This document shows, one piece after another, positions 1-53,889 of a DNA stretch of 53,889 bases. The stretch is from positions 1 through 53,889 of the forward strand of contig DASZJD010000037.1 of assembly GCA_035948415.1 (NCBI GenBank), in the 5' to 3' direction. The notes beneath the pieces are model-generated. The model worked only from the letters and a program-made list of their open reading frames with translations, was not told the origin of the DNA and did not search any database. How positions within the stretch are numbered: the stretch's first letter is position 1; every line of letters starts with the position of its first letter. Position numbers and translations under genes: made by a program. Source of the stretch: Acidimicrobiia bacterium (GTDB lineage Bacteria > Actinomycetota > Acidimicrobiia > IMCC26256 > PALSA-555).

Positions 1-91
1 CGTCCTCGCCCGCCCGCCGCGCCTCCATCTTCAGCGCCTCGATTTCGCCGAACACGTACGGCGGGAGGGCGTTGATGCGACGGAACTCCAT
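1..91 (-). CDS. Class I/II aminotransferase, N-terminal 30 residues (runs off left edge)
   Basis: The minus strand reads out of the window from an ATG at 91. The 30 visible residues begin MEFRRINALPPYVF and continue with an ELK-like EALKMEARRAGED segment. This is the usual N-terminus of alanine-synthesising (AlaC-type) and LL-diaminopimelate-type PLP aminotransferases, in which it precedes the GNPD substrate-binding segment. The PLP lysine and everything else lie outside the window, so substrate cannot be judged. There is no Shine-Dalgarno sequence; TACCGT stands 8 nt before the ATG on the coding strand, so the transcript is probably leaderless. The gene is divergent from the HAD phosphatase at 145. 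Confidence 0.72.
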   Translation of the reverse strand, partial: MEFRRINALPPYVFGEIEALKMEARRAGED

Positions 92-99
92 CCGAGATC

Positions 100-105
100 A
101 CGGTA
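100..105 (-). promoter_or_regulatory. -10 element TACCGT of the aminotransferase gene (leaderless type)
   Basis: Read on the minus strand, TACCGT is followed by 8 nt and then the ATG at 91. This is the TANNNT geometry of leaderless actinobacterial transcripts. No ribosome binding site is present. Confidence 0.5.
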
Positions 106-129
106 TCAGGGGCGCCCTTCGCCGCCGGT

Positions 130-135
130 TACCGT
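130..135 (+). promoter_or_regulatory. -10 element TACCGT of the HAD phosphatase gene (leaderless type)
   Basis: TACCGT lies 9 nt before the GTG at 145 with no Shine-Dalgarno sequence between. The two divergent -10 elements (100-105 and 130-135) are only 24 bp apart, so the two promoters share their upstream DNA. Confidence 0.5.
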
Positions 136-144
136 TTCTGCCCG

Positions 145-870
145 GTGAGCCCCGTGCAGGCTGTGCTGCTCGACCTCGGCGGCGTCTTCTACCTCCCCGA
201 CCACGACCGCGTGCTCGGCGCGCTCGCCCGACTCGAGCGCACGATCGAGCGTCACCGCATCGACGAGGCGCACTACCACGGTGTCGCGGCGCTCGAGGAC
301 TTCCGCGACGGCGACCGCAGCGTGTGGCACGCGTACAACCGGGCGTACGCCCGGGTGTGCGGGATCGCGTCGGACGGGATCGACGGCGCGACGGCGGAGC
401 TGCTCGAGGAGTTCGGCCGGGGCGGCATGTGGACGCGCGTGATCCCGGGCGCGACGGCGGCGCTGCGCGAGCTCAACGCCCTCGGCCTGGGCCTGGCGGT
501 GGTCTCGAACGCCGACGGCACGGTCGAGGAGCAGCTGCGGGCGGACGGGATCTGCCAGGTGGGGGCGGGCGACGGGGTGCCCGTCGCCGCCGTGCTCGAC
601 TCGAGCGTGGTCGGCGTCTCGAAGCCCGACCCGGGCATCTTCCGCCTGGCGCTCGACGCGCTCGGCGTCGCGCCGCACGAGGCCGTGCACGTCGGCGACA
701 CGCCCGCCGCCGACGTCGAGGGCGCACGAGCGGCGGGCGTGACACCGGTGCTCGTCGACCCGTACGACCTCCACCCCGAGATCGGGTGCACGAGGATCCG
801 CTCGCTGCCGGACCTGCCCCCGCTGCTCCGGTCGGGCCGCGTCGACGGCAACGGTTCGCGCCGAGGCTGA
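145..870 (+). CDS. HAD-superfamily phosphatase
   Basis: 241 residues from a GTG start. HAD motifs are in order: nucleophile D10 in DLGGVF, Ser121 in VVSNADG, Lys160 in GVSKPDPGIF, and HVGDTPAAD (G184-D185, D190) for magnesium. An alpha-helical cap lies between residues 20 and 95. The second Asp of the usual DxD is Gly12, as in YihX-type sugar-phosphate phosphatases, which are active. A small phosphorylated metabolite is the likely substrate, but which one cannot be read from the sequence. The gene stands alone, divergent from the aminotransferase. Confidence 0.85.
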   Translation: MSPVQAVLLDLGGVFYLPDHDRVLGALARLERTIERHRIDEAHYHGVAALEDFRDGDRSVWHAYNRAYARVCGIASDGIDGATAELLEEFGRGGMWTRVIPGATAALRELNALGLGLAVVSNADGTVEEQLRADGICQVGAGDGVPVAAVLDSSVVGVSKPDPGIFRLALDALGVAPHEAVHVGDTPAADVEGARAAGVTPVLVDPYDLHPEIGCTRIRSLPDLPPLLRSGRVDGNGSRRG

Positions 871-976
871 CCGGACCGACCGGGCTCGGACCGATCGCCG
901 GATCCGGACCGCTCGGCTGCACGCGCGCCGCGGTCGGCGGCCACGGTCGCCCGCTCCCGCCGCCGTCGGCTCACCG

Positions 977-982
977 TAGGAT
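977..982 (+). promoter_or_regulatory. Putative -10 element TAGGAT for the crotonase/thioesterase pair
   Basis: TAGGAT lies about 30 nt upstream of the ATG at 1013. The leader between them holds GGAGG 5 nt before the start, so this is a conventional leadered gene, unlike many others in the window. No good -35 hexamer is visible. Confidence 0.35.
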
Positions 983-1012
983 CGCCCCGCCCGTCCGCCC
1001 CGTGGAGGTGCG

Positions 1013-1822
1013 ATGCCCGAGACCCTCGATCTGTCGACCGACGACTGCGTCGTCGAGCGGGAGGGGCCGGTCGTGGTGATCACCATGAACCGGCCCGAGA
1101 AGCGGAACGCGCTCAGCCCCTCGATGCTCGTCGGCCTGGCCGACGCGTACGGCTACGTCGACGCCACCGACGACGTGCGGGTCGCGGTCCTGACCGGCGC
1201 GGGGGGCGCCTTCTCGTCGGGGATGGACCTGGTGTCGATGAACCAGCCGCGCTCCGAGTACGTCGAGCGGCGGATGACCGAGGAGCCGACGCTGCACTGG
1301 AAGGCGCTGCTGCGCGACTACCGGTGCTCGAAGCCGATGATCGCGGCGGTGGAGGGCTACGCCGTGGCCGGCGGGACCGAGATGCTGCAAGGCACCGACA
1401 TCCGCGTCGCCGGCGAGGGTGCGATCTTCGGTGTCTGGGAGGCCAAGCGCGGGCTGTTCCCGCTCGGCGGGTCGTCGTGCCGGCTGCCCCGCCAGATCCC
1501 GTACACGGTGGCCATGGACATCCTGCTGACGGCGCGGCCGGTCACTGCCGAGGAGGCGCGGCGGGTCGGGCTCATCGGTCGCGTCGTCCCCGACGGCATG
1601 GCGCTCACGGTCGCGATGGGCGTCGCCGGTCAGGTCGCCGAGTGCGGGCCGCTCTCGACGAAGGCGATCCTCCGAGCCTGGCGCGAGACGGAGCACCTGC
1701 CCGACGCGGAGGCGATGCGCCGCCAGGACGCGATCGGCTGGGAGGTCTTCGCGAGCGACGACGCCAAGGAGGGGCCGCGCGCGTTCGCCGAGAAGCGCCC
1801 GCCCGTGTTCCACGGTCGATGA
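1013..1822 (+). CDS. Enoyl-CoA hydratase/isomerase (crotonase) family protein
   Basis: 269 residues. It has the crotonase core: NRPEKRNAL near residues 26-34, the oxyanion-hole segment AFSSGMDL (66-73) and AVAGGTEM (117-124). Both catalytic glutamates of enoyl-CoA hydratases have counterparts, E123 and E143, so hydratase activity is credible. The ATG has a GGAGG Shine-Dalgarno sequence. The stop overlaps the start of the next gene (ATGA), so the two are co-translated. The likely role is hydration of 2-enoyl-CoA in fatty-acid or related beta-oxidation; chain specificity is unknown. Confidence 0.88.
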   Translation: MPETLDLSTDDCVVEREGPVVVITMNRPEKRNALSPSMLVGLADAYGYVDATDDVRVAVLTGAGGAFSSGMDLVSMNQPRSEYVERRMTEEPTLHWKALLRDYRCSKPMIAAVEGYAVAGGTEMLQGTDIRVAGEGAIFGVWEAKRGLFPLGGSSCRLPRQIPYTVAMDILLTARPVTAEEARRVGLIGRVVPDGMALTVAMGVAGQVAECGPLSTKAILRAWRETEHLPDAEAMRRQDAIGWEVFASDDAKEGPRAFAEKRPPVFHGR

Positions 1823-2502
1823 CGAGCGGCCCGGAGCCGGGGTCGATCCGCGACTCGTCCCTCCCGTCCGCCCCGGCCGGACCGCGCGAGCGGCTGGCCG
1901 CCGCCGTCCGCAGCCTGCTCGACACGGTGCTGACCGTCGACGCCGACGGCGCCGCCGTCGACGAGGCGGCCGAGACCACCGAGGCCGTCGTGGCGCGGCT
2001 GCGCGCCCGCGGCCGGCGACGGGACGGCTGGTCGGCCCGGGCCCGCCGTCACGAGGACTACCTGCCGCGGAGCCCGGCGCTCGGCGCGCTCCACCCCTCG
2101 GCGCCGCCGCTCGCGTGGCGGGTGTGCGACGGGCGCTTCGTCGCCGAGGGCACCCTGGGGGCGGCCTTCGAGGGCCCGCCCGGCTACGTGCACGGCGGCT
2201 GGGTGGCGCTGCTGTTCGACGAAGCGCTCGGTGTCGCCAACGTGGCGGGCGGGGACCCGGGCATGACGGCGCGCCTGCACGTCCGCTACCGCCGGCCGAC
2301 GCCGCTGCACGCCCCGCTGCGGCTCGAGGCCTGGACGACGGGCCGGCAGGGGCGGCGCATCACGACGGCGGGGACGCTGCACGCGGGCCCGACGCTCTGC
2401 GCCGAGGCCGAGGGCCTCTTCGTCGACATCGGCGCCGATCGTGCCCTCGAGTACTTCGGCGAGCGCCCGGCGGTGCCGGACCCCGTCGACCCGCTGCCGT
2501 AG
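1819..2502 (+). CDS. Hotdog-fold acyl-CoA thioesterase (PaaI/THEM4-like)
   Basis: 227 residues; the start overlaps the crotonase stop by 4 nt. The hotdog domain occupies residues 100-215, with the typical HGG (125-127) followed by a DE pair (134-135) on the central helix. The first 95 residues are Ala/Arg-rich and non-diagnostic. It probably hydrolyses acyl-CoAs, releasing CoA from products or dead-end intermediates of the preceding crotonase. The TAG stop directly abuts the stop codon of the convergent gene at 2503, leaving no space for a terminator. Confidence 0.8.
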   Translation: MTSGPEPGSIRDSSLPSAPAGPRERLAAAVRSLLDTVLTVDADGAAVDEAAETTEAVVARLRARGRRRDGWSARARRHEDYLPRSPALGALHPSAPPLAWRVCDGRFVAEGTLGAAFEGPPGYVHGGWVALLFDEALGVANVAGGDPGMTARLHVRYRRPTPLHAPLRLEAWTTGRQGRRITTAGTLHAGPTLCAEAEGLFVDIGADRALEYFGERPAVPDPVDPLP

Positions 2503-3333
2503 TCAGGCGAGCGCCGCCGCGCTCGCCCGGAGGCGCGGGGCCACCTCCTCGCCGAGCAGGGCGGCCTGGCCGGGGTCACGGGCGGAGACCGGGCCCGCGA
2601 TGACCCAGTCGGCACCGGCGCGGGCGTAGCGGGCGAGGCCGTGGGCGACGCGGTCCGGGCCGCCGACGATCGTGCTCGGGTCGGGCCCGATCCGTCGCGC
2701 CTGCTCGCGGGCGTCGTCATCGTCGGCGGCGACGAGGACCAGCCCACCCCACGTGCACGCGAACGGCGACCGGGCCGCGTCACGACGGAGCGCAGCGGCG
2801 TGACGCCCGAAGACGGCGGGGGTCGACCCCCACTGGTTCCAGCCGTCGGCGTCGAGCGCGGCCACCCTGCGCACCGCCGGGAAGCCGCCGGCGACCCACA
2901 CCGGGAAGCCGCGGTCGCGCGCCGCCGCGACCGCGGCGCGCAGCGCGCCCACGCGGTCACCGGCGGTCGGGGCCGGGACCCCGAAGGTGTCGTTCTCGTC
3001 CTGGCTCGCCGCATCGCCGGCGCCGATGCCCGCCACCAGCCGTCCCGGGGCCAGGCGAGCCACGGTCTCGAGGGCCGCGGCCAGGGCCGCCGGCGGGCGC
3101 AGGGACGCGCGCGCCACCAGCGTGCCGATTCGGATTCGCTCGGTGGCGGCGGCGACGGCGCCGAGCGCGGCCACGCACTCGATCGCGGGCCGGCGGTGAC
3201 GACCGGCGTCGACGCGGAACAGGTGGTCGAAGACGAAGACGCCGTCGATGCCGACCGATTCGGCGGCGCGGGCGACCGTGACCAGCTCGGTCGGCTCGGT
3301 GACGAAGGACGGGAGGGTGAGGCCGACCTTCAC
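2503..3333 (-). CDS. LLM-class F420-dependent oxidoreductase
   Basis: 276 residues from a GTG at 3333 that overlaps the ROK kinase stop (GTGA); the N-terminus is MKVGLTLPSFV. Luciferase-like monooxygenase features: an early GLTLPSF strand, VFVFDHLF, the ATERIRIGTLV segment and a LAPGRLVAGIGAG phosphate-binding region. It is slightly shorter than typical (about 290-340). Members reduce or oxidise diverse substrates with F420 or FMN; the substrate is not predictable. It is the last gene of the minus-strand unit that starts at 8598. In-frame codons continue upstream, but they would overlap the conserved kinase, so the GTG is preferred. Confidence 0.82.
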   Translation of the reverse strand: MKVGLTLPSFVTEPTELVTVARAAESVGIDGVFVFDHLFRVDAGRHRRPAIECVAALGAVAAATERIRIGTLVARASLRPPAALAAALETVARLAPGRLVAGIGAGDAASQDENDTFGVPAPTAGDRVGALRAAVAAARDRGFPVWVAGGFPAVRRVAALDADGWNQWGSTPAVFGRHAAALRRDAARSPFACTWGGLVLVAADDDDAREQARRIGPDPSTIVGGPDRVAHGLARYARAGADWVIAGPVSARDPGQAALLGEEVAPRLRASAAALA

Positions 3334-4283
3334 GCCAGCTGGCGCGCGAGCGCGGCGGCGCCGACCACACCGGCGCGATCGCCGAGCGCGGCGGCGACGA
3401 TCGGAACCTCGGGCCGGTAGGGCGCGCCCTCGAGGTGGGCGCCGAAGGCGTCGCGCAGCGGCGTCAGGAGCACGTCGCCGAGCCCGACGAGCCCGCCGGA
3501 CACGACGATGAGCTCGGGATCGAGGATGTTGGCGAGGCCGGCGAACCCGAGGGCGACCTGGCGGGCGTACGCCTCGAGGATGCTCCGCCCGTCGGCGTCG
3601 CCCGCGGCCGCGGATTCGCCGACGTGCACGCTGGTGACGGCCCGCGGGTCGCCGCCGGCGCGGGACAGCACGTTCGGCGCCTCGCCGGCGGCCGCGCGCG
3701 CACGCGCCAGCGCGCCGAGCCCGCCCCCGCTCGCCTGGGCCTCCCAGTGGCCGGGCTCCCCGCAGGCGCACGCCGGGCCCTGCGGGTCGAACTGCCAGTG
3801 GCCGACCTCGGCCGCGAAGCCGTGGGCGCCTCGCGCGATGCGACCGTCGTGGATGATCCCGCCGCCGACCCCGGTGCCGAGGGTGATCACGAGCCCGTGC
3901 CGCACGCCCTGAGCGGCGCCGTACCGGAGCTCGCCCAGCGCGGCGACGTTGGCGTCGTTGTCGACCGCGACCGGCACGTCGAGCTGCTCGGTGAGGAGCG
4001 CCTGGAGCGGCACCCGGATGAGCTTCGGGATGTTCGGCGCGTAGTGGACGGTCCCGTGCCGGTCGACCATCCCTGCCGCGCCGACACCGACCGCGCCGAC
4101 GCCGGGACGGGCCCCGGCCAGACGGTCGAAGAGCTCAACGATCGTGGCGAGCAGCGCCGGCCAGTCGGCTGGGGTCGGCGCCCGCTCCTCGACCTCGACC
4201 TGTCCCTTCCCGTCGACGACCGCGGCGCGCACGTTCGTGCCGCCGAGGTCGATGCCGACCGTCGGCGGGCCGCTCCGGGTCAC
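3330..4283 (-). CDS. glk: ROK-family glucokinase
   Basis: 317 residues from a GTG start. The ATP-binding motif is DLGGTN (D12-N17), the catalytic Asp is D110 in VDNDAN, and the second phosphate motif is LGTGVGGG. The ROK zinc site is recognisable: H162 in EVGH plus a CxCGxxGHxE segment where H179 replaces the usual third cysteine (C172, C174 remain). The product phosphorylates glucose to glucose-6-phosphate. It overlaps both neighbours by 4 nt, so translation is coupled. A ROK glucokinase near an SRPBCC protein and a PimB-like transferase recalls actinobacterial glkA neighbourhoods (from memory). Confidence 0.87.
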   Translation of the reverse strand: MTRSGPPTVGIDLGGTNVRAAVVDGKGQVEVEERAPTPADWPALLATIVELFDRLAGARPGVGAVGVGAAGMVDRHGTVHYAPNIPKLIRVPLQALLTEQLDVPVAVDNDANVAALGELRYGAAQGVRHGLVITLGTGVGGGIIHDGRIARGAHGFAAEVGHWQFDPQGPACACGEPGHWEAQASGGGLGALARARAAAGEAPNVLSRAGGDPRAVTSVHVGESAAAGDADGRSILEAYARQVALGFAGLANILDPELIVVSGGLVGLGDVLLTPLRDAFGAHLEGAPYRPEVPIVAAALGDRAGVVGAAALARQLA

Positions 4284-4591
4284 TCGTTGCGTTCGATGGG
4301 GTGCACGGTGGCCGTCGAGGCCGGCTCGGGGGGCGGGACAGGCTCGGCCGACGGGCGCAGGTCGCGCTGCTCGTCGACGGCGCGTTCGGCGGCGTCGACC
4401 ACCGCCTGGGCGGCCAGCAGGAGCTCCTGCGCGGCGCGCACGACGTGGTCGGCCACGTCGGGTCCGGCCTCCAGGAGCGCGTTCACGAGCGACTCGAGCG
4501 CGGTCGGCGGCGGGAGGCCCGGTCGGGGCGTGGTCGCCTCGTCCGGCTCGGGCCCGTCGGGGGTCGGCTGGTCGTCGCGCACCGGTTCCAT
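4280..4591 (-). CDS. Small acidic protein upstream of the glucokinase
   Basis: 103 residues from the ATG at 4591; an AAGGGG Shine-Dalgarno sequence suits this ATG better than the GTG one codon earlier. Proline/glutamate-rich ends flank a helical Ala/Leu/Val-rich core (residues 30-75, ALLEAGPDVADHVVRAAQELL) that could form a coiled coil or amphipathic helix. There is no signal peptide, membrane segment or catalytic motif. The stop overlaps the ROK start (GTGA). I recognise no function; its position suggests a conserved accessory of the glucokinase locus. Confidence 0.6.
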   Translation of the reverse strand: MEPVRDDQPTPDGPEPDEATTPRPGLPPPTALESLVNALLEAGPDVADHVVRAAQELLLAAQAVVDAAERAVDEQRDLRPSAEPVPPPEPASTATVHPIERNE

Positions 4592-4630
4592 CACGTCCCC
4601 TTCGGCCGTTCGTCGGCGACCCGGCCCGCT

Positions 4631-5074
4631 TCAGGGCTGGGCGCGCTCGGACTCTTTCTTCAGCTCCTTCAGCGCCGTGTTCACGATCATGCGGGCCGCT
4701 TGGCGCTTGATGAGACCGGGCAGCGGGATCGCCACGTCGATGGCGAGATCGTAGGCGACCCGCGTCCCGGCGCCCTCGGCCTCGAAGCCGTAGCGACCGT
4801 CGAGGCGGCGGAGCTTGTCGGCCTCCTCGAGCCGCCAGGAGAACGCGCCGGGCGCATCGGCGTAGTCGTAGGCGAGCACGTAGTGGATGCTCTGGCCGAG
4901 GCCGGCGACGCGGTACTCCACGCGGGTGCCCCGCCCATCGGCGTCACGCTCGAGCACGGCGACGTGCTTCACGTCCCGGGCCCAGTCGGGATACCGCTCG
5001 AAGTCGACGGCGACGGCGTAGACGCGCTCGGGCGTCGCCCCCACCGTGATGTGCTCGTGGGCCTCGTCGGCCAT
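4631..5074 (-). CDS. SRPBCC (START/polyketide cyclase-like) protein
   Basis: 147 residues, starting MADEAHEHITVGATPERVY, the usual N-terminus of the actinobacterial SRPBCC group. It has the hydrophobic-cavity fold pattern: a W in YPDWARDVK, alternating beta strands, and a long C-terminal helix ending KELKKESERAQP. It is similar in length and context to mycobacterial Rv2185c, which also lies near pimB' (from memory). It probably binds a lipid or isoprenoid-like ligand; no enzymatic residue can be assigned. The open frame continues upstream but would overlap the membrane protein, so the ATG at 5074 is preferred. Confidence 0.78.
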   Translation of the reverse strand: MADEAHEHITVGATPERVYAVAVDFERYPDWARDVKHVAVLERDADGRGTRVEYRVAGLGQSIHYVLAYDYADAPGAFSWRLEEADKLRRLDGRYGFEAEGAGTRVAYDLAIDVAIPLPGLIKRQAARMIVNTALKELKKESERAQP

Positions 5075-5117
5075 GCCCAGATCGAACCAAGCGCGCGCGC
5101 CCGCGCGCAAGCCCGCG

Positions 5118-5540
5118 TCAGGCCCGCTCCCGCCGGGCCGGGAACACGCCGTGCCGCGCGCCCCAGAGGCCGACGAGCCCGAGCGGCAGCATCGGGACGA
5201 GGATGCCGAAGGCGTCGGATGTGCCCGTGCCGGCGGCGATCGCCACCGACGCCGCCAGCGCGACGAACAGCTGGACCCGGACGGACCGGGGCGCCGAGCC
5301 CTGCGCGAGGAAGAGGGTGCCGACGACGATGTCGGCGCCGTTGGCATTGCGGGCCAGCGCCACGCCGAAGGCCCAGACCCACACGGCGATGCCGACGAGG
5401 AACAGCGTGACCGCGGTGGCGAGGCCGGCAGCATCGAGCGCGGAAACGCCCGCGGCGGTGGGGATCGCCGTCGCCGCGAACAGCGCCACGCTGACCCAGG
5501 ACGCGGTCACGATCGCTCGTCCGGGGTACGGCTCCCTCAC
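5118..5540 (-). CDS. Small integral membrane protein (four predicted helices)
   Basis: 140 residues from a GTG. Hydrophobic segments lie at about residues 10-32, 38-62, 90-108 and 110-130, separated by short Arg/Asn loops, so it is almost certainly a four-helix inner-membrane protein. No transporter or enzyme motif is recognised. It sits between the glycosyltransferase (24 bp upstream) and the SRPBCC gene (43 bp downstream) in one operon, so a role in envelope glycolipid handling is plausible but unproven. Confidence 0.65.
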   Translation of the reverse strand: MREPYPGRAIVTASWVSVALFAATAIPTAAGVSALDAAGLATAVTLFLVGIAVWVWAFGVALARNANGADIVVGTLFLAQGSAPRSVRVQLFVALAASVAIAAGTGTSDAFGILVPMLPLGLVGLWGARHGVFPARRERA

Positions 5541-5564
5541 GCGCCGAGCGTATCGAGGCGCGGG

Positions 5565-6695
5565 TCAGGTGCTTCGGTCGAGTACGGCGAGGTCTCCGGC
5601 GGCGAGGGGCGCGAGGCGCGCCGCGAGCGTGTCGTAGGAGAACTCCTCGTGCGCCCGTCTCTGGGCGGCGGCACCGAGTCGATCCCGCAGGGCGCGGTCG
5701 CCGACGAGGCGCGCCACCGCGGCGCGCACCGCGGTGACGTCGCGCGGCTCGACGACGAAGCCGGTCTCCCCGTCCGCGACGGCTTCGTGAGCGCCGCCGC
5801 TGCGGCCCGCCACCGCCGGCACGCCGCACGCGGCGGCTTCGAGGAACACGATTCCGAAGCCCTCGGCTTCGAGGCCGCCCCACCGGTCGCGGCACAGCAT
5901 GGCGAACGCGTCCGCGCACGCGTACAGGGCCGGGAGCTCGTGGGCCGGGACCCGACCGAGGAGGCGGGCCCGGCCGCCGAGGGACCGGGCTCGTCGCTCG
6001 AGGCGACGTCGGTCCCGCCCGTCGCCGGCGATGGCGACCTCGACGCCCTCGAGCCCCCGGACCGCCTCGAGCAGGACGTCGAAGCCCTTGCGGGGGACGA
6101 GCCGGCTGACGCCGAGCACGAGCGGCGCCTCGGGGTCGAGCCCGTGCCGTCGACGGGTGGCGCGGCGGGTCGCCTCGTCGGCGGGTGCGAAGCAATTCGA
6201 GTCGACCCCGGGCGGCACCACGAGCGTCGGGACTCGTCGCCCCGCGACTCGTGCCGCCTGGGTGGCGGCGAACTGGCCGGCGGCGACGACGCCGGCGGCG
6301 CGCCGCAGGGTCCGGCGGCCGAGCGTCGCCGTGCCGGGCAGGTGCCCGTAGACCGTCACCTCGGCGCCGTGCGCGACGACCACCGTCGGACGCTCGAGGC
6401 GAGCCGCGATGTGCCCGAGGGGGAACATCGGATCGACGAAGACGACGCCGGCCTCCACCTCGGCCGCGAGCGCATTGACGCGCCGCGCCAGGCTCGTCGT
6501 GGGCACGAGGAACCGGGCGTCGGTCCGCTCGATCCGGAACCCCTGCGCGGCGTCCCACGACGCCGCGTCCGGGTGCGCGGTCGTGAGCACGACGGTCTCG
6601 TCGCTGGGCAGCCGTCGCCAGAGCTCGTAGAGGTACGACTGGATCCCGCCCACCTTCGGCGGGAAGTCGTTCGTGACGAGGAGCGATCGAGTCAC
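5565..6695 (-). CDS. pimB: GT4 glycosyltransferase, PimB'-like mannosyltransferase
   Basis: 376 residues from a GTG. The N-terminal SLLVTNDFPPKVGGIQSYL matches the GT4 PimB'/MgtA signature, with the GG loop that contacts the sugar nucleotide phosphate. GVSRLVPRKGFDVLLEA and the E-x7-E motif in EAEGFGIVFLEAAACG complete the GT-B fold; no membrane segment is seen. In mycobacteria and corynebacteria PimB' adds the second mannose of phosphatidylinositol mannosides from GDP-mannose on the cytoplasmic face of the membrane. Length agrees with the family. Whether this organism makes PIMs is not shown here; another lipid-linked mannosyl acceptor is possible. Confidence 0.78.
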   Translation of the reverse strand: MTRSLLVTNDFPPKVGGIQSYLYELWRRLPSDETVVLTTAHPDAASWDAAQGFRIERTDARFLVPTTSLARRVNALAAEVEAGVVFVDPMFPLGHIAARLERPTVVVAHGAEVTVYGHLPGTATLGRRTLRRAAGVVAAGQFAATQAARVAGRRVPTLVVPPGVDSNCFAPADEATRRATRRRHGLDPEAPLVLGVSRLVPRKGFDVLLEAVRGLEGVEVAIAGDGRDRRRLERRARSLGGRARLLGRVPAHELPALYACADAFAMLCRDRWGGLEAEGFGIVFLEAAACGVPAVAGRSGGAHEAVADGETGFVVEPRDVTAVRAAVARLVGDRALRDRLGAAAQRRAHEEFSYDTLAARLAPLAAGDLAVLDRST

Positions 6696-6712
6696 GCGGC
6701 GCGCCGGTGGCG

Positions 6713-7378
6713 CTACAGGTCGAGCGTCGCGCCCGACGTCACCCGGGCCCGGCGGAGGATCTTGGCCTTCATGGCCAGCAGGACGGGGCGCGGCGCCAGC
6801 GCGATCTCGCGCGCGACGGCGGTCGCCGCCTCGAGCACGGCGTCGGCGGGGACCACCCGCGTCGCCAGGCCGAGGGCGGCCGCTTCGGCGGCGTCGACGG
6901 ACCGGCCGGTGAGCGCCAGGTCGCGGGCGACGCCGGCTCCGACGAGGTCGTGGAGCGGCGCGTAGACGACCGGGCTGAACCGGTGCTCCGGGTGCGCGAA
7001 GCGGGCGGTCTCGCTCGCCACCCGGAGGTCGCACATGACCGCGAGGTCGAAGCCGCCGCCGAGCGCGGGCCCGTTCACCGCCGCCACCGTGGGCAGCGGG
7101 AAGGTCAGGATCCGACGGTGCCATCGGTCGCTCGACGACCAGAGCGTCTCGGCGACGCTGGCGTCGGCGAACTCGTCGAGATCGAAGCCGGCGCTGAAGG
7201 TGTCGCCAGCGCCGGTCACCACGAGCGCCCGGAGCTCGTCGTCGTCGGCGAGACGGTCGAGGGCGTCGCTCATCTCGTCGCGGAGCGCGATCGAGAGGGC
7301 GTTGCGCTTCTCGGCTCGGTCGAGGCGCAGCACCGCGACGCCGTCGGGGTCGGGCCCGGTCAGGGCGACGAGCGGCAC
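6713..7378 (-). CDS. Enoyl-CoA hydratase/isomerase family protein
   Basis: 221 residues from GTG, on the short side for a crotonase (about 255). LDRAEKRNALS, TFSAGFDLDEF and GPALGGGFDLAVMCD mark the fold. At the first catalytic Glu position (GGGCEL in classical hydratases) there is Asp; the second Glu is kept in HPEHRF. Hydratase activity may therefore be altered, and isomerase or hydrolase chemistry is possible. It begins 2 nt after the stop of the FAD reductase and lies 17 nt before the glycosyltransferase, so it belongs to the same transcript. Confidence 0.82.
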   Translation of the reverse strand: MPLVALTGPDPDGVAVLRLDRAEKRNALSIALRDEMSDALDRLADDDELRALVVTGAGDTFSAGFDLDEFADASVAETLWSSSDRWHRRILTFPLPTVAAVNGPALGGGFDLAVMCDLRVASETARFAHPEHRFSPVVYAPLHDLVGAGVARDLALTGRSVDAAEAAALGLATRVVPADAVLEAATAVAREIALAPRPVLLAMKAKILRRARVTSGATLDL

Positions 7379-7380
7379 CG

Positions 7381-8598
7381 CTAGCTGGCCCGCTGGGACG
7401 CCACCGCGTCGTCGAAGGGCACCCGCTCGGCGATGAGCCGGCGGTAGTGCATGAGGGGCCGGGGTCGGCTGAACCCGACCGCGCCGACCAGGCGGCCGTC
7501 GCGTCCGACCGCGGCCACGAACCGCTGCTCGGCGAGGGAGCCGTCCACGACCTCGATGCGGTCGTCGCCGCGCACGCTGCCCGCGACCTGGATCTTCACG
7601 TCGTACTGGTCCGACCACACGAACGGGACCGGGTCGAAGGTGGGCGCGGCGCCGTCGCCGGCGAGGAGGCGACGGCCGACGAAGGCTCCCTGCTCGGCCG
7701 CGTTCGTCCAGTGCTCGAGCCGGATCGACTCGCCGTCGTAGAGCGCGCTGGGCCAGCGGGCGACGTCGCCGGCGGCGACGATGCCGGGAGCGGCCTGGCA
7801 GGTGGCGTCGCAGACCACGCCGTCGTCGATCCGGAGGCCGGAGCCCTCCAGCCAGTCGGTCGCCGGGCGCACCCCGATGCCGACGACGACGACGTCGGCG
7901 GCCACGCGGGTGCCGTCCCCGAGCAGGACCGCCTCGACTCGGTCGCCGCCCTCGAAGCCCGCCACCCCCACCCCGAGGCGGAGGTCGACGCCGTGGTCTC
8001 GGTGGAGCCGACCGAGCGCGTCGCCGAGCACCGGGCCGAGGCCGCGCACCATCGGGGCCGGCAGCGCCTCGAGGACCGTCACCGACAGGCCCCGACCCCG
8101 GCACGTCGCCGCCACCTCGGCCCCGATGAACCCGGCGCCGACCACGACGACCCGGGGGCCGCGCTCCAGCTCGTCGCGCAGCGCCTCGCAGTCGTCGAGG
8201 CTCCGCAAGAGGTGGATCCCCGGGAGCGGTGGCGTCCCTGGCAGCGTGCGCGGCACGGCCCCGGTGGCGAGGACGGCCCCGTCGAAGGACAGGCGCTCGC
8301 CGTCGGCGAGCGCCACCGTCCGGGCCCGGGCGTCGAGCGCCGCGGCGCGGCGGCCGAGCCGCCAGTCCAGGTCCAGGTCCTCGTAGGGCTGCCTGCGGAG
8401 CGCGGTCTGCTCGAGGTCCCACTCCCCCGCGAGGACCTCCTTCGAGAGCGGCGGGCGGTCGTAGGGGAGGTGGTCCTCGGCGCCGACGAACACCAGCCGT
8501 CCGCCGTAGCCGGCGGCACGGAGCTCCTCGGCGGCGCGCAGGCCCGCGAGGGCCGCCCCGACGACGACGACGGTGGAACGGTCGTCGAAGCGGCCCAC
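7381..8598 (-). CDS. FAD-dependent ferredoxin/rubredoxin reductase-like oxidoreductase
   Basis: 405 residues from the GTG at 8598. It has an N-terminal FAD-binding GAALAG (14-19) within VVVVGAALAGLRAAEEL, YDRPPLSKE as in class-I ferredoxin reductases, a second Rossmann motif VVVVGAGFIGAEVA for NAD(P)H, AAGDVARWP, and the C-terminal WSDQYDVKIQVAG of the BphA4/ThcD family. It delivers electrons from NAD(P)H to a small iron-sulfur protein, perhaps the 3Fe-4S ferredoxin and P450 encoded at 39.7-41.2 kb. The frame is open further upstream, but TAACGT 7 nt before this GTG supports a leaderless start here. Confidence 0.86.
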   Translation of the reverse strand: MGRFDDRSTVVVVGAALAGLRAAEELRAAGYGGRLVFVGAEDHLPYDRPPLSKEVLAGEWDLEQTALRRQPYEDLDLDWRLGRRAAALDARARTVALADGERLSFDGAVLATGAVPRTLPGTPPLPGIHLLRSLDDCEALRDELERGPRVVVVGAGFIGAEVAATCRGRGLSVTVLEALPAPMVRGLGPVLGDALGRLHRDHGVDLRLGVGVAGFEGGDRVEAVLLGDGTRVAADVVVVGIGVRPATDWLEGSGLRIDDGVVCDATCQAAPGIVAAGDVARWPSALYDGESIRLEHWTNAAEQGAFVGRRLLAGDGAAPTFDPVPFVWSDQYDVKIQVAGSVRGDDRIEVVDGSLAEQRFVAAVGRDGRLVGAVGFSRPRPLMHYRRLIAERVPFDDAVASQRAS

Positions 8599-8605
8599 CT
8601 GTCGG

Positions 8606-8611
8606 ACGTTA
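8606..8611 (-). promoter_or_regulatory. -10 element TAACGT of the FAD reductase operon (leaderless type)
   Basis: On the minus strand TAACGT is followed by 7 nt and the GTG at 8598, with no Shine-Dalgarno sequence. It would drive the eight-gene unit running to 2503. Confidence 0.5.
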
Positions 8612-8672
8612 CCCGGGTCGATCCTCGGCACCGTCGGTCCCCTCGCCGCGCGTCGGAGACTCGCCCGATTGC

Positions 8673-8686
8673 TGACCCCCGTGTCA
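8673..8686. promoter_or_regulatory. Degenerate copy of the TGACGYNNGCGTCA palindrome
   Basis: TGACCCCCGTGTCA keeps the outer TGAC...GTCA arms but differs at three inner positions from the perfect site at 19661-19674. It lies in the divergent region between the FAD reductase and the NDP-forming ligase. No TANNNT hexamer overlaps its edge, unlike the three better sites, so its function is doubtful. Confidence 0.25.
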
Positions 8687-8733
8687 TCCTTTGGCGCCCT
8701 CACGCCGCGCGCGGCCGTTCCGAAAGCCTGTCC

Positions 8734-10893
8734 ATGCCCGAATCCGGTGTCCCCGTCGATGTGAGCGGTCGCTCGCTGCGGCTGCGCGACGTCGACCTGG
8801 ACACCTTCCTGCACCCCGCCACCGTGGCCGTCATCGGGGCGTCAGAGGCGGCGCGCAAGCCGAACACGGCCATGACCCTGCGGATCAAGCAGTGGGCCGA
8901 CGCGCACGGCGCATCCTTCTTTCCTGTGCACCCCGTGTACGAGACCGTCCTCGGTGCCCGCTGCTACGCCTCGATCGACCAGGTGCCCGGGACGATCGAC
9001 CTGGCGGTGGTGCTCACCGGTCGAGCCGTGGAGTCCTTCGCGGAGGTCGTGGCCCGCGGGGCGAAGTTCGCCGTCATCTTCGCCGCCGGGTTCTCCGAGG
9101 TCGGCGCCGACGGGGAGGCCCTCGAGGCCCGGCTCGGCGAGCTGGTGCGTGCGGGCGACACCCACCTCCTCGGACCGAACACGAACCTGAACGCGTTCTC
9201 CGACTTCCGGGACGACCTCCCGGGCCCGTCGATCGCGCTGATCACCCAGAGCGGCCACCAGGGGCGGCCGGTGTTCCAGGGCCAGGAGCTGGGCATCGCC
9301 ATCTCGCACTGGGCGCCGACCGGGAACGAGGTCGACCTCGAGTTCGCCGACTTCGCCCGCTACTTCGCGGCGCAGCCCGGCGTCGGGGTCGTCGCCGCCT
9401 ACATCGAGGGGTTCAAGGACGGGCGGTCGCTCCTCCTCGCCCTGGACGCGGCGGCGCGGCGGCAGAAGCCGGTCGTGCTCGTGAAGGTGGGGCGGACCGA
9501 CGAGGGCACGTCGATGGCTCGGGCGCACACCGGGCACCTCACCGGCGCCGACGCCGTCGTGTCGGCGGTGTTCCGGCAGTTCGGCGTCACCCGGGTCGAC
9601 GGGCTCGACGAGCTCCTCGACGTGTCGGCCGCGTTCGCGCGCACGAAGCCGCCCCGGGGCGACGGGGTGTGCATCTACGCCATCTCGGGCGGCACCGGAG
9701 CCCACCTCGCCGACCTCGCCGCCGCCGCCGGGCTCCGACTGCCCGTCCTCGGCGCCGACACCCAGCGGGCGCTCCACGACGGGCTCATCCCCACCTACCT
9801 CCGGGTCTCGAACCCGGTCGACTGCGGCGGGCCGCCGGTCACGACCCCCGCCGGTCGCCGCATCCTCGAGCTGCTCCTCGCCGACCCGGCCGTCGACGTC
9901 CTCGTGTGCCCCATCACCGGCGCCCTCGACATGATGAGCAAGCCCCTGGCTCGTGACCTCGTCGCCGTCGCCGACACCACCGACAAGCCGATCTTCGTCG
10001 TCTGGGGCTCGCCGGTCGGCACCGAGCCCGCCTACACCGAGGTGCTGCTCGGCTCGCGGCTGCCGGTGTTCCGAACCTTCGGCAACTGCGTGCGCGCCGT
10101 GCGGGCCTACCTCGACTACTGGGACTTCGCGGCGCGGTACCGCTCGCCGTTCGACGACGTCCCGACCGAGCCCCGTCCCGCGGCCCGACGGGTCCGCCGC
10201 CTGCTCGCCACGGCCCCCGCGGGGGGCACGCTCTCGGAGGTCGCCGCCAAGCAGGTCCTCCAGGCCTACGGGGTGAAGCCGAGCCGGGACCGGCTCTGCA
10301 CCACCGCCGCCGAGGCCGTCGACGCCGCGGCGCGGATCGGCTACCCGGTGGTGATGAAGGCGTCGTCGCCGGTGCTGACCCACAAGAGCGACCTCGGGCT
10401 CGTCGCCCTCGGCGTCACCACCGCGACGGCGGTGCGCAGCACGTTCGCCGACCTCCAGCGCCGGGCCCGGCAGGCGGCGGGGCGGCGAGGCCCGGTCGAG
10501 GGCGTGCTGGTGTGCGAGACCGTGCGCGACGGCGTCGAGATGGTCCTCGGCCTGGCCCAAGATCCCCTCCTGGGGCCGGTCGTCATGTGCGGCCTCGGCG
10601 GCGTGTTCGTCGAGGTGCTCGGCGACGTGAGCTTCCGCGTGCCGCCCTTCGGGCGTGACGAGGCGGCCCGCATGGTGCGCGAGCTGCGGGGCTACCCGCT
10701 GCTCGAGGGCGTCCGGGGCGCCAAGCCCGCCGACGTCGACGCGCTCCTCGACGCGATCATGAACGTCCAGCGGCTGGGGATGGACCTGGCCGGGCCGAGC
10801 AGCCCGGACGGGATCGCCGAGCTGGACATCAACCCGCTCGTGGTTCGGCCCCGCGGCGCGGTGGCCCTCGACGCCTTGGTGGTGCGGAAGTGA
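8734..10893 (+). CDS. NDP-forming acyl-CoA synthetase (acetate--CoA ligase family)
   Basis: 719 residues from ATG, a single-chain fusion of alpha and beta parts. The CoA-binding Rossmann domain starts with PATVAVIGASEAARKPN (28-44). The succinyl-CoA ligase-like domain carries the phosphohistidine candidate H265 in AHTGHLTG. The ATP-grasp domain (from about 490) shows GYPVVMKASSP..THKSDLGLV and ends with ELDINPLVV. Such enzymes interconvert acyl-CoA plus ADP and Pi with acid plus ATP. It heads a four-gene operon with a crotonase, Ltp and DUF35 protein, so it may activate the substrate of that pathway or recover ATP from its acyl-CoA product. Confidence 0.88.
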   Translation: MPESGVPVDVSGRSLRLRDVDLDTFLHPATVAVIGASEAARKPNTAMTLRIKQWADAHGASFFPVHPVYETVLGARCYASIDQVPGTIDLAVVLTGRAVESFAEVVARGAKFAVIFAAGFSEVGADGEALEARLGELVRAGDTHLLGPNTNLNAFSDFRDDLPGPSIALITQSGHQGRPVFQGQELGIAISHWAPTGNEVDLEFADFARYFAAQPGVGVVAAYIEGFKDGRSLLLALDAAARRQKPVVLVKVGRTDEGTSMARAHTGHLTGADAVVSAVFRQFGVTRVDGLDELLDVSAAFARTKPPRGDGVCIYAISGGTGAHLADLAAAAGLRLPVLGADTQRALHDGLIPTYLRVSNPVDCGGPPVTTPAGRRILELLLADPAVDVLVCPITGALDMMSKPLARDLVAVADTTDKPIFVVWGSPVGTEPAYTEVLLGSRLPVFRTFGNCVRAVRAYLDYWDFAARYRSPFDDVPTEPRPAARRVRRLLATAPAGGTLSEVAAKQVLQAYGVKPSRDRLCTTAAEAVDAAARIGYPVVMKASSPVLTHKSDLGLVALGVTTATAVRSTFADLQRRARQAAGRRGPVEGVLVCETVRDGVEMVLGLAQDPLLGPVVMCGLGGVFVEVLGDVSFRVPPFGRDEAARMVRELRGYPLLEGVRGAKPADVDALLDAIMNVQRLGMDLAGPSSPDGIAELDINPLVVRPRGAVALDALVVRK

Positions 10894-11714
10894 GCAACGT
10901 GGACGACGAGCTGCTGGCCCGGGTCGAGGACCACGTCCTCTGGCTGGTCCTGAACCGGCCCGAGGCGGGGAACGCGATCACCCCCGACATGCGGGACCGC
11001 ATGATCGAGCACCTGACCGAGGTCAACAGCTCGCTCGTCGTCCGGGCCGTCGTCCTCACCGGCACCGGTGACCGGCACTTCTGCACCGGCGCCGACCTGC
11101 GGGTGGCGCGGCCGGGGCCGGCGGCCAGGCCGGACGGCGCGCCCGAGCGGGCGACCGGCGACCCGGCCCGCATGATCCGCACCGGGATCCAGCGGCTGAT
11201 CGGCGCCATGCTGGACTGCGAGAAGCCGATCCTCGCCGCCGTGAACGGCACCGCCGCGGGGGGCGGCGCCGTGATGGTCCTGGCCGCGGACCTCGTGCTC
11301 GCCGCCGACCACGCCCGTCTCATCCAGGTGTTCGCGCGCCGCGGGCTCATCCCCGACGGCGGCGGCACCTACCTGCTGCCGCGGCTGGTCGGCCTCCAGA
11401 AGGCGAAGGAGCTCGTCTTCTTCGGTGACGACCTCCCCGCCGCCGACGCCGAGCGGATCGGGCTCGTGAACCGCGTGGTCCCGGCCGCGGATCTCGAGGC
11501 CACCGCCCGGGAGTGGGCCGGCCGGCTGGCGGCGGGGCCGACGAAGACGATCGGCTTCGCCAAGCGGCTCCTCAACCGCTCGCTCGACGTGGACCGCGCC
11601 ACGCTCTTCGAGGAGGAGGCGCTGCTCGTGGAGCTGCTGTCCGGCACCAGCGATCAGGCCGAGGGGATGGCGAGCTTCCGGGAGCGCCGCCCGACCGCGT
11701 TCCAGGGCTGGTAG
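10890..11714 (+). CDS. Crotonase-family isomerase, PaaG-like
   Basis: 274 residues; the GTG start overlaps the ligase stop (GTGA). NRPEAGNAITPDM, HFCTGADLR and NGTAAGGGAVMVLAADL show the crotonase fold. Neither hydratase glutamate is present (Val and Phe at those positions). Instead GLIPDGGGTYLLPRLVG carries the Asp characteristic of PaaG/2,3-dehydroadipyl-type isomerases. A double-bond isomerase or ring-acting crotonase is therefore more likely than a simple hydratase. It operates between the ligase and the Ltp/DUF35 pair. Confidence 0.83.
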   Translation: MSNVDDELLARVEDHVLWLVLNRPEAGNAITPDMRDRMIEHLTEVNSSLVVRAVVLTGTGDRHFCTGADLRVARPGPAARPDGAPERATGDPARMIRTGIQRLIGAMLDCEKPILAAVNGTAAGGGAVMVLAADLVLAADHARLIQVFARRGLIPDGGGTYLLPRLVGLQKAKELVFFGDDLPAADAERIGLVNRVVPAADLEATAREWAGRLAAGPTKTIGFAKRLLNRSLDVDRATLFEEEALLVELLSGTSDQAEGMASFRERRPTAFQGW

Positions 11715-12875
11715 GTGGTGGCCTCGCCGCTCCGGGACCGCGCCGCCATCGTGGGCATCGGCCAGACGGCGTTCGGGAAGGGCCTGCCGGCGACCGAGCT
11801 GTCGCTCGCCTGCCAGGCGATCACGGCCGCCCTCGACGACTGCGCCATCCCCCCCGCCGAGGTGGACGGGCTCGCCTCCTACACGATGGAGCTGAACCGG
11901 GAGGTCGACGTGGCCCGCAACGTCGGCCTCGGCGACCTCTCCTTCTTCACCCAGGTCGGCTACGGCGGCGGCGCCGGCTGCGCCACCGTGCTGCAGGCGG
12001 CCATGGCCGTCGCCACCGGCCAGTGCCAGGTGGCGGTGGCGTGGCGGGCGCGGAAGCGGGCCGCGAAGACGAGCCGGCCGTGGGCCCAGGTGCCGCGCCG
12101 CCTCGACGACCACTGGCAGTGGAGCCGCCCCTTCGGGCTCCTGCGCCCGGTCGACGAGGTCGCGATGCTGACGCGCCGCTACATGCACGAGTACGGGGCG
12201 ACGCGCGATCACCTGGCCAACGTCGCCCTCGCGTTCCGGAAGCACGCCAACCGCAACCCGGCGGCGACGATGCACGACAAGCCGCTCTCTCGGCGCGAGT
12301 ACCTCGAGGGGCGCTGGATCTCCGAGCCGCTCTGCCTCTACGACAACTGCCTCGAGACCGACGGGGCCCTCGCGGTGGTCCTGGTCGCGGCCGAGCGGGC
12401 CGTCGACCTCCCGCGGCGACCGGTCTACGTGCACGCGGGCGCGCAGGGCCTGCCCCGCCAGCACCAGACGATGATCAACTACTTCAACGACGACCCGCTG
12501 TCGGGTCCGTCGTGGGCCGCCGCCGGCCCGCTGTGGCGGAACGCCGCCTTCGGCCCGGCGGACGTGAAGGTGGCGCAGATCTACGACGCCTTCAGCCCGC
12601 TCGTCCCGCTCTCCCTCGAGGGCTACGGCTTCTGCGCCCGCGGCGAGGGCGGCCCGTTCACCGACGGCGGGGCGCTCGAGTGGCCCGACGGCCGCCTGCC
12701 GACGAACACGTCCGGCGGCGGGATGTCGGAGGCGTACGTGCACGGCTTCAACCTCGTGCTCGAGGGGGTCCGCCAGCTTCGGGGCACCTCGACGAGCCAG
12801 GTCGCCGGCGCCGACACCTGCCTCGTCACCAGCGGCGAGGGCGTGCCGACCAGCGCCCTGCTCCTCCGGAACTAG
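11715..12875 (+). CDS. Ltp-type thiolase-fold protein (lipid-transfer protein / acyl-CoA aldolase family)
   Basis: 386 residues, starting immediately after the crotonase stop (GTG GTG; either may be used). The SCP2-thiolase-like fold is seen from RAAIVGIGQTAFG at the N-terminus to LPTNTSGGGMSEAYVHG near the C-terminus. The HDCF-type histidine of true thiolases is replaced by Tyr in QIYDAFSPLVPL, as in Ltp2-type retro-aldolases that cleave the last carbon unit of sterol side chains with a DUF35 partner. The DUF35 gene follows 8 nt downstream, which supports an Ltp2-like aldolase complex. Confidence 0.85.
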   Translation: MVASPLRDRAAIVGIGQTAFGKGLPATELSLACQAITAALDDCAIPPAEVDGLASYTMELNREVDVARNVGLGDLSFFTQVGYGGGAGCATVLQAAMAVATGQCQVAVAWRARKRAAKTSRPWAQVPRRLDDHWQWSRPFGLLRPVDEVAMLTRRYMHEYGATRDHLANVALAFRKHANRNPAATMHDKPLSRREYLEGRWISEPLCLYDNCLETDGALAVVLVAAERAVDLPRRPVYVHAGAQGLPRQHQTMINYFNDDPLSGPSWAAAGPLWRNAAFGPADVKVAQIYDAFSPLVPLSLEGYGFCARGEGGPFTDGGALEWPDGRLPTNTSGGGMSEAYVHGFNLVLEGVRQLRGTSTSQVAGADTCLVTSGEGVPTSALLLRN

Positions 12876-12883
12876 GAGCGGGC

Positions 12884-13351
12884 GTGGAGACCGGGTTCGT
12901 GCTGCCCGACCTCGAGAGCGAGGACAGCGCCGAGTTCTGGGCCGGCTGTGCCCGCGGCGAGCTGCTCGTGCAGGTGTGCGCGCGCTGCGGCCAGTGGCGC
13001 TTCCCGCCCCGGCCGATGTGCCCGCGCTGCCAGTCGCTCGAGTTCACGTGGACCCCGACGTCCGGTCGGGGCCGGGTGTGGTCGTTCGTCGTGCCCCACC
13101 CGCCGCTCCTCCCCGCCTACGCCGAGCTGGCCCCGTACAACGTGGTCGTCGTCGCCCTCGAGGAGAACCCGACCATCCGGATGGTGGGCAACCTGGTCGA
13201 GGACGCCGACGGCCCCATCAACGCGGTGGACCCGGCGACGATCGAGATCGGCGAGCCGGTGCGAGTGGTGTTCGCTCGGGTCGAGGACGTCAGCCTCCCC
13301 CGCTGGGTCCGGGTCGCGAACCGCGGTCGTGGGTCCGCTGGAGCGTCGTAG
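12884..13351 (+). CDS. DUF35 (Zn-ribbon/OB-fold) partner of the Ltp protein
   Basis: 155 residues from a GTG with an AGGAGCGG Shine-Dalgarno sequence. The rubredoxin-like zinc ribbon is C32-x2-C35...C46-x2-C49, followed by an OB fold with GRGRVWSFVVPHPP. DUF35 proteins bind the CoA-ester and stabilise Ltp aldolases or thiolases; a stand-alone form (no fused MaoC domain as in ChsH2) is usual beside Ltp genes. Last gene of the 8734-13351 operon. Confidence 0.87.
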   Translation: METGFVLPDLESEDSAEFWAGCARGELLVQVCARCGQWRFPPRPMCPRCQSLEFTWTPTSGRGRVWSFVVPHPPLLPAYAELAPYNVVVVALEENPTIRMVGNLVEDADGPINAVDPATIEIGEPVRVVFARVEDVSLPRWVRVANRGRGSAGAS

Positions 13352-13600
13352 CCGGCGACGACCGGGATCCTCGCGAGCGCCGTCGGTCCCTCCGGAGGAG
13401 GGGCGTGAAGCCGGCTTCGGGCTGTCGACCCAGAGCCGATGCCCGCGGCGGGCCGAAACCCGACCCGCGACCAAGGAGTCCCGGCCCGGGCGAGCCGGGG
13501 GGCGAGGTACCGGCGCCGACGCCCGGCGGCGGTGGGACGGGGGGAGACCCGCCGGCACGCCGTGGCGTCAGCGCTGGACTGTGGCGGCCGCCGGTCGGCC
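13352..13600. other. Intergenic stretch without a convincing gene
   Basis: About 250 bp of GC-rich DNA between the DUF35 gene and a convergent small gene. It contains a possible GC hairpin (CCCGGC at 13480-13485 with GCCGGG at 13494-13499) that could end either transcript. The open frames here have no start signals or recognisable content. Confidence 0.4.
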
Positions 13601-13732
13601 TCAGGCCGCCTGGCGCTCGCCGGCGAACTCCGACGCGCGCTCGCCCCGCAGGTGGGCGAGGGTGCGCTCCCAGCGCAGCTGGGCCGCGATCCACGCCAGC
13701 GCCCGCTCTCGATCCAGGTTCGTGGTGGCCAT
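13601..13732 (-). CDS. 43-residue small protein divergent from MerR
   Basis: Short gene starting ATG at 13732 with an excellent Shine-Dalgarno sequence (GAGGAGAGAACG before ATG). The sequence is Arg/Ala/Trp/Leu-rich (RALAWIAAQLRWERTLAHL in the middle) and would form one charged amphipathic helix; no signal peptide or cysteine. It is divergent from the MerR regulator across an AT-richer promoter island. Function is unknown; strong translation signals and position suggest it is real and possibly a regulatory target or partner of the MerR protein. The frame extends upstream through 13822, but that part overlaps promoter-like sequence. Confidence 0.5.
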   Translation of the reverse strand: MATTNLDRERALAWIAAQLRWERTLAHLRGERASEFAGERQAA

Positions 13733-13781
13733 CGTTCTCTCCTCGCCGTCCCTTGCGCATCGGTGCACAAGGTCGAGCGTG

Positions 13782-13793
13782 TTGACTTCAACA
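13782..13793. promoter_or_regulatory. Inverted repeat GTTGA-CT-TCAAC in the MerR/small-protein promoter region
   Basis: Twelve-base dyad inside the only AT-rich island of the neighbourhood. TTGACT within it (13783-13788) and TAGGGT at 13806-13811, 17 bp apart, form a plausible plus-strand promoter for the MerR gene, so the dyad would cover the -35 region. Confidence 0.4.
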
Positions 13794-13823
13794 GTATTCA
13801 CTCTTAGGGTATTTCCTGTCAAG
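13794..13823 (-). promoter_or_regulatory. Putative promoter of the 43-residue protein
   Basis: Minus-strand TTGACA (13818-13823) is followed after 18 bp by AATACT (13794-13799). The -35 is perfect and the -10 matches three of six bases. The element overlaps the plus-strand promoter of the MerR gene. Confidence 0.4.
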
Positions 13824-13828
13824 GTTAG

Positions 13829-13842
13829 TGACGCCCGTCACA
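13829..13842. promoter_or_regulatory. Palindrome GTGACG-CC-CGTCAC upstream of MerR
   Basis: Fourteen-base palindrome about 40 bp before the MerR start and just downstream of its putative -10. Its half-site TGACG resembles the shared operator at 15835, 19661 and 44603, but the spacing between halves is 2 bp shorter. Possible autoregulatory site. Confidence 0.35.
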
Positions 13843-13880
13843 CCCCCGGCTCCCGCCGGGCCGGGCATCCTTGAGGACCC

Positions 13881-14597
13881 GTGACCACCGAACCCGCCTG
13901 CCCCTGGCGCATCGACGACCTCGCCCACCGGGGCGGCGTGACGGTCGACACCATCCGCTACTACCAGCGGGAGGGGCTGGTCCCCGAGGGGCGGCGGGCC
14001 GGCCGGGTCAAGCTCTACGGCCCGACCCACCTCGAGCGCCTCGAGCGCATCCGGGACCTCCAGGGGCGAGGCTTCTCGCTCGCCGCCATCCGGGCCCTGC
14101 TGGCCGGCGACCGCGAGCACCTCGTCGAGGCCATCTTCGCCGACCGGGGCGAGGGCCAGGGCTACGACCTCGACGCCCTCGTCGAGCGGTCGGGCGTCGA
14201 GCCCGGCCTCTGCGCCGCGCTCCGATCGTCGGGCCTGCTGCGCGACCCCGCCGACTACGGGCGGGAGACCTACGACGCCGAGGACCTCGACCTGCTGCGG
14301 ACGATGGCCGAGCTCGAGCGCGTCGGCCTGCCGACGAAGGCCCTCGTCGCGCTGGGCCGGATCTACGCCGACGGGGTCGAGGCCATCCAGGCCGATGTGC
14401 TCGAGCTGTTCAGCACCGGCGGCGCCACCGAGTGGGCGCCGGGCGAGCTCGAGGCGCTCCGCGCCGTCGCCGCCCGGAACACCACGCAGGTCCTGCCCCT
14501 GATGCGACGACTCGTCGACTACCTCCACCACCGCACGATCCAGCGGCTGACGCTGGAGGCGATCGAGCGGGACACGCTGCCGAGCCCCGACCGCTAG
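13881..14597 (+). CDS. MerR-family transcriptional regulator
   Basis: 238 residues from GTG with GAGG upstream. The N-terminal winged helix-turn-helix is IDDLAHRGGVTVDTIRYYQREGLVP, followed by RRAGRVKLYGPTHLERL (wing) and a dimerisation helix. Residues 90-238 form an additional helical domain, longer than in metal-sensing MerR proteins, without a cysteine metal site. Such regulators in actinobacteria often accompany acyl-CoA metabolism genes and sense acyl-CoA-like ligands; this is inference. Divergent from the 43-residue protein and convergent with the amidohydrolase. Confidence 0.82.
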   Translation: MTTEPACPWRIDDLAHRGGVTVDTIRYYQREGLVPEGRRAGRVKLYGPTHLERLERIRDLQGRGFSLAAIRALLAGDREHLVEAIFADRGEGQGYDLDALVERSGVEPGLCAALRSSGLLRDPADYGRETYDAEDLDLLRTMAELERVGLPTKALVALGRIYADGVEAIQADVLELFSTGGATEWAPGELEALRAVAARNTTQVLPLMRRLVDYLHHRTIQRLTLEAIERDTLPSPDR

Positions 14598-14600
14598 CGG

Positions 14601-14617
14601 GCCCGGCGGCGCCGGGC
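14601..14617. terminator. GC hairpin between convergent MerR and amidohydrolase genes
   Basis: GCCCGGC, loop GGC, GCCGGGC: a perfect 7-bp stem in the 30-bp gap between two convergent stop codons. No U-tract, so it may act with Rho or simply separate the transcripts in both directions. Confidence 0.5.
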
Positions 14618-14627
14618 GGTCCCGACG

Positions 14628-15794
14628 TCAGTCGTCGATGTGCCAGATGCGCGCCGCGTTCTCGCCGATGATCTTGGCCTTCTCGGCGTTCGGGATGTGA
14701 CCCATCGTGTCTTCGATGACCTTCCGCGAGTACGGCCAGTCGTTGCCGTGGTGCGGGTAGTCGCTGGACCACATGATGTTGTCGATCCCGGCCGCGTGCC
14801 GCAGGGCGATTCCCGACCGGTCGGTGATGAACGTTGCCGCGTTGTTCCGGTACCAGTACGCGGACGGCGGCTCCTTGATCGGCAGGTCCCCCCACACCCG
14901 GTTCCGCCAGTAGCGGTCGTCGATCGCCTCGATGAGGTGCGGGATCCACCCGACGCCGGTCTCGATCCAGCACATCTGGAGCTCGGGGAACCGCTCGAAG
15001 ACGCCCGTGAAGATCATCTGGGTGATGTTGCCGGCGCACATCGAGAAGACGTGGCTCATGCCCCCGATCGCCTTCGCGCGCGTCGCCTCGCTCGTCATGT
15101 CGTACATCGCGCTGCCGGTCCTCGCCGCCGACTTGCGCGCCGTCGCCCGCTGCTTCCGGCTGACGATGTTGATGTGGACGGCGACGGGGATGCCCTCGTC
15201 GACCGCGGCGGCCCAGAACGGGTCATCGTCAGCCGAGAGGCTTTCCTTCCCGGAGGGCCAGTTCGAGATGATCACGCCCTTCGCGCCGCGAGCCTTCGCC
15301 TTGCGGAGCGCGTCGACCGCCTGATCGACGCCGAGCGACGGCATCTGGGCCAGGCCGATGAGGCGGCTGGGATCCGGCGCGCAGAACTCCTCGAACAGGA
15401 AGTTGTTGTAGGCGTCGATGCCGGCGAGCACGAAGTCGTCGTCGTCGTCGCCCAGGAAGTGGCTGATCGTCCGCTGCGGCGGGTAGAGCACCTCGGCCCA
15501 CACCCCGTCGATGTCCATGTCCTTCAGCCGCTCGGCGCCGTTGTAGCAGCCGGGGCGAGCGTCCGCGTAGGTGACCCCGAACCACCGGAACTTGTCCCAC
15601 GGCATGCCGGGCGTCGACACGAGGCCGATGGGGTCGGGATCGCCGCCCACCGCGGTCAGCCACGCGTCGCCCCCGGCCGGGTCCTTGGCCAGCTTCGGCG
15701 CCTTCTCCTGGAAGCGCTCCGGCAGCCAGTTCTTCCAGATGTCCGGCGGTTCCAGGATGTGACAGTCGGCGTCGACGACGCGGACCTCGCTCAT
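14628..15794 (-). CDS. Amidohydrolase-2 family metal-dependent hydrolase/decarboxylase
   Basis: 388 residues from the ATG at 15794, preceded by GGAGGAG; a TTG four codons earlier lies inside the Shine-Dalgarno sequence and is unlikely. Metal-ligand motifs: DADCHILEP at residues 8-16, a conserved His in VAVHINIVS, HVFSMCAGNI, and the C-terminal WSSDYPHHGNDWPYSR Asp. TIM-barrel amidohydrolase-2 proteins hydrolyse or decarboxylate cyclic and aromatic acids; actinobacterial copies commonly lie among CoA-catabolic genes. The substrate is not predictable. It diverges from the CoA-transferase across an operator palindrome. Confidence 0.85.
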   Translation of the reverse strand: MSEVRVVDADCHILEPPDIWKNWLPERFQEKAPKLAKDPAGGDAWLTAVGGDPDPIGLVSTPGMPWDKFRWFGVTYADARPGCYNGAERLKDMDIDGVWAEVLYPPQRTISHFLGDDDDDFVLAGIDAYNNFLFEEFCAPDPSRLIGLAQMPSLGVDQAVDALRKAKARGAKGVIISNWPSGKESLSADDDPFWAAAVDEGIPVAVHINIVSRKQRATARKSAARTGSAMYDMTSEATRAKAIGGMSHVFSMCAGNITQMIFTGVFERFPELQMCWIETGVGWIPHLIEAIDDRYWRNRVWGDLPIKEPPSAYWYRNNAATFITDRSGIALRHAAGIDNIMWSSDYPHHGNDWPYSRKVIEDTMGHIPNAEKAKIIGENAARIWHIDD

Positions 15795-15825
15795 CGGCTC
15801 CTCCAAGCTCGGCCGTCGAGCCGCC

Positions 15826-15852
15826 AGAGTAGGCTGACGCCAGCGTCAGCAA
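15826..15852 (-). promoter_or_regulatory. Putative amidohydrolase promoter overlapping the operator
   Basis: Minus-strand TTGCTG (15847-15852) and TACTCT (15826-15831) are separated by 15 bp. The operator palindrome at 15835-15848 fills the spacer, so bound protein would block RNA polymerase. The short spacer makes this assignment tentative. Confidence 0.35.
15830..15849 (+). promoter_or_regulatory. Shared operator palindrome fused to a -10 element (site 1)
   Basis: TAGGCT (15830-15835) is a TANNNT -10 for the CoA-transferase; its last T is the first base of TGACGCCAGCGTCA (15835-15848), whose 6-base arms are perfectly inverted. C and G flank it, making 16 bp. The same arrangement recurs at 19656 and 44598. 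Confidence 0.6.
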
Positions 15853-15856
15853 CACC

Positions 15857-18256
15857 TTGCCGGGGCACCGACCGGGCCGCCCCGGGCTCGCGGTCCAGGA
15901 GGAAGCACTGGCGACGGCCCTGCTCGACGGCCTGCGCGTCCTCGACCTGGCCGGCGAGCCGGCGGCGATGACCGGCCGCATCCTCGCCGACCTCGGCGCG
16001 CAGGTCGTGCTCGTCGAGCCGCCGGGCGGCCATCCGCTGCGGGTGCAGGCCGCCCGGTTCCTCGCCTGGGGCGCCGGGAAGGATCCCGTCACCGTCACCG
16101 GCCCCGACGACCCCGCCCTCGACCGACTGCTCGGCGGCGCCGACCTCGTCGTCGACACGCCGGGCTTCCCCGGCGCCCTCACGCTCGATCCGGCGCGGGC
16201 GCCGGACGCGGTGTGGGTCAGCGTCACCCCCTTCGGCGGGCGCGGGCCCCGCAGCGGCTGGTCCGCGAGCGACCTCGGGGTCATGGCGGCGAGCGCCAAC
16301 ATGTACTCCACCGGGGATCCCGACCGCGCGCCCGTCCGCTGCACCGAGCCGTCCGGGTACGCGCACACCGGCCCCGAGGCCGCCTTCGCGGCCCTGACCG
16401 CGCTGTGGACCGGGCGCCCACAGCGCGTCGACGTCTCCATGCAGGAGACCGTCTTCTCGGCCAACATGGGGACGCCGGCGCGCTTCCCCCAGACCGGGTT
16501 CCGCGGCGTCCGCCGCGGCGCGAGCATCGGCCGCACCCGCGAGATCTGGCCGACCCGCGACGGGTTCGTGTCGTTCGGGCTGCGAGGCGGCAAGGCCCGG
16601 GTGCCGAGCCTCCGGCTCATCACCCGCCTCGTCGCCGACGCCGGCCTCGACGCCTCCGCGCTCGAGGCGCAGGACTGGTCGACGTGGTCGCCGAACAGCG
16701 CCGACGACGCGGTGCTGCGCGCCGTCGAGGCCCCGATCGCCGAGTACTTCGCCACGCGCACGATGCAGGAGCTCTACGACACCGCGTGCGCGACGAACCT
16801 CATGCTGGCGCCGGCGAACTCGCCCCGGGAGATCCTGGCCAGCCTCCAGCTCGAGGCGCGCGGGTTCTTCACCACGCTGGGATCGGTCCCCCAGTTCCCC
16901 GCCACGTTCGTCCACGTGCGCGACCGGCATGGCAAGGTCGACCCCGCCGGGCCGCGCGCGCCCGCACCCGAGGAGGCCGGCGGCCCGACCCCGCCGACCT
17001 GGTCCGCCGGGCCGCGTCCCTCGCCGCGGCCCGGACCACCGACCGAGGGAGCGTGGCACGGGGTCCGGATCCTCGAGTTCGGATCCGGGGCTGCGGGGCC
17101 GATCGCGACGCGCTACTTCGTGGAGCACGGGGCCACCGTCTTGCGCGTCGAGTCGCGCAGCCGTCCCGACTTCCTCCGGGTCTACGCCCTCGGCCCCGAC
17201 AACCCGCACGGGCTCGAGGGGGCCCCCATGTACGACGCGCTGAACGTCGGGAAGCGCAACGTGACCCTGAACCTGAAGGACCCCGACGCGGTGGAGCTGG
17301 TGCGTCGGCTCGTCGTTGAGTGGGCCGACGCCGTCGCTGAGAACTTCGCGCCGCGCGCCATGAAGTCGTTCGGGCTCGACTACGACTCCCTGGCGGCCCG
17401 CAAGCCCGACCTCGTGATGGTGAGCGCGTGCCTGAACGGCCAGACCGGCCCCCACCGCGACTATCCCGGGTTCGGCGGCCAGGGGGCCGCGCTCTCGGGC
17501 TTCAACTGGCTGACCGGCTGGCCCGACCGGGCGCCCGTCGGCCCCCACGGCACGATCACCGACTCGCTCGCACCCCGGTTCGTCGCCACCGCGCTCGCCG
17601 CCGGCCTCGACTACCGGCGTCGGACCGGGCGCGGCGTCTACCTCGACCTGGCCCAGGTCGAGACCGGCGTGTACTCGCTCGCCCCGTGGCTCATCGCCTA
17701 CCAGCGCGACGGGGTCGTCGGCACCCGAGCCGGCAACCGGAGCCCGCGCGCCGTGCCCCACGGCGCGTTCCGCTGCGCGCCCGAGGCCGGCGTCGACGAC
17801 CGCTGGGTCGCGCTCGCGACCTGGACCGACGAGGCCTGGGGCGCCCTGGCCGCGGTGGTCGGACTCGACGACCCGGAGCTGGCGACGGTCGCCGCCCGCC
17901 AGGCCCGTATCGACGAGGTCGAAGCCGCGGTCGAGGCCTGGACCTCCGGGCGCACCCGCGCCGCGGTGTGCGAGGCCCTGCAGCCCCTCGGCATCGAGGC
18001 GGTGCCCGTGGAGGACTTCGGCGACGTCCACGACGACCCGCAGGTCGCGGCGCGCGACCACTTCGTGCCGCTCGTGCACCCGGTGATGGGACCCGGCTGG
18101 TACGAGCGCACCGGCTTCCGCCTCTCCGACAGCCCGGCCGGCTACAAGCGGGCGGGCCCCACCCTCGGCCAGGACAACGACTGGGTCCTCGGGGAGCTGC
18201 TCGGCCTCTCGTCCGCCGAGCAGGACCGGCTGCGAGAGCAGGGCGCCGTCGAGTGA
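15857..18256 (+). CDS. Double-domain CaiB/BaiF (class III) CoA-transferase
   Basis: 799 residues from TTG at 15857, or 782 if CTG at 15908 is used; the latter has AGGAGG 5 nt upstream and begins just before the conserved LLDGLRVLDLA, so I favour it biologically. Two tandem CaiB/BaiF domains (about 20-355 and 400-795), each with its own catalytic Asp region: VDVSMQET in the first half, LDLAQVET in the second. Class III enzymes move CoA between acyl-CoA and a free acid. Fused pairs occur in actinobacterial catabolic clusters. The promoter carries the shared operator, suggesting substrate-induced expression. Confidence 0.85.
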   Translation: MPGHRPGRPGLAVQEEALATALLDGLRVLDLAGEPAAMTGRILADLGAQVVLVEPPGGHPLRVQAARFLAWGAGKDPVTVTGPDDPALDRLLGGADLVVDTPGFPGALTLDPARAPDAVWVSVTPFGGRGPRSGWSASDLGVMAASANMYSTGDPDRAPVRCTEPSGYAHTGPEAAFAALTALWTGRPQRVDVSMQETVFSANMGTPARFPQTGFRGVRRGASIGRTREIWPTRDGFVSFGLRGGKARVPSLRLITRLVADAGLDASALEAQDWSTWSPNSADDAVLRAVEAPIAEYFATRTMQELYDTACATNLMLAPANSPREILASLQLEARGFFTTLGSVPQFPATFVHVRDRHGKVDPAGPRAPAPEEAGGPTPPTWSAGPRPSPRPGPPTEGAWHGVRILEFGSGAAGPIATRYFVEHGATVLRVESRSRPDFLRVYALGPDNPHGLEGAPMYDALNVGKRNVTLNLKDPDAVELVRRLVVEWADAVAENFAPRAMKSFGLDYDSLAARKPDLVMVSACLNGQTGPHRDYPGFGGQGAALSGFNWLTGWPDRAPVGPHGTITDSLAPRFVATALAAGLDYRRRTGRGVYLDLAQVETGVYSLAPWLIAYQRDGVVGTRAGNRSPRAVPHGAFRCAPEAGVDDRWVALATWTDEAWGALAAVVGLDDPELATVAARQARIDEVEAAVEAWTSGRTRAAVCEALQPLGIEAVPVEDFGDVHDDPQVAARDHFVPLVHPVMGPGWYERTGFRLSDSPAGYKRAGPTLGQDNDWVLGELLGLSSAEQDRLREQGAVE

Positions 18257-18280
18257 CGGCGTCCCGACGTCAGCGGCCGC

Positions 18281-19057
18281 TCATGCCGGCATGCAGGCGC
18301 CGCCGTCGACGCACAGCACCTGACCCGTCACGAGCTCAGCGTCGTCGCTGGCGAAGAACAGCGCCGCCCCCGTGAGGTCCCAGGCGTCGAGCTTGCGCTT
18401 CATGGCGCTCATCATCGGGAGCATGTCGATGATGCTGTCGGGGACGATCTTCTTCGTCGCTTCGGTCATCGTGACACCCGGAGCGATGCAGTTCACGGTG
18501 ATGTTGTACTGACCGAGCTGGCCGGCCAGGAACTTCGTGAGCCCGACGACGCCCCACTTGGTCTGGCTGTAGGTGAACGCCGCCACCTCGTGGAAGTCGC
18601 CCGGTGGCGTCATGTTGTAGATATAGGCCGCGCCGGAGGACTGGTTGATGATCCGCCCGCGGTGCTGCTCCACCATGTGGGGCGCGCAGGCGCGGGCCAT
18701 GAGCCACGCGCCGTGCAGGTTCACGTCGAAGACGCGCTTCAGGTACCCGTAGTCGTTGCGCTCGTTGTCGATGTCGTAGTACAGGGCGGCGTTGTTGACG
18801 AGGATGTCGAGCCGGCCGAACCGCTGCTTCGTCTCCGCCGCGCAGTCGAGCGCCGACTGCTCGTCCGAGATGTCCGTGCGGACGAACTCGACGTCGCCCT
18901 TGCCGTCGAGGTGCTGCATCGCGGAGCGGGCGCGGTCCTCGTTGATCTCGGCCACGACGACCTTCGCTCCCTCCTGGAGGAAGCGCTCGGCGTAGGCCAA
19001 GCCGATCCCCTGCCCGGCGCCGGTGATCACGGCCACCCGGTCCTCCAGCCGACCCAT
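18281..19057 (-). CDS. SDR-family oxidoreductase
   Basis: 258 residues from the ATG at 19057 (AGAGGACCGGG precedes it; a second ATG six codons earlier is possible). TGAGQGIG binds the nucleotide, NNAA follows strand 4, and the active site is Ser of QSSGAAY plus YSQTK. An acidic residue after strand 2 (AEINEDR) favours NAD. Likely an alcohol or 3-hydroxyacyl-CoA dehydrogenase. Lies 30 bp downstream of the HTD2-like dehydratase in the same operon, giving a hydration-then-oxidation pair. Confidence 0.86.
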   Translation of the reverse strand: MGRLEDRVAVITGAGQGIGLAYAERFLQEGAKVVVAEINEDRARSAMQHLDGKGDVEFVRTDISDEQSALDCAAETKQRFGRLDILVNNAALYYDIDNERNDYGYLKRVFDVNLHGAWLMARACAPHMVEQHRGRIINQSSGAAYIYNMTPPGDFHEVAAFTYSQTKWGVVGLTKFLAGQLGQYNITVNCIAPGVTMTEATKKIVPDSIIDMLPMMSAMKRKLDAWDLTGAALFFASDDAELVTGQVLCVDGGACMPA

Positions 19058-19087
19058 CCCGGTCCTCTCCTCCATCGCTCGACCGGC

Positions 19088-19591
19088 TCAGCCCTTGCGG
19101 GTCCGGCCGATCAGGTTGAACGTCTCGGTGACGACGGGCGCCTTCGACTGCTCGTGCCGCCACGTGGTCTCGACGACGACGAAGGTCATGACCGCGGCGT
19201 CGGTCTCGCGCTCGTAGACGGCCAGGATCTTCCCCTCCCCCACCAGCACGTCCCCGACGACGATCGGGCGGTGGTAGGTGAACTCCTGCTCGCCGTGGAG
19301 GATGAGCGCGCCCTTCCCGTACAGCTCGCCCATGACCGCGTGCATCGGGTTCTGGCCCACGGTCGGGTCCTCGGGCTGCTCCTCCTCCCACCGGCCCATG
19401 TGCTGCATCGCGAACGAGAACGTGGGCGGGGCCGGGATCGAGTCGAAGCCGGCGGCGCGCGCCGCCTTCGGATCCCGGTACACCGGGTTGTCGTCCTGCA
19501 CCGCGGCGGCGAAGAAGCTCACCGGGCCGCGCTCGATCCGAACCTTGAACGCGCCGGTGGGTTTCCCGACGATGCTCGTGTCGACAGCCAT
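19088..19591 (-). CDS. HTD2/FAS1-like MaoC-type dehydratase (N-terminal hotdog domain)
   Basis: 167 residues from ATG with GGGAG upstream. Features of the MaoC N-terminal hotdog family: an early KVRIERGPVSFFAAAVQDDNPVY segment, PAPPTFSFAM, LHGEQEFTYHRPIVVGD. Members pair with a MaoC-type partner to hydrate enoyl-CoA or enoyl-ACP; no second hotdog gene adjoins here, but a related protein lies at 47256. First gene of the minus operon reading from the operator at 19661. Confidence 0.8.
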   Translation of the reverse strand: MAVDTSIVGKPTGAFKVRIERGPVSFFAAAVQDDNPVYRDPKAARAAGFDSIPAPPTFSFAMQHMGRWEEEQPEDPTVGQNPMHAVMGELYGKGALILHGEQEFTYHRPIVVGDVLVGEGKILAVYERETDAAVMTFVVVETTWRHEQSKAPVVTETFNLIGRTRKG

Positions 19592-19651
19592 GTGTGGGTT
19601 CTCCCTCGTCTTCGGCGACGACGCGCGTGGTTGTCCAGCGCGTCGGCGGCC

Positions 19652-19657
19652 GCGATA
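19652..19657 (-). promoter_or_regulatory. Putative -10 (TATCGC) of the hotdog/SDR operon
   Basis: On the minus strand TTGAAA is followed by 19 bp and TATCGC. The spacer holds the complete operator palindrome. A 19-bp spacer filled by a dyad is typical of MerR-regulated promoters, though the -10 match is weak. Confidence 0.35.
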
Positions 19658-19675
19658 CGGTGACGCCGGCGTCAG
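19656..19675 (+). promoter_or_regulatory. Shared operator palindrome fused to a -10 element (site 2, perfect)
   Basis: TACGGT (19656-19661), with TTGTCC 19 bp upstream, is the likely plus promoter. Its last T begins TGACGCCGGCGTCA (19661-19674), a 14-bp perfect palindrome. Divergent genes on both sides are acyl-CoA catabolic. Confidence 0.62.
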
Positions 19676-19703
19676 TTTTCAACGAAGGAGGAAGGGCTCG
19701 CAA

Positions 19704-20642
19704 ATGGGCTTGCTCGACGGGAAAGTGGCGGTCGTCACCGGAGCGGGGAACGGCGTCGGGCGCGGCGAGGCGATCCTGCTCGCCGACCACGGCGCGAAGG
19801 TGGTCGTCAACGACCTCGGCGGCTCGGTGACCGGCGACGGGAGCGGCGACCAGCGCGTCGCCGACGAGGTCGTCGACGTGATCGCCGGCCGCGGCGGCGA
19901 GGCCCTCGCCAACTACAGCAGCGTCGCCGACTTCGACGAGGCCAAGAGCATCGTCGACGCGGCCCTCGACCGCTTCGGCCGGCTCGACGCGATCGTCAAC
20001 AACGCCGGCGTGCTGCGGGACCGGATGATGTTCTCGATGAGCCCGGAGGACTTCGACACGGTCCTGAAGGTGCACCTGTACGGGACCTGGAACACCATGC
20101 ACCACGCCTCGGTGTACTGGCGGGCCGAATCGAAGGAGGGCCGCCAGCCCAGCGCGTCGATCGTCAACACCGTCTCGAGCGCCGGGCTCCAGGGCCAGGC
20201 CAGCCAGATCAACTACGGCGCCGCGAAGGCGGGCATCGCGGCCATGACGGTCATCGCCAGCCTCGAGCTCTCCCGCTACGGCGTCCGGGCCAACTGCATC
20301 GGGCCCGGGGGGTTCACCCGCATGGTCGGCCAAGCCCGGGCCGACATCGAGGTGAGGCACCCCGAGGAGTACACCGCGTTCGACCCCATGAACCCCGGCA
20401 ACTCGGCGCCGGCGGTGGCGTGGCTCGTCTCCGACGACTCGAAGCCCGTGACCGGCCAGGTCCTCCGCATGGTCGGGAACTCGCTCTGCGTGTACGAGCC
20501 CTGGCGCATGGGCGAGGAGTTCTTCGCCACCGACAAGGACGGCAGCCCCACCCAGTGGGACCCGGCCCAGGTCGGCCACATCCTGAACCGCTACGTGTTC
20601 CACACCGCCAACCCGGGCATCGACGCGCAGCGCCGGAGGTAG
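19704..20642 (+). CDS. SDR, MFE2-like 3-hydroxyacyl-CoA dehydrogenase
   Basis: 312 residues from ATG with a strong GAAGGAGGAAGGG upstream. It resembles the dehydrogenase domain of peroxisomal multifunctional enzyme type 2: VAVVTGAGNGVGRGEA, VVVNDLGGSVTGDG (typical of this group), NNAGVLRDRM, active-site Ser in VSSAGLQGQ and YGAAK. It probably oxidises (3R)-3-hydroxyacyl-CoA with NAD; HTD2/MaoC-type hydratases make that stereoisomer, so the divergent gene at 19591 is a natural partner. The crotonase follows 9 nt downstream. Confidence 0.87.
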   Translation: MGLLDGKVAVVTGAGNGVGRGEAILLADHGAKVVVNDLGGSVTGDGSGDQRVADEVVDVIAGRGGEALANYSSVADFDEAKSIVDAALDRFGRLDAIVNNAGVLRDRMMFSMSPEDFDTVLKVHLYGTWNTMHHASVYWRAESKEGRQPSASIVNTVSSAGLQGQASQINYGAAKAGIAAMTVIASLELSRYGVRANCIGPGGFTRMVGQARADIEVRHPEEYTAFDPMNPGNSAPAVAWLVSDDSKPVTGQVLRMVGNSLCVYEPWRMGEEFFATDKDGSPTQWDPAQVGHILNRYVFHTANPGIDAQRRR

Positions 20643-20651
20643 CGGCCGCCG

Positions 20652-21488
20652 ATGGGCTCCTTCCCCGACTACGAGACGCTCGGCTACGAGGAGCGCAACG
20701 GTGTCGCCTGGGTGACCCTGAACCGGCCTGAGCGTCACAACGCCTTCAACTCCCTCATGCAGCGCGAGCTCCACGACTGCTGGCGGTCCCTGCGCTGGCA
20801 GGAGTCGGTGCGCTGCGTCGTCCTCACCGGAGCCGGCGACCGGGCCTTCTGCACCGGCATCGACCGCATGGAGCAGATGGGCGGCGACACCGACGAGACC
20901 ACGGACGCCACCGTGGTCGGCTCCCACGGCGGGACGCCGTTCCACTTCAACGACCCCGGCGACAACATCGGGCCGAAGAGCTCCGATCTCTGGAAGCCGG
21001 TGATCGCCGCCGTCAACGGCATGGCCTGCGGCGGCGCCTTCTACATGCTCGGCGAGGTCGAGTTCATCATCGCCGCCGAGCACGCCACGTTCTTCGACCC
21101 GCACGTCACCTACGGGATGACGGCGGCGTTCGAGCCCATCCACATGTCCGGCCGCATGCCGTTCGGCGAGATCATGCGCCTCTCGCTGCTCGGGAACTAC
21201 GAGCGGCTGTCGGCGCGCCGGGCCTTCGAGGTCGGCCTGGTGTCGGAGGTGGTCCCCGGGCCGGAGCTGGCGGCCGCGGCGACGTGGGCGGCCGAGGCGA
21301 TCGCGTCGCAGCCGCAGCTCGCGATCCAGGGGACGGTGCGCGCGATCTGGGCCGCCCGCGAGCTCTCCAATCGCCAGGCGGTGGCCCTCGGCTACGCCTT
21401 CGTCGGTCTCGGCACCGACCAGGACTCCCTCGCCGAAGGGCAGCGCCGCTTCGAGTCGGGAGAGCGGATCGAGTGGCGGCTGCGCTGA
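20652..21488 (+). CDS. Crotonase-family protein with altered catalytic positions
   Basis: 278 residues. LNRPERHNAFNSL, RAFCTGIDRM and NGMACGGAFYML place it in the crotonase family. The two hydratase glutamates are replaced (aromatic residue in GGAFYML, His in FFDPHVTYGM), so it is not a standard hydratase; it may be an isomerase, hydrolase or retro-Claisen enzyme. An aromatic/acidic insert lies near residues 75-105 (GGDTDETTD). Between the MFE2-like SDR and an Ltp gene, it fits a side-chain degradation cassette. Confidence 0.83.
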   Translation: MGSFPDYETLGYEERNGVAWVTLNRPERHNAFNSLMQRELHDCWRSLRWQESVRCVVLTGAGDRAFCTGIDRMEQMGGDTDETTDATVVGSHGGTPFHFNDPGDNIGPKSSDLWKPVIAAVNGMACGGAFYMLGEVEFIIAAEHATFFDPHVTYGMTAAFEPIHMSGRMPFGEIMRLSLLGNYERLSARRAFEVGLVSEVVPGPELAAAATWAAEAIASQPQLAIQGTVRAIWAARELSNRQAVALGYAFVGLGTDQDSLAEGQRRFESGERIEWRLR

Positions 21489-21519
21489 CCGGGTCCGGCG
21501 CGCCCCTCCGGAGCCCGCG

Positions 21520-22674
21520 CTGACCGCTCCGGGCACCGGGGTCGCCATCGTCGGCGCGGCCCTGTCGGACTGCGGGCGGGTCGACACGAAGTCGGCGTTC
21601 GACCTGCACTTCCAGGCCGCGAGCCGCGCCATCGCCGACGCCGGGCTCACCAAGGACGACGTCGACGGGTTCGCGTCGTGCGGCACCGGGATCCTCGCGC
21701 CGATCCAGGTGGCCGAGTACTGCGGCCTCCGACCGAGCTGGGTCGACGGCACCCAAGTCGGCGGCAGCACCTGGGAGTTCATGGTCGAGCACGCGGCGGC
21801 GGCCATCGCGGCCGGCCACGCCGAGACCGTCGTGCTCGCCTACGGGTCGACGGCCCGGGCCGACCTGAAGCGCCGCCGTCGGACCGCGAACCTGTCGTTC
21901 GGCGACCGGGGCCCCCTGCAGTTTGAGGTGCCGTACGGGCACACGCTCATCGCCAAGTACGCGATGTCGGCGCGTCGCCACATGCACGAGTTCGGCACCA
22001 CCCTCGACCAGCTGGCCGAGATCGCGGTGTCGACCCGCTCGAACGCGGCGCTGAACCCCGAGGCCTACTACCGGGACCCGATCACGATCGAGGACGTGCA
22101 CCGATCCCGGCTCATCGCCGACCCGCTCACGAAGCTGCACTGCTGCATCCGAAGCGACGGGGGCGGCGCGGTCGTGCTGACGTCGGCGGATCGGGCTCGC
22201 GACCTGCGCCAGACCCCGGTGTGGGTGCTCGGCACGGGCGAGGCGGTCTCCCACACCGCAATGACCGAGTGGCCCGACTTCACCGAGTCCCCGGCCCGGC
22301 GCTCGGCCGCGCCCGCGTTCGCACGAGCGGGGGTGACGCCCGCGGACGTCGACTGCTGCCAGATCTACGACGCGTTCACGCCGATGGTGCTGCTCACGCT
22401 CGAGGCGCTGGGCTTCTGCGGACGGGGCGAGGGCGGGCCGTTCGTCGCCGATGGCCGGCTGCGCGTCGGTGGGGCGCTCCCGACCAACACCGACGGCGGC
22501 GGGCTCTCGGCCTGTCATCCCGGCATGCGCGGGATGTTCCTGCTCGTCGAGGCGGTCCGGCAGCTGCGCGGCGAGGCCGGCGCCCGACAGGTGCCCGACG
22601 CCCAGCTGTGCTGCGTGAACGGCACCGGCGGCTGGTTCTCGTCGGCGTCGACGGTGATCCTGGGCCGCGACTGA
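21520..22674 (+). CDS. Second Ltp-type thiolase-fold protein (probable CTG start)
   Basis: 384 residues if translation starts at CTG 21520. The conserved Ltp N-terminus (VAIVGAALSDCGR, FDLHFQAASRAI, GFASCGTG) lies upstream of the first ATG/GTG/TTG, the GTG at 21709. No standard start exists in this frame for over 200 nt before 21520, while GGAG stands 6 nt before the CTG. QIYDAFTPMVLL has Tyr at the thiolase His position, and LPTNTDGGGLSACHPG is the C-terminal glycine motif. It probably cleaves or transfers acyl-CoA. Unlike the copy at 11715 it has no DUF35 gene beside it. Confidence 0.82.
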   Translation: MTAPGTGVAIVGAALSDCGRVDTKSAFDLHFQAASRAIADAGLTKDDVDGFASCGTGILAPIQVAEYCGLRPSWVDGTQVGGSTWEFMVEHAAAAIAAGHAETVVLAYGSTARADLKRRRRTANLSFGDRGPLQFEVPYGHTLIAKYAMSARRHMHEFGTTLDQLAEIAVSTRSNAALNPEAYYRDPITIEDVHRSRLIADPLTKLHCCIRSDGGGAVVLTSADRARDLRQTPVWVLGTGEAVSHTAMTEWPDFTESPARRSAAPAFARAGVTPADVDCCQIYDAFTPMVLLTLEALGFCGRGEGGPFVADGRLRVGGALPTNTDGGGLSACHPGMRGMFLLVEAVRQLRGEAGARQVPDAQLCCVNGTGGWFSSASTVILGRD

Positions 22675-22688
22675 CGGGGCGGCCGGGG

Positions 22689-23393
22689 TCAGGCGGGGGC
22701 CGGACCGGGAGCGCCGAAGAACCCGCGGTGGACGACGGTGGTGAGCGTGTCGAGCGTCGCGGCGTCGCCGGCCGCGATCCGGCCCGAGGCGACCCCGTAG
22801 CTGAAGCGCTCGAGCATGGCCATCAGCGCGCCCACCGCCGCGGCCTCGCCCGCCGGGGGCGCGCCCGCCTCCCGCATGCGGAGCGCGAGCCGGTCGCCGA
22901 TGGCGGTGAACGCGCGGACGCCGAGCCGGTCGACCTGGCGGTCGCCGACCTGATCCTCCATCCAGGCGCGAATCACCGGGCCGTAGTGGCGGTAGATGTC
23001 GAGGAAGCGACCGAGGAAGCGGCGCAGCTCGGCGCGACCGGCGGCGTCGGCGCCGATCGGCCCGACGGCGGCGGCGAGCTCGGTGAGCCGATGGGCGCAG
23101 TCGACGGCCAGGGCTCGCAGCAGGTCCTCCTTGTTCGAGAAATAGAGGTAGAAGGTCCCGTGCGACGTGCGGGCGGCGCGCACGATGTCGTCGACGCGGG
23201 CGGCGTGGTAGCCCCGCCGGGCGAAGACCCGCAGGCCCCCGTCGAGGAGCCGCCCCAGCGTGCGCCGGCCCTGGGCCCGCAGCTCGCGCTGCTGCGCTGG
23301 GAGCCCGGCGCTGCCGCCGTCCGGCCGCGGCAATGACTTGTACGATGCGTCGGCGCCCACCGGGGGCTCGTCGCGTGTCGCCGCGTCGCCCAT
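22689..23393 (-). CDS. TetR-family transcriptional regulator
   Basis: 234 residues from the ATG at 23393; a GTG at 23360 is an alternative. The helix-turn-helix region (about 60-100) is GGLRVFARRGYHAARVDDIVRAARTSHGTFYLYFSNKEDL, quoted here only in part as its key TSHGTFYLYF recognition segment. The ligand domain is Ala/Leu-rich with no family-specific motif. It is divergent from an AMP ligase whose start is only 28 bp away, so autoregulation and control of the ligase are likely. It is also a candidate for the shared operator, although that palindrome is absent from its own upstream region. Confidence 0.85.
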   Translation of the reverse strand: MGDAATRDEPPVGADASYKSLPRPDGGSAGLPAQQRELRAQGRRTLGRLLDGGLRVFARRGYHAARVDDIVRAARTSHGTFYLYFSNKEDLLRALAVDCAHRLTELAAAVGPIGADAAGRAELRRFLGRFLDIYRHYGPVIRAWMEDQVGDRQVDRLGVRAFTAIGDRLALRMREAGAPPAGEAAAVGALMAMLERFSYGVASGRIAAGDAATLDTLTTVVHRGFFGAPGPAPA

Positions 23394-23421
23394 CGGAACC
23401 GAGCCTGCTCGAGAGCCCATC

Positions 23422-24915
23422 ATGCTCGCCGCCACCCTACGCGAAGCCGCTCGCCGCTTCGCCGACGTGCCCGCCGCGGTAACCGAGGACGGCTGGGCGC
23501 TCACGTACCGGGACTTGGATCGCATCTCCGACGAGGTCGCCGCGGGCCTCACGCGCCGCGGCCTCCGGTCCGGTGACGTGCTCGCGCTGGTGCTCCCACC
23601 CGGCGCGGAGTACCTCCTCTCCTACCTCGCCGCGGCGAAGGTCGGCGCGATCACCGCGGGCGTGAACGACCGCTTCACCGGGCCCGAGCGCGCGACCGTC
23701 CTCGAGCGGGCGCAGCCCCGGCTCGTCCTCACCGAGCCGGGTGTGGCCGTGGCGGACTTCGACCGCGTCGAGCTCGCGCCCGCCGCCGGGGCCGACGACG
23801 TGCACACGGCCCTCCGGGCCGCGGAGCCGATCCCCCGAGCCGTCCCCGACGACCCGGATCGGCCGGTCGCGATCGTCTTCACGTCCGGGACGACGGGGAT
23901 CCCGAAGGGCGCCCTGTACGGGAACCGGCAGCTGGCCTTCATCACCGCCACCGACGTCGGCGAGGCCTGGGGTGGCGGCACCCGCAGCTTCAGCGGCACC
24001 TCGTTCGCGCACCTGGGGTTCATGACGAAGCTGCCGGGCAACCTCCGCCGGGGTGGGACCAGCTTCATCCTGCGCCGGTGGAGCGCGCACACCGCGCTGA
24101 CGCTCCTGGCCGAGCAGCGGATGACGACCGTGGCGGGCGTGCCGACGCAGCTCGCGCTCATGCTGCGCCAGCCCGACTTCGACGCCTTCGACCTCGAGAG
24201 CGTGCGCTTCATCGTCGCCGGCGGCGGCCCGATCACGCCCGGTCTGGCCGAGGAGGCCCGGGCCCGGTTCGGCGCCGCGCTCGCGACCCGCTACTCCTGC
24301 ACCGAGGCCGGGATCGGGCTCGGCACCGCGTTCGACGACCCCGACGAGGACGCCGTCGTGAGCGTCGGACGCCCCCATCCGGCCGTCGACCTCGCGATCC
24401 TCGACGAGGACGACCAGGCGGTGCCGGCGGGCGACGTCGGCGCCGTCTGCCTGCGCTCGCCCGCGGTCATGACCGCCTACTGGCGGGACCCCGACGCCAC
24501 CCGCGCCGCGTTCACCGCCGACGGGTTCGTGCGCACCGGCGACCTGGGTTGGCTCGACGAGCGCGGGCGCCTGCGCCTCGTGGGCCGCACCAAGGAGATG
24601 TACGTCCGCGGCGGCTACAACGTCTACCCGGTCGAGGTCGAGGCGTCGCTCTCGACCCACCCCGAGGTGACCGCCGTCGCCGTGGTGGCTCGACCCGACC
24701 CGGTCATGGGCGAGGTGGGGATCGCGGTCGTCGTGCCTCGCCACCCCGCCCGTCCGCCGACGCTCGAGCAGCTCCGCGCCCACGGAGCCAGCCGCCTGGC
24801 TCGCTACAAGCTGCCCGAGGAGCTGCGGGTCGTCGAGGCCCTCCCGCTCACGGCCATGGACAAGGTCGACCGGCGCGCCCTCGCCCGACACGTCGGCCAG
24901 CTCGAGGCGGGCTGA
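23422..24915 (+). CDS. AMP-dependent acyl-CoA synthetase (FadD-like)
   Basis: 497 residues. The adenylation motifs are complete: FTSGTTGIPKGAL P-loop, YSCTEAGIG, TGDLGWLDERGRL, MYVRGGYNVYPVEVE hinge and the C-terminal catalytic Lys in MDKVDRRAL. It activates a carboxylic acid to its CoA thioester through an acyl-AMP. Divergent from a TetR regulator with a 28-bp gap, so its promoter must lie partly inside the TetR N-terminal coding region, where TACGAT (23341-23346) is a candidate -10. An NTF2-like gene follows 3 nt downstream. Confidence 0.87.
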   Translation: MLAATLREAARRFADVPAAVTEDGWALTYRDLDRISDEVAAGLTRRGLRSGDVLALVLPPGAEYLLSYLAAAKVGAITAGVNDRFTGPERATVLERAQPRLVLTEPGVAVADFDRVELAPAAGADDVHTALRAAEPIPRAVPDDPDRPVAIVFTSGTTGIPKGALYGNRQLAFITATDVGEAWGGGTRSFSGTSFAHLGFMTKLPGNLRRGGTSFILRRWSAHTALTLLAEQRMTTVAGVPTQLALMLRQPDFDAFDLESVRFIVAGGGPITPGLAEEARARFGAALATRYSCTEAGIGLGTAFDDPDEDAVVSVGRPHPAVDLAILDEDDQAVPAGDVGAVCLRSPAVMTAYWRDPDATRAAFTADGFVRTGDLGWLDERGRLRLVGRTKEMYVRGGYNVYPVEVEASLSTHPEVTAVAVVARPDPVMGEVGIAVVVPRHPARPPTLEQLRAHGASRLARYKLPEELRVVEALPLTAMDKVDRRALARHVGQLEAG

Positions 24916-24918
24916 GCG

Positions 24919-25344
24919 GTGCCGACGGGGCCCGGCGTCGACGAGCTGGCGGCGATCGCCCGCGCCCACGCCGCCGCCGAGGCCGCCGACGACCTCGAGG
25001 GCACGCTCGCGACGCTCGACGACAACCCGGTGTACGAGCTGCTCCCGATGGGCGTGGCCTTCCGTGGTCGCGCCGCGGCCCGCGCCTACTACGAACACTT
25101 CTTCGGGACGGTGCGGCCGCTCGTCCGCGGCTACGAGCTCCGCGACGAGTGGGTGAACGACCGCGGCCTGGCCCAGGAGTACCTGATCGAGTTCGGGCTG
25201 GCCGAGGGTGTCGAGCGCCATCCCGTCCTGTCGATCCTCACCTTCGGCGCCGCGGCGTTGTCGGGTGAGCGTGTGTACGGCAGCGACCGGCTCCTGGTCC
25301 TGCTGTTCGGTCCGGTCCTCGGGCTGGCCCGTCCCCTCGGCTGA
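24919..25344 (+). CDS. NTF2/SnoaL-like small protein
   Basis: 141 residues from a GTG 3 nt after the ligase stop. The cone-shaped NTF2 fold is suggested by the N-terminal helix (ELAAIARAHAAAEAADDLEGTLATL), then YELLPMGVAFRGRAAARAYYEHFF and alternating strands. SnoaL-like proteins isomerise, hydrate or merely bind small hydrophobic substrates. It is presumably co-transcribed with the ligase and handles the same compound. Specific catalytic residues cannot be assigned. Confidence 0.72.
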   Translation: MPTGPGVDELAAIARAHAAAEAADDLEGTLATLDDNPVYELLPMGVAFRGRAAARAYYEHFFGTVRPLVRGYELRDEWVNDRGLAQEYLIEFGLAEGVERHPVLSILTFGAAALSGERVYGSDRLLVLLFGPVLGLARPLG

Positions 25345-25390
25345 CGGGCGGCCGCGCCGCGGCGACAGCCCGGACAGGCGAACAAAAGGC

Positions 25391-25407
25391 CGGGGCATGA
25401 TGCCCCG
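25391..25407. repeat. Perfect inverted repeat CGGGGCAT-G-ATGCCCCG before the DUF3048 gene
   Basis: Eight-base arms around a single base, 32 bp upstream of the ATG at 25439. On the minus strand the hairpin is followed by GGCCTTTTGTT, like an intrinsic terminator, yet no minus-strand gene ends here. On the plus strand it could end the ligase/NTF2 transcript or be an operator for the lipoprotein gene. Confidence 0.45.
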
Positions 25408-25438
25408 ACCGGCGCGCCGATCGACTAGAAAGCACCGG

Positions 25439-26524
25439 ATGCGTCTGCGCTGGTTGATCCTGCTCGTGAGCGTCGCGGTCGTCGCGGCGGCGTGTGGCGG
25501 TGGCGGCACCGTGGCCGCCAAGCACAAGAAGCTGCCGCCCACCACGGTGACGACCGCCGGGCCGCCCGTGGCGCCCCTCACCGGCCTGCCCGACAACGCC
25601 GCGCAGGCGCTCACCCGTCCCGCCCTGTCGATCAAGATCGAGAACACGCCCGAGGCGCGGCCCCAGACCGGCCTCGACGTCGCGGACGTGGTCTACGAGG
25701 AGATCACCGAGGGGAACATCACCCGCTTCATCGCGGTCTACAACTCGACGATCCCACCGATCGCCGGACCGGTGCGATCGGGGCGGGCGATGGACCCCGA
25801 CATCCTGATCCCCCTCGGCGGGATCTTCGCCTACTCGGGCGGCATCCAGCAGACCGTGGACGCGATCAGCCGGACGCCGGGCGTCAACGTCATCGTCGAC
25901 ACCGGCTCCGACCCCGCGCTGTTCCGCGACCACACCAAGTCGGCACCGCACAACCTCTACGCCCACGCCGACCAGCTGCTGGCGCGGGGCGGGAAGCCGG
26001 TCCCGCCGTCCCCGCTGTTCCACTACCTGCAGCAGGGCGCGCAGTTCGCGGGTGACGGGGTCAAGCAGTTCAGCATCTCCTACGACACGCTGTATCGGCC
26101 GACCTACACCTACGACCCGGCGTCGAACACCTGGAAGCGCTCGATCGGCGGCACCGCGTTCATGGACACCGACGGCCAGCAGGTGGCGCCGACGAACGTG
26201 ATCGTCCAGTTCGTGGGCTGCTGCCTCAACAGCCCCGAGGGAGCCAAGGACGTGACCGTGGGCTCCGGCGACATCACGGTGTTCAGCTCCGGCCGGATGA
26301 CCAAGGGCACGTGGCGGCGCAGCAGCAACACCCAGCCCATCCAGTACTTCGACTCGAACGGGTCGCCGCTGCAGCTCACCCCCGGCCGCACCTGGGTCGA
26401 GTTCTTCCCCGTCACCGGCGAGGCCCTCGGGGTCTTCGGCGTGACGCCCGACCCGACCCGCACGATCCCGGTCACGACGCCGACCACGGCGCCGACCACC
26501 ACGACCACCAAGAAGAAGCGCTGA
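25439..26524 (+). CDS. DUF3048 family lipoprotein
   Basis: 361 residues. The signal peptide MRLRWLILLVSVAVVAAAC ends in a lipobox with C19, predicting a lipid-anchored cell-surface protein. The DUF3048 body shows LSIKIENTPEARPQTGLDVADVVYEE, IPPIAGPVRSGR and a C-terminal half with YDPASNTWKR and WVEFFPV. The tail is Thr-rich, ending in lysines and arginine. The family is widespread in Gram-positives (YerB-like) and has no established enzymatic function. Stands alone, convergent with the ABC transporter. Confidence 0.88.
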   Translation: MRLRWLILLVSVAVVAAACGGGGTVAAKHKKLPPTTVTTAGPPVAPLTGLPDNAAQALTRPALSIKIENTPEARPQTGLDVADVVYEEITEGNITRFIAVYNSTIPPIAGPVRSGRAMDPDILIPLGGIFAYSGGIQQTVDAISRTPGVNVIVDTGSDPALFRDHTKSAPHNLYAHADQLLARGGKPVPPSPLFHYLQQGAQFAGDGVKQFSISYDTLYRPTYTYDPASNTWKRSIGGTAFMDTDGQQVAPTNVIVQFVGCCLNSPEGAKDVTVGSGDITVFSSGRMTKGTWRRSSNTQPIQYFDSNGSPLQLTPGRTWVEFFPVTGEALGVFGVTPDPTRTIPVTTPTTAPTTTTTKKKR

Positions 26525-26543
26525 CGGCGTCGGCCCGGCGCGG

Positions 26544-27431
26544 CTAGCGCGTCGCCTCGTCGACGAGGCCGTACCGGCGCCGGATGGCCCGGTCCGCCGT
26601 CCCGAACAGCAGCTCGTCGACGAGGATCCCGATCACGAGGATCACGATCATCACCGAGATGAGGCTCGGCGCGTCCGAGAACTGACGGGCGAACTCGAGG
26701 CGCTCGCCGAGCGAGAACCGGCCGGGGATCTGCACGAGCAGCTCGCCGGCGAGGAGACTCCGCCACGCGAAGGCCCAGCCCTGCTTGAGCCCGGCCACGA
26801 ACGCCGGCAGCGAGGCGGGGAGTACCACGTGGCGCAGCGTCGCGAAGCCGTGGGCGCCGAGCACCCGTCCCGCGCGCAGCCACAGCGGCGGGATGTGGTC
26901 GATGCCGCTGATGAGCCCGTTGGCGATCGACGGCGCCGCGCCCAGCACGACCACGAAGAGGATGGCTCCGTTCGTGAGCTTGAAGAGGAGGATCGCGAGC
27001 GGGAACCAGGCGATGCTCGGCATCGTCTGCAGGCCCGTGATCAGCGATCCGAACGCCGCGCGCAGCACCCGGCTGCGGGCCACGAGCGCGCCGAGGGTCG
27101 AGCCGATGAGGATGGCGAGGCCGAACCCTTCGACGGCGCGGCCGAGCGTCGTCCCCGCCGCGTCCATGAGGTCGCCGAAGTTCGAGTAGAGCGTGTGGAA
27201 CACCTTGCCGGGCCCGGGCAGCAGGTACTCCGGGCGCCAGCCGGTCCAGACCACGCCCTGCCAGAAGGCCAGGAAGATCGCGACGGCGAGGGCCTTCGGC
27301 CACAGGTGCGACCACAGGCGGGCGGCCCGGCCGCGCGCGGGCCGGAGCTCGAGCTCCAGCGCGTCGAGCCCGGACAGCTGGGCGTCGATCCCCGTCGCGT
27401 CGTCCCGGCGCGGGGAGTCAGTCGTGGCCAT
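26544..27431 (-). CDS. ABC transporter permease, SsuC/TauC/NrtB type
   Basis: 295 residues with about six transmembrane segments (first at about 47-65). The family loop VVLGAAPSIANGLISGIDHIPP, with EAA-like GLKQGWAFAWRSLLAGE, contacts the ATPase. Imports small oxyanions or organosulfonates together with the ATPase and binding protein upstream. The start overlaps the ATPase end by 14 nt. The organisation (binding protein, ATPase, permease) fits sulfonate/taurine-type importers; exact substrate unknown. Confidence 0.87.
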   Translation of the reverse strand: MATTDSPRRDDATGIDAQLSGLDALELELRPARGRAARLWSHLWPKALAVAIFLAFWQGVVWTGWRPEYLLPGPGKVFHTLYSNFGDLMDAAGTTLGRAVEGFGLAILIGSTLGALVARSRVLRAAFGSLITGLQTMPSIAWFPLAILLFKLTNGAILFVVVLGAAPSIANGLISGIDHIPPLWLRAGRVLGAHGFATLRHVVLPASLPAFVAGLKQGWAFAWRSLLAGELLVQIPGRFSLGERLEFARQFSDAPSLISVMIVILVIGILVDELLFGTADRAIRRRYGLVDEATR

Positions 27432-28233
27432 GTCGGCTCACCTCCTGGCGCATCTGGTCGGTGATCGTGGCCGCGAGCGACGCCACCGACGCCGAGTCGA
27501 TCCGGCGGGGGCGCTCGATGGCGACGGGGAACTCGGCGATCACCCGACCCGGGCGGCTCGAGAGCAGGACGACGCGGTCACCGAGACGCACCGCCTCCCG
27601 CACGTTGTGGGTGACGAAGAGCACGCTCATCCCGCGGTCGCGCCAGATCCGCTCGACCTCGTCGTGCAGCGCGTCGCGCGTCATGGCGTCGAGCGCCCCG
27701 AACGGCTCGTCCATCAACAGGACGTCGGTCTGCTGGCCGAGGGCGCGCGCGAGCGCGATCCGCTGGCGCATGCCGCCGGACAGCTCGTGCGGTCGCTGGC
27801 TCGCGAACTCGCGCAGGCGCACCAGCTCGAGGAGCTCCTGAACCCGGTCCCGCCGCTCGGCGCGGCCCATCCCGCCGAGGCGCAGCGGCAGCTCGATGTT
27901 GCGGGCGCAGGTCAGCCACGGGAACAGCGCCGGGTCCTGGAACATGAGGCTGGCTCGCCCCTCGACCTGGACCCGGCCGGAGCTCGGCCGGTCGAGGCCA
28001 GCCACGAGGTTCAACAGCGTGCTCTTGCCGCACCCGGAGGCGCCGAGCACGCAGACGAACTGGCCCGGTTCGACATCGAGGCTCAGCCGGTCGAGGGCGT
28101 GCACGGCCCGGGACGCCTCGCCGAACAGCTTCGTGACCGCTTCGACGCGGACCGACCCGACCCGTGACGGCGCACCGACGACGTCGGTTGACGACGGTGC
28201 CGCCCGGCGCCGGGCCCAGACGCTCACGGTCAC
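27418..28233 (-). CDS. ABC transporter ATPase, SsuB/TauB type
   Basis: 271 residues from GTG 28233, overlapping the binding-protein stop (GTGA). Walker A GASGCGKS (64-71), Q-loop Q99, signature LSGGMRQR (151-158), Walker B LLMDEP (172-177) and switch His209 in VTHN are all present, so it is fully competent. It is closest in character to nitrate/sulfonate/bicarbonate import ATPases. The first 27 residues are a non-conserved Ser/Arg-rich leader. Confidence 0.88.
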   Translation of the reverse strand: MTVSVWARRRAAPSSTDVVGAPSRVGSVRVEAVTKLFGEASRAVHALDRLSLDVEPGQFVCVLGASGCGKSTLLNLVAGLDRPSSGRVQVEGRASLMFQDPALFPWLTCARNIELPLRLGGMGRAERRDRVQELLELVRLREFASQRPHELSGGMRQRIALARALGQQTDVLLMDEPFGALDAMTRDALHDEVERIWRDRGMSVLFVTHNVREAVRLGDRVVLLSSRPGRVIAEFPVAIERPRRIDSASVASLAATITDQMRQEVSRHGHD

Positions 28234-29282
28234 GACGTCGACACCGCGGGCTTGCCTCTCGCCCGCAGCACCCGGTTCAGGATGCGCACGTCGAAGATGC
28301 CGTTCACCCTCGCGGCGGCGAGCAGCCCGAGCTGATGAGCCTCCTGGGCCTGGGTCCGCAGCGACGAGCCGATCGGGTCGTTCGTGAAGGTGATCGCGGC
28401 GAACGACGCCGTGATGAGGGTCGCCCGCAAGGACTGGCCCGTGGCCGCCTGGATCCCCTGCGCGACCAGCTGCTCGGCGCGCGTCGGATCGCTCTGGACG
28501 AGGCCGACGGCGTCGACCTGGCCCTCGAGGAGCGCCTGGATGACGTCGGCGTGGGCCTTCAGGTAGTCGGTGCGGACGACGAGCTCGGTGGTGGCGAAGC
28601 GCCCCTGCGGCCACAGCGCTCGCTCGTCGACGAGCACCTTGCCCCCGCCGTCGGTGACCAGGCGCGTCGCCCAGGGTTCGGGCACCCACGCCCCGTCGAT
28701 CTGGTGCTGCTCGAAGGCCTGCAGCGTCACCGCGTTGTCCTCGGGCCGGATCGACACGTCGCCACCGCCGTTCACCGAGGTCTTGAGGCCGTGCTGCTTC
28801 AGCCAGGTGCGGAGCGCCACGTCCTGGGTGTTGCCGAGCTGGGGTGACGCCACGACCTTGCCCTTGAGGTCCGCGGCCTTGGTGATGCCCGGCCGCACGA
28901 CGAGGAAGGCGCCTCCCGACGCCGCGCCGGCGACGATGCGCACCGCGCCGTGCGACTGGATGAAGGCGTTGATCGCGGGGTTGGGCCCGACGTAGCTGGC
29001 GTCGATCGAGTTCGAGAGCAGCGCTTCGACCGCGGCGGGGCCGGCGCTGAACGTCGACAGCTTCAGGGTCACGCTCGGCCCGAGGGCGGCCTTGAAGAGC
29101 CCGCCTTGAACGCCGACGAGGGGCGTGGCGTGGGTGACGTTCGGGAAGTAGCCGAGCCGCAGGGTGCCGGATCCTGCTGGCGCCGCCGACGCCGCCGACC
29201 CGGCCGCGGTCGTCGCCCCGATCGCCGCGGCCGCCATCGCGAGCGCCACCGCCGTTCGCAGGACCCGCCGGCTCGTGCCCAT
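28230..29282 (-). CDS. Substrate-binding protein, SsuA/NMT1-like (aliphatic sulfonate type)
   Basis: 350 residues from ATG with GGAGGCGAGG upstream. Sec-type signal peptide (residues 1-34, Ala-rich) without a lipobox cysteine, unusual for a Gram-positive importer protein. The mature part opens with LRLGYFPNVTHATPLVGV and contains DASYVGPNPAINAF, typical of SsuA-like proteins that bind sulfonates. First gene of the transporter operon, divergent from the Rrf2 regulator. Confidence 0.86.
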   Translation of the reverse strand: MGTSRRVLRTAVALAMAAAAIGATTAAGSAASAAPAGSGTLRLGYFPNVTHATPLVGVQGGLFKAALGPSVTLKLSTFSAGPAAVEALLSNSIDASYVGPNPAINAFIQSHGAVRIVAGAASGGAFLVVRPGITKAADLKGKVVASPQLGNTQDVALRTWLKQHGLKTSVNGGGDVSIRPEDNAVTLQAFEQHQIDGAWVPEPWATRLVTDGGGKVLVDERALWPQGRFATTELVVRTDYLKAHADVIQALLEGQVDAVGLVQSDPTRAEQLVAQGIQAATGQSLRATLITASFAAITFTNDPIGSSLRTQAQEAHQLGLLAAARVNGIFDVRILNRVLRARGKPAVSTS

Positions 29283-29327
29283 GCCTCGCCTCCACCCGGC
29301 TCGCCTTTCCTGGCATTCCCGGGAAAG

Positions 29328-29355
29328 TTGATTAATAAGGGTGGGAAACTAAAGT
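29328..29355 (+). promoter_or_regulatory. Putative promoter of the Rrf2 gene
   Basis: TTGATT (29328-29333), 16-bp spacer, TAAAGT (29350-29355) in an AT-rich island. GGGAAAGTTGAT and GGGAAACTAAAG (starting 29321 and 29343) are imperfect direct repeats that may be Rrf2 sites controlling both directions. Confidence 0.45.
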
Positions 29356-29409
29356 ATGAGGGGTGGACGGGTCAAGCGGGCCCGGGCCCCAGATCCTCGG
29401 GGGATCGCC

Positions 29410-29901
29410 ATGTGGATCAACCGGCGCACCGACTACGCCACCCGGGCCGTGCTGGCCCTGGCCCTGGCCGACGACGGCCGGCCCCACAAGCTCCAGGAGC
29501 TCGCCGAGGCGACGAGCACGCCGCTCACCGTCCTCGAGCAGCTCCTCCCCCAGCTGCGGGCGGCGGGGATCGTGCGCTCCGAGCGCGGGCCCGCCGGCGG
29601 CTACCGGCTCAACCACCCCCCGGCCGAGATCACCCTCGGCCGCGTGGTCCGGCTGATCCAGGGGCCGCTGGCCCCGATCGCCTGCGCCACCCGCCACGAC
29701 GCCGAGCCGTGCCCGATGGAGCTCGGCTGCAGCCTCCAGGCAACCTGGTCGGCGGTCCGGGACGCCACCATCGCCATCCTGGACGCCACGACCTTCGCCG
29801 ACCTCGCCGCCCAGGCGGGTGGGCGCTGGGAGCCGCCGCCGGTGACGGTCGAGGTCACCGTGCCCGCCGGGGCCGGCCGCCGTCACCAGCCGACGGGCTG
29901 A
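29410..29901 (+). CDS. Rrf2-family transcriptional regulator with three cysteines
   Basis: 163 residues from ATG 29410 (GGGGGA upstream; an earlier GTG/ATG would cover promoter sequence). Rrf2 features: WINRRTDYATRAVLALA, the winged-helix segment LQELAEATSTPLTVLEQLLPQL, and GPAGGYRL. Cysteines C92, C101 and C107 sit where IscR/NsrR carry their Fe-S ligands, but the first gap is x8 instead of x5. It may sense iron-sulfur, redox or sulfur status. Divergent from the sulfonate-type importer, which it probably represses. Confidence 0.85.
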   Translation: MWINRRTDYATRAVLALALADDGRPHKLQELAEATSTPLTVLEQLLPQLRAAGIVRSERGPAGGYRLNHPPAEITLGRVVRLIQGPLAPIACATRHDAEPCPMELGCSLQATWSAVRDATIAILDATTFADLAAQAGGRWEPPPVTVEVTVPAGAGRRHQPTG

Positions 29902-29965
29902 GCGCACCGGGGCGACGCCGGGCGCCACCCGGCGGCAGCCCGGTCGGCCCGAGCGGCCCCTCGGG

Positions 29966-29971
29966 TACCGT
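29966..29971 (+). promoter_or_regulatory. -10 element TACCGT of the acyl-CoA dehydrogenase gene
   Basis: TACCGT lies 10 nt before the ATG at 29982, with no Shine-Dalgarno sequence, giving a leaderless or nearly leaderless transcript. Confidence 0.42.
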
Positions 29972-29981
29972 TCTCGCCCGC

Positions 29982-31112
29982 ATGGAGCTGGAGTTCACCC
30001 CCGAGCAGGAGGAGCTGCGCGCCGGCGTGCGCGCCCTGCTCGACCGGGAGTGCCCGATGAGCCTGGTGCGCGCCGTCGTCGAGGACGGCGCCGTCCCCGA
30101 CGCCCTCTGGAAGCACATGGTCGAGCTCGGGTGGCCGGCGCTCACGGTCCCGGAGCCCCTCGGCGGTCTCGGCCTCGGCCCCGTCGAGCTCGCCGTCGTC
30201 GTCGAGGAGCTCGGGCGAGCCGTGGCGCCCGGCCCCTTCGTCCCGACGGTGTGCCAGTTCGCGCCCGCCGTCCGCGAAGCGGGTGACGCCGCGGCGCGGG
30301 AGCGCTTCCTGCCGCGAGTCGCCGACGGGTCGTTGACCGGTGCGCTGGCGGTCGCCGAACCCGGCCGGCCCGCCGACCCGGCGGCGGTGCTCGCGATCGC
30401 GACCCGAGACGGTGACGGCTGGGCGCTGTCGGGGACCAAGACCGCGGTCCTCGGCGGCGACCGCGCCGACGAGATCGTCGTCGTCGCACGCACCCCCGAC
30501 ACCGACGGCGACGACGGCATCCTCGCCCTCGTCGCCCCGCGCGCGGCGCTGGAGGTCACGCCCTGGCGGGCCCTCGACCCGACCCGCGGGCTCGTGACCA
30601 TCCGACTCGACGGCGTGCACCTGGACCAGGACCGGCTCCTCGGCGAGCCGGGCCCCGACACCGCCGCCCGGCTCCGTCGCGCCATCGAGGAGGCCACCGC
30701 CGCCCTCGCCGTCGAGATCGTGGGGACCTGCCAGACCATCTTCGACGTCACCCTCGAGTACGCCAAGCAGCGCGAGCAGTTCGGCGTGCCGATCGGCTCG
30801 TTCCAGGCAATCAAGCACAAGTTCGCCGACATGCTGATCGCGCTCGAGCGGGCGCGCGCGACGTCGTACTTCGCTGCGCTCAGCCAGGCCGAGGACGACC
30901 CGAGCCGGGCCATCGCCACCGCGACCGCCAAGGCCGCGGCCGGGGACTGCCAACGTCGCCTGGCCAAAGAGGGGATCCAGATCCACGGCGGCATCGGATA
31001 CACCTGGGCGCACGACATGCACCTCTACGTGCGCCGGGTGAAGACCGACGCCCAGCTGCTCGGCACCACCCACGAGCACCGGGCGCGGATCGCCACGCTG
31101 CTCGGCCTCTAA
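29982..31112 (+). CDS. Acyl-CoA dehydrogenase
   Basis: 376 residues. N-terminal helical domain (LEFTPEQEELRAGVRALL), a middle beta domain, and the C-terminal helical domain with YAKQREQFGVPIGSFQAIKHKFADM and IQIHGGIGYTWAHDMHLYVRR. It resembles the FadE subgroup whose members work as heteromers on sterol side chains. An IVD-type catalytic Glu could be in the IEEA helix before IVGTCQT. Introduces the alpha,beta double bond with FAD. It stands alone, ending at a strong hairpin. Confidence 0.87.
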   Translation: MELEFTPEQEELRAGVRALLDRECPMSLVRAVVEDGAVPDALWKHMVELGWPALTVPEPLGGLGLGPVELAVVVEELGRAVAPGPFVPTVCQFAPAVREAGDAAARERFLPRVADGSLTGALAVAEPGRPADPAAVLAIATRDGDGWALSGTKTAVLGGDRADEIVVVARTPDTDGDDGILALVAPRAALEVTPWRALDPTRGLVTIRLDGVHLDQDRLLGEPGPDTAARLRRAIEEATAALAVEIVGTCQTIFDVTLEYAKQREQFGVPIGSFQAIKHKFADMLIALERARATSYFAALSQAEDDPSRAIATATAKAAAGDCQRRLAKEGIQIHGGIGYTWAHDMHLYVRRVKTDAQLLGTTHEHRARIATLLGL

Positions 31113-31120
31113 CGCGACCG

Positions 31121-31142
31121 CCGCCCGGCACGAGCCGGGCGG
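31121..31142. terminator. Strong hairpin between convergent genes
   Basis: CCGCCCGGC, loop ACGA, GCCGGGCGG: perfect 9-bp stem 9 bp after the acyl-CoA dehydrogenase stop and before the stop of the convergent membrane gene. No U-tract on either strand; probably a bidirectional transcript end. Confidence 0.6.
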
Positions 31143-31170
31143 CTGTCGTCACCCTGCACCGCCTAGGAGG

Positions 31171-31950
31171 TCAGAAGATGATCTCCCACAGCGCGTACCA
31201 GACGACCACGAGCACCACGCCCGTGCCGATGGCGCGCCAGTGGTTCTCGTAGATCCAGTTCGTGAGGTTGCCGGCGGCGCGCCCCCCGATGATGCCGAGG
31301 GCGTTCAGCTCGAACGCGGCCCAGATGACCGCGGTGATGATGAAGTAGACGGCGCGGTCACCGCTGTGCGTCACGTCGTAGAGGTTGCCGTTGAAGAAGT
31401 GCGCGGTGCCGATCATGAAGAAGAGCATCGGGAGCGAGAAGATCGTGTTCTGGCGCGATGCCAGCGCGGCCCGGCGGCCGGCGTCGGCGGCGGTCGGGTC
31501 GGCCTGCCCGCCCGCTTGCACGTTGCGGGCGTTGGCGATGACCGTCTTCTGGTTCGGCCAGATCACGAGCCACACGTTCAGGAACATCGTGACGCCCAGC
31601 AGGATGCCGGTCGCGATGCTGATCCCGCTCGAGCTCTTCCAGTAGTCACCGTTGACGAGCTCGGTCTTCAGCTTGCCGCCGCTGCTGAGGGACCGCTGGT
31701 CGACCAGCAGCAGGATGCCGAAGCCGAGGGTCGCGGCCGCCGCCCAGCGGAACCACCACAGGGCCCGAGAGGCGAGCTTGTCGATGGCGTTGTTGCGGGC
31801 GCTGCCCTCCATCTGCGCGAAGGACGGAACCTGCACGAAGTTGAAGTAGTAGAGCAGGCCGATCCAGACGATCCCTACCAGGACGTGGGCCCAGCGGAGC
31901 AGGAACTGCAGTCCCGGCTCGCGATGGAAGATTTGTATGGCCTCCAACAT
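31171..31950 (-). CDS. PuuD-type membrane protein (urate oxidase N-terminal domain) without cytochrome c domain
   Basis: 259 residues with about seven hydrophobic segments. WAHVLVGIVWIGLLYYFNFVQ near the N-terminus is the hallmark of PF06181, the membrane part of the cytochrome-c-linked urate hydroxylase PuuD. Conserved His residues lie in the first helix and in FFMIGTAHFFNGN. Full-length PuuD carries a C-terminal CxxCH haem domain; none is present here, so an electron acceptor would act in trans, or the function differs. ATG 31950 has a GGGGGG tract upstream. Confidence 0.82.
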   Translation of the reverse strand: MLEAIQIFHREPGLQFLLRWAHVLVGIVWIGLLYYFNFVQVPSFAQMEGSARNNAIDKLASRALWWFRWAAAATLGFGILLLVDQRSLSSGGKLKTELVNGDYWKSSSGISIATGILLGVTMFLNVWLVIWPNQKTVIANARNVQAGGQADPTAADAGRRAALASRQNTIFSLPMLFFMIGTAHFFNGNLYDVTHSGDRAVYFIITAVIWAAFELNALGIIGGRAAGNLTNWIYENHWRAIGTGVVLVVVWYALWEIIF

Positions 31951-31989
31951 GGTGTGGGCCCCCCTTCACCGTGGTCTGAGGTCGGCGGC

Positions 31990-31995
31990 AACGTA
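31990..31995 (-). promoter_or_regulatory. Putative -10 TACGTT of the PuuD-like gene
   Basis: Minus-strand TACGTT about 40 nt before the ATG at 31950; the leader holds a G-rich Shine-Dalgarno tract. No convincing -35. Confidence 0.35.
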
Positions 31996-32056
31996 GCACC
32001 GAAGCGCCGCGAAAGGGTGTTTCCCGGTTCGACGAACGTCGCGACGTGCGCTCGGC

Positions 32057-32542
32057 TCAGAGGTCGGGAGTCTGCGGGTCGGTCGGCGTCGCCCCGGCGA
32101 GCGGCTCGCGCCGAGCGACCACCATCGCCGAGAAGTCGGCGGACGCGATGAGGTCGTCGAGCGGGTCGAGGACGCGGACCTCGACCACGATCAGCATGTG
32201 GCCGGACCGCACGACGTGGGCCTCGGCGCGAACCGGGCCGGCCTTCGGACGGCCGAGGTACCGGACGTGCAAGTCCGCGGTCACGAGACTCTCCCGCAAC
32301 GGGTCGAAGCCGGAGGCCCGGCCCGCGCACGATCCGGCGGCGACGTCGACGAGGGTGGCGATGGCACCGCCGTGGAGGTTGCCGGACCCGTTGAACGCGG
32401 GTGGCGCCACCGGCATCTCGACGACGACCGTGCCGTCGGGTGCCGGTGTCTCGCGGAACTCGAAGCCGAGAAACGCGTGCAGCGGGGTGTTCGTGAACGC
32501 GGCGAGCAGCGCCGCCCGCGTATCCGCGTCCGGGCCGTCCAC
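32057..32542 (-). CDS. PaaI-type hotdog thioesterase
   Basis: 161 residues from a GTG 1 nt after the upstream stop. The hotdog signature NLHGGAIATLVDVAAG (HGG followed by a D in the central helix) is typical of PaaI/YbgC-like acyl-CoA thioesterases; LHVRYLGRPKAGPVRAEAHVVR forms the dimer strands. Likely hydrolyses aryl- or acyl-CoA. Co-transcribed with a histidine phosphatase; no functional link between the two is evident. Confidence 0.82.
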   Translation of the reverse strand: MDGPDADTRAALLAAFTNTPLHAFLGFEFRETPAPDGTVVVEMPVAPPAFNGSGNLHGGAIATLVDVAAGSCAGRASGFDPLRESLVTADLHVRYLGRPKAGPVRAEAHVVRSGHMLIVVEVRVLDPLDDLIASADFSAMVVARREPLAGATPTDPQTPDL

Positions 32543-32543
32543 G

Positions 32544-33089
32544 TCAGGTCACCCGGGCGGCGCTCTCGACGCCGAGCCGCACCAGCTGCAGGTCCTCGCC
32601 GTCGACGTCGAGCTCCGTGACCGAGCAGTGGGCGGGCGAGCAGCACCACACCCGATCGTCGCCGGTCGCCTCGCCGACCGCCACGTTGATGGCCACGAAG
32701 TGCGTGACGACGGTGGCGTCGCGCCCGATAGCCGCGAGCGCCTCGAGCACGCCCCGTCGCCAGCGCCGCAGGTCGTCGTCGACGTCCGGCCACCGGCGGC
32801 CGAACGTCTCGCGAAGCCAGCGCGCCCGGTCCCCGCGTCGCCCGGGCGGGGTCGGAACCTCGCCCACGTCGGGATCGACCCGCGCTCGAGCACCGGCCCC
32901 TGCCACCGCGGCTGCGGTCTCCGCCGCCCGGGCGAGGGGTGACGACACGACGGTCCGCCGCGCCGCTGCGGGCAGGCGCGCCGCCAGGTCGGCCGCCTCC
33001 TGGCGCCCGAGGCTCGACAGGCCCGGGTCGTCGTGCTCCTGCCACGACGCCGACGGTTCCGCGTGACGCACGAGGAGGAGCCGGGTCAT
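32544..33089 (-). CDS. Histidine phosphatase (phosphoglycerate mutase-like)
   Basis: 181 residues from ATG 33089. The RHA motif R8-H9-A10 in LLLVRHAEPS carries the phosphohistidine; SSPLARAAETA and VVTHFVAINVAVG provide the second Arg and His. Size fits SixA/PGM-type phosphatases. Substrate unknown (small phosphoester or phosphoprotein). TACGTT 8 nt upstream suggests a leaderless start. Divergent from the LysM gene. Confidence 0.84.
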   Translation of the reverse strand: MTRLLLVRHAEPSASWQEHDDPGLSSLGRQEAADLAARLPAAARRTVVSSPLARAAETAAAVAGAGARARVDPDVGEVPTPPGRRGDRARWLRETFGRRWPDVDDDLRRWRRGVLEALAAIGRDATVVTHFVAINVAVGEATGDDRVWCCSPAHCSVTELDVDGEDLQLVRLGVESAARVT

Positions 33090-33097
33090 GGAGACGC

Positions 33098-33103
33098 AAC
33101 GTA
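33098..33103 (-). promoter_or_regulatory. -10 element TACGTT of the histidine phosphatase gene (leaderless type)
   Basis: Read on the minus strand, TACGTT is followed by 8 nt and the ATG at 33089. The divergent LysM start is only 35 bp away at 33125. Confidence 0.5.
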
Positions 33104-33124
33104 CTCGCACCCCTGGAGGACCCA

Positions 33125-33895
33125 ATGACCCGCGTCGCTCGCCGCGTGCTCGCCCTCGTGTCCATCGTCGGCGGTGGACTGATCGGAGCTGCCCCCACCG
33201 CGACCGCCGAGCGTCCGAGCCCGCCACCGGGCGCGCCGCCCACGGCGACGGTGCCGAGCCCGACACCCCCGTCGAGTCCCGACACGGTGCCGGTCCGGAC
33301 CGGCCGCGCCGAACCGCCGACCGCCGGCCCTGGGAGCTCCCCGACCGCCCCGCCGGCAGACGCCATCGGATCGGGGTCGGCCGCGGTCCGCACCGGACGG
33401 GCCGCACCGCCGGCACCACCCGCGCCGCCGGCACCACCGCCGACCGCACCACCGCCGACCGCACTCCCGCCGAGCGACGCCGCCACCCCGCCACGGGCCC
33501 CGGCCGGCCCGAGCGGACGGGCCCCCAGCCGGGGCACGGCGCCACCGACCGACGGGCACGGGCCACCGACCGACGGGCACGGGCCACCGAGCTCGACGCC
33601 CGCGCCGGCATCGAGCACGGCGCCGGCGTCGCCCGCGCCGGGCGCGCCCGCAGCCGGGACCCCGCCTCCGCTCGGGCCGAGCACCTACACCGTCGCCGTC
33701 GGCGACAGCCTCTGGAGCATCGCCACGGCCGAGGTCGCGCGCGCCACGGGCCGGAAGCCGGGGTCGGTGGCACCGCCCGAGGTGACCGGCTACTGGCAGC
33801 AGGTCTGCGCCGTCAACCGGGGCCGCCTCCGCTCCGGCGACCTCAACCTCATCTACCCCGGCGAGCAGGTCGAGCTGCCCCCGGTCGCCCCGTAG
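33125..33895 (+). CDS. Secreted proline-rich protein with C-terminal LysM domain
   Basis: 256 residues from ATG with GGAGG upstream. Signal peptide (1-28, ending ATA), then about 150 residues very rich in Pro/Ala/Thr/Ser, then a LysM domain (about 190-252: YTVAVGDSLWSIATAEV ... NLIYPGEQVELPP). LysM binds peptidoglycan; the Pro-rich stalk would hold or span the wall. The LysM is longer than usual, with an insert (ATGRKPGSVAPPEVTGYWQQV) between its two helices, as in other actinobacterial secreted LysM proteins. A tandem PPTDGHG repeat lies in the stalk. Confidence 0.83.
   Translation: MTRVARRVLALVSIVGGGLIGAAPTATAERPSPPPGAPPTATVPSPTPPSSPDTVPVRTGRAEPPTAGPGSSPTAPPADAIGSGSAAVRTGRAAPPAPPAPPAPPPTAPPPTALPPSDAATPPRAPAGPSGRAPSRGTAPPTDGHGPPTDGHGPPSSTPAPASSTAPASPAPGAPAAGTPPPLGPSTYTVAVGDSLWSIATAEVARATGRKPGSVAPPEVTGYWQQVCAVNRGRLRSGDLNLIYPGEQVELPPVAP
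33541..33582 (+). repeat. Two tandem 21-bp repeats in the LysM gene
   Basis: A 21-bp unit beginning GCCACCGACCGACGG occurs twice in succession, followed by a partial third copy, and encodes PPTDGHG twice. Copy number could vary between strains. Confidence 0.7.
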
Positions 33896-33940
33896 CGGCG
33901 CCGCGCTTGACCAGCCCCGCCGCGCTGAGGAACATGCGGC

Positions 33941-35128
33941 GTGATTCGGTGGGGGGCGGTCCTGGCCGCGGCCGCGGTGGTCGTCGCGACCGCCGCGCCC
34001 GCGGCGGCGGCGCGCCCGCACTCGACGGGCGGCGGGACGTACGTGTACTGGGACCAGAACGAGGAAGAGCAGGTGCTCACGCCCTCGGGCCACGTCGGGC
34101 TCCTGGTGCCGCCGTACGACCCGAACGGCCAGATGTGCATCTTCCCCGACCGGTCCGGCCGCTTCGTGACCGGCTACAACCCGACGCTCCCGGGCCAGCA
34201 CAACCCGGGCAGCCGGAAGCCGATCATGAACCCGCCCGTCGGTGAGGCGGTGTGGGACCGGCACGGCCGCTTCACCGGCCGGACGATCGCGGTGCCGGGC
34301 CCGTACGCGAACCCGGGCTCGAAGGTCGGTGGCGACATCCCGCCGGACCAAGCCGCGGCGCGGGCCTTCAACAACAACGGGACGTACACGGGCTGCACGT
34401 TCGATCGGGGCGGCAACCTGCTCGCCGCCGACCTCGGCACCGCACAGGGCGCGGTCCCGGTGCCCGACAACGGTCGGCTCATCGAGTGGTTCGCGCCCCG
34501 GTACACCGACTACTGCATCCTGGTCGGCCCCACCCAAGGAGGAGTCGGGGCGCACCACGTCGACGGGACCGGCGGGCTGCGCGACCCGGGCCAGCTGGTC
34601 ACCGACGCCGCCGGGAACGTCTACCTGGCCGAGAGCGGCGGCGGCCGGGTCCTCGAGTTCCTCGCCTCGTCGGTGCCGACCCGCGCGCAGCAGTGCGGGC
34701 CCGACAACCAGGCCCGCCCGCCGGTACCCGCCCAGGTGTTCACCCAGGGCCGGCAGGCGTTCCCGCTCGGCATCGCCCGTGACCCGACCTGTCAGTGCTG
34801 GGCGGTGGGCAGCGTGATCGGCGACCCGGCGGTGGCGTGGTACGACGACCACGGCCAGCCGGCGCCGAGCCGACCCCCGGTCCCGACCGGCCCGTACAGC
34901 CCGTTCGGGGTGGCCGTCGCGCCGGACGGGACCCTCTACATCGTCGACATCCACGTCGCCTGCACGACCAGCGGGTGTGGGCCGGTGACGAACGGCGGCC
35001 AGGTCCTGAAGGTGCCGGTCGTGAACGGCGTCGCGCAGGCCCCGGTGCCGGTCGTCGGCGGCCTGAACTTCCCCACCAGCGTCACCGTGTGCACGGTGAC
35101 GGCGAAGACGGTGTGCCCCAGCCCGTAG
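33941..35128 (+). CDS. Secreted NHL/SMP-30-like beta-propeller protein
   Basis: 395 residues from GTG with GAGGA 9-10 nt upstream. Signal peptide (1-24, ending AAAA). Repeated units such as QLVTDAAGNVYLAESGGGRVLEF and PFGVAVAPDGTLYIVDIH resemble NHL blades. About eleven cysteines (for example DPTCQCWAV, CTTSGCGP, VTVCTVTAKTVCP) suggest disulfides outside the cell. No catalytic site is recognised. Convergent with another secreted propeller at 35138, only 9 bp apart. Confidence 0.72.
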   Translation: MIRWGAVLAAAAVVVATAAPAAAARPHSTGGGTYVYWDQNEEEQVLTPSGHVGLLVPPYDPNGQMCIFPDRSGRFVTGYNPTLPGQHNPGSRKPIMNPPVGEAVWDRHGRFTGRTIAVPGPYANPGSKVGGDIPPDQAAARAFNNNGTYTGCTFDRGGNLLAADLGTAQGAVPVPDNGRLIEWFAPRYTDYCILVGPTQGGVGAHHVDGTGGLRDPGQLVTDAAGNVYLAESGGGRVLEFLASSVPTRAQQCGPDNQARPPVPAQVFTQGRQAFPLGIARDPTCQCWAVGSVIGDPAVAWYDDHGQPAPSRPPVPTGPYSPFGVAVAPDGTLYIVDIHVACTTSGCGPVTNGGQVLKVPVVNGVAQAPVPVVGGLNFPTSVTVCTVTAKTVCPSP

Positions 35129-35137
35129 CGGCCGCCC

Positions 35138-36673
35138 CTACGACCCCGTCGGGGCCGTCCCGCCAGGGGTGAAGGCGAACACGCCGTCGGGTGCGCCCAC
35201 ATGGGACGCGCCGGTGCCGAGCACGAGCGCGTCGCCGACGGTCGCGATCCCGGACCAGCACGGGGCCGGCAGCGCCAGCTCGCTGAGCAGCTGTCCCGAC
35301 GCCGCGGCTCGCACCTGCACCACGTCGCGCAGCGCGCTGCCGTTGAACGTCAGGCCTCCCGCGATCGTCGTCGGGCCGAACGACGCCGCGCCGGACGCCT
35401 GCCACCGCACCCTGCCGGTGGCGGCGTCGAAGGAGTGGGTGGTCGGCTCCTGCATCGGGACGTCGCGCGGGTTGCTGGGGTCGCAGCGGATCATCCCGGC
35501 ACCCTCGAAGCGGCCGAAGTCGCCGAGCGCGGTCGCCCCGTACACCGAGTGGCCGTCGTACCCGGCGGTGCCGATGAACCCGCCCGAGAAGCCGCCGAAG
35601 ACCACGTTCGTCCGCCACCGCTGGCGTCCGGTCCGCGGATCCAAGGAGTAGTAGGTGCCGTCCTTGCCGCCGACGCCGAGGAACGTGGCCGTGCCGCCGC
35701 CGCCGACACCGGCGTTGGCGGTGGCCCCGAAGTCGAGGTCGCACTGGCGGTCGGATCGCGCCGGCCGGTAGGTCCAGGCGATGCGGCCGTCGGCGACGCG
35801 AAGGGCCACGACGCTCTCGGACAAGGGGGGCGGGTTGGAGAACCGACAGTCGGCGACGTCGAAGACCACGAGCCGAGACGCGGGCAGCAGCGTGCCGGAC
35901 GACCACACGTTGCCGCACCCGTCGTTCAGGGGTCGGCCCGCGGCGTCGACGTCGGTCTCCCTGACCCACACCGGGTTGCCGGTGGCGAGGCTGGCGGCGA
36001 CCACGTAGCCGCGGCGCCCGCGCCGACCGTCGACCGACAGGCCGACGATCACCCGGCCGTCCGTGACCACCGGCGACGAGAAGATGCGAGCGTCGTCGTG
36101 GGTCGGGTCGGGCGGCAGGTCGGGCCGGCCGGTGTACCCGTGCTTCCACACCAGCCGCCCTCGCACAGCGTCGAGCGCGTAGAGCGTGTACCCCCCGCCG
36201 AAGAGGACCAGCGGCGGCCGTCGGCCCTGGGCCGGCTCGAACCAGGCCGACGAGGTGACCATGCCGCCGTCCGACGTGGCGTCGCGAGGCTGCTGCCCCG
36301 GCTGCGGGCTGATCGCGGGCTGCGCGTCGAGCGGGAACTTCCATCGCAACGCGCCCGAGTGGAGGTCGATGGCGTAGAACCACCCGTCCCACGACCCGGC
36401 GTAGACGGTGCCCGCCACGACCGTCGGCGTGGCCGTGACCGCGTCTCCGGTCGGGAAGAACCACGCCGGGCGCAGCGCCGTCGCGGTCGTGGCGTCGAGG
36501 GTGGTGCGACCGTGGAAGGTGTGCTGCGCGTCGTGTCCGTAGGTGGGCCAGTCGCCGGGTCCGGGTCGGGGCCCGCCGCCGCTGGCCGCCGACGCGGTCC
36601 GGCCCGGCACGAGGACCAGGAACGCGACGGCGGCGAGCGTCGCCGCGCCGCGCCCGCCGCTCCCCGCTCCCAC
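35138..36673 (-). CDS. Secreted PQQ-binding-like beta-propeller protein
   Basis: 511 residues from GTG. Signal peptide (1-30). Repeated tryptophan-docking units: GWFYAIDLHSGALRWKFP, LYALDAVRGRLVWKHG, VVALRVADGRIAWTY, YYSLDPRTGRQRWRT, HSFDAATGRVRWQAS. These mark the quinoprotein/PQQ-like fold. The disulfide and acidic residues of true PQQ alcohol dehydrogenases are not obvious, so ligand binding is uncertain; it may be a structural or polymer-binding propeller. Separated by about 70 bp from the fused acyl-CoA dehydrogenase upstream. Confidence 0.78.
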   Translation of the reverse strand: MGAGSGGRGAATLAAVAFLVLVPGRTASAASGGGPRPGPGDWPTYGHDAQHTFHGRTTLDATTATALRPAWFFPTGDAVTATPTVVAGTVYAGSWDGWFYAIDLHSGALRWKFPLDAQPAISPQPGQQPRDATSDGGMVTSSAWFEPAQGRRPPLVLFGGGYTLYALDAVRGRLVWKHGYTGRPDLPPDPTHDDARIFSSPVVTDGRVIVGLSVDGRRGRRGYVVAASLATGNPVWVRETDVDAAGRPLNDGCGNVWSSGTLLPASRLVVFDVADCRFSNPPPLSESVVALRVADGRIAWTYRPARSDRQCDLDFGATANAGVGGGGTATFLGVGGKDGTYYSLDPRTGRQRWRTNVVFGGFSGGFIGTAGYDGHSVYGATALGDFGRFEGAGMIRCDPSNPRDVPMQEPTTHSFDAATGRVRWQASGAASFGPTTIAGGLTFNGSALRDVVQVRAAASGQLLSELALPAPCWSGIATVGDALVLGTGASHVGAPDGVFAFTPGGTAPTGS

Positions 36674-36745
36674 CCGGGGATGCTGGCACGGGCGGGCGCC
36701 GGCCCCCGGGTCACGCCGGGGCCGTCACCGGGCCCCCCGACCGCC

Positions 36746-38926
36746 TCAGGCGTCGCGCGGCAGCCCGAGGACGCGCTCGCCGATGATGTTGCGCTGGATC
36801 TCGCTGGTCCCGCCGGCGATGGTCAGGTTGCGGTTGAAGAGGAACCCGCGGCTCCACACCGCCCCCTCCCCCTCCTCGACCGCTCCCTCGGGTCCGAGGA
36901 GGGTCAGCCCCACCTCCTGCACGTGCTGGTCGTGCAGCACGCCGAGCAGCTTGCGGACCGCGGCCTCCGACCCGCTCGGGTCCGCGCCGCTCAAGGCGGC
37001 GAGCGTCAGCCGGAACCCGAGGCAGGCCAGCGCGTAGCCCGTCGCCACCAGGCCGCCCACCTCGTCGAGGACCAGCGGGTCCGAACCGTCGGCGCGCGCC
37101 AGGCGCTGCAGGATCTGCTCGAGCCCGGGCCCGAGGGCCAGGCCGCTGCCCATGAACACCCGCTCGTTGGCGAGGGTGGTCCGCGCCGCCCGCCACCCGT
37201 CCCCGGGCGACCCGATCAGGCAGTCGTCGGGGATGAACGCGTCGTCGAAGAACACCTCGTTGAACATCGAGTCGCCGGTCAGCTCGCGCAGGGGGCGGAC
37301 CTCGAGCCCGTCGGTGCCGCGCATGTCGACCAGGAAGCACGAGATCCCCTCGTGCTTCGGGCGCGTGGCGTCCGTCCGGGCGAGGAGGATCCCCCAGTCG
37401 GCCAGGTGCGCCATCGAGGTCCAGACCTTCTGGCCCGTCACCCGCCAGCCGCCGTCGGCCCTCGTGGCCCGCGTGCTGAGGCTGGCGAGGTCCGAGCCCG
37501 CCCCCGGCTCGCTGAACAGCTGGCACCACATGATCTGGCCCCGAAGCGTCGGCGGGATCCACCGCTCCTGCTGCTCGCGGGTGCCGTAGACGATGACCGG
37601 GGGGAGGGCCCAGCTGCCCACCATGATGCCGGGGCGCGGCACGCGGGCGCGACGGAACTCCTCCTGGATCACCAGCTGCTCCGCGGCCTTGGCGTCTCGG
37701 CCCCAGGGCTTCGGCCACGTCGGCATGATGTACCCGGCGTCGGCGACCGCCCGACGCTGCTCGTCGGCGGCCAGGTCCTGGACGGAGGCGAGGAAGGCGC
37801 GCAGCTCGGCGCGCCAACGGTCCGCGTCCTCACCGAGGTCGACGGCGAGGACGCGCCGAGCTCCGTCCCGCGCCGCCGCGGCGGCCCGCATCCGCCACGC
37901 GTCCTCGGGGCCGAGCAGGCTGCGGAGCGACAGGGCTCGGCGGAGGTAGACGTGGGCGTCGTGCTCCCACGTGAACCCGACGCCGCCGAGGACCTGGATG
38001 CAGTCCTTGGCGTTCGCGAAGGCGGCGTCCAGCGCCAGCGCCAGGGCCGACGACGCGGTCAGGCTCGCGGCGGCGTCGGCGGTCGCACGCGCCGCGTCCC
38101 AGGTCGCGGCGCGGGCGAGCTCCAAGCGCCCGAGCATGTCCGCGCACCGGTGCTTGACCCCTTGGAACTGGCCGATGGGCCGGCCGAACTGGACCCGGGT
38201 CGCGGCGTGTTCCGCCGCCGTCGTCACGCACCACTGCGCGACGCCGACGGCCTCGGCCGCGACGAGCACCGCGGCGACGTCGCGGGCGGTGTCGGCAGCG
38301 AGGCCCGGCAGCCGACGGTCAGCGGGAACGACGGCGTCGACCGCCACCTCGGCGACGCGACGGGTGCGGTCGACGCTGGGCAGCTCCCGACGCTGGTCGG
38401 CGGGGACGTCGAGCGCGCACCACTCGAGACGATCAGCGACGCGGACCGGGGCCAGCAGCACGTCAGCGAGATGCCCGGCGAGGACGGGACGGACGGTGCC
38501 CTCCACGTGCAGACCGTCCGCGCGCTCCGCACCGGTCAGCGCTGGTGCGGCGTCGAGCGCGACCGCGCCGACTCGCTCCCCCGTCGCCAGCGCCGGCAGG
38601 AGGCTCTTGGCGAGGGCCTCGTCGCCGCCGCGCTGCACGAGCGCGGCGGCGAGCACGGTCGGGAGCGTCGGCCCGGGGGCGACCACCCGACCGAGCTCCT
38701 CGAGCACGACCACGAGCTCGGGGAGCCCGTAGCCGGAGCCGCCGTGCTCCTCGGGCAGGTGGAGCCCGAGCCAGCCCTGGGCGGACAGCTCCGACCAGAA
38801 CGGCGGGAGGGACTGCCGCTCGGCGTCCAGGAGCGCCCGCGGCACCGCCGGCGGGCAGTGACGCTCGCACCAGCCGGCGACGGCGGCGTGGAGCGCGAGG
38901 TGGTCCTCGGAGACCCCGATCGGCAC
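36746..38926 (-). CDS. Fused double acyl-CoA dehydrogenase (FadE34/FadE6-like)
   Basis: 726 residues from GTG; two complete acyl-CoA dehydrogenase units in one chain (about 1-340 and 360-726), like mycobacterial FadE34/ChsE3, which acts on cholesterol-side-chain CoA esters. N-half: TRVQFGRPIGQFQGVKHRCADM and GGVGFTWEHDAHVYLRR. C-half: FSEPGAGSDLAS for FAD, VTGQKVWTS, NERVFMG and GGTSEIQRNIIGERVLGLPRD. Last gene of the thiolase-P450 unit, but TAGGAT 6 nt before its GTG, overlapping the preceding stop codon, offers a separate leaderless promoter. Confidence 0.88.
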   Translation of the reverse strand: MPIGVSEDHLALHAAVAGWCERHCPPAVPRALLDAERQSLPPFWSELSAQGWLGLHLPEEHGGSGYGLPELVVVLEELGRVVAPGPTLPTVLAAALVQRGGDEALAKSLLPALATGERVGAVALDAAPALTGAERADGLHVEGTVRPVLAGHLADVLLAPVRVADRLEWCALDVPADQRRELPSVDRTRRVAEVAVDAVVPADRRLPGLAADTARDVAAVLVAAEAVGVAQWCVTTAAEHAATRVQFGRPIGQFQGVKHRCADMLGRLELARAATWDAARATADAAASLTASSALALALDAAFANAKDCIQVLGGVGFTWEHDAHVYLRRALSLRSLLGPEDAWRMRAAAAARDGARRVLAVDLGEDADRWRAELRAFLASVQDLAADEQRRAVADAGYIMPTWPKPWGRDAKAAEQLVIQEEFRRARVPRPGIMVGSWALPPVIVYGTREQQERWIPPTLRGQIMWCQLFSEPGAGSDLASLSTRATRADGGWRVTGQKVWTSMAHLADWGILLARTDATRPKHEGISCFLVDMRGTDGLEVRPLRELTGDSMFNEVFFDDAFIPDDCLIGSPGDGWRAARTTLANERVFMGSGLALGPGLEQILQRLARADGSDPLVLDEVGGLVATGYALACLGFRLTLAALSGADPSGSEAAVRKLLGVLHDQHVQEVGLTLLGPEGAVEEGEGAVWSRGFLFNRNLTIAGGTSEIQRNIIGERVLGLPRDA

Positions 38927-38932
38927 CCGACG

Positions 38933-38938
38933 ATCCTA
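38933..38938 (-). promoter_or_regulatory. -10 element TAGGAT overlapping the hydrolase stop, 6 nt before the fused dehydrogenase
   Basis: The minus-strand TAG stop of the alpha/beta hydrolase is also the first half of TAGGAT, followed by 6 nt and the GTG at 38926. No Shine-Dalgarno sequence. This suggests an internal leaderless promoter. Confidence 0.4.
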
Positions 38939-39742
38939 CGAACCGGCCGCCGGTGCCCGGGTGCGGGCGCGGGCCGCGTCACGCGCGACGCCGTTCACGA
39001 TCGGCGCCAGCAGTGCGGGCGCGCTGATCATCACGTCGTGGCCGGCGTCGACGTCGACGACCTCGAGCCGGCCGCCCGGCGACTCGCGCAGCCAGCCGAT
39101 CTGGGCGTCCTGCTGCGCGGGGGCGAGCGCCTGGTCGCGCCGCAGCCGGACGTAGGTCTTTGGCAGCGTCGGCGGGACGCCACGTCGGGTCACCCGGTCC
39201 GCGAGCGCCGCGGGCGCCTCGACGCCGACGTGCGCCAGCACGAACGCGGTCTGGGCCTCGTCCATGTCGTTGCAGAACATCTGCCGGACCGTGGCCTCGT
39301 CGAGACCGGCCAGGGCCACCGACCCGGCGCGGGCCTCGGCCACGGCGTGCCGCACCGAGTCCTGGAGCTCGTCGGAGAGGGCCTCGATGCTCGAGCCGCC
39401 CTCCGGTGGCACCAGGCACGAGACGAAGACCAGGTGCGCGACCCGGGACGGCGCCCGCCCGGCCACCTCGGCGATCGTGAGGCCGCCCATCGAGTGGCCG
39501 ACGAGCACGAACCGCTCGAAGCCGGCCGCGTCGGCGTCAGCGAGCACCGCGGCCGCGAAGTCGTCGAGCCCGAGGCCCGTGATCTCGGGCGGCAGCGCCG
39601 CGAGCGGCGCGCCCCGGATCTCCTTCGGGGGCAGGTCGACCGCCAGCACCGGGGCTCGCAGCCAGGGCAGGAGTGGCTCCCAGCACCAGGCCCCGTGCCC
39701 GCCGCCGTGCACGAGCACGATCGGCTGCCCGTCGTCGCTCAC
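38936..39742 (-). CDS. Alpha/beta hydrolase
   Basis: 268 residues from GTG 39742, overlapping the ferredoxin stop (GTGA). Oxyanion loop HGGGHGAWCW (12-21), nucleophile S84 in VGHSMGGL, and the C-terminal His in VDAGHDVMIS complete an esterase/hydrolase triad. It resembles plant-esterase-like (methylesterase/HNL) hydrolases. In this operon it could open a lactone or cleave an ester produced by the P450. Frame-open sequence further upstream overlaps the P450 and ferredoxin and is not used. Confidence 0.84.
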   Translation of the reverse strand: MSDDGQPIVLVHGGGHGAWCWEPLLPWLRAPVLAVDLPPKEIRGAPLAALPPEITGLGLDDFAAAVLADADAAGFERFVLVGHSMGGLTIAEVAGRAPSRVAHLVFVSCLVPPEGGSSIEALSDELQDSVRHAVAEARAGSVALAGLDEATVRQMFCNDMDEAQTAFVLAHVGVEAPAALADRVTRRGVPPTLPKTYVRLRRDQALAPAQQDAQIGWLRESPGGRLEVVDVDAGHDVMISAPALLAPIVNGVARDAARARTRAPAAGS

Positions 39743-39945
39743 ACGATCCGTTCGTCGTCGCGCCAGATGGCGATGGCTTGCGTCGGACAGCCCTGGCCGG
39801 CGAGCACGACCTTGTCCTCGGGATCGCCGGCGGGGTCCTTCACGAAGGCGATCCCGTCCTCGCCGAGGTCGAACGTGCCGGGCGCCCAGAAGGAGCAGTT
39901 GCCGGAGCCCATGCACTTCGAGCCGTCGATCTCGATTCGGAGCAC
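39739..39945 (-). CDS. 3Fe-4S ferredoxin
   Basis: 68 residues from GTG, 4 nt after the P450 stop. Cysteines C11 (KCMGSGNC), C17 and C53 (GCPTQAI) are the three ligands of a [3Fe-4S] cluster; the usual second Cys position is Gly/Ser. Such ferredoxins are the standard electron donors of actinobacterial P450s. Direct partner of the cytochrome encoded immediately upstream; the reductase could be the FAD protein at 7381-8598. Confidence 0.9.
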   Translation of the reverse strand: MLRIEIDGSKCMGSGNCSFWAPGTFDLGEDGIAFVKDPAGDPEDKVVLAGQGCPTQAIAIWRDDERIV

Positions 39946-39949
39946 GGGC

Positions 39950-41176
39950 TCACACGGGGTCGAAGCGGACGGGCAGCGTCGTCGGCGACCGGAAGGTCTC
40001 ACCGTGGATGTGCGGGTCGTCGCGCTCCGCCACTTCCGGGTCGAGGCGAAGGTTGGCGCAGCGGTCCAGCAGCCGATTGACGGCGGCGCGCATCTCCATG
40101 CGGGCCAGGTGCATGCCGAGGCACATGTGGGGCCCGACACCGAAGGAGATGACGGGCTTGGCCTCCCGGAACAGGTCGAAGTCCTCGGCGCGCTCCCAGC
40201 GGGTCTCGTCCCGGTTGGCGGACCCGATGTTGGGGATCACCTGGGCGCCGGCAGGGATGGCGGTCCCCGCCACCTCGGTGTCGCGGACCGCCACGCGCGA
40301 GGTGATGAGCAGCGGTGGCTCCCAGCGGACGGCCTCCTCGACGGCCGGGGTCAGGAGCGCCCGGTCGGCGTCGAGGGCGTGGAGCTGGTCGGCGTTGGTG
40401 AGGAGGCCGAAGAGCAGGTTGCCGGTGGCGCGGTAGGTCGTCTCGGCGCCGGCCGGGAGCAACAGCCGGAGGAAGGAGAAGATCTCCTCGTCGCCGAGGC
40501 GCTCGCCGTCGAGCTCCGCGGTGGCGAGGTCACTGACCAGGTCGTCACGGGGGCGCGCCCGTCGGTCCTCGAGCACCTGCTCCAGGTACGAGCGCAGCTC
40601 GGCCGACGCGCGGATGGCCTCCAAGGGCCGGCCGCCCACGCTGATGATCGCCGACGCCCAGCAGTGGAACTGCTCGTAGTCGGCGCGCGGCAGGCCCAGG
40701 ATGACGGCGATCACCTGCACCGGGTAGCGGTAGGTGAGCTCGCGAACCAGCTCCGCCCGCCCCTGAGGCGCGAAGCCGTCGATCATCTCGTCGACGACCG
40801 GCACCACGAGGTCGTCCTCGAGGTGCGCCAGGGTCTTCTGGCGGAACGCCTGCGCCACGAGCGACCGCAGCCGGCGGTGGTCGGGCTCGTCCATCCCAAC
40901 GAGCGGGTACGGCCCCATGACCGCGGCCATGTTGGCGCGGATGCTCTCGGACGAGAACGTGTCGTTGTCGCGCAGCACCGCGGCGCAGTCGTCGTAGCGG
41001 TAGACCTCGAAGCCGTCCACGACGGTGCCCGTCGATCCCCAGGCCGGTCGGGTCGCCACCGGGAGCTCCCGCCGTCGCCGAGCCAGCTCGGGGTGCGGGT
41101 CGCGGACGTCCTGCGGGTCGGCGGCGAACTGCTCCATCGGGTCCCAGCCGACGACCGGGCGGGCGGTCTGGGTCAC
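39950..41176 (-). CDS. Cytochrome P450
   Basis: 408 residues from GTG; soluble bacterial class-I type. I-helix AGAETT (242-247), ExxR E281-R284 (EAVRW), and haem loop FGVGPHMCLGMHLARME with ligand C352. DEPDHRRLRSLVAQAF is the C-helix. It hydroxylates a hydrophobic substrate using electrons from the adjacent ferredoxin. Motif style resembles the CYP125/CYP142/CYP144-like actinobacterial group, but I cannot assign a family. 9 bp after the FGGY kinase. Confidence 0.9.
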   Translation of the reverse strand: MTQTARPVVGWDPMEQFAADPQDVRDPHPELARRRRELPVATRPAWGSTGTVVDGFEVYRYDDCAAVLRDNDTFSSESIRANMAAVMGPYPLVGMDEPDHRRLRSLVAQAFRQKTLAHLEDDLVVPVVDEMIDGFAPQGRAELVRELTYRYPVQVIAVILGLPRADYEQFHCWASAIISVGGRPLEAIRASAELRSYLEQVLEDRRARPRDDLVSDLATAELDGERLGDEEIFSFLRLLLPAGAETTYRATGNLLFGLLTNADQLHALDADRALLTPAVEEAVRWEPPLLITSRVAVRDTEVAGTAIPAGAQVIPNIGSANRDETRWERAEDFDLFREAKPVISFGVGPHMCLGMHLARMEMRAAVNRLLDRCANLRLDPEVAERDDPHIHGETFRSPTTLPVRFDPV

Positions 41177-41185
41177 GGCCCGAGC

Positions 41186-42517
41186 CTATGCCGCCAGCGC
41201 GCGGAACCGCTCGTAGCGTTCGGCGACCGGCTCGAGCCAGGCCGGGTCCGGCTCGACGCGTCGCCCGACGCGTGCCCACCGTCGTCCGTCGGTCATCGCG
41301 GTCGGCTCCTCGAGCCCGGCGGCGATGCGGGCCAGCCACGCCGAGCCCAGCGCGCCTCCCTCCGGCACGAGGACGCAGTCGATCGGCAGCGCGGTCGCGT
41401 CGGCGACCGCCTGCACCCAGTCGTCGACGCGCGTTCCCCCACCCGACGCGACGAGCCGCCGGGGCTCGATGCCGTGGTGCGCGCGGGCCAGGTCGAGGAT
41501 GCGTCGGGTGACGAAGCCCGACGCCTCGAAGGCGGCGCGGCGGATCGACGCCGCGTCGTGGGTCAGGTCCAGGTCGGTAAGCGTGGCTCGACGGTCGGGA
41601 TCGTGCAGCGGCGCCCGCTCACCGCGGGGGTAGGGCACCCACACCGGGACCCGTCGGGCGTCGACCGGCCCGCTCGGCGCGCCGAGGAGCCCGGCGGCCC
41701 AGTTGCAGAACAGGCCCCCCGCGTTGCTCGGGCCGCCGACCAGCATCTTCCCCGAGGCGGTGTGCGGCAGCACGTAGAGGCCGGGCGCGGCGTGCTGCGC
41801 CGGGCTCACGGCCCACACGATCAGCGTGGTACCGAGGAGCAGCAGCACGTCGCCGTGCTCGTCGGCGCCGGCGACCAGCTGCTCGGCGAGCGCGTCGATG
41901 CACCCGGACGCCAGCGGCGGGCCGTCGCCGTCGATGCGCCCGGCCTCGAAGCCGGTGGGCACGAGGCGCGGGAACTGCTCGACCGTGGTGCCGTGGTCGG
42001 CGGCGACGGCCGGATCCCACCCGGTCCAGTCGAAGAGCGGGTGCGCGGTGGCCGCGGTCGACGTGTCCAGCACCGCCTCGCCGGTCAAGGCGTGGTTGGC
42101 GACCGCCTGCGCGGGCCAGTAGCCCGCCGCGTGCGGTGCCTCGCGCTGCAGCCAGCGGAGGAACGCCAGCAGCTCGCCGGCCTCGATCGGGTTGCCGCGG
42201 ACGGCGGTGCGGCCGCGCTCGTCGCCGTAGAGGAGCCCGGGCTGGATCGGCACGCCGTCGGCGTCGACGGCGGTCAGCGACGGCACCATCGCCGCCACGC
42301 TGACCCCGCGCACGTCGAGGTCGCCGAGCGCCCGCAGCGCCTGGCGCGGGCCGCGCCGCCACGCGTCGGCGGCGTCGTGCTCGAGGCGGCCCGGCGCCGG
42401 CACCCGCACCTCGTGCGGCACCCGGGCGCTCGCCACCACGACGCCCTCGTCGTCAGCGGCGACGGCCTTCACCGACGAGGTGCCGATGTCGATCCCGACC
42501 GTGACCGGCGGGCTCAT
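41186..42517 (-). CDS. FGGY-family carbohydrate kinase (xylulokinase-like)
   Basis: 443 residues from ATG, overlapping the HisN-like stop (ATGA). VGIDIGTSSVKAVAADD at the N-terminus binds phosphate; LLYGDERGRTA carries the catalytic Asp region; LVASGGGTRVDDWVQAVAD is the adenosine site of the second domain. Somewhat short for the family (about 480-510). A sugar, polyol or sugar-like group is the substrate. Its place between a phosphatase and a P450 is unusual. Confidence 0.84.
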   Translation of the reverse strand: MSPPVTVGIDIGTSSVKAVAADDEGVVVASARVPHEVRVPAPGRLEHDAADAWRRGPRQALRALGDLDVRGVSVAAMVPSLTAVDADGVPIQPGLLYGDERGRTAVRGNPIEAGELLAFLRWLQREAPHAAGYWPAQAVANHALTGEAVLDTSTAATAHPLFDWTGWDPAVAADHGTTVEQFPRLVPTGFEAGRIDGDGPPLASGCIDALAEQLVAGADEHGDVLLLLGTTLIVWAVSPAQHAAPGLYVLPHTASGKMLVGGPSNAGGLFCNWAAGLLGAPSGPVDARRVPVWVPYPRGERAPLHDPDRRATLTDLDLTHDAASIRRAAFEASGFVTRRILDLARAHHGIEPRRLVASGGGTRVDDWVQAVADATALPIDCVLVPEGGALGSAWLARIAAGLEEPTAMTDGRRWARVGRRVEPDPAWLEPVAERYERFRALAA

Positions 42518-43299
42518 CGGGGCGCCGCGAACGCGGCCAGCACGGTGTCGTGGAGCCAGCCGTTCGTCGTCACGCACGGGGCGTCGTCGGCCCAGCCCGC
42601 GCCGGTCAGGTCGCTGACCCGCCCGCCCGCCTCCTCGACGATGGGGCGGAGCGCGGCGACGTCCCAGAGGGCGAGGACCGGCTCGACCATGACGTCGACT
42701 GCGCCCTCGGCCACGAGCACGTGGCCCCAGAAGTCGGCGAACCCCGCCGCCTGCCAGCACCGTTCGGCGAGGCCGCGGAACGCGGCGCCGAGGCCGCAGA
42801 CGTCGAAGTACCGCTCGCTCGGCCCGCAGAGGTGCGCGTCCTCGAGCCGCCGGACCGCCGACACGCGGATGCGGTCGCCGTCGGCGAAGGCGCCGCCGCC
42901 CCGCCGGGCCCACCAGCGACGCCCCAAGGCCGGCGCCGAGACCACGCCGAGCGCGACGTCGCCCTCGACCTCGAGCGCCAGCAGCGTGGCCCAGGCCGGG
43001 ACGCCCCGGACGAAGCTCTTCGTCCCGTCGATCGGGTCGACGATCCACCGGCGGCGGCCGTCACCGGTGGCGCCGAACTCTTCGCCGACGACCCCGTCGC
43101 CGGGACGAGCCTCGTCGAGCCGCTGCCGCACCATGGTCTCGACCGCGTGGTCGGCCTCGGTGACCGGTGTCCGGTCCGGCTTGGTCTCGACACGCAGGTC
43201 GTGGGCGCGGAACCGCCGCGTCGTCAGCTCGTCCGCCGCGTCCGCGAGCGACAACGCGAGCGCCAGGTCGTCGTCGAGGTCGCCGCGGATGCCGGGCAA
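42514..43299 (-). CDS. hisN: Inositol monophosphatase-superfamily phosphatase, HisN (histidinol-phosphatase) type
   Basis: 261 residues from TTG 43299 (the only reasonable start near DLDDDLALALSLADAADELT, the usual HisN N-terminus). Metal-binding motifs GEEFGATG and WIVDPIDGTKSFVRGVP, and the C-terminal EPVLALWDVAALRPIVEEAGG. WATLLALE after the DPIDGT motif is characteristic of actinobacterial histidinol-phosphatases. However, no histidine gene is nearby; it is translationally coupled to an FGGY kinase, so a different sugar- or polyol-phosphate is possible. Confidence 0.78.
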   Translation of the reverse strand: MPGIRGDLDDDLALALSLADAADELTTRRFRAHDLRVETKPDRTPVTEADHAVETMVRQRLDEARPGDGVVGEEFGATGDGRRRWIVDPIDGTKSFVRGVPAWATLLALEVEGDVALGVVSAPALGRRWWARRGGGAFADGDRIRVSAVRRLEDAHLCGPSERYFDVCGLGAAFRGLAERCWQAAGFADFWGHVLVAEGAVDVMVEPVLALWDVAALRPIVEEAGGRVSDLTGAGWADDAPCVTTNGWLHDTVLAAFAAPR

Positions 43300-43343
43300 T
43301 GTAGCCCGACGCGCGTCGTCCGGGTCCCGGCGTCCGCGTCCGG

Positions 43344-44525
43344 TTACCGCGCGGGGACCTCGAGGACGGTCGCCGAGCCCATGCCGCCGCCGGCGCACAT
43401 GCTCGCCACGCCGTACCCGCCGCCGCGACGCCGGAGCTCGTACACGAGGGTGGCGATCATCCGAGCCCCCGTGCACGCGACCGGGTGGCCGAGGCTGCAC
43501 CCGCTGCCGTTCACGTTCACGATGTCGTGCGGGAAGCCGAGGACCCGGCTCGACGCGACCGCCATCGACGCGAACGCCTCGTTGATCTCGACCAGCGCCA
43601 TGTCGTCGAGCGCGAGGCCGGCGCGGGCGACCGCCTTCGGGACCGCGACCGTCGGCCCGAGGCCGGTGTCCGCCGGCGGCACGCCGGCCGAGGCCCACGA
43701 ATGGACGACGGCGAGCGCCTCGAGGTCGTGGTCTCGGGCGTAGGCGTCGTCGCAGAGCACGAGCGCGCACGCGCCGTCGTTCAGGCCCGACGCGTTGCCA
43801 GCGGTGATGGAGAACCCGGGGATCTCGGGGTGCAGCGGCGGCAGCTGGGCCAGCCGCTCGGGGGTGCTGTCCCGCCGCGGGTGCTCGTCGGTGTCGAAGA
43901 TCTTCGGGTCGCCGCGGCCCACCGGGACCTCCACCGCGAAGACCTCGTCGGCGAAGCGGCCGTCGTCGATCGCGGCCACGGCCCGCCGGTGCGAGTGGTA
44001 GGCCCAGTCGTCCATCTCCTCCCGCGAGACGCCGCAGCGCTGGGCGGTGTTCCAGCCGACGGTGATCGACATGTCGGTGGCGGGCGCGTCGGGCGTCTCG
44101 GGGTGCGACGGCGACAGCCAGGGCTGCACGCCGGCGTACGAGCCCGGGAGCTTGCGGAACACCTGCGGCGACTGGCTGATGCTCTCGGTGCCGCCGGCGA
44201 CGACGACCCGGTCCATGCCGGCGCGGATGTTCGCCGCCGCGGTCTGGACCGCGGCCATGCCGGACGCACAGTGCCGGTTGTGGGCCATGCCGGGGACGTC
44301 GGTGAGCCCGAGCTCCACGGCGACGTACCGGGCGATGTCGCCCCCGCCCTGGAGCACCTCGCCGAGCACGATGTCGTCGAGGTCCTCGGACGGGATCCCG
44401 CTGCGCTTCACCGCCTCCTCGACCGCCAGGCGGCCCAGCTCGAACGCGCTCATCCCGGCCAGCGACCCCCGGCGCGCGGTGCCGATCGGCGTGCGGGCGG
44501 CGGCGACGATCACGGCGTCTCCCAC
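43344..44525 (-). CDS. Thiolase (acetyl-CoA acetyltransferase family)
   Basis: 393 residues from GTG with GGGAGGAG upstream. Catalytic C86 in NRHCASGMAAV, NEAFAS, His in GSGCSLGHPVACTGAR and the second Cys in SMCAGGGMGSA are all intact, so it should be an active degradative thiolase. GSGCSLGHP instead of GGAIALGHP places it in the FadA5/FadA6-like divergent group. First gene of the minus-strand unit reaching 36746; its promoter region holds the third shared operator. Confidence 0.89.
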   Translation of the reverse strand: MGDAVIVAAARTPIGTARRGSLAGMSAFELGRLAVEEAVKRSGIPSEDLDDIVLGEVLQGGGDIARYVAVELGLTDVPGMAHNRHCASGMAAVQTAAANIRAGMDRVVVAGGTESISQSPQVFRKLPGSYAGVQPWLSPSHPETPDAPATDMSITVGWNTAQRCGVSREEMDDWAYHSHRRAVAAIDDGRFADEVFAVEVPVGRGDPKIFDTDEHPRRDSTPERLAQLPPLHPEIPGFSITAGNASGLNDGACALVLCDDAYARDHDLEALAVVHSWASAGVPPADTGLGPTVAVPKAVARAGLALDDMALVEINEAFASMAVASSRVLGFPHDIVNVNGSGCSLGHPVACTGARMIATLVYELRRRGGGYGVASMCAGGGMGSATVLEVPAR

Positions 44526-44593
44526 TGCGTGCTCCTCCCGAGTTGGCCCGTACCGACAGTCGCCGTCGCCCGGGCGGGCTCCGACTCGAGGTC

Positions 44594-44599
44594 ACCCTA
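44594..44599 (-). promoter_or_regulatory. Putative -10 TAGGGT of the thiolase operon
   Basis: Minus-strand TAGGGT lies adjacent to the operator palindrome and about 70 nt before the thiolase GTG. The leader contains a strong GGGAGGAG. The -35 position (GCGACC) is poor, compatible with an activated promoter. Confidence 0.35.
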
Positions 44600-44617
44600 C
44601 CCTGACGTCGGCGTCAG
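44598..44617 (+). promoter_or_regulatory. Shared operator palindrome fused to a -10 element (site 3)
   Basis: TACCCT (44598-44603) followed without gap by TGACGTCGGCGTCA (44603-44616); one mismatch in the inverted arms. Same geometry as at 15830 and 19656. It lies between the thiolase operon and the FadD operon. Confidence 0.58.
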
Positions 44618-44627
44618 GTCGCTCGGC

Positions 44628-44633
44628 TACGTT
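44628..44633 (+). promoter_or_regulatory. Alternative -10 TACGTT, 6 nt before the FadD start (leaderless type)
   Basis: TACGTT, 6 nt, then GTG at 44640. If used, the FadD transcript is leaderless and the operator at 44603-44616 would lie over its -35 region. Confidence 0.45.
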
Positions 44634-44639
44634 CGCGGC

Positions 44640-46169
44640 GTGCCTCCCTCCGGCGAACTGCAGGTCGACCAGCTGCGCTTCATGGCCCGCGAGCATCCCG
44701 ACGCCGTCGCGTACCGCAACCTCGACGCCGGCACCGCGATCACCTTCGCCGACTGGGACCGCGACTCGAACGCGCTGGCGCGCGGGCTCATCGAGCTCGG
44801 GCTGCGCCCCGACGACCGCTGCTCGGTCTACCTGCCCGCCGACGAGGTCCTCCGCTGGATCGTCGCCTACGCCGCCGTCCACAAGGCCGGCGCGGTGGCG
44901 GTGCCGACGAACACCCGGCTCTCCGAGCCGGAGCTGGCCGCCATCCTCGGGCACGCCGAGGTGTCGACGATCCTCACGAGCGAGTCGCTCGTCACGCTGC
45001 CGCTGGCGGTGCGCGGCCGCGTCCCCTCGCTGCGCACCATCGTGTCGGCGGGCGGACCGGTGGCCGGCGCCGAGCCCTGGGACGCCGTGCCCGCCGGCGA
45101 CGGCAGCGACGTCCAGGTGCGGCGCGAGCCGTCGGACCTCGCCGACGTCATGTACACCTCGGGGACCACCGGGCTCCCGAAGGGCATCGCGGTTCGGCAC
45201 AGCAACCTCGCCATGATCCCGAACGTCGAGCCCGTCTGGACCGGCGACGGGTGGATCCACGGGGCGCCGATGTTCACGTTCGCGGGCATCGCCTTCATCT
45301 ACAACCCGATGAAGATGGGCCTGGTCGGGCTCTACCAGCCGCACTTCGACGCCGGTCGCTGGCTCGAGTACGTCGAGCGGGAGCGCCCGACCTTCTGCAT
45401 GCTCGTGCCGGCGTTCGCCGAGCTGCTCGTCGCCCACCCCGACTTCCATCGCCGCGACCTCTCGAGCCTCCAGCAGGTCGCGGTCGGCAGCGCGCCGCTC
45501 GCACCGCAGACCCAGCTGGCCCTCATCGAGCGGCTCCCGGACGCGACGGTCGGGAACTCGTACGGCATGACCGAGGCCGGTCCGGCGTACATCGTCATGC
45601 CGAAGGAGGAGATCAAGAACCGGATCGGGTCGGTCGGCAAGCCGTTCGGCCCGATGGAGATCAAGGTCGTCGACGACGACGGCCGCGAGCGAGCGCCCGG
45701 CGAGGTCGGCGAGCTGCTCCTCCGCATGGCCGGCAAGCAGCGCGAGTACTACAAGGACGACGAGGCCACCGCCGCCACGTGGACCGAGGACGGCTGGCTG
45801 CGGAGCGGCGACCTCGCCTACCTCGACGACGACGGCTTCCTCTATATCTGCGGTCGCAAGAAGGACATGATCATCCGCGGTGGCAACAACATCTACGCCA
45901 CCGACGTCGAGGCGGTGCTGCTCGAGCACCCCGAGGTGCGCGAGGCGGCGGTGACGGGGGTCCCGCACCCGGTGCTCGGCGAGGACGTGGCCGCCTGGGT
46001 CGTCGCTCGTCCCGGCCGTGGCCTCGACACCGACCAGCTGTCGGCGTTCGTCGCCGAGCGCCTCGCCGACTACAAGCGGCCCCGACAGCTGTACGTCGTC
46101 GACGAGCTGCCGCGCAACGCGACCGGCAAGGTCATGAAGCACCGGCTCCAGACCCCCTCGGCGTCCTGA
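44640..46169 (+). CDS. Long/medium-chain acyl-CoA synthetase (FadD-like)
   Basis: 509 residues from GTG. Complete adenylate-forming motif set: YTSGTTGLPKGI, NSYGMTEAGP, RSGDLAYLDDDGFLYI, CGRKKDMIIRGGNNIY and the C-terminal NATGKVMKHRL with the catalytic Lys. Activates a carboxylic acid with ATP and CoA. Divergent from the thiolase operon across operator site 3, and head of a plus-strand series of six genes. Confidence 0.89.
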   Translation: MPPSGELQVDQLRFMAREHPDAVAYRNLDAGTAITFADWDRDSNALARGLIELGLRPDDRCSVYLPADEVLRWIVAYAAVHKAGAVAVPTNTRLSEPELAAILGHAEVSTILTSESLVTLPLAVRGRVPSLRTIVSAGGPVAGAEPWDAVPAGDGSDVQVRREPSDLADVMYTSGTTGLPKGIAVRHSNLAMIPNVEPVWTGDGWIHGAPMFTFAGIAFIYNPMKMGLVGLYQPHFDAGRWLEYVERERPTFCMLVPAFAELLVAHPDFHRRDLSSLQQVAVGSAPLAPQTQLALIERLPDATVGNSYGMTEAGPAYIVMPKEEIKNRIGSVGKPFGPMEIKVVDDDGRERAPGEVGELLLRMAGKQREYYKDDEATAATWTEDGWLRSGDLAYLDDDGFLYICGRKKDMIIRGGNNIYATDVEAVLLEHPEVREAAVTGVPHPVLGEDVAAWVVARPGRGLDTDQLSAFVAERLADYKRPRQLYVVDELPRNATGKVMKHRLQTPSAS

Positions 46170-46214
46170 GGGCAGCCGGCGACGCCCGCCGAGTCGCTCG
46201 ACGCCACGGCCGCG

Positions 46215-47225
46215 ATGGTCCGGGCCGCCATCGACCGGTTCCCGCCGGCGCCGGTCGAGCGTCTGTGCTTCGGCACCCCTGACGCCTCGGCCATCGCCGC
46301 GCGCCTCGACGAGTTCCTCCGCCGGGAGCTCGGCGCCGGGATCGATGAGCCGTGCTTCTACGTCACGAGCGTCGGCTGCGTCCTCGGCGCGGTGCTCGAC
46401 GACCGCCGCCGGGTCGTCGTGAAGGCCCACCAGCCGGGCAGCGACCCCGACCAGCTCGCCGCGGTCCAGCGGGTCCAGCGCCATCTCGGCGCGCACGGGT
46501 TCCCGGCCCCAGCGCCGATCGCCGGCCCGGCTCCGCTCGTCGCCGGGCTCGCCACCGTCGAGACGATGCTCGAGGGCGGCGCGATCCCCGACGCCCGGCA
46601 ACCCTCGATCCGCCGGGCGATGGCCACCTGGCTCCGTCGGCTCCTCACCCTGACCGCCGGCTTCGCCCGCGACCCCGCGCTGGCCCGGCCGGTGATCCCG
46701 CGCGGGGATCCCGCCCGCGTCTTCCCGCCGCCCCACAGCCCCGTCTTCGACTTCGAGGCCACGCGCGACGGCGCCGAGTGGATCGAGGCGCTCGGGGCCG
46801 AGGCGGCGGCGGTCGTCGACGACGAGGGCGGCACCGCCGACGTCGTGTCGCACGTCGACTGGCGCGTCGAGCACCTCCGCTCCGTCGGCGACCGGCTCGT
46901 CGCCGTCTTCGACTGGGACAGCCTCCGGACCGACCGCGAGGCCGCCGCGGTCGGCCAGGTCGCGCACGGGTTCACGATCGACTGGGGGGCCGCCGAGGCC
47001 CACGTCCCGACCCTCGACGAGGCCGCGGCGTTCGTCCGCGACTACGAGCGGGCCCGCGGCGCGCCGTTCACGGACCGGGAGTGGCGGGTCGCGAAGGCGG
47101 CGTGGGTGTACGCGACCGCGTACGGAGCCCGGTGCGAGCACGCGCTCCTCGGGGCCGCGGTGGCGCCGGTCCCAGAGGCGTTCCGAGCGCGGCTGGCCGC
47201 GCACGGGGCGGCGTGGCTCCGGTAA
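46215..47225 (+). CDS. Aminoglycoside-phosphotransferase-like (APH/choline kinase fold) protein
   Basis: 336 residues. RVVVKAHQ supplies the ATP-binding Lys, VVSHVDWRVEHLR is the catalytic loop (HxDxxxxN in which the final Asn position is His) and VFDWDSL is the metal-binding DWD. It may phosphorylate a small hydroxylated molecule; actinobacterial APH-like proteins often sit with acyl-CoA genes. The Asn change may weaken activity. 45 bp downstream of FadD. Confidence 0.7.
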   Translation: MVRAAIDRFPPAPVERLCFGTPDASAIAARLDEFLRRELGAGIDEPCFYVTSVGCVLGAVLDDRRRVVVKAHQPGSDPDQLAAVQRVQRHLGAHGFPAPAPIAGPAPLVAGLATVETMLEGGAIPDARQPSIRRAMATWLRRLLTLTAGFARDPALARPVIPRGDPARVFPPPHSPVFDFEATRDGAEWIEALGAEAAAVVDDEGGTADVVSHVDWRVEHLRSVGDRLVAVFDWDSLRTDREAAAVGQVAHGFTIDWGAAEAHVPTLDEAAAFVRDYERARGAPFTDREWRVAKAAWVYATAYGARCEHALLGAAVAPVPEAFRARLAAHGAAWLR

Positions 47226-47255
47226 CGTGCCGCGCCGGCGCGAAGGAGCAGGGCA

Positions 47256-47711
47256 TTGGCGCTCACCGAGCTGAAGGGCCAGACCACGGGCCGCCAGACC
47301 GTGGTCATCGAGCGGGGCCCGGTGCGCGTGTTCGCCGAGGCGCTCGGCGACGACGACGCCGCGTACCGGGCCGACGGCGCCCCCGTGCCGCCGACGTTCC
47401 CGTTCGTGATGTCGTACTGGGGCTCGCTCGGCGCGGGGGGCGCGGCCGGCCTCCCGATCGACCGGCTCCGCGGCCCCGGGCGGGCCATCCTGCACGGCGA
47501 GCAGGCCTTCGAGTACTACCGCTGGCCGCACGTCGGCGACCTGCTCGAGGGGTCCACCGTCGTCACCGACGTGTACGAGAAGGAACGATCGAACGGCGGG
47601 AAGCTCGAGTTCTACGAGACCGAGACCGAGTGGAAGGACGCCCGCACCGACGAGCCGGTGCTGAAGGCCATCTTCACGCTCGTGATCAACGTCCGGCCGC
47701 CGAAGGACTAG
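47256..47711 (+). CDS. HTD2/MaoC N-terminal-type hotdog protein
   Basis: 151 residues from TTG with AAGGAG 7 nt upstream. Same family as 19088-19591: VVIERGPVRVFAEALGDDDAAY, VPPTFPFVMSYWG, ILHGEQAFEYYRWPHVGD. Probable enoyl-CoA hydratase component or its non-catalytic partner. It could pair with the hotdog at 19088 as the two halves of an HTD2-like dehydratase, but they are 28 kb apart. Confidence 0.77.
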   Translation: MALTELKGQTTGRQTVVIERGPVRVFAEALGDDDAAYRADGAPVPPTFPFVMSYWGSLGAGGAAGLPIDRLRGPGRAILHGEQAFEYYRWPHVGDLLEGSTVVTDVYEKERSNGGKLEFYETETEWKDARTDEPVLKAIFTLVINVRPPKD

Positions 47712-47790
47712 GACCGTCCCGAGCGGGTCGGCGACGGCCGCCCGCGCCGGACCTCCGTCCGGGCGCGCTGCGATGCGCGAACATGCGCGC

Positions 47791-48231
47791 ATGGCGACGT
47801 TCAACCACGTGGGCCAGTGCGTCACCGACCTGGCCCGGTCCCGACGCTTCTACGAGGAGGTCTTCGGGTTCGAGTTCTGGCGCGAGATCACGCCCGACGA
47901 CTCGCCGTCGGATCGGCTGCTGCGCCTGCAGCCTCCCATCGGCATGACCGCGTGCTACCTGCGGCGGGACGGCCTGATCCTCGAGCTCCTCCACTTCGGG
48001 GGGTCCGGCGCGCGGTCGGCGCCGCCCGCGGTGCGGGCGATGAACGAGCCGGGCCTCACCCACGTGTCGCTGTCGGTGGACGACCTCGACCTCGCGTGCC
48101 GGCGGGTGATCGAGCACGGCGGCGAGGTGCTCGAAGACACGAACATCGGGTTCGGTGTCTTCGTCCGCGACCCGGACGGGCAGCTGGTGGAGCTGCTCCC
48201 GATGGCGTACCGCGACTCGCTGGAGCCCTGA
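47791..48231 (+). CDS. VOC/glyoxalase-family protein
   Basis: 146 residues from the ATG at 47791 (another ATG six codons earlier is possible). The betaalphabetabetabeta repeats are visible: FNHVGQCVTDLARSRRFYEEVFGFEFW and LTHVSLSVDDLDLACRRVIEHGGEV, with a metal-ligand pattern H (FNHVG), E (LILELLHF), H (LTHVS), E (QLVELLPM). Likely a metal-dependent lyase, epimerase (methylmalonyl-CoA epimerase-like) or dioxygenase. The next gene begins 4 nt after its stop. Confidence 0.8.
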   Translation: MATFNHVGQCVTDLARSRRFYEEVFGFEFWREITPDDSPSDRLLRLQPPIGMTACYLRRDGLILELLHFGGSGARSAPPAVRAMNEPGLTHVSLSVDDLDLACRRVIEHGGEVLEDTNIGFGVFVRDPDGQLVELLPMAYRDSLEP

Positions 48232-48235
48232 CCCG

Positions 48236-49774
48236 GTGGACCCGGTCCACGCCTTGACCCTCGGCGACGTACTGCGAGAGCACGCCCGCAGCCGGCCCGG
48301 CCAGCTCGGCGCCGTGGACGGGGAGCGGCGGCTCACCTTCCCCGCCCTCGACGCCCGCGTGAACCAGCTCGCCGCCGCGCTCGCCGCCGACGGCGTCGAG
48401 GCCGGTACGCGCGTCGCGTGGCTGGGCCAGAACTCGTTCCGGGTCCTCGAAGGGCTGCTGGCGGCGGCGAAGCTCGGGGCGCTGTTCTGCCCGGTGAACT
48501 GGCGGTCGAGCCCGGACGAGCTGGCCTTCGTCGTCGACGACCTCGAGCCCCGGGTCGTGATCTGGCAGGACGAGGAAGTCGGGGCCGCCGTCACCGAGGC
48601 CCGCCGCCGCGCGCGGGCCCCGGCCCGCTGGGTGCGCCACGACCAGCACCCGGGAGGGTACGAGGACTGGATCGCCGCGCGCCCCACCGCCGATCCCGAC
48701 CGCCGCGTCGACCCGTCGTCGGCCGCGCTGGTGGTGTACACGGCCGCGTTCGACGGTCAGCCGAACGGGGCCATGCTGAGCCACGTCGCCTGCATCGCCC
48801 AGGGCCTGGTGTACGGGCACTACACCGGCACGACCGCCGACGACGTGTACCTGAACAGCGGCCCGCTCTTTCACCTGGGGACGCTCATGCACACGCTCGC
48901 CACCTTCGTCGCCGGCGGCACCAACGTGTTCGTGCGGCGCGTCGACGCCGAGCTCCTGTGCCAGACGATCGAGCGGGAGCGGTGCACCGGCGCGTTCATC
49001 GTCGGCCCCACCCTCGACCAGGTGCTCTCGGCCCGAGAGGCCGGCGGCCACGACCTGTCCAGCCTCCGCACGCCGCCGGGCCGGCCGGCGTGGGACGCGG
49101 TCACGAGCCCCGACGACAGCCCGTGGGCCGCCCGGCCCGGCGGGTACGGGCAGAGCGAGGTCGTCGGGATGCTGACCTACAGCTGCCTCGGCCTCGACGC
49201 CGCCGGCACCCACGGTCGTCCGTCCCCGCTGGCCCAGGTCCGGGTCGTCGACGAGGACGACCGCGACCTGCCCCCGGGGGAGGTCGGGGAGATCGTGGCC
49301 CGCGGCCCGACGGTGATGTGCGGCTACTGGAACCGCCCCGCCGAGAACGCCAGCCGGCGCCGGGGCGGGTGGCACCACACCCGCGACCTCGGCCGCCGCG
49401 AGGCCGACGGGTCGATCACGTTCATCGGGGCCAAGACCCGCATGATCAAGTCGGCGGCGGAGAACATCTACCCCGCCGAGGTCGAGCGCGGCCTGGCCAC
49501 CCATCCTGCGGTCGCCGAGTGCGCGGTGATCGGCGTGCCCGACCCCGCCTGGGTGCAGAGCGTGAAGGCGGTGGTCGTGCTGCGCGCGGGGGCGGCCGCG
49601 ACCGCCGACGAGCTGATCGACCACTGCCGGGCCCAGATCGCCGCCTACAAGAAGCCCCGGTCGGTCGAGTTCGTCGACGCGCTGCCGCGCCGCGGGCTCG
49701 CGGTCGACTACGACGCGCTCGACGCCCGGTTCGGCGGCGGCAACTACCCCGGCGGCCGGACGCGCAGCACGTGA
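48236..49774 (+). CDS. Adenylate-forming (FadD-like) protein with degenerate catalytic motifs
   Basis: 512 residues from GTG 48236. Overall ANL-superfamily fold (LTLGDVLREHARSRPGQ, GRPSPLAQVRVVDEDD, IKSAAENIYPAEVE). The P-loop reads YTAAFDGQPNGAML (168-181): the Ser-Gly-Thr-Thr run is lost and the Lys is Asn177. The A5 motif is GYGQSE. The C-terminal catalytic Lys (GKV in FadD proteins) is missing: LPRRGLAVDYDALDARFGGG. ATP-dependent acyl-adenylation is therefore doubtful. The stop overlaps the DUF2889 start (GTGA), implying coupled expression. Confidence 0.8.
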   Translation: MDPVHALTLGDVLREHARSRPGQLGAVDGERRLTFPALDARVNQLAAALAADGVEAGTRVAWLGQNSFRVLEGLLAAAKLGALFCPVNWRSSPDELAFVVDDLEPRVVIWQDEEVGAAVTEARRRARAPARWVRHDQHPGGYEDWIAARPTADPDRRVDPSSAALVVYTAAFDGQPNGAMLSHVACIAQGLVYGHYTGTTADDVYLNSGPLFHLGTLMHTLATFVAGGTNVFVRRVDAELLCQTIERERCTGAFIVGPTLDQVLSAREAGGHDLSSLRTPPGRPAWDAVTSPDDSPWAARPGGYGQSEVVGMLTYSCLGLDAAGTHGRPSPLAQVRVVDEDDRDLPPGEVGEIVARGPTVMCGYWNRPAENASRRRGGWHHTRDLGRREADGSITFIGAKTRMIKSAAENIYPAEVERGLATHPAVAECAVIGVPDPAWVQSVKAVVVLRAGAAATADELIDHCRAQIAAYKKPRSVEFVDALPRRGLAVDYDALDARFGGGNYPGGRTRST

Positions 49775-50529
49775 GCGCCCCGTTCCCCTCCGGGTCCTAC
49801 CGTCGGCGCCTCCGCACCGTGACCGAGGACGACGGCGTCGTCGCCGGCGCCCTCGAGGACGACTTCCACTACTTCACCGTCCGCCTCGGCCACGACGGCG
49901 AGCGCGTCCTGGCGATGGACGCCGAGTCGCGGCGCTGGCCGTGGACGACCTGCCCCGGCGCGGCCGAGCCGCTGCGGGCGCTGGTCGGCATGCCGCTGTC
50001 GAGGCGCTGCCTGGCCGTCGGCGACTGGACCGACCCCCGCCGCAACTGCACCCACATGTTCGACCTGGCCGGGCTCGCGGTCGCGCACGCCGCCCGCGGC
50101 GGTCCACCGGGGACGGCCCGCCAGTACGACGTGGCGATCCCGGCCGGGGCCCAGGCCGGCGGGCGGCGCGAGGTGCGCCTGTGGCGGGACGGGGAGCCCA
50201 CGCTCCGCTGGGTCCTCGACGGCCGGGCCTGCGTCGACCCGCCCCCGTACTCGACGACGCGCTGGCGCGGCGGCTTCCTCCGCTGGGCCGACCGGACCCT
50301 GCCCCCCGACGACGCCGAGGCCGCGATCGTCCTGCGCCGCGCCTGCGACATCGGCATGGGGCGGGGCATGGACCTGGACGCGGTCCCCCGCGCCCTCGAC
50401 CTCCTCGACGTCCAGGGCGCCATCTGCCACACCATGCAGCCGGGGGTGGTCGAGGTGTCGCTCCGCAACCGCGGGACGACCCGGGACTTCGACGCCGACC
50501 CCGACCGGCTGCTCGCCGACTGGCCCTGA
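49771..50529 (+). CDS. DUF2889 protein
   Basis: 252 residues from GTG overlapping the ligase-like stop. The DUF2889 signature RRNCTHMFDLAGLAVAHA (near residues 90-107) and an N-terminal YRRRLRTVTEDDGVVAGALEDDFHYFTVRL are clear. Family function is not established; it is often seen near acyl-CoA or aromatic catabolic genes. Cytoplasmic, no membrane segment. Last gene of the plus-strand unit, ending at a palindromic hairpin. Confidence 0.8.
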   Translation: MSAPFPSGSYRRRLRTVTEDDGVVAGALEDDFHYFTVRLGHDGERVLAMDAESRRWPWTTCPGAAEPLRALVGMPLSRRCLAVGDWTDPRRNCTHMFDLAGLAVAHAARGGPPGTARQYDVAIPAGAQAGGRREVRLWRDGEPTLRWVLDGRACVDPPPYSTTRWRGGFLRWADRTLPPDDAEAAIVLRRACDIGMGRGMDLDAVPRALDLLDVQGAICHTMQPGVVEVSLRNRGTTRDFDADPDRLLADWP

Positions 50530-50533
50530 CCGG

Positions 50534-50547
50534 CGGCCCCGGGGCCG
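50534..50547. terminator. Palindrome CGGCCCCGGGGCCG between convergent genes
   Basis: Perfect 14-bp palindrome in the 29-bp gap between the convergent DUF2889 and LLM genes. No U-tract; probable bidirectional transcript end. Confidence 0.4.
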
Positions 50548-50558
50548 ATCCCGCCTCG

Positions 50559-51419
50559 TCACCGAGCGCCGGCGGTCGGGGAGAGCCCGACCAGCGACGC
50601 GAAGTCCGCCATCCCGGTCCGTGCCTCGCGTGATCGCGCCCAAGGCGACACGATGAGGCGGGTCACGCCGAGCTCCTCCCAGCGGCGGACGTCGTCGGGC
50701 CCCGCGACCGGCCCGCCGAGGCAGACCTCGAACCGCTCGGCGTCGCGCCCGGCCTCGGCCCGCAGCGCCCGCAGCCGGGTGACCTGACGGGCGCCGCTCT
50801 CGAAGTCGTGGCTCATCCCGATCCACCCGTCGCCGAGCCGGGCGGCGCGGCGCAGCGCGGCGTCGCTCTCGCCGCCGACGAGGATCGGCGGCCAGGGGCG
50901 CTGGGTCGGCTTCGGCTCGAAGACGGCGCCGTCGAAGGAGAAGAACTCCCCGTGGTGCGACACCACCTCTTCGGTCCAGAGCCGCTGGCACACCTCGAGG
51001 GCCTCGTCGACGCGCCGGCCCCGCCGGTGGAAGTCGAGCTGCGCCGCCACCCACTCCTCCTCGAGCCAGCTGGCGCCGACGCCGAACTCGGCCCGGCCCC
51101 CCGACACGAGGTCGAGGGTCTGCACGCCGCGGGCGGCGACGAAGGGGTGGCGCAGCCCGACGTTGTACACGTGGGTGCCGAGCCGCACCCGCTCGGTGCG
51201 GCCGGCGAGGTACGCCAGGTAGGCGAAGGCGTCGAAGATCGGTGTGGTGGGCGGGACGGGCGGGTGCTCCTCGCCGGGATGCGGCGACCGGCTCATCCGG
51301 CTGGTGAAGATCAGGTGCTCGGGGAGCCACACCGACTCGAAGCCGAGCCGCTCGGCCTCGAGGGTGCAGTCGACGAAGAACGCCGGGTTCAGACGGCCGA
51401 GCGCGATCCCGAACTTCAC
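50559..51419 (-). CDS. LLM-class F420-dependent oxidoreductase
   Basis: 286 residues from GTG, starting MKFGIALGRLNPAFF. Luciferase-like barrel: AERLGFESVWLPEHLIF, RVRLGTHVYNVGLRHPF, LDLVSGGRAEFGVGASWLEEEW. It matches the common actinobacterial F420 group (TIGR03619-like, from memory). Likely oxidises or reduces an alcohol, aldehyde or enone. 28 bp downstream of an SDR in the same operon. A paralogue is at 2503. Confidence 0.86.
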   Translation of the reverse strand: MKFGIALGRLNPAFFVDCTLEAERLGFESVWLPEHLIFTSRMSRSPHPGEEHPPVPPTTPIFDAFAYLAYLAGRTERVRLGTHVYNVGLRHPFVAARGVQTLDLVSGGRAEFGVGASWLEEEWVAAQLDFHRRGRRVDEALEVCQRLWTEEVVSHHGEFFSFDGAVFEPKPTQRPWPPILVGGESDAALRRAARLGDGWIGMSHDFESGARQVTRLRALRAEAGRDAERFEVCLGGPVAGPDDVRRWEELGVTRLIVSPWARSREARTGMADFASLVGLSPTAGAR

Positions 51420-51447
51420 CGGGCGCGCTCGTCGTCGGGCCGGCCGC

Positions 51448-52230
51448 TCATGCGTGCGTCACGTACGAGCCGTCGTCGCGGCGATGCCAGCCCCCGGCCG
51501 CGAGGTTGCCGCCGTCGACGTGGATCGTCGTGCCGGTGACGAAGCGGCTGAGGTCGCCGGCCAGGAAGACGGTCGCGGCGGCGACGTCGTCGACGTCCCC
51601 CTGGATCGGCAGCGGCGTGTGCACCGCCACCGGCCCGATGCCGGGCGTCGGGATCACGTCCGGGGCGATGCAGTTGACGCGGATGCGCCGCGGCCCGAGC
51701 TCGAGGGCGAGGGACTTCGTCAGGCTGGTCACCGCGGCCTTCATCGCCGAGTAGACCGCGTAGCCCGGCGCGGCCCGGTGGGCCTCGATCGACGTGAGGT
51801 TCACGATCGAGCCGCCGCGGTCGGCCATGGTCGCGACGACCGGGCGCACGAGGTTCGTCACGCTCACGAAGTTCTCGCGGATCAGCGCGTCCTGACCCTT
51901 GGCGCTGACGCCGAGGAAGTCGGCGACGAACCCGCCACCGGCGTTGTTGACCAGCACGTCGATCGGCCCGAGCTCCTGCGCCGCCGTCGCCACGAACCCG
52001 CGGCACGCCTCCTCCTCACGGACGTCGAGCTCGGCCGCGACGACGCGCCGGCCCTCGGCCTCGACCGCGTCTGCGGTGGCGTCGAGCCCCGTGACGTCGC
52101 GGTCGCAGATCGCCACGTGCGCGCCGAAGCGAGCCAGGGCGACGGCGGTCGCCTCGCCGATGCCGACCGCGGCGCCCGTGACCACGGCGACCCGGTCGGT
52201 CAGCAAGGCCGCCGACGGGTCGAGGGTCAC
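51448..52230 (-). CDS. SDR-family oxidoreductase
   Basis: 260 residues from GTG. VAVVTGAAVGIGEA nucleotide loop, Asp after strand 2 (AICDRDV) for NAD preference, NNAGGG, Ser in NLTSIEAH, YSAMK active site, C-terminal VDGGNLAAGG. Probable hydroxyacyl-CoA or alcohol dehydrogenase. TACTGT stands 8 nt before the GTG without a Shine-Dalgarno sequence (leaderless). Divergent from another SDR with a 43-bp gap. Confidence 0.87.
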   Translation of the reverse strand: MTLDPSAALLTDRVAVVTGAAVGIGEATAVALARFGAHVAICDRDVTGLDATADAVEAEGRRVVAAELDVREEEACRGFVATAAQELGPIDVLVNNAGGGFVADFLGVSAKGQDALIRENFVSVTNLVRPVVATMADRGGSIVNLTSIEAHRAAPGYAVYSAMKAAVTSLTKSLALELGPRRIRVNCIAPDVIPTPGIGPVAVHTPLPIQGDVDDVAAATVFLAGDLSRFVTGTTIHVDGGNLAAGGWHRRDDGSYVTHA

Positions 52231-52238
52231 GGCGCCGG

Positions 52239-52244
52239 ACAGTA
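52239..52244 (-). promoter_or_regulatory. -10 element TACTGT of the SDR/LLM operon (leaderless type)
   Basis: Minus-strand TACTGT followed by 8 nt and the GTG at 52230. Confidence 0.48.
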
Positions 52245-52259
52245 CCCGCCGGCTGCCAG

Positions 52260-52265
52260 TAGCGT
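52260..52265 (+). promoter_or_regulatory. -10 element TAGCGT of the plus-strand SDR (leaderless type)
   Basis: TAGCGT followed by 8 nt and the GTG at 52274. The two divergent -10 elements are 15 bp apart, so each promoter's -35 region overlaps the other promoter or the opposite gene. Confidence 0.48.
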
Positions 52266-52273
52266 CGGGCCTC

Positions 52274-53062
52274 GTGGGCTACTCCGTCGAAGGCAAGCAC
52301 GTGCTCGTGACCGGTGCGTCGTCGGGCATCGGCGCCGCGATCGCCGAAGGCTGCGCGCGTCGTGGCGCGACGGTCGGGATCTGCGCGCGCCGTGGGGACC
52401 GGCTCCAGGCCGTGCTCGAGCGACTCCGGGAGCACTCGCCCGGCTCCCGCGCGTGGACCGTCGACCTGGCCGACCTCGACGGAATCGCCGCCTTCGCGGC
52501 GCGAGCCGAGCGGGAGCTGGATGGCGTCGACGTGCTCGTGAACAACGCCGGGATCCCGAAGCGCCGGCACGTGACGCGGCTGGAGCCCGACGAGGTCGAG
52601 GCGGTCATGCGGATCAACTACTTCTCGCCCGTGCGCCTCACCCTTGCGCTGCTGCCGGGACTCGTCGATCGAGCCGGGCGGATCGTGAACATCTCGTCGG
52701 TGGCGGCGCGGCTCGGTCCGCCGATCGAGGCGGCCTACGCCGCCAGCAAGGCCGCGATCACGGCCTTCTCCGAGTCGATGGCGGTCGACCTGCGCGACAC
52801 CGAGCTGCTGGTGCACGTGGTGAACCCCGGCGTCCTGGACACGGAGCTGTTCCACCTGCCCGACAACGAGGCCGGGTTCCACGACTCGGTCGAGATGCTC
52901 CCCGTCGACGCGATCGTCGAGCCCGTCCTCGCCCAGCTCGACGCCGGGACCTTCGAGGGCTACGTCCCGGGCTGGTTCGCCGACATCGTGGCCGGGAAGT
53001 TCGGGGACCCGGACGCCTTCCTCGCCGGGACGAAGGAGTACGCCCGGACGAAGTCGTCGTAG
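52274..53062 (+). CDS. SDR-family oxidoreductase
   Basis: 262 residues from GTG. VLVTGASSGIGAAIAEG, an Arg pair after strand 2 (ICARRGDR) that favours NADP, NNAGIPKRR, Ser in NISSVAARLG, YAASK. The C-terminal part (EGYVPGWFADIVAGKFGDPDAFL) resembles 'classical SDR' ketoreductases/acyl-CoA reductases of actinobacteria. Single gene, convergent with the class II aldolase. Confidence 0.87.
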   Translation: MGYSVEGKHVLVTGASSGIGAAIAEGCARRGATVGICARRGDRLQAVLERLREHSPGSRAWTVDLADLDGIAAFAARAERELDGVDVLVNNAGIPKRRHVTRLEPDEVEAVMRINYFSPVRLTLALLPGLVDRAGRIVNISSVAARLGPPIEAAYAASKAAITAFSESMAVDLRDTELLVHVVNPGVLDTELFHLPDNEAGFHDSVEMLPVDAIVEPVLAQLDAGTFEGYVPGWFADIVAGKFGDPDAFLAGTKEYARTKSS

Positions 53063-53077
53063 ACCACGATCAGCGGG

Positions 53078-53091
53078 CCGGCGGCCGCCGG
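53078..53091. terminator. Palindrome CCGGCGGCCGCCGG between convergent genes
   Basis: Perfect 14-bp palindrome (5-bp stem with GGCC loop, or a cruciform) in the 42-bp gap between the SDR and aldolase stops. No U-tract. Confidence 0.4.
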
Positions 53092-53104
53092 ACCGCCCGT
53101 GGCG

Positions 53105-53889
53105 TCACTCGAGGAGCTCGGGCTGCTCGGCCACGATCCACTCGTAGAGCGGCGAGAAGCTGAACCACCCGGCGACGTGCGACCCCACCTGGCTGGCGGT
53201 GAGCGCAGCAGCCTCCGGCGAGATGTGCACCGGCGTGCCGGCGGCCTCGGCGAGCAGCTGGGCCTGGCAGGAACGCTCCATGGTGATGAACCACCAGACC
53301 GCCTCGTCGACGCTATGCCCGACGGTGAGCAGCCCGTGGTTGCGCAGGATGAGGGCCTTGTTGTCGCCGAGCGCATGCGCGAGGCGCTTGCCCTCCTCGA
53401 GGTCGAGGACCACGCCCGTGTAGTCGTCAAACAGGGCGTGGTCCGGGTAGAAGGCGCACGCGTCCTGGGTCAGCGGGTCGAGCAGGCGGCCGAGTGACGA
53501 CCACGCCTTCCCGTGCAGCGAGTGGGAGTGGGCGGCGGCCACCACGTCCGGTCGGGCCTCGTGCACCTGGGAGTGGATGGCGAACGCGGCCGCGTTCACG
53601 CCTTTGTCGCCCTCGACGACCTCGCCGTCACGGTTGACGAGCAGCAGGTCGGAGGCGCGGATGAACTTGAAGTTCACGCCGAACGGGTTGACCCAGAAGT
53701 GGTCGAGGTGCTCAGGGTCGCGAGCGGTGATGTGACCGGCGACACCCTCGTCGAACCCGAACTTGCCGAACAGGCGGAAACCGGCCGCCAGCCGCTGCTT
53801 GCGGTGGCGTCGCTCCTCCTCGAGGGTGGCGAACTTCGGGCGGTAGTCCGCGTAGGGCGCGAGCTGCTCGAGATCGCTCTGCGTGGTTG
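53105..53889 (-). CDS. Class II aldolase/adducin family protein (5' end beyond right edge)
   Basis: About 261 C-terminal residues are in the window; the open frame continues through the right edge (reading ...EEERRHRKQRLAAGFRLFG...). A GTG at 53677 is internal, because conserved sequence lies before it. Metal and substrate motifs: GHITARDP, HSHSLHG with its paired histidines, and RNHGLLTVG. Members include fuculose- and ribulose-phosphate aldolases and epimerases and uncharacterised decarboxylases; this 'FWVNPFGVNFKFI' subtype is usually annotated only as class II aldolase/adducin. Substrate unknown. Confidence 0.86.
   Translation of the reverse strand, partial: TTQSDLEQLAPYADYRPKFATLEEERRHRKQRLAAGFRLFGKFGFDEGVAGHITARDPEHLDHFWVNPFGVNFKFIRASDLLLVNRDGEVVEGDKGVNAAAFAIHSQVHEARPDVVAAAHSHSLHGKAWSSLGRLLDPLTQDACAFYPDHALFDDYTGVVLDLEEGKRLAHALGDNKALILRNHGLLTVGHSVDEAVWWFITMERSCQAQLLAEAAGTPVHISPEAAALTASQVGSHVAGWFSFSPLYEWIVAEQPELLE

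Follow-up and report, generated by a model that had tools for sequence, protein, structure and literature searches.

A block of seven co-directional genes

The window, the whole stretch of 53,889 nucleotides that was analysed, is contig C37 of an Acidimicrobiia genome (G000; 3.4 Mb in 133 contigs). A sequence-only reading had described a seven-gene unit in it, and we found all seven genes on the minus strand at the same coordinates, with intergenic gaps of no more than 44 bp and with family assignments that were borne out by a Pfam search (Table 1). They are transcribed in the order thiolase, IMPase-type phosphatase (HisN), FGGY kinase, cytochrome P450, 3Fe-4S ferredoxin, alpha/beta hydrolase and fused acyl-CoA dehydrogenase. 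The gap between the thiolase and HisN genes is 44 bp when counted from the TTG codon at 43299, which is the least certain of the gene starts in the block; a 4-bp overlap of HisN with the thiolase stop codon was ruled out because the codon in frame there, at 43347, is GTA. The start of the kinase gene, as had been proposed, is coupled to the HisN stop codon through a 4-bp ATGA overlap. Gaps of 9 bp and 4 bp follow, between the kinase and P450 genes and between the P450 and ferredoxin genes, respectively; the ferredoxin and hydrolase genes share a 4-bp GTGA overlap, and 9 bp separate the hydrolase gene from that of the FadE34-like dehydrogenase. The landmark residues of the P450 (FGVGPHMCLG), hydrolase (GHSMG), ferredoxin (CX5C and a third Cys) and kinase (D10 and D208) are intact, and D10 and D208 are invariant in the 33 sequences aligned.

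A divergent run of genes begins on the plus strand at 44640 and encodes an acyl-CoA ligase, a protein with a weak APH-family match, a MaoC/FAS1-DH hydratase, a glyoxalase-family protein and a second ligase.

Table 1. Genes of the block and of the divergent run, with the matches and motifs behind each assignment
Feature	Position	Strand	Basis
Thiolase (acetyl-CoA C-acyltransferase), first of block	43344..44525	-	PF00108, PF02803; TIGR01930 385.6 bits (cut-off 240.55)
HisN, probably the housekeeping IMPase-type histidinol-phosphate phosphatase (start at TTG uncertain)	42514..43299	-	PF00459; TIGR02067; HolPase motifs
FGGY carbohydrate kinase, Rv0729 xylB-like	41186..42517	-	PF00370, PF02782; tree; catalytic positions; AlphaFold2
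Cytochrome P450	39950..41176	-	PF00067; heme motif FGVGPHMCLG
3Fe-4S-type ferredoxin, probable P450 redox partner	39739..39945	-	PF13370; CX5C and one further Cys
Alpha/beta hydrolase	38936..39742	-	PF12697, PF00561; GHSMG nucleophile elbow
Fused double acyl-CoA dehydrogenase, FadE34-like, 726 aa	36746..38926	-	PF02771 x2, PF00441 x2
Acyl-CoA ligase, divergent, kept in relatives	44640..46169	+	PF00501, PF13193
APH-like gene, weak APH-family kinase match	46215-47225	+	Weak APH-family match
MaoC / FAS1-DH-type hydratase, kept in relatives	47256..47711	+	PF13452
Second acyl-CoA ligase, kept in relatives	48236..49774	+	PF00501

The block is conserved in the order

We sampled 296 genomes of the class, 58 of them from the order to which the window belongs, and searched them for the kinase at E 1e-40 or better. 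It was found in 66 of the 296 and in 46 of the 58; the kinase of G042 is only 35% identical and was not counted as an ortholog, which leaves 65 kinase-bearing genomes. In most cases the neighbourhood was read for about 9 kb on each side of the kinase. Of the kinase-bearing genomes in the order, 45 are informative, and in 40 of these HisN lies directly upstream of the kinase (the exceptions are G064, G020, G215, G170 and G119, with G100 cut off by a contig end), and the exact 4-bp overlap is present in at least 13. Kinase identity within the order is 55-85%, and since the adjacency persists at that distance the arrangement is not a matter of chance. The ferredoxin and FadE34-like genes mostly follow the HisN-kinase pair and are the more constant members; the P450, hydrolase and thiolase genes vary among the relatives' blocks. 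HisN was not found beside the kinase in the neighbourhoods read outside the order. Gene order is kept in relatives, so the block escapes the objection, raised in the sequence-only reading itself, that its order might not be conserved. It is one conserved co-directional unit in which a lipid acyl-CoA part is joined by an IMPase-type gene and the FGGY kinase that is coupled to it.

The phosphatase has features of a histidinol-phosphate phosphatase

The HisN protein of the window scores just under the TIGR02067 cut-off of 275.15 bits (274 bits for the protein, 273.6 in the genome search), a cut-off that is passed by 25 of the 58 genomes of the order, and its best match in the PDB is the histidinol-phosphatase 5yht. 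Published sequence rules distinguish HolPases from the remaining IMPases (PMC5516325), and by those rules the protein has both motif 1 (K-x-D-x-[TS]-P-V-[TS] with D at 46, here KPDRTPVTEAD) and the HolPase-specific motif 5 with its Asp and aromatic residues (GFADFWGH). The Asp and aromatics of motif 5 are kept in the adjacent HisN copies examined, with one copy missed by the pattern. All 58 genomes of the order have some TIGR02067 match. It reaches at least 213 bits in 53, and 9 of the 12 genomes without the kinase are among these; the other five (three of family f17, G100 and G170) stay at a weak 136-152 bits. G100 and G170 may be incomplete genomes. In G000 the next-best IMPase scores 158.9 bits, well short of the HisN score, and no PHP-type (hisJ-type) HolPase exceeded its cut-off. 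The possibility that this is the only histidinol-phosphatase of its genome, which the sequence-only reading had named, together with independent expression, as damaging to its own case, is largely borne out across the IMPase and PHP types.

HisN is probably an ordinary housekeeping enzyme, given the HolPase motifs, its presence in kinase-free genomes and the lack of a PHP-type substitute above the cut-off in G000. It resembles the actinobacterial HisN proteins (that of C. glutamicum and 5yht) in the published motifs, in its best structural-sequence match and in being near-universal in the order, but differs from them in heading a lipid/kinase block and in falling slightly short of the profile cut-off.

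The kinase has a 2-hydroxyacid dehydrogenase and an aldolase as probable partners

Both FGGY domains of the kinase score above gathering level (PF00370, 58.8 against 28.8; PF02782, 82.1 against 27). The xylulokinase profile TIGR01312, with a cut-off of 380.25, was not reached by the window's kinase (131.9 bits) or by its f78 ortholog (121.9). An AlphaFold2 model (pLDDT 94.4) has xylulose, gluconate and glycerol kinases as its nearest folds. In a sample of 396 genomes from the phylum the kinase turned up in a single further genus (f78/g182; four genomes), where it is 56-60% identical to that of the window; plasmid records held only distant FGGY kinases of at most 32% identity. The f78 kinases and all class copies form one clade in the tree (98/97), within which the HisN-linked kinases, L070 included, make up a nested clade of 43 rows (100/98). 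Catalytic and substrate-side residues are common to the window-type and f78 kinases, and this argues for the same type of substrate in both settings.

In f78 the kinase is flanked by a SerA2-like 2-hydroxyacid dehydrogenase and a FucA-like class II aldolase, and the locus is surrounded by secY, adk (adenylate kinase), map (methionyl aminopeptidase), a sigma factor and TIGR00027 methyltransferases. The genus is very probably Mycobacterium: we take this neighbourhood to be the Rv0727c-Rv0735 stretch of M. tuberculosis and the kinase to be Rv0729, xylB. All three types of gene are present in G000, with the dehydrogenase and aldolase genes overlapping by 4 bp on a 3-kb contig of their own (C40) and encoding proteins 69% and 54% identical, respectively, to those of f78. 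The three are thus on different contigs in G000 (C37 and C40), and are neighbours in f78 and in several families of the class. The window's kinase resembles the xylB-serA2-fucA group of M. tuberculosis (Rv0729, Rv0728c and Rv0727c by synteny) in its orthology and in the company of both partner types in the genome; it is unlike that group in lying apart from its partners, after hisN in a lipid block. In L195 and L196 the dehydrogenase-aldolase pair adjoins an enoyl-CoA hydratase-like gene.

The dehydrogenase and the aldolase each occur in 43 of 46 kinase-bearing and in 1 of 12 kinase-free genomes of the order (Fisher p = 1.8e-8, kinship ignored). Among 42 other genomes of the class, the dehydrogenase (at least 59% identity) is present in 18 of 20 that have the kinase and in none of 22 that lack it. 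For the two sets together, G042 excluded and shared ancestry uncorrected, the dehydrogenase is found in 61 of 65 kinase-bearing genomes as against 1 of 34 tested kinase-free ones. The kinase tracks the lipid genes no better than it tracks this unlinked dehydrogenase and the class II aldolase. In the literature searched we found no functional account of Rv0729, Rv0728c and Rv0727c, nor of an FGGY kinase that is associated with a P450 and an acyl-CoA dehydrogenase or that occurs in Acidimicrobiia.

The lipid genes and the kinase overlap in distribution

An ortholog of the FadE34-like protein (at least 50% identity) is present in 54 of the 296 class genomes: 52 of the 65 with the kinase and 2 of 230 others, shared ancestry uncorrected. 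Within the order it occurs in 40 of the 46 genomes that have the kinase and in 1 of the 12 that lack it (p = 5.8e-7, kinship ignored). The kinase-free sets used for the two proteins differ (34 genomes for the 2-hydroxyacid dehydrogenase, 230 for FadE34), so these values are to be read as strong associations and not as probabilities. The kinase and FadE34 genes are also neighbours outside the order (L110, L111, L120, L122-L124), and in L110 the kinase, FadE34, dehydrogenase and aldolase genes all lie together.

The two distributions do part company. The FadE34 ortholog is absent from 13 kinase-bearing genomes, 10 of which keep the 2-hydroxyacid dehydrogenase; kinase and dehydrogenase persist without it in G015, G024, G088, G119 and six class genomes. 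L107 and L108 keep HisN, kinase and ferredoxin without FadE34, and L167 has HisN, ferredoxin and FadE34 with no kinase in between, so the kinase is separable from the lipid genes. In G135, a genome that is 83% complete, the kinase that would stand between HisN and ferredoxin has been lost, FadE34 and the 2-hydroxyacid dehydrogenase are kept, and no aldolase was seen; G032 keeps HisN and the kinase without the lipid genes, the dehydrogenase or the aldolase. Neither FadE34 nor a P450 was found near the f78 trio within the stretch read.

The best PDB match of the P450 is a reconstructed CYP125 ancestor, with PikC and CYP124 at similar scores; macrolide and vitamin D hydroxylases match nearly as well. 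The genes downstream in relatives include ChsH2-domain and Ltp2-like members. The lipid part resembles the sterol side-chain sets of mycobacteria (ChsH2, Ltp2, FadE34 and CYP125) in its FadE34-like dehydrogenase, in a P450 with CYP125-type relatives and in those downstream genes. It differs from them in the matter of HsaD (NF045632, cut-off 400 bits), which had no match in G000 at E 1e-50 and exceeded the cut-off in 0 of 58 genomes of the order, as a single marker with no positive among 14 control genomes. Two genomes came near the cut-off, both of them f17 and kinase-free. On this one marker we rejected the idea that the lipid part serves canonical degradation of the 9,10-seco steroid ring. 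The oxidation of a terpenoid, steroid or lactone had been proposed from the sequence; a lipid acyl-CoA set is supported, the HsaD result argues against canonical steroid-ring catabolism, and the substrate may be a steroid side-chain or a terpenoid.

Discussion

Our findings probably describe a composite operon, made up of a lipid acyl-CoA set, a housekeeping HisN gene and a relocated kinase that belongs to a kinase-aldolase route, rather than a sugar-plus-aglycone pathway. What the comparison shows directly is the content and order of the genes, their conservation and their co-occurrence; the activities and substrates that follow are ones we infer from protein families. The thiolase, P450, ferredoxin, hydrolase and FadE34-like proteins, with the divergent ligases and hydratase, would form a lipid acyl-CoA degradation set in which oxygenation by the P450 and ferredoxin leads to CoA activation, dehydrogenation, hydration and thiolysis. 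HisN would be the usual histidinol-phosphate phosphatase of the organism, placed at this site by chance. The FGGY kinase would belong to a conserved three-enzyme route with the FucA-like class II aldolase and the SerA2-like 2-hydroxyacid dehydrogenase, whose genes are on C40 in G000 but adjoin the kinase gene in the f78 genus and in further families of the class. In such a route the kinase may phosphorylate a small ketose, or a ketose derived from a polyol, which the aldolase would split into DHAP and an aldehyde, while the dehydrogenase would perform a 2-hydroxyacid/2-oxoacid step. The proposal that the block processes both the sugar and the aglycone of a glycosylated or polyol-bearing lipid is unsupported, with HisN likely to be housekeeping and the kinase tracking partners that are unlinked to the block.

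The main rival is a single pathway that unites the kinase trio with FadE34. The lipid would have a polyol or sugar-like part, or would release a small hydroxylated fragment on oxidation. Breakdown of the lipid would fall to FadE34 and thiolase, and that of the fragment to the kinase, aldolase and dehydrogenase, with HisN a bystander. The co-occurrence of the kinase with the FadE34 ortholog makes a functional tie possible, and their adjacency in several families, the four-gene cluster of L110 and the enoyl-CoA hydratase-like neighbour in L195 and L196 are all consistent with one. We nevertheless consider a single pathway unlikely: kinase and 2-hydroxyacid dehydrogenase persist without FadE34 in the genomes listed above, FadE34 and ferredoxin persist without the kinase in G135, and the f78 trio has neither FadE34 nor a P450 in the stretch read. 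It is similarly doubtful that there is an undescribed pathway of the Acidimicrobiia in which degradation of a lipid by P450, FadE34 and thiolase frees a hydroxylated fragment that the trio phosphorylates and cleaves, with a reduced version in mycobacteria.

Roles for the FGGY protein as an acyl-CoA kinase and for HisN as a pathway enzyme are both unlikely. In the first case the kinase would phosphorylate a hydroxylated acyl-CoA from which the acyl-CoA dehydrogenase eliminates phosphate, as with ACAD10/11 and LvaA/LvaC. The logic of a kinase plus an acyl-CoA dehydrogenase is established for 4-hydroxy acids (PMC12440821, PMC11342911); a small-molecule kinase is found beside an acyl-CoA dehydrogenase in ACAD10/11 and in the lva operon of Pseudomonas putida, the two share an operon here, and the alpha/beta hydrolase could open a lactone. 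The kinases in those systems, however, are APH or protein-kinase-like and that of the window is FGGY. Its nearest folds are sugar and glycerol kinases, and its active site matches, residue for residue, that of copies beside a sugar-phosphate aldolase; the APH-like gene of the divergent run would make a better candidate. We rejected phospho-elimination by the FGGY kinase and the acyl-CoA dehydrogenase on the grounds of kinase family and give the scheme very little credence; a part for the phosphatase in the lipid or sugar pathway is unsupported. That the IMPase-type enzyme acts with the kinase as a phosphatase of the pathway is highly improbable, despite the tight coupling and frequent adjacency of the two genes, in view of its conserved HolPase motifs, its standing as the only strong HisN match in G000, its retention in kinase-free genomes and the occurrence of the kinase without it outside the order.

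The composite operon puts a testable account in place of an attractive single-pathway one. That a probable housekeeping gene has become established at the head of a lipid block is a warning against assigning functions by association within operons. Co-occurrence links the kinase to an aldolase and a dehydrogenase that are encoded elsewhere in this genome, and the same three types of gene are adjacent in what is very probably Mycobacterium; if the substrate of the trio were found, mycobacterial genes that now have only sugar-family names could be annotated.

Genomic context of the HisN-kinase pair

An APH-family gene lies between the acyl-CoA ligase and MaoC-type hydratase genes that diverge from the seven-gene block. 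The kinases of ACAD10/11 and LvaA are of the APH type; no counterpart of the gene was found in the searched neighbourhoods of relatives. The Ltp2-like thiolase and the apparent ChsH2/DUF35-type protein are encoded in a region of the window apart from the block.

Additional features of the window
Feature	Position	Strand	Basis
Ltp2-like thiolase, then ChsH2/DUF35-type-looking protein	11715-13351	+	latter assigned by eye only
CoA-transferase family III protein	15857-18256	+	two matched stretches, about 800 residues
APH-family phosphotransferase	46215-47225	+	PF01636, 30.3 bits
Second class II aldolase/adducin-family gene	53105-53887, reaching contig end	-	PF00596

In the f4 family of relatives, HisN is divergent from a gene for an NAD-glutamate dehydrogenase of 1600 residues (loci L090-L093, L096, L098, L099, L101-L103 and L106-L108).

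The HisN-kinase pair of L079, a locus in another genome (G032), is surrounded by homologues of window genes from 2.5-6.7, 13.9, 31.2 and 53.1 kb, and its neighbourhood contains no P450, ferredoxin or FadE34 gene. The aldolase/adducin-family gene at the contig end, which is distinct from the FucA-like aldolase gene of the trio, shares 78% identity with an L079 gene. The homologues of window genes around the L079 pair suggest an older neighbourhood common to L079 and the window.
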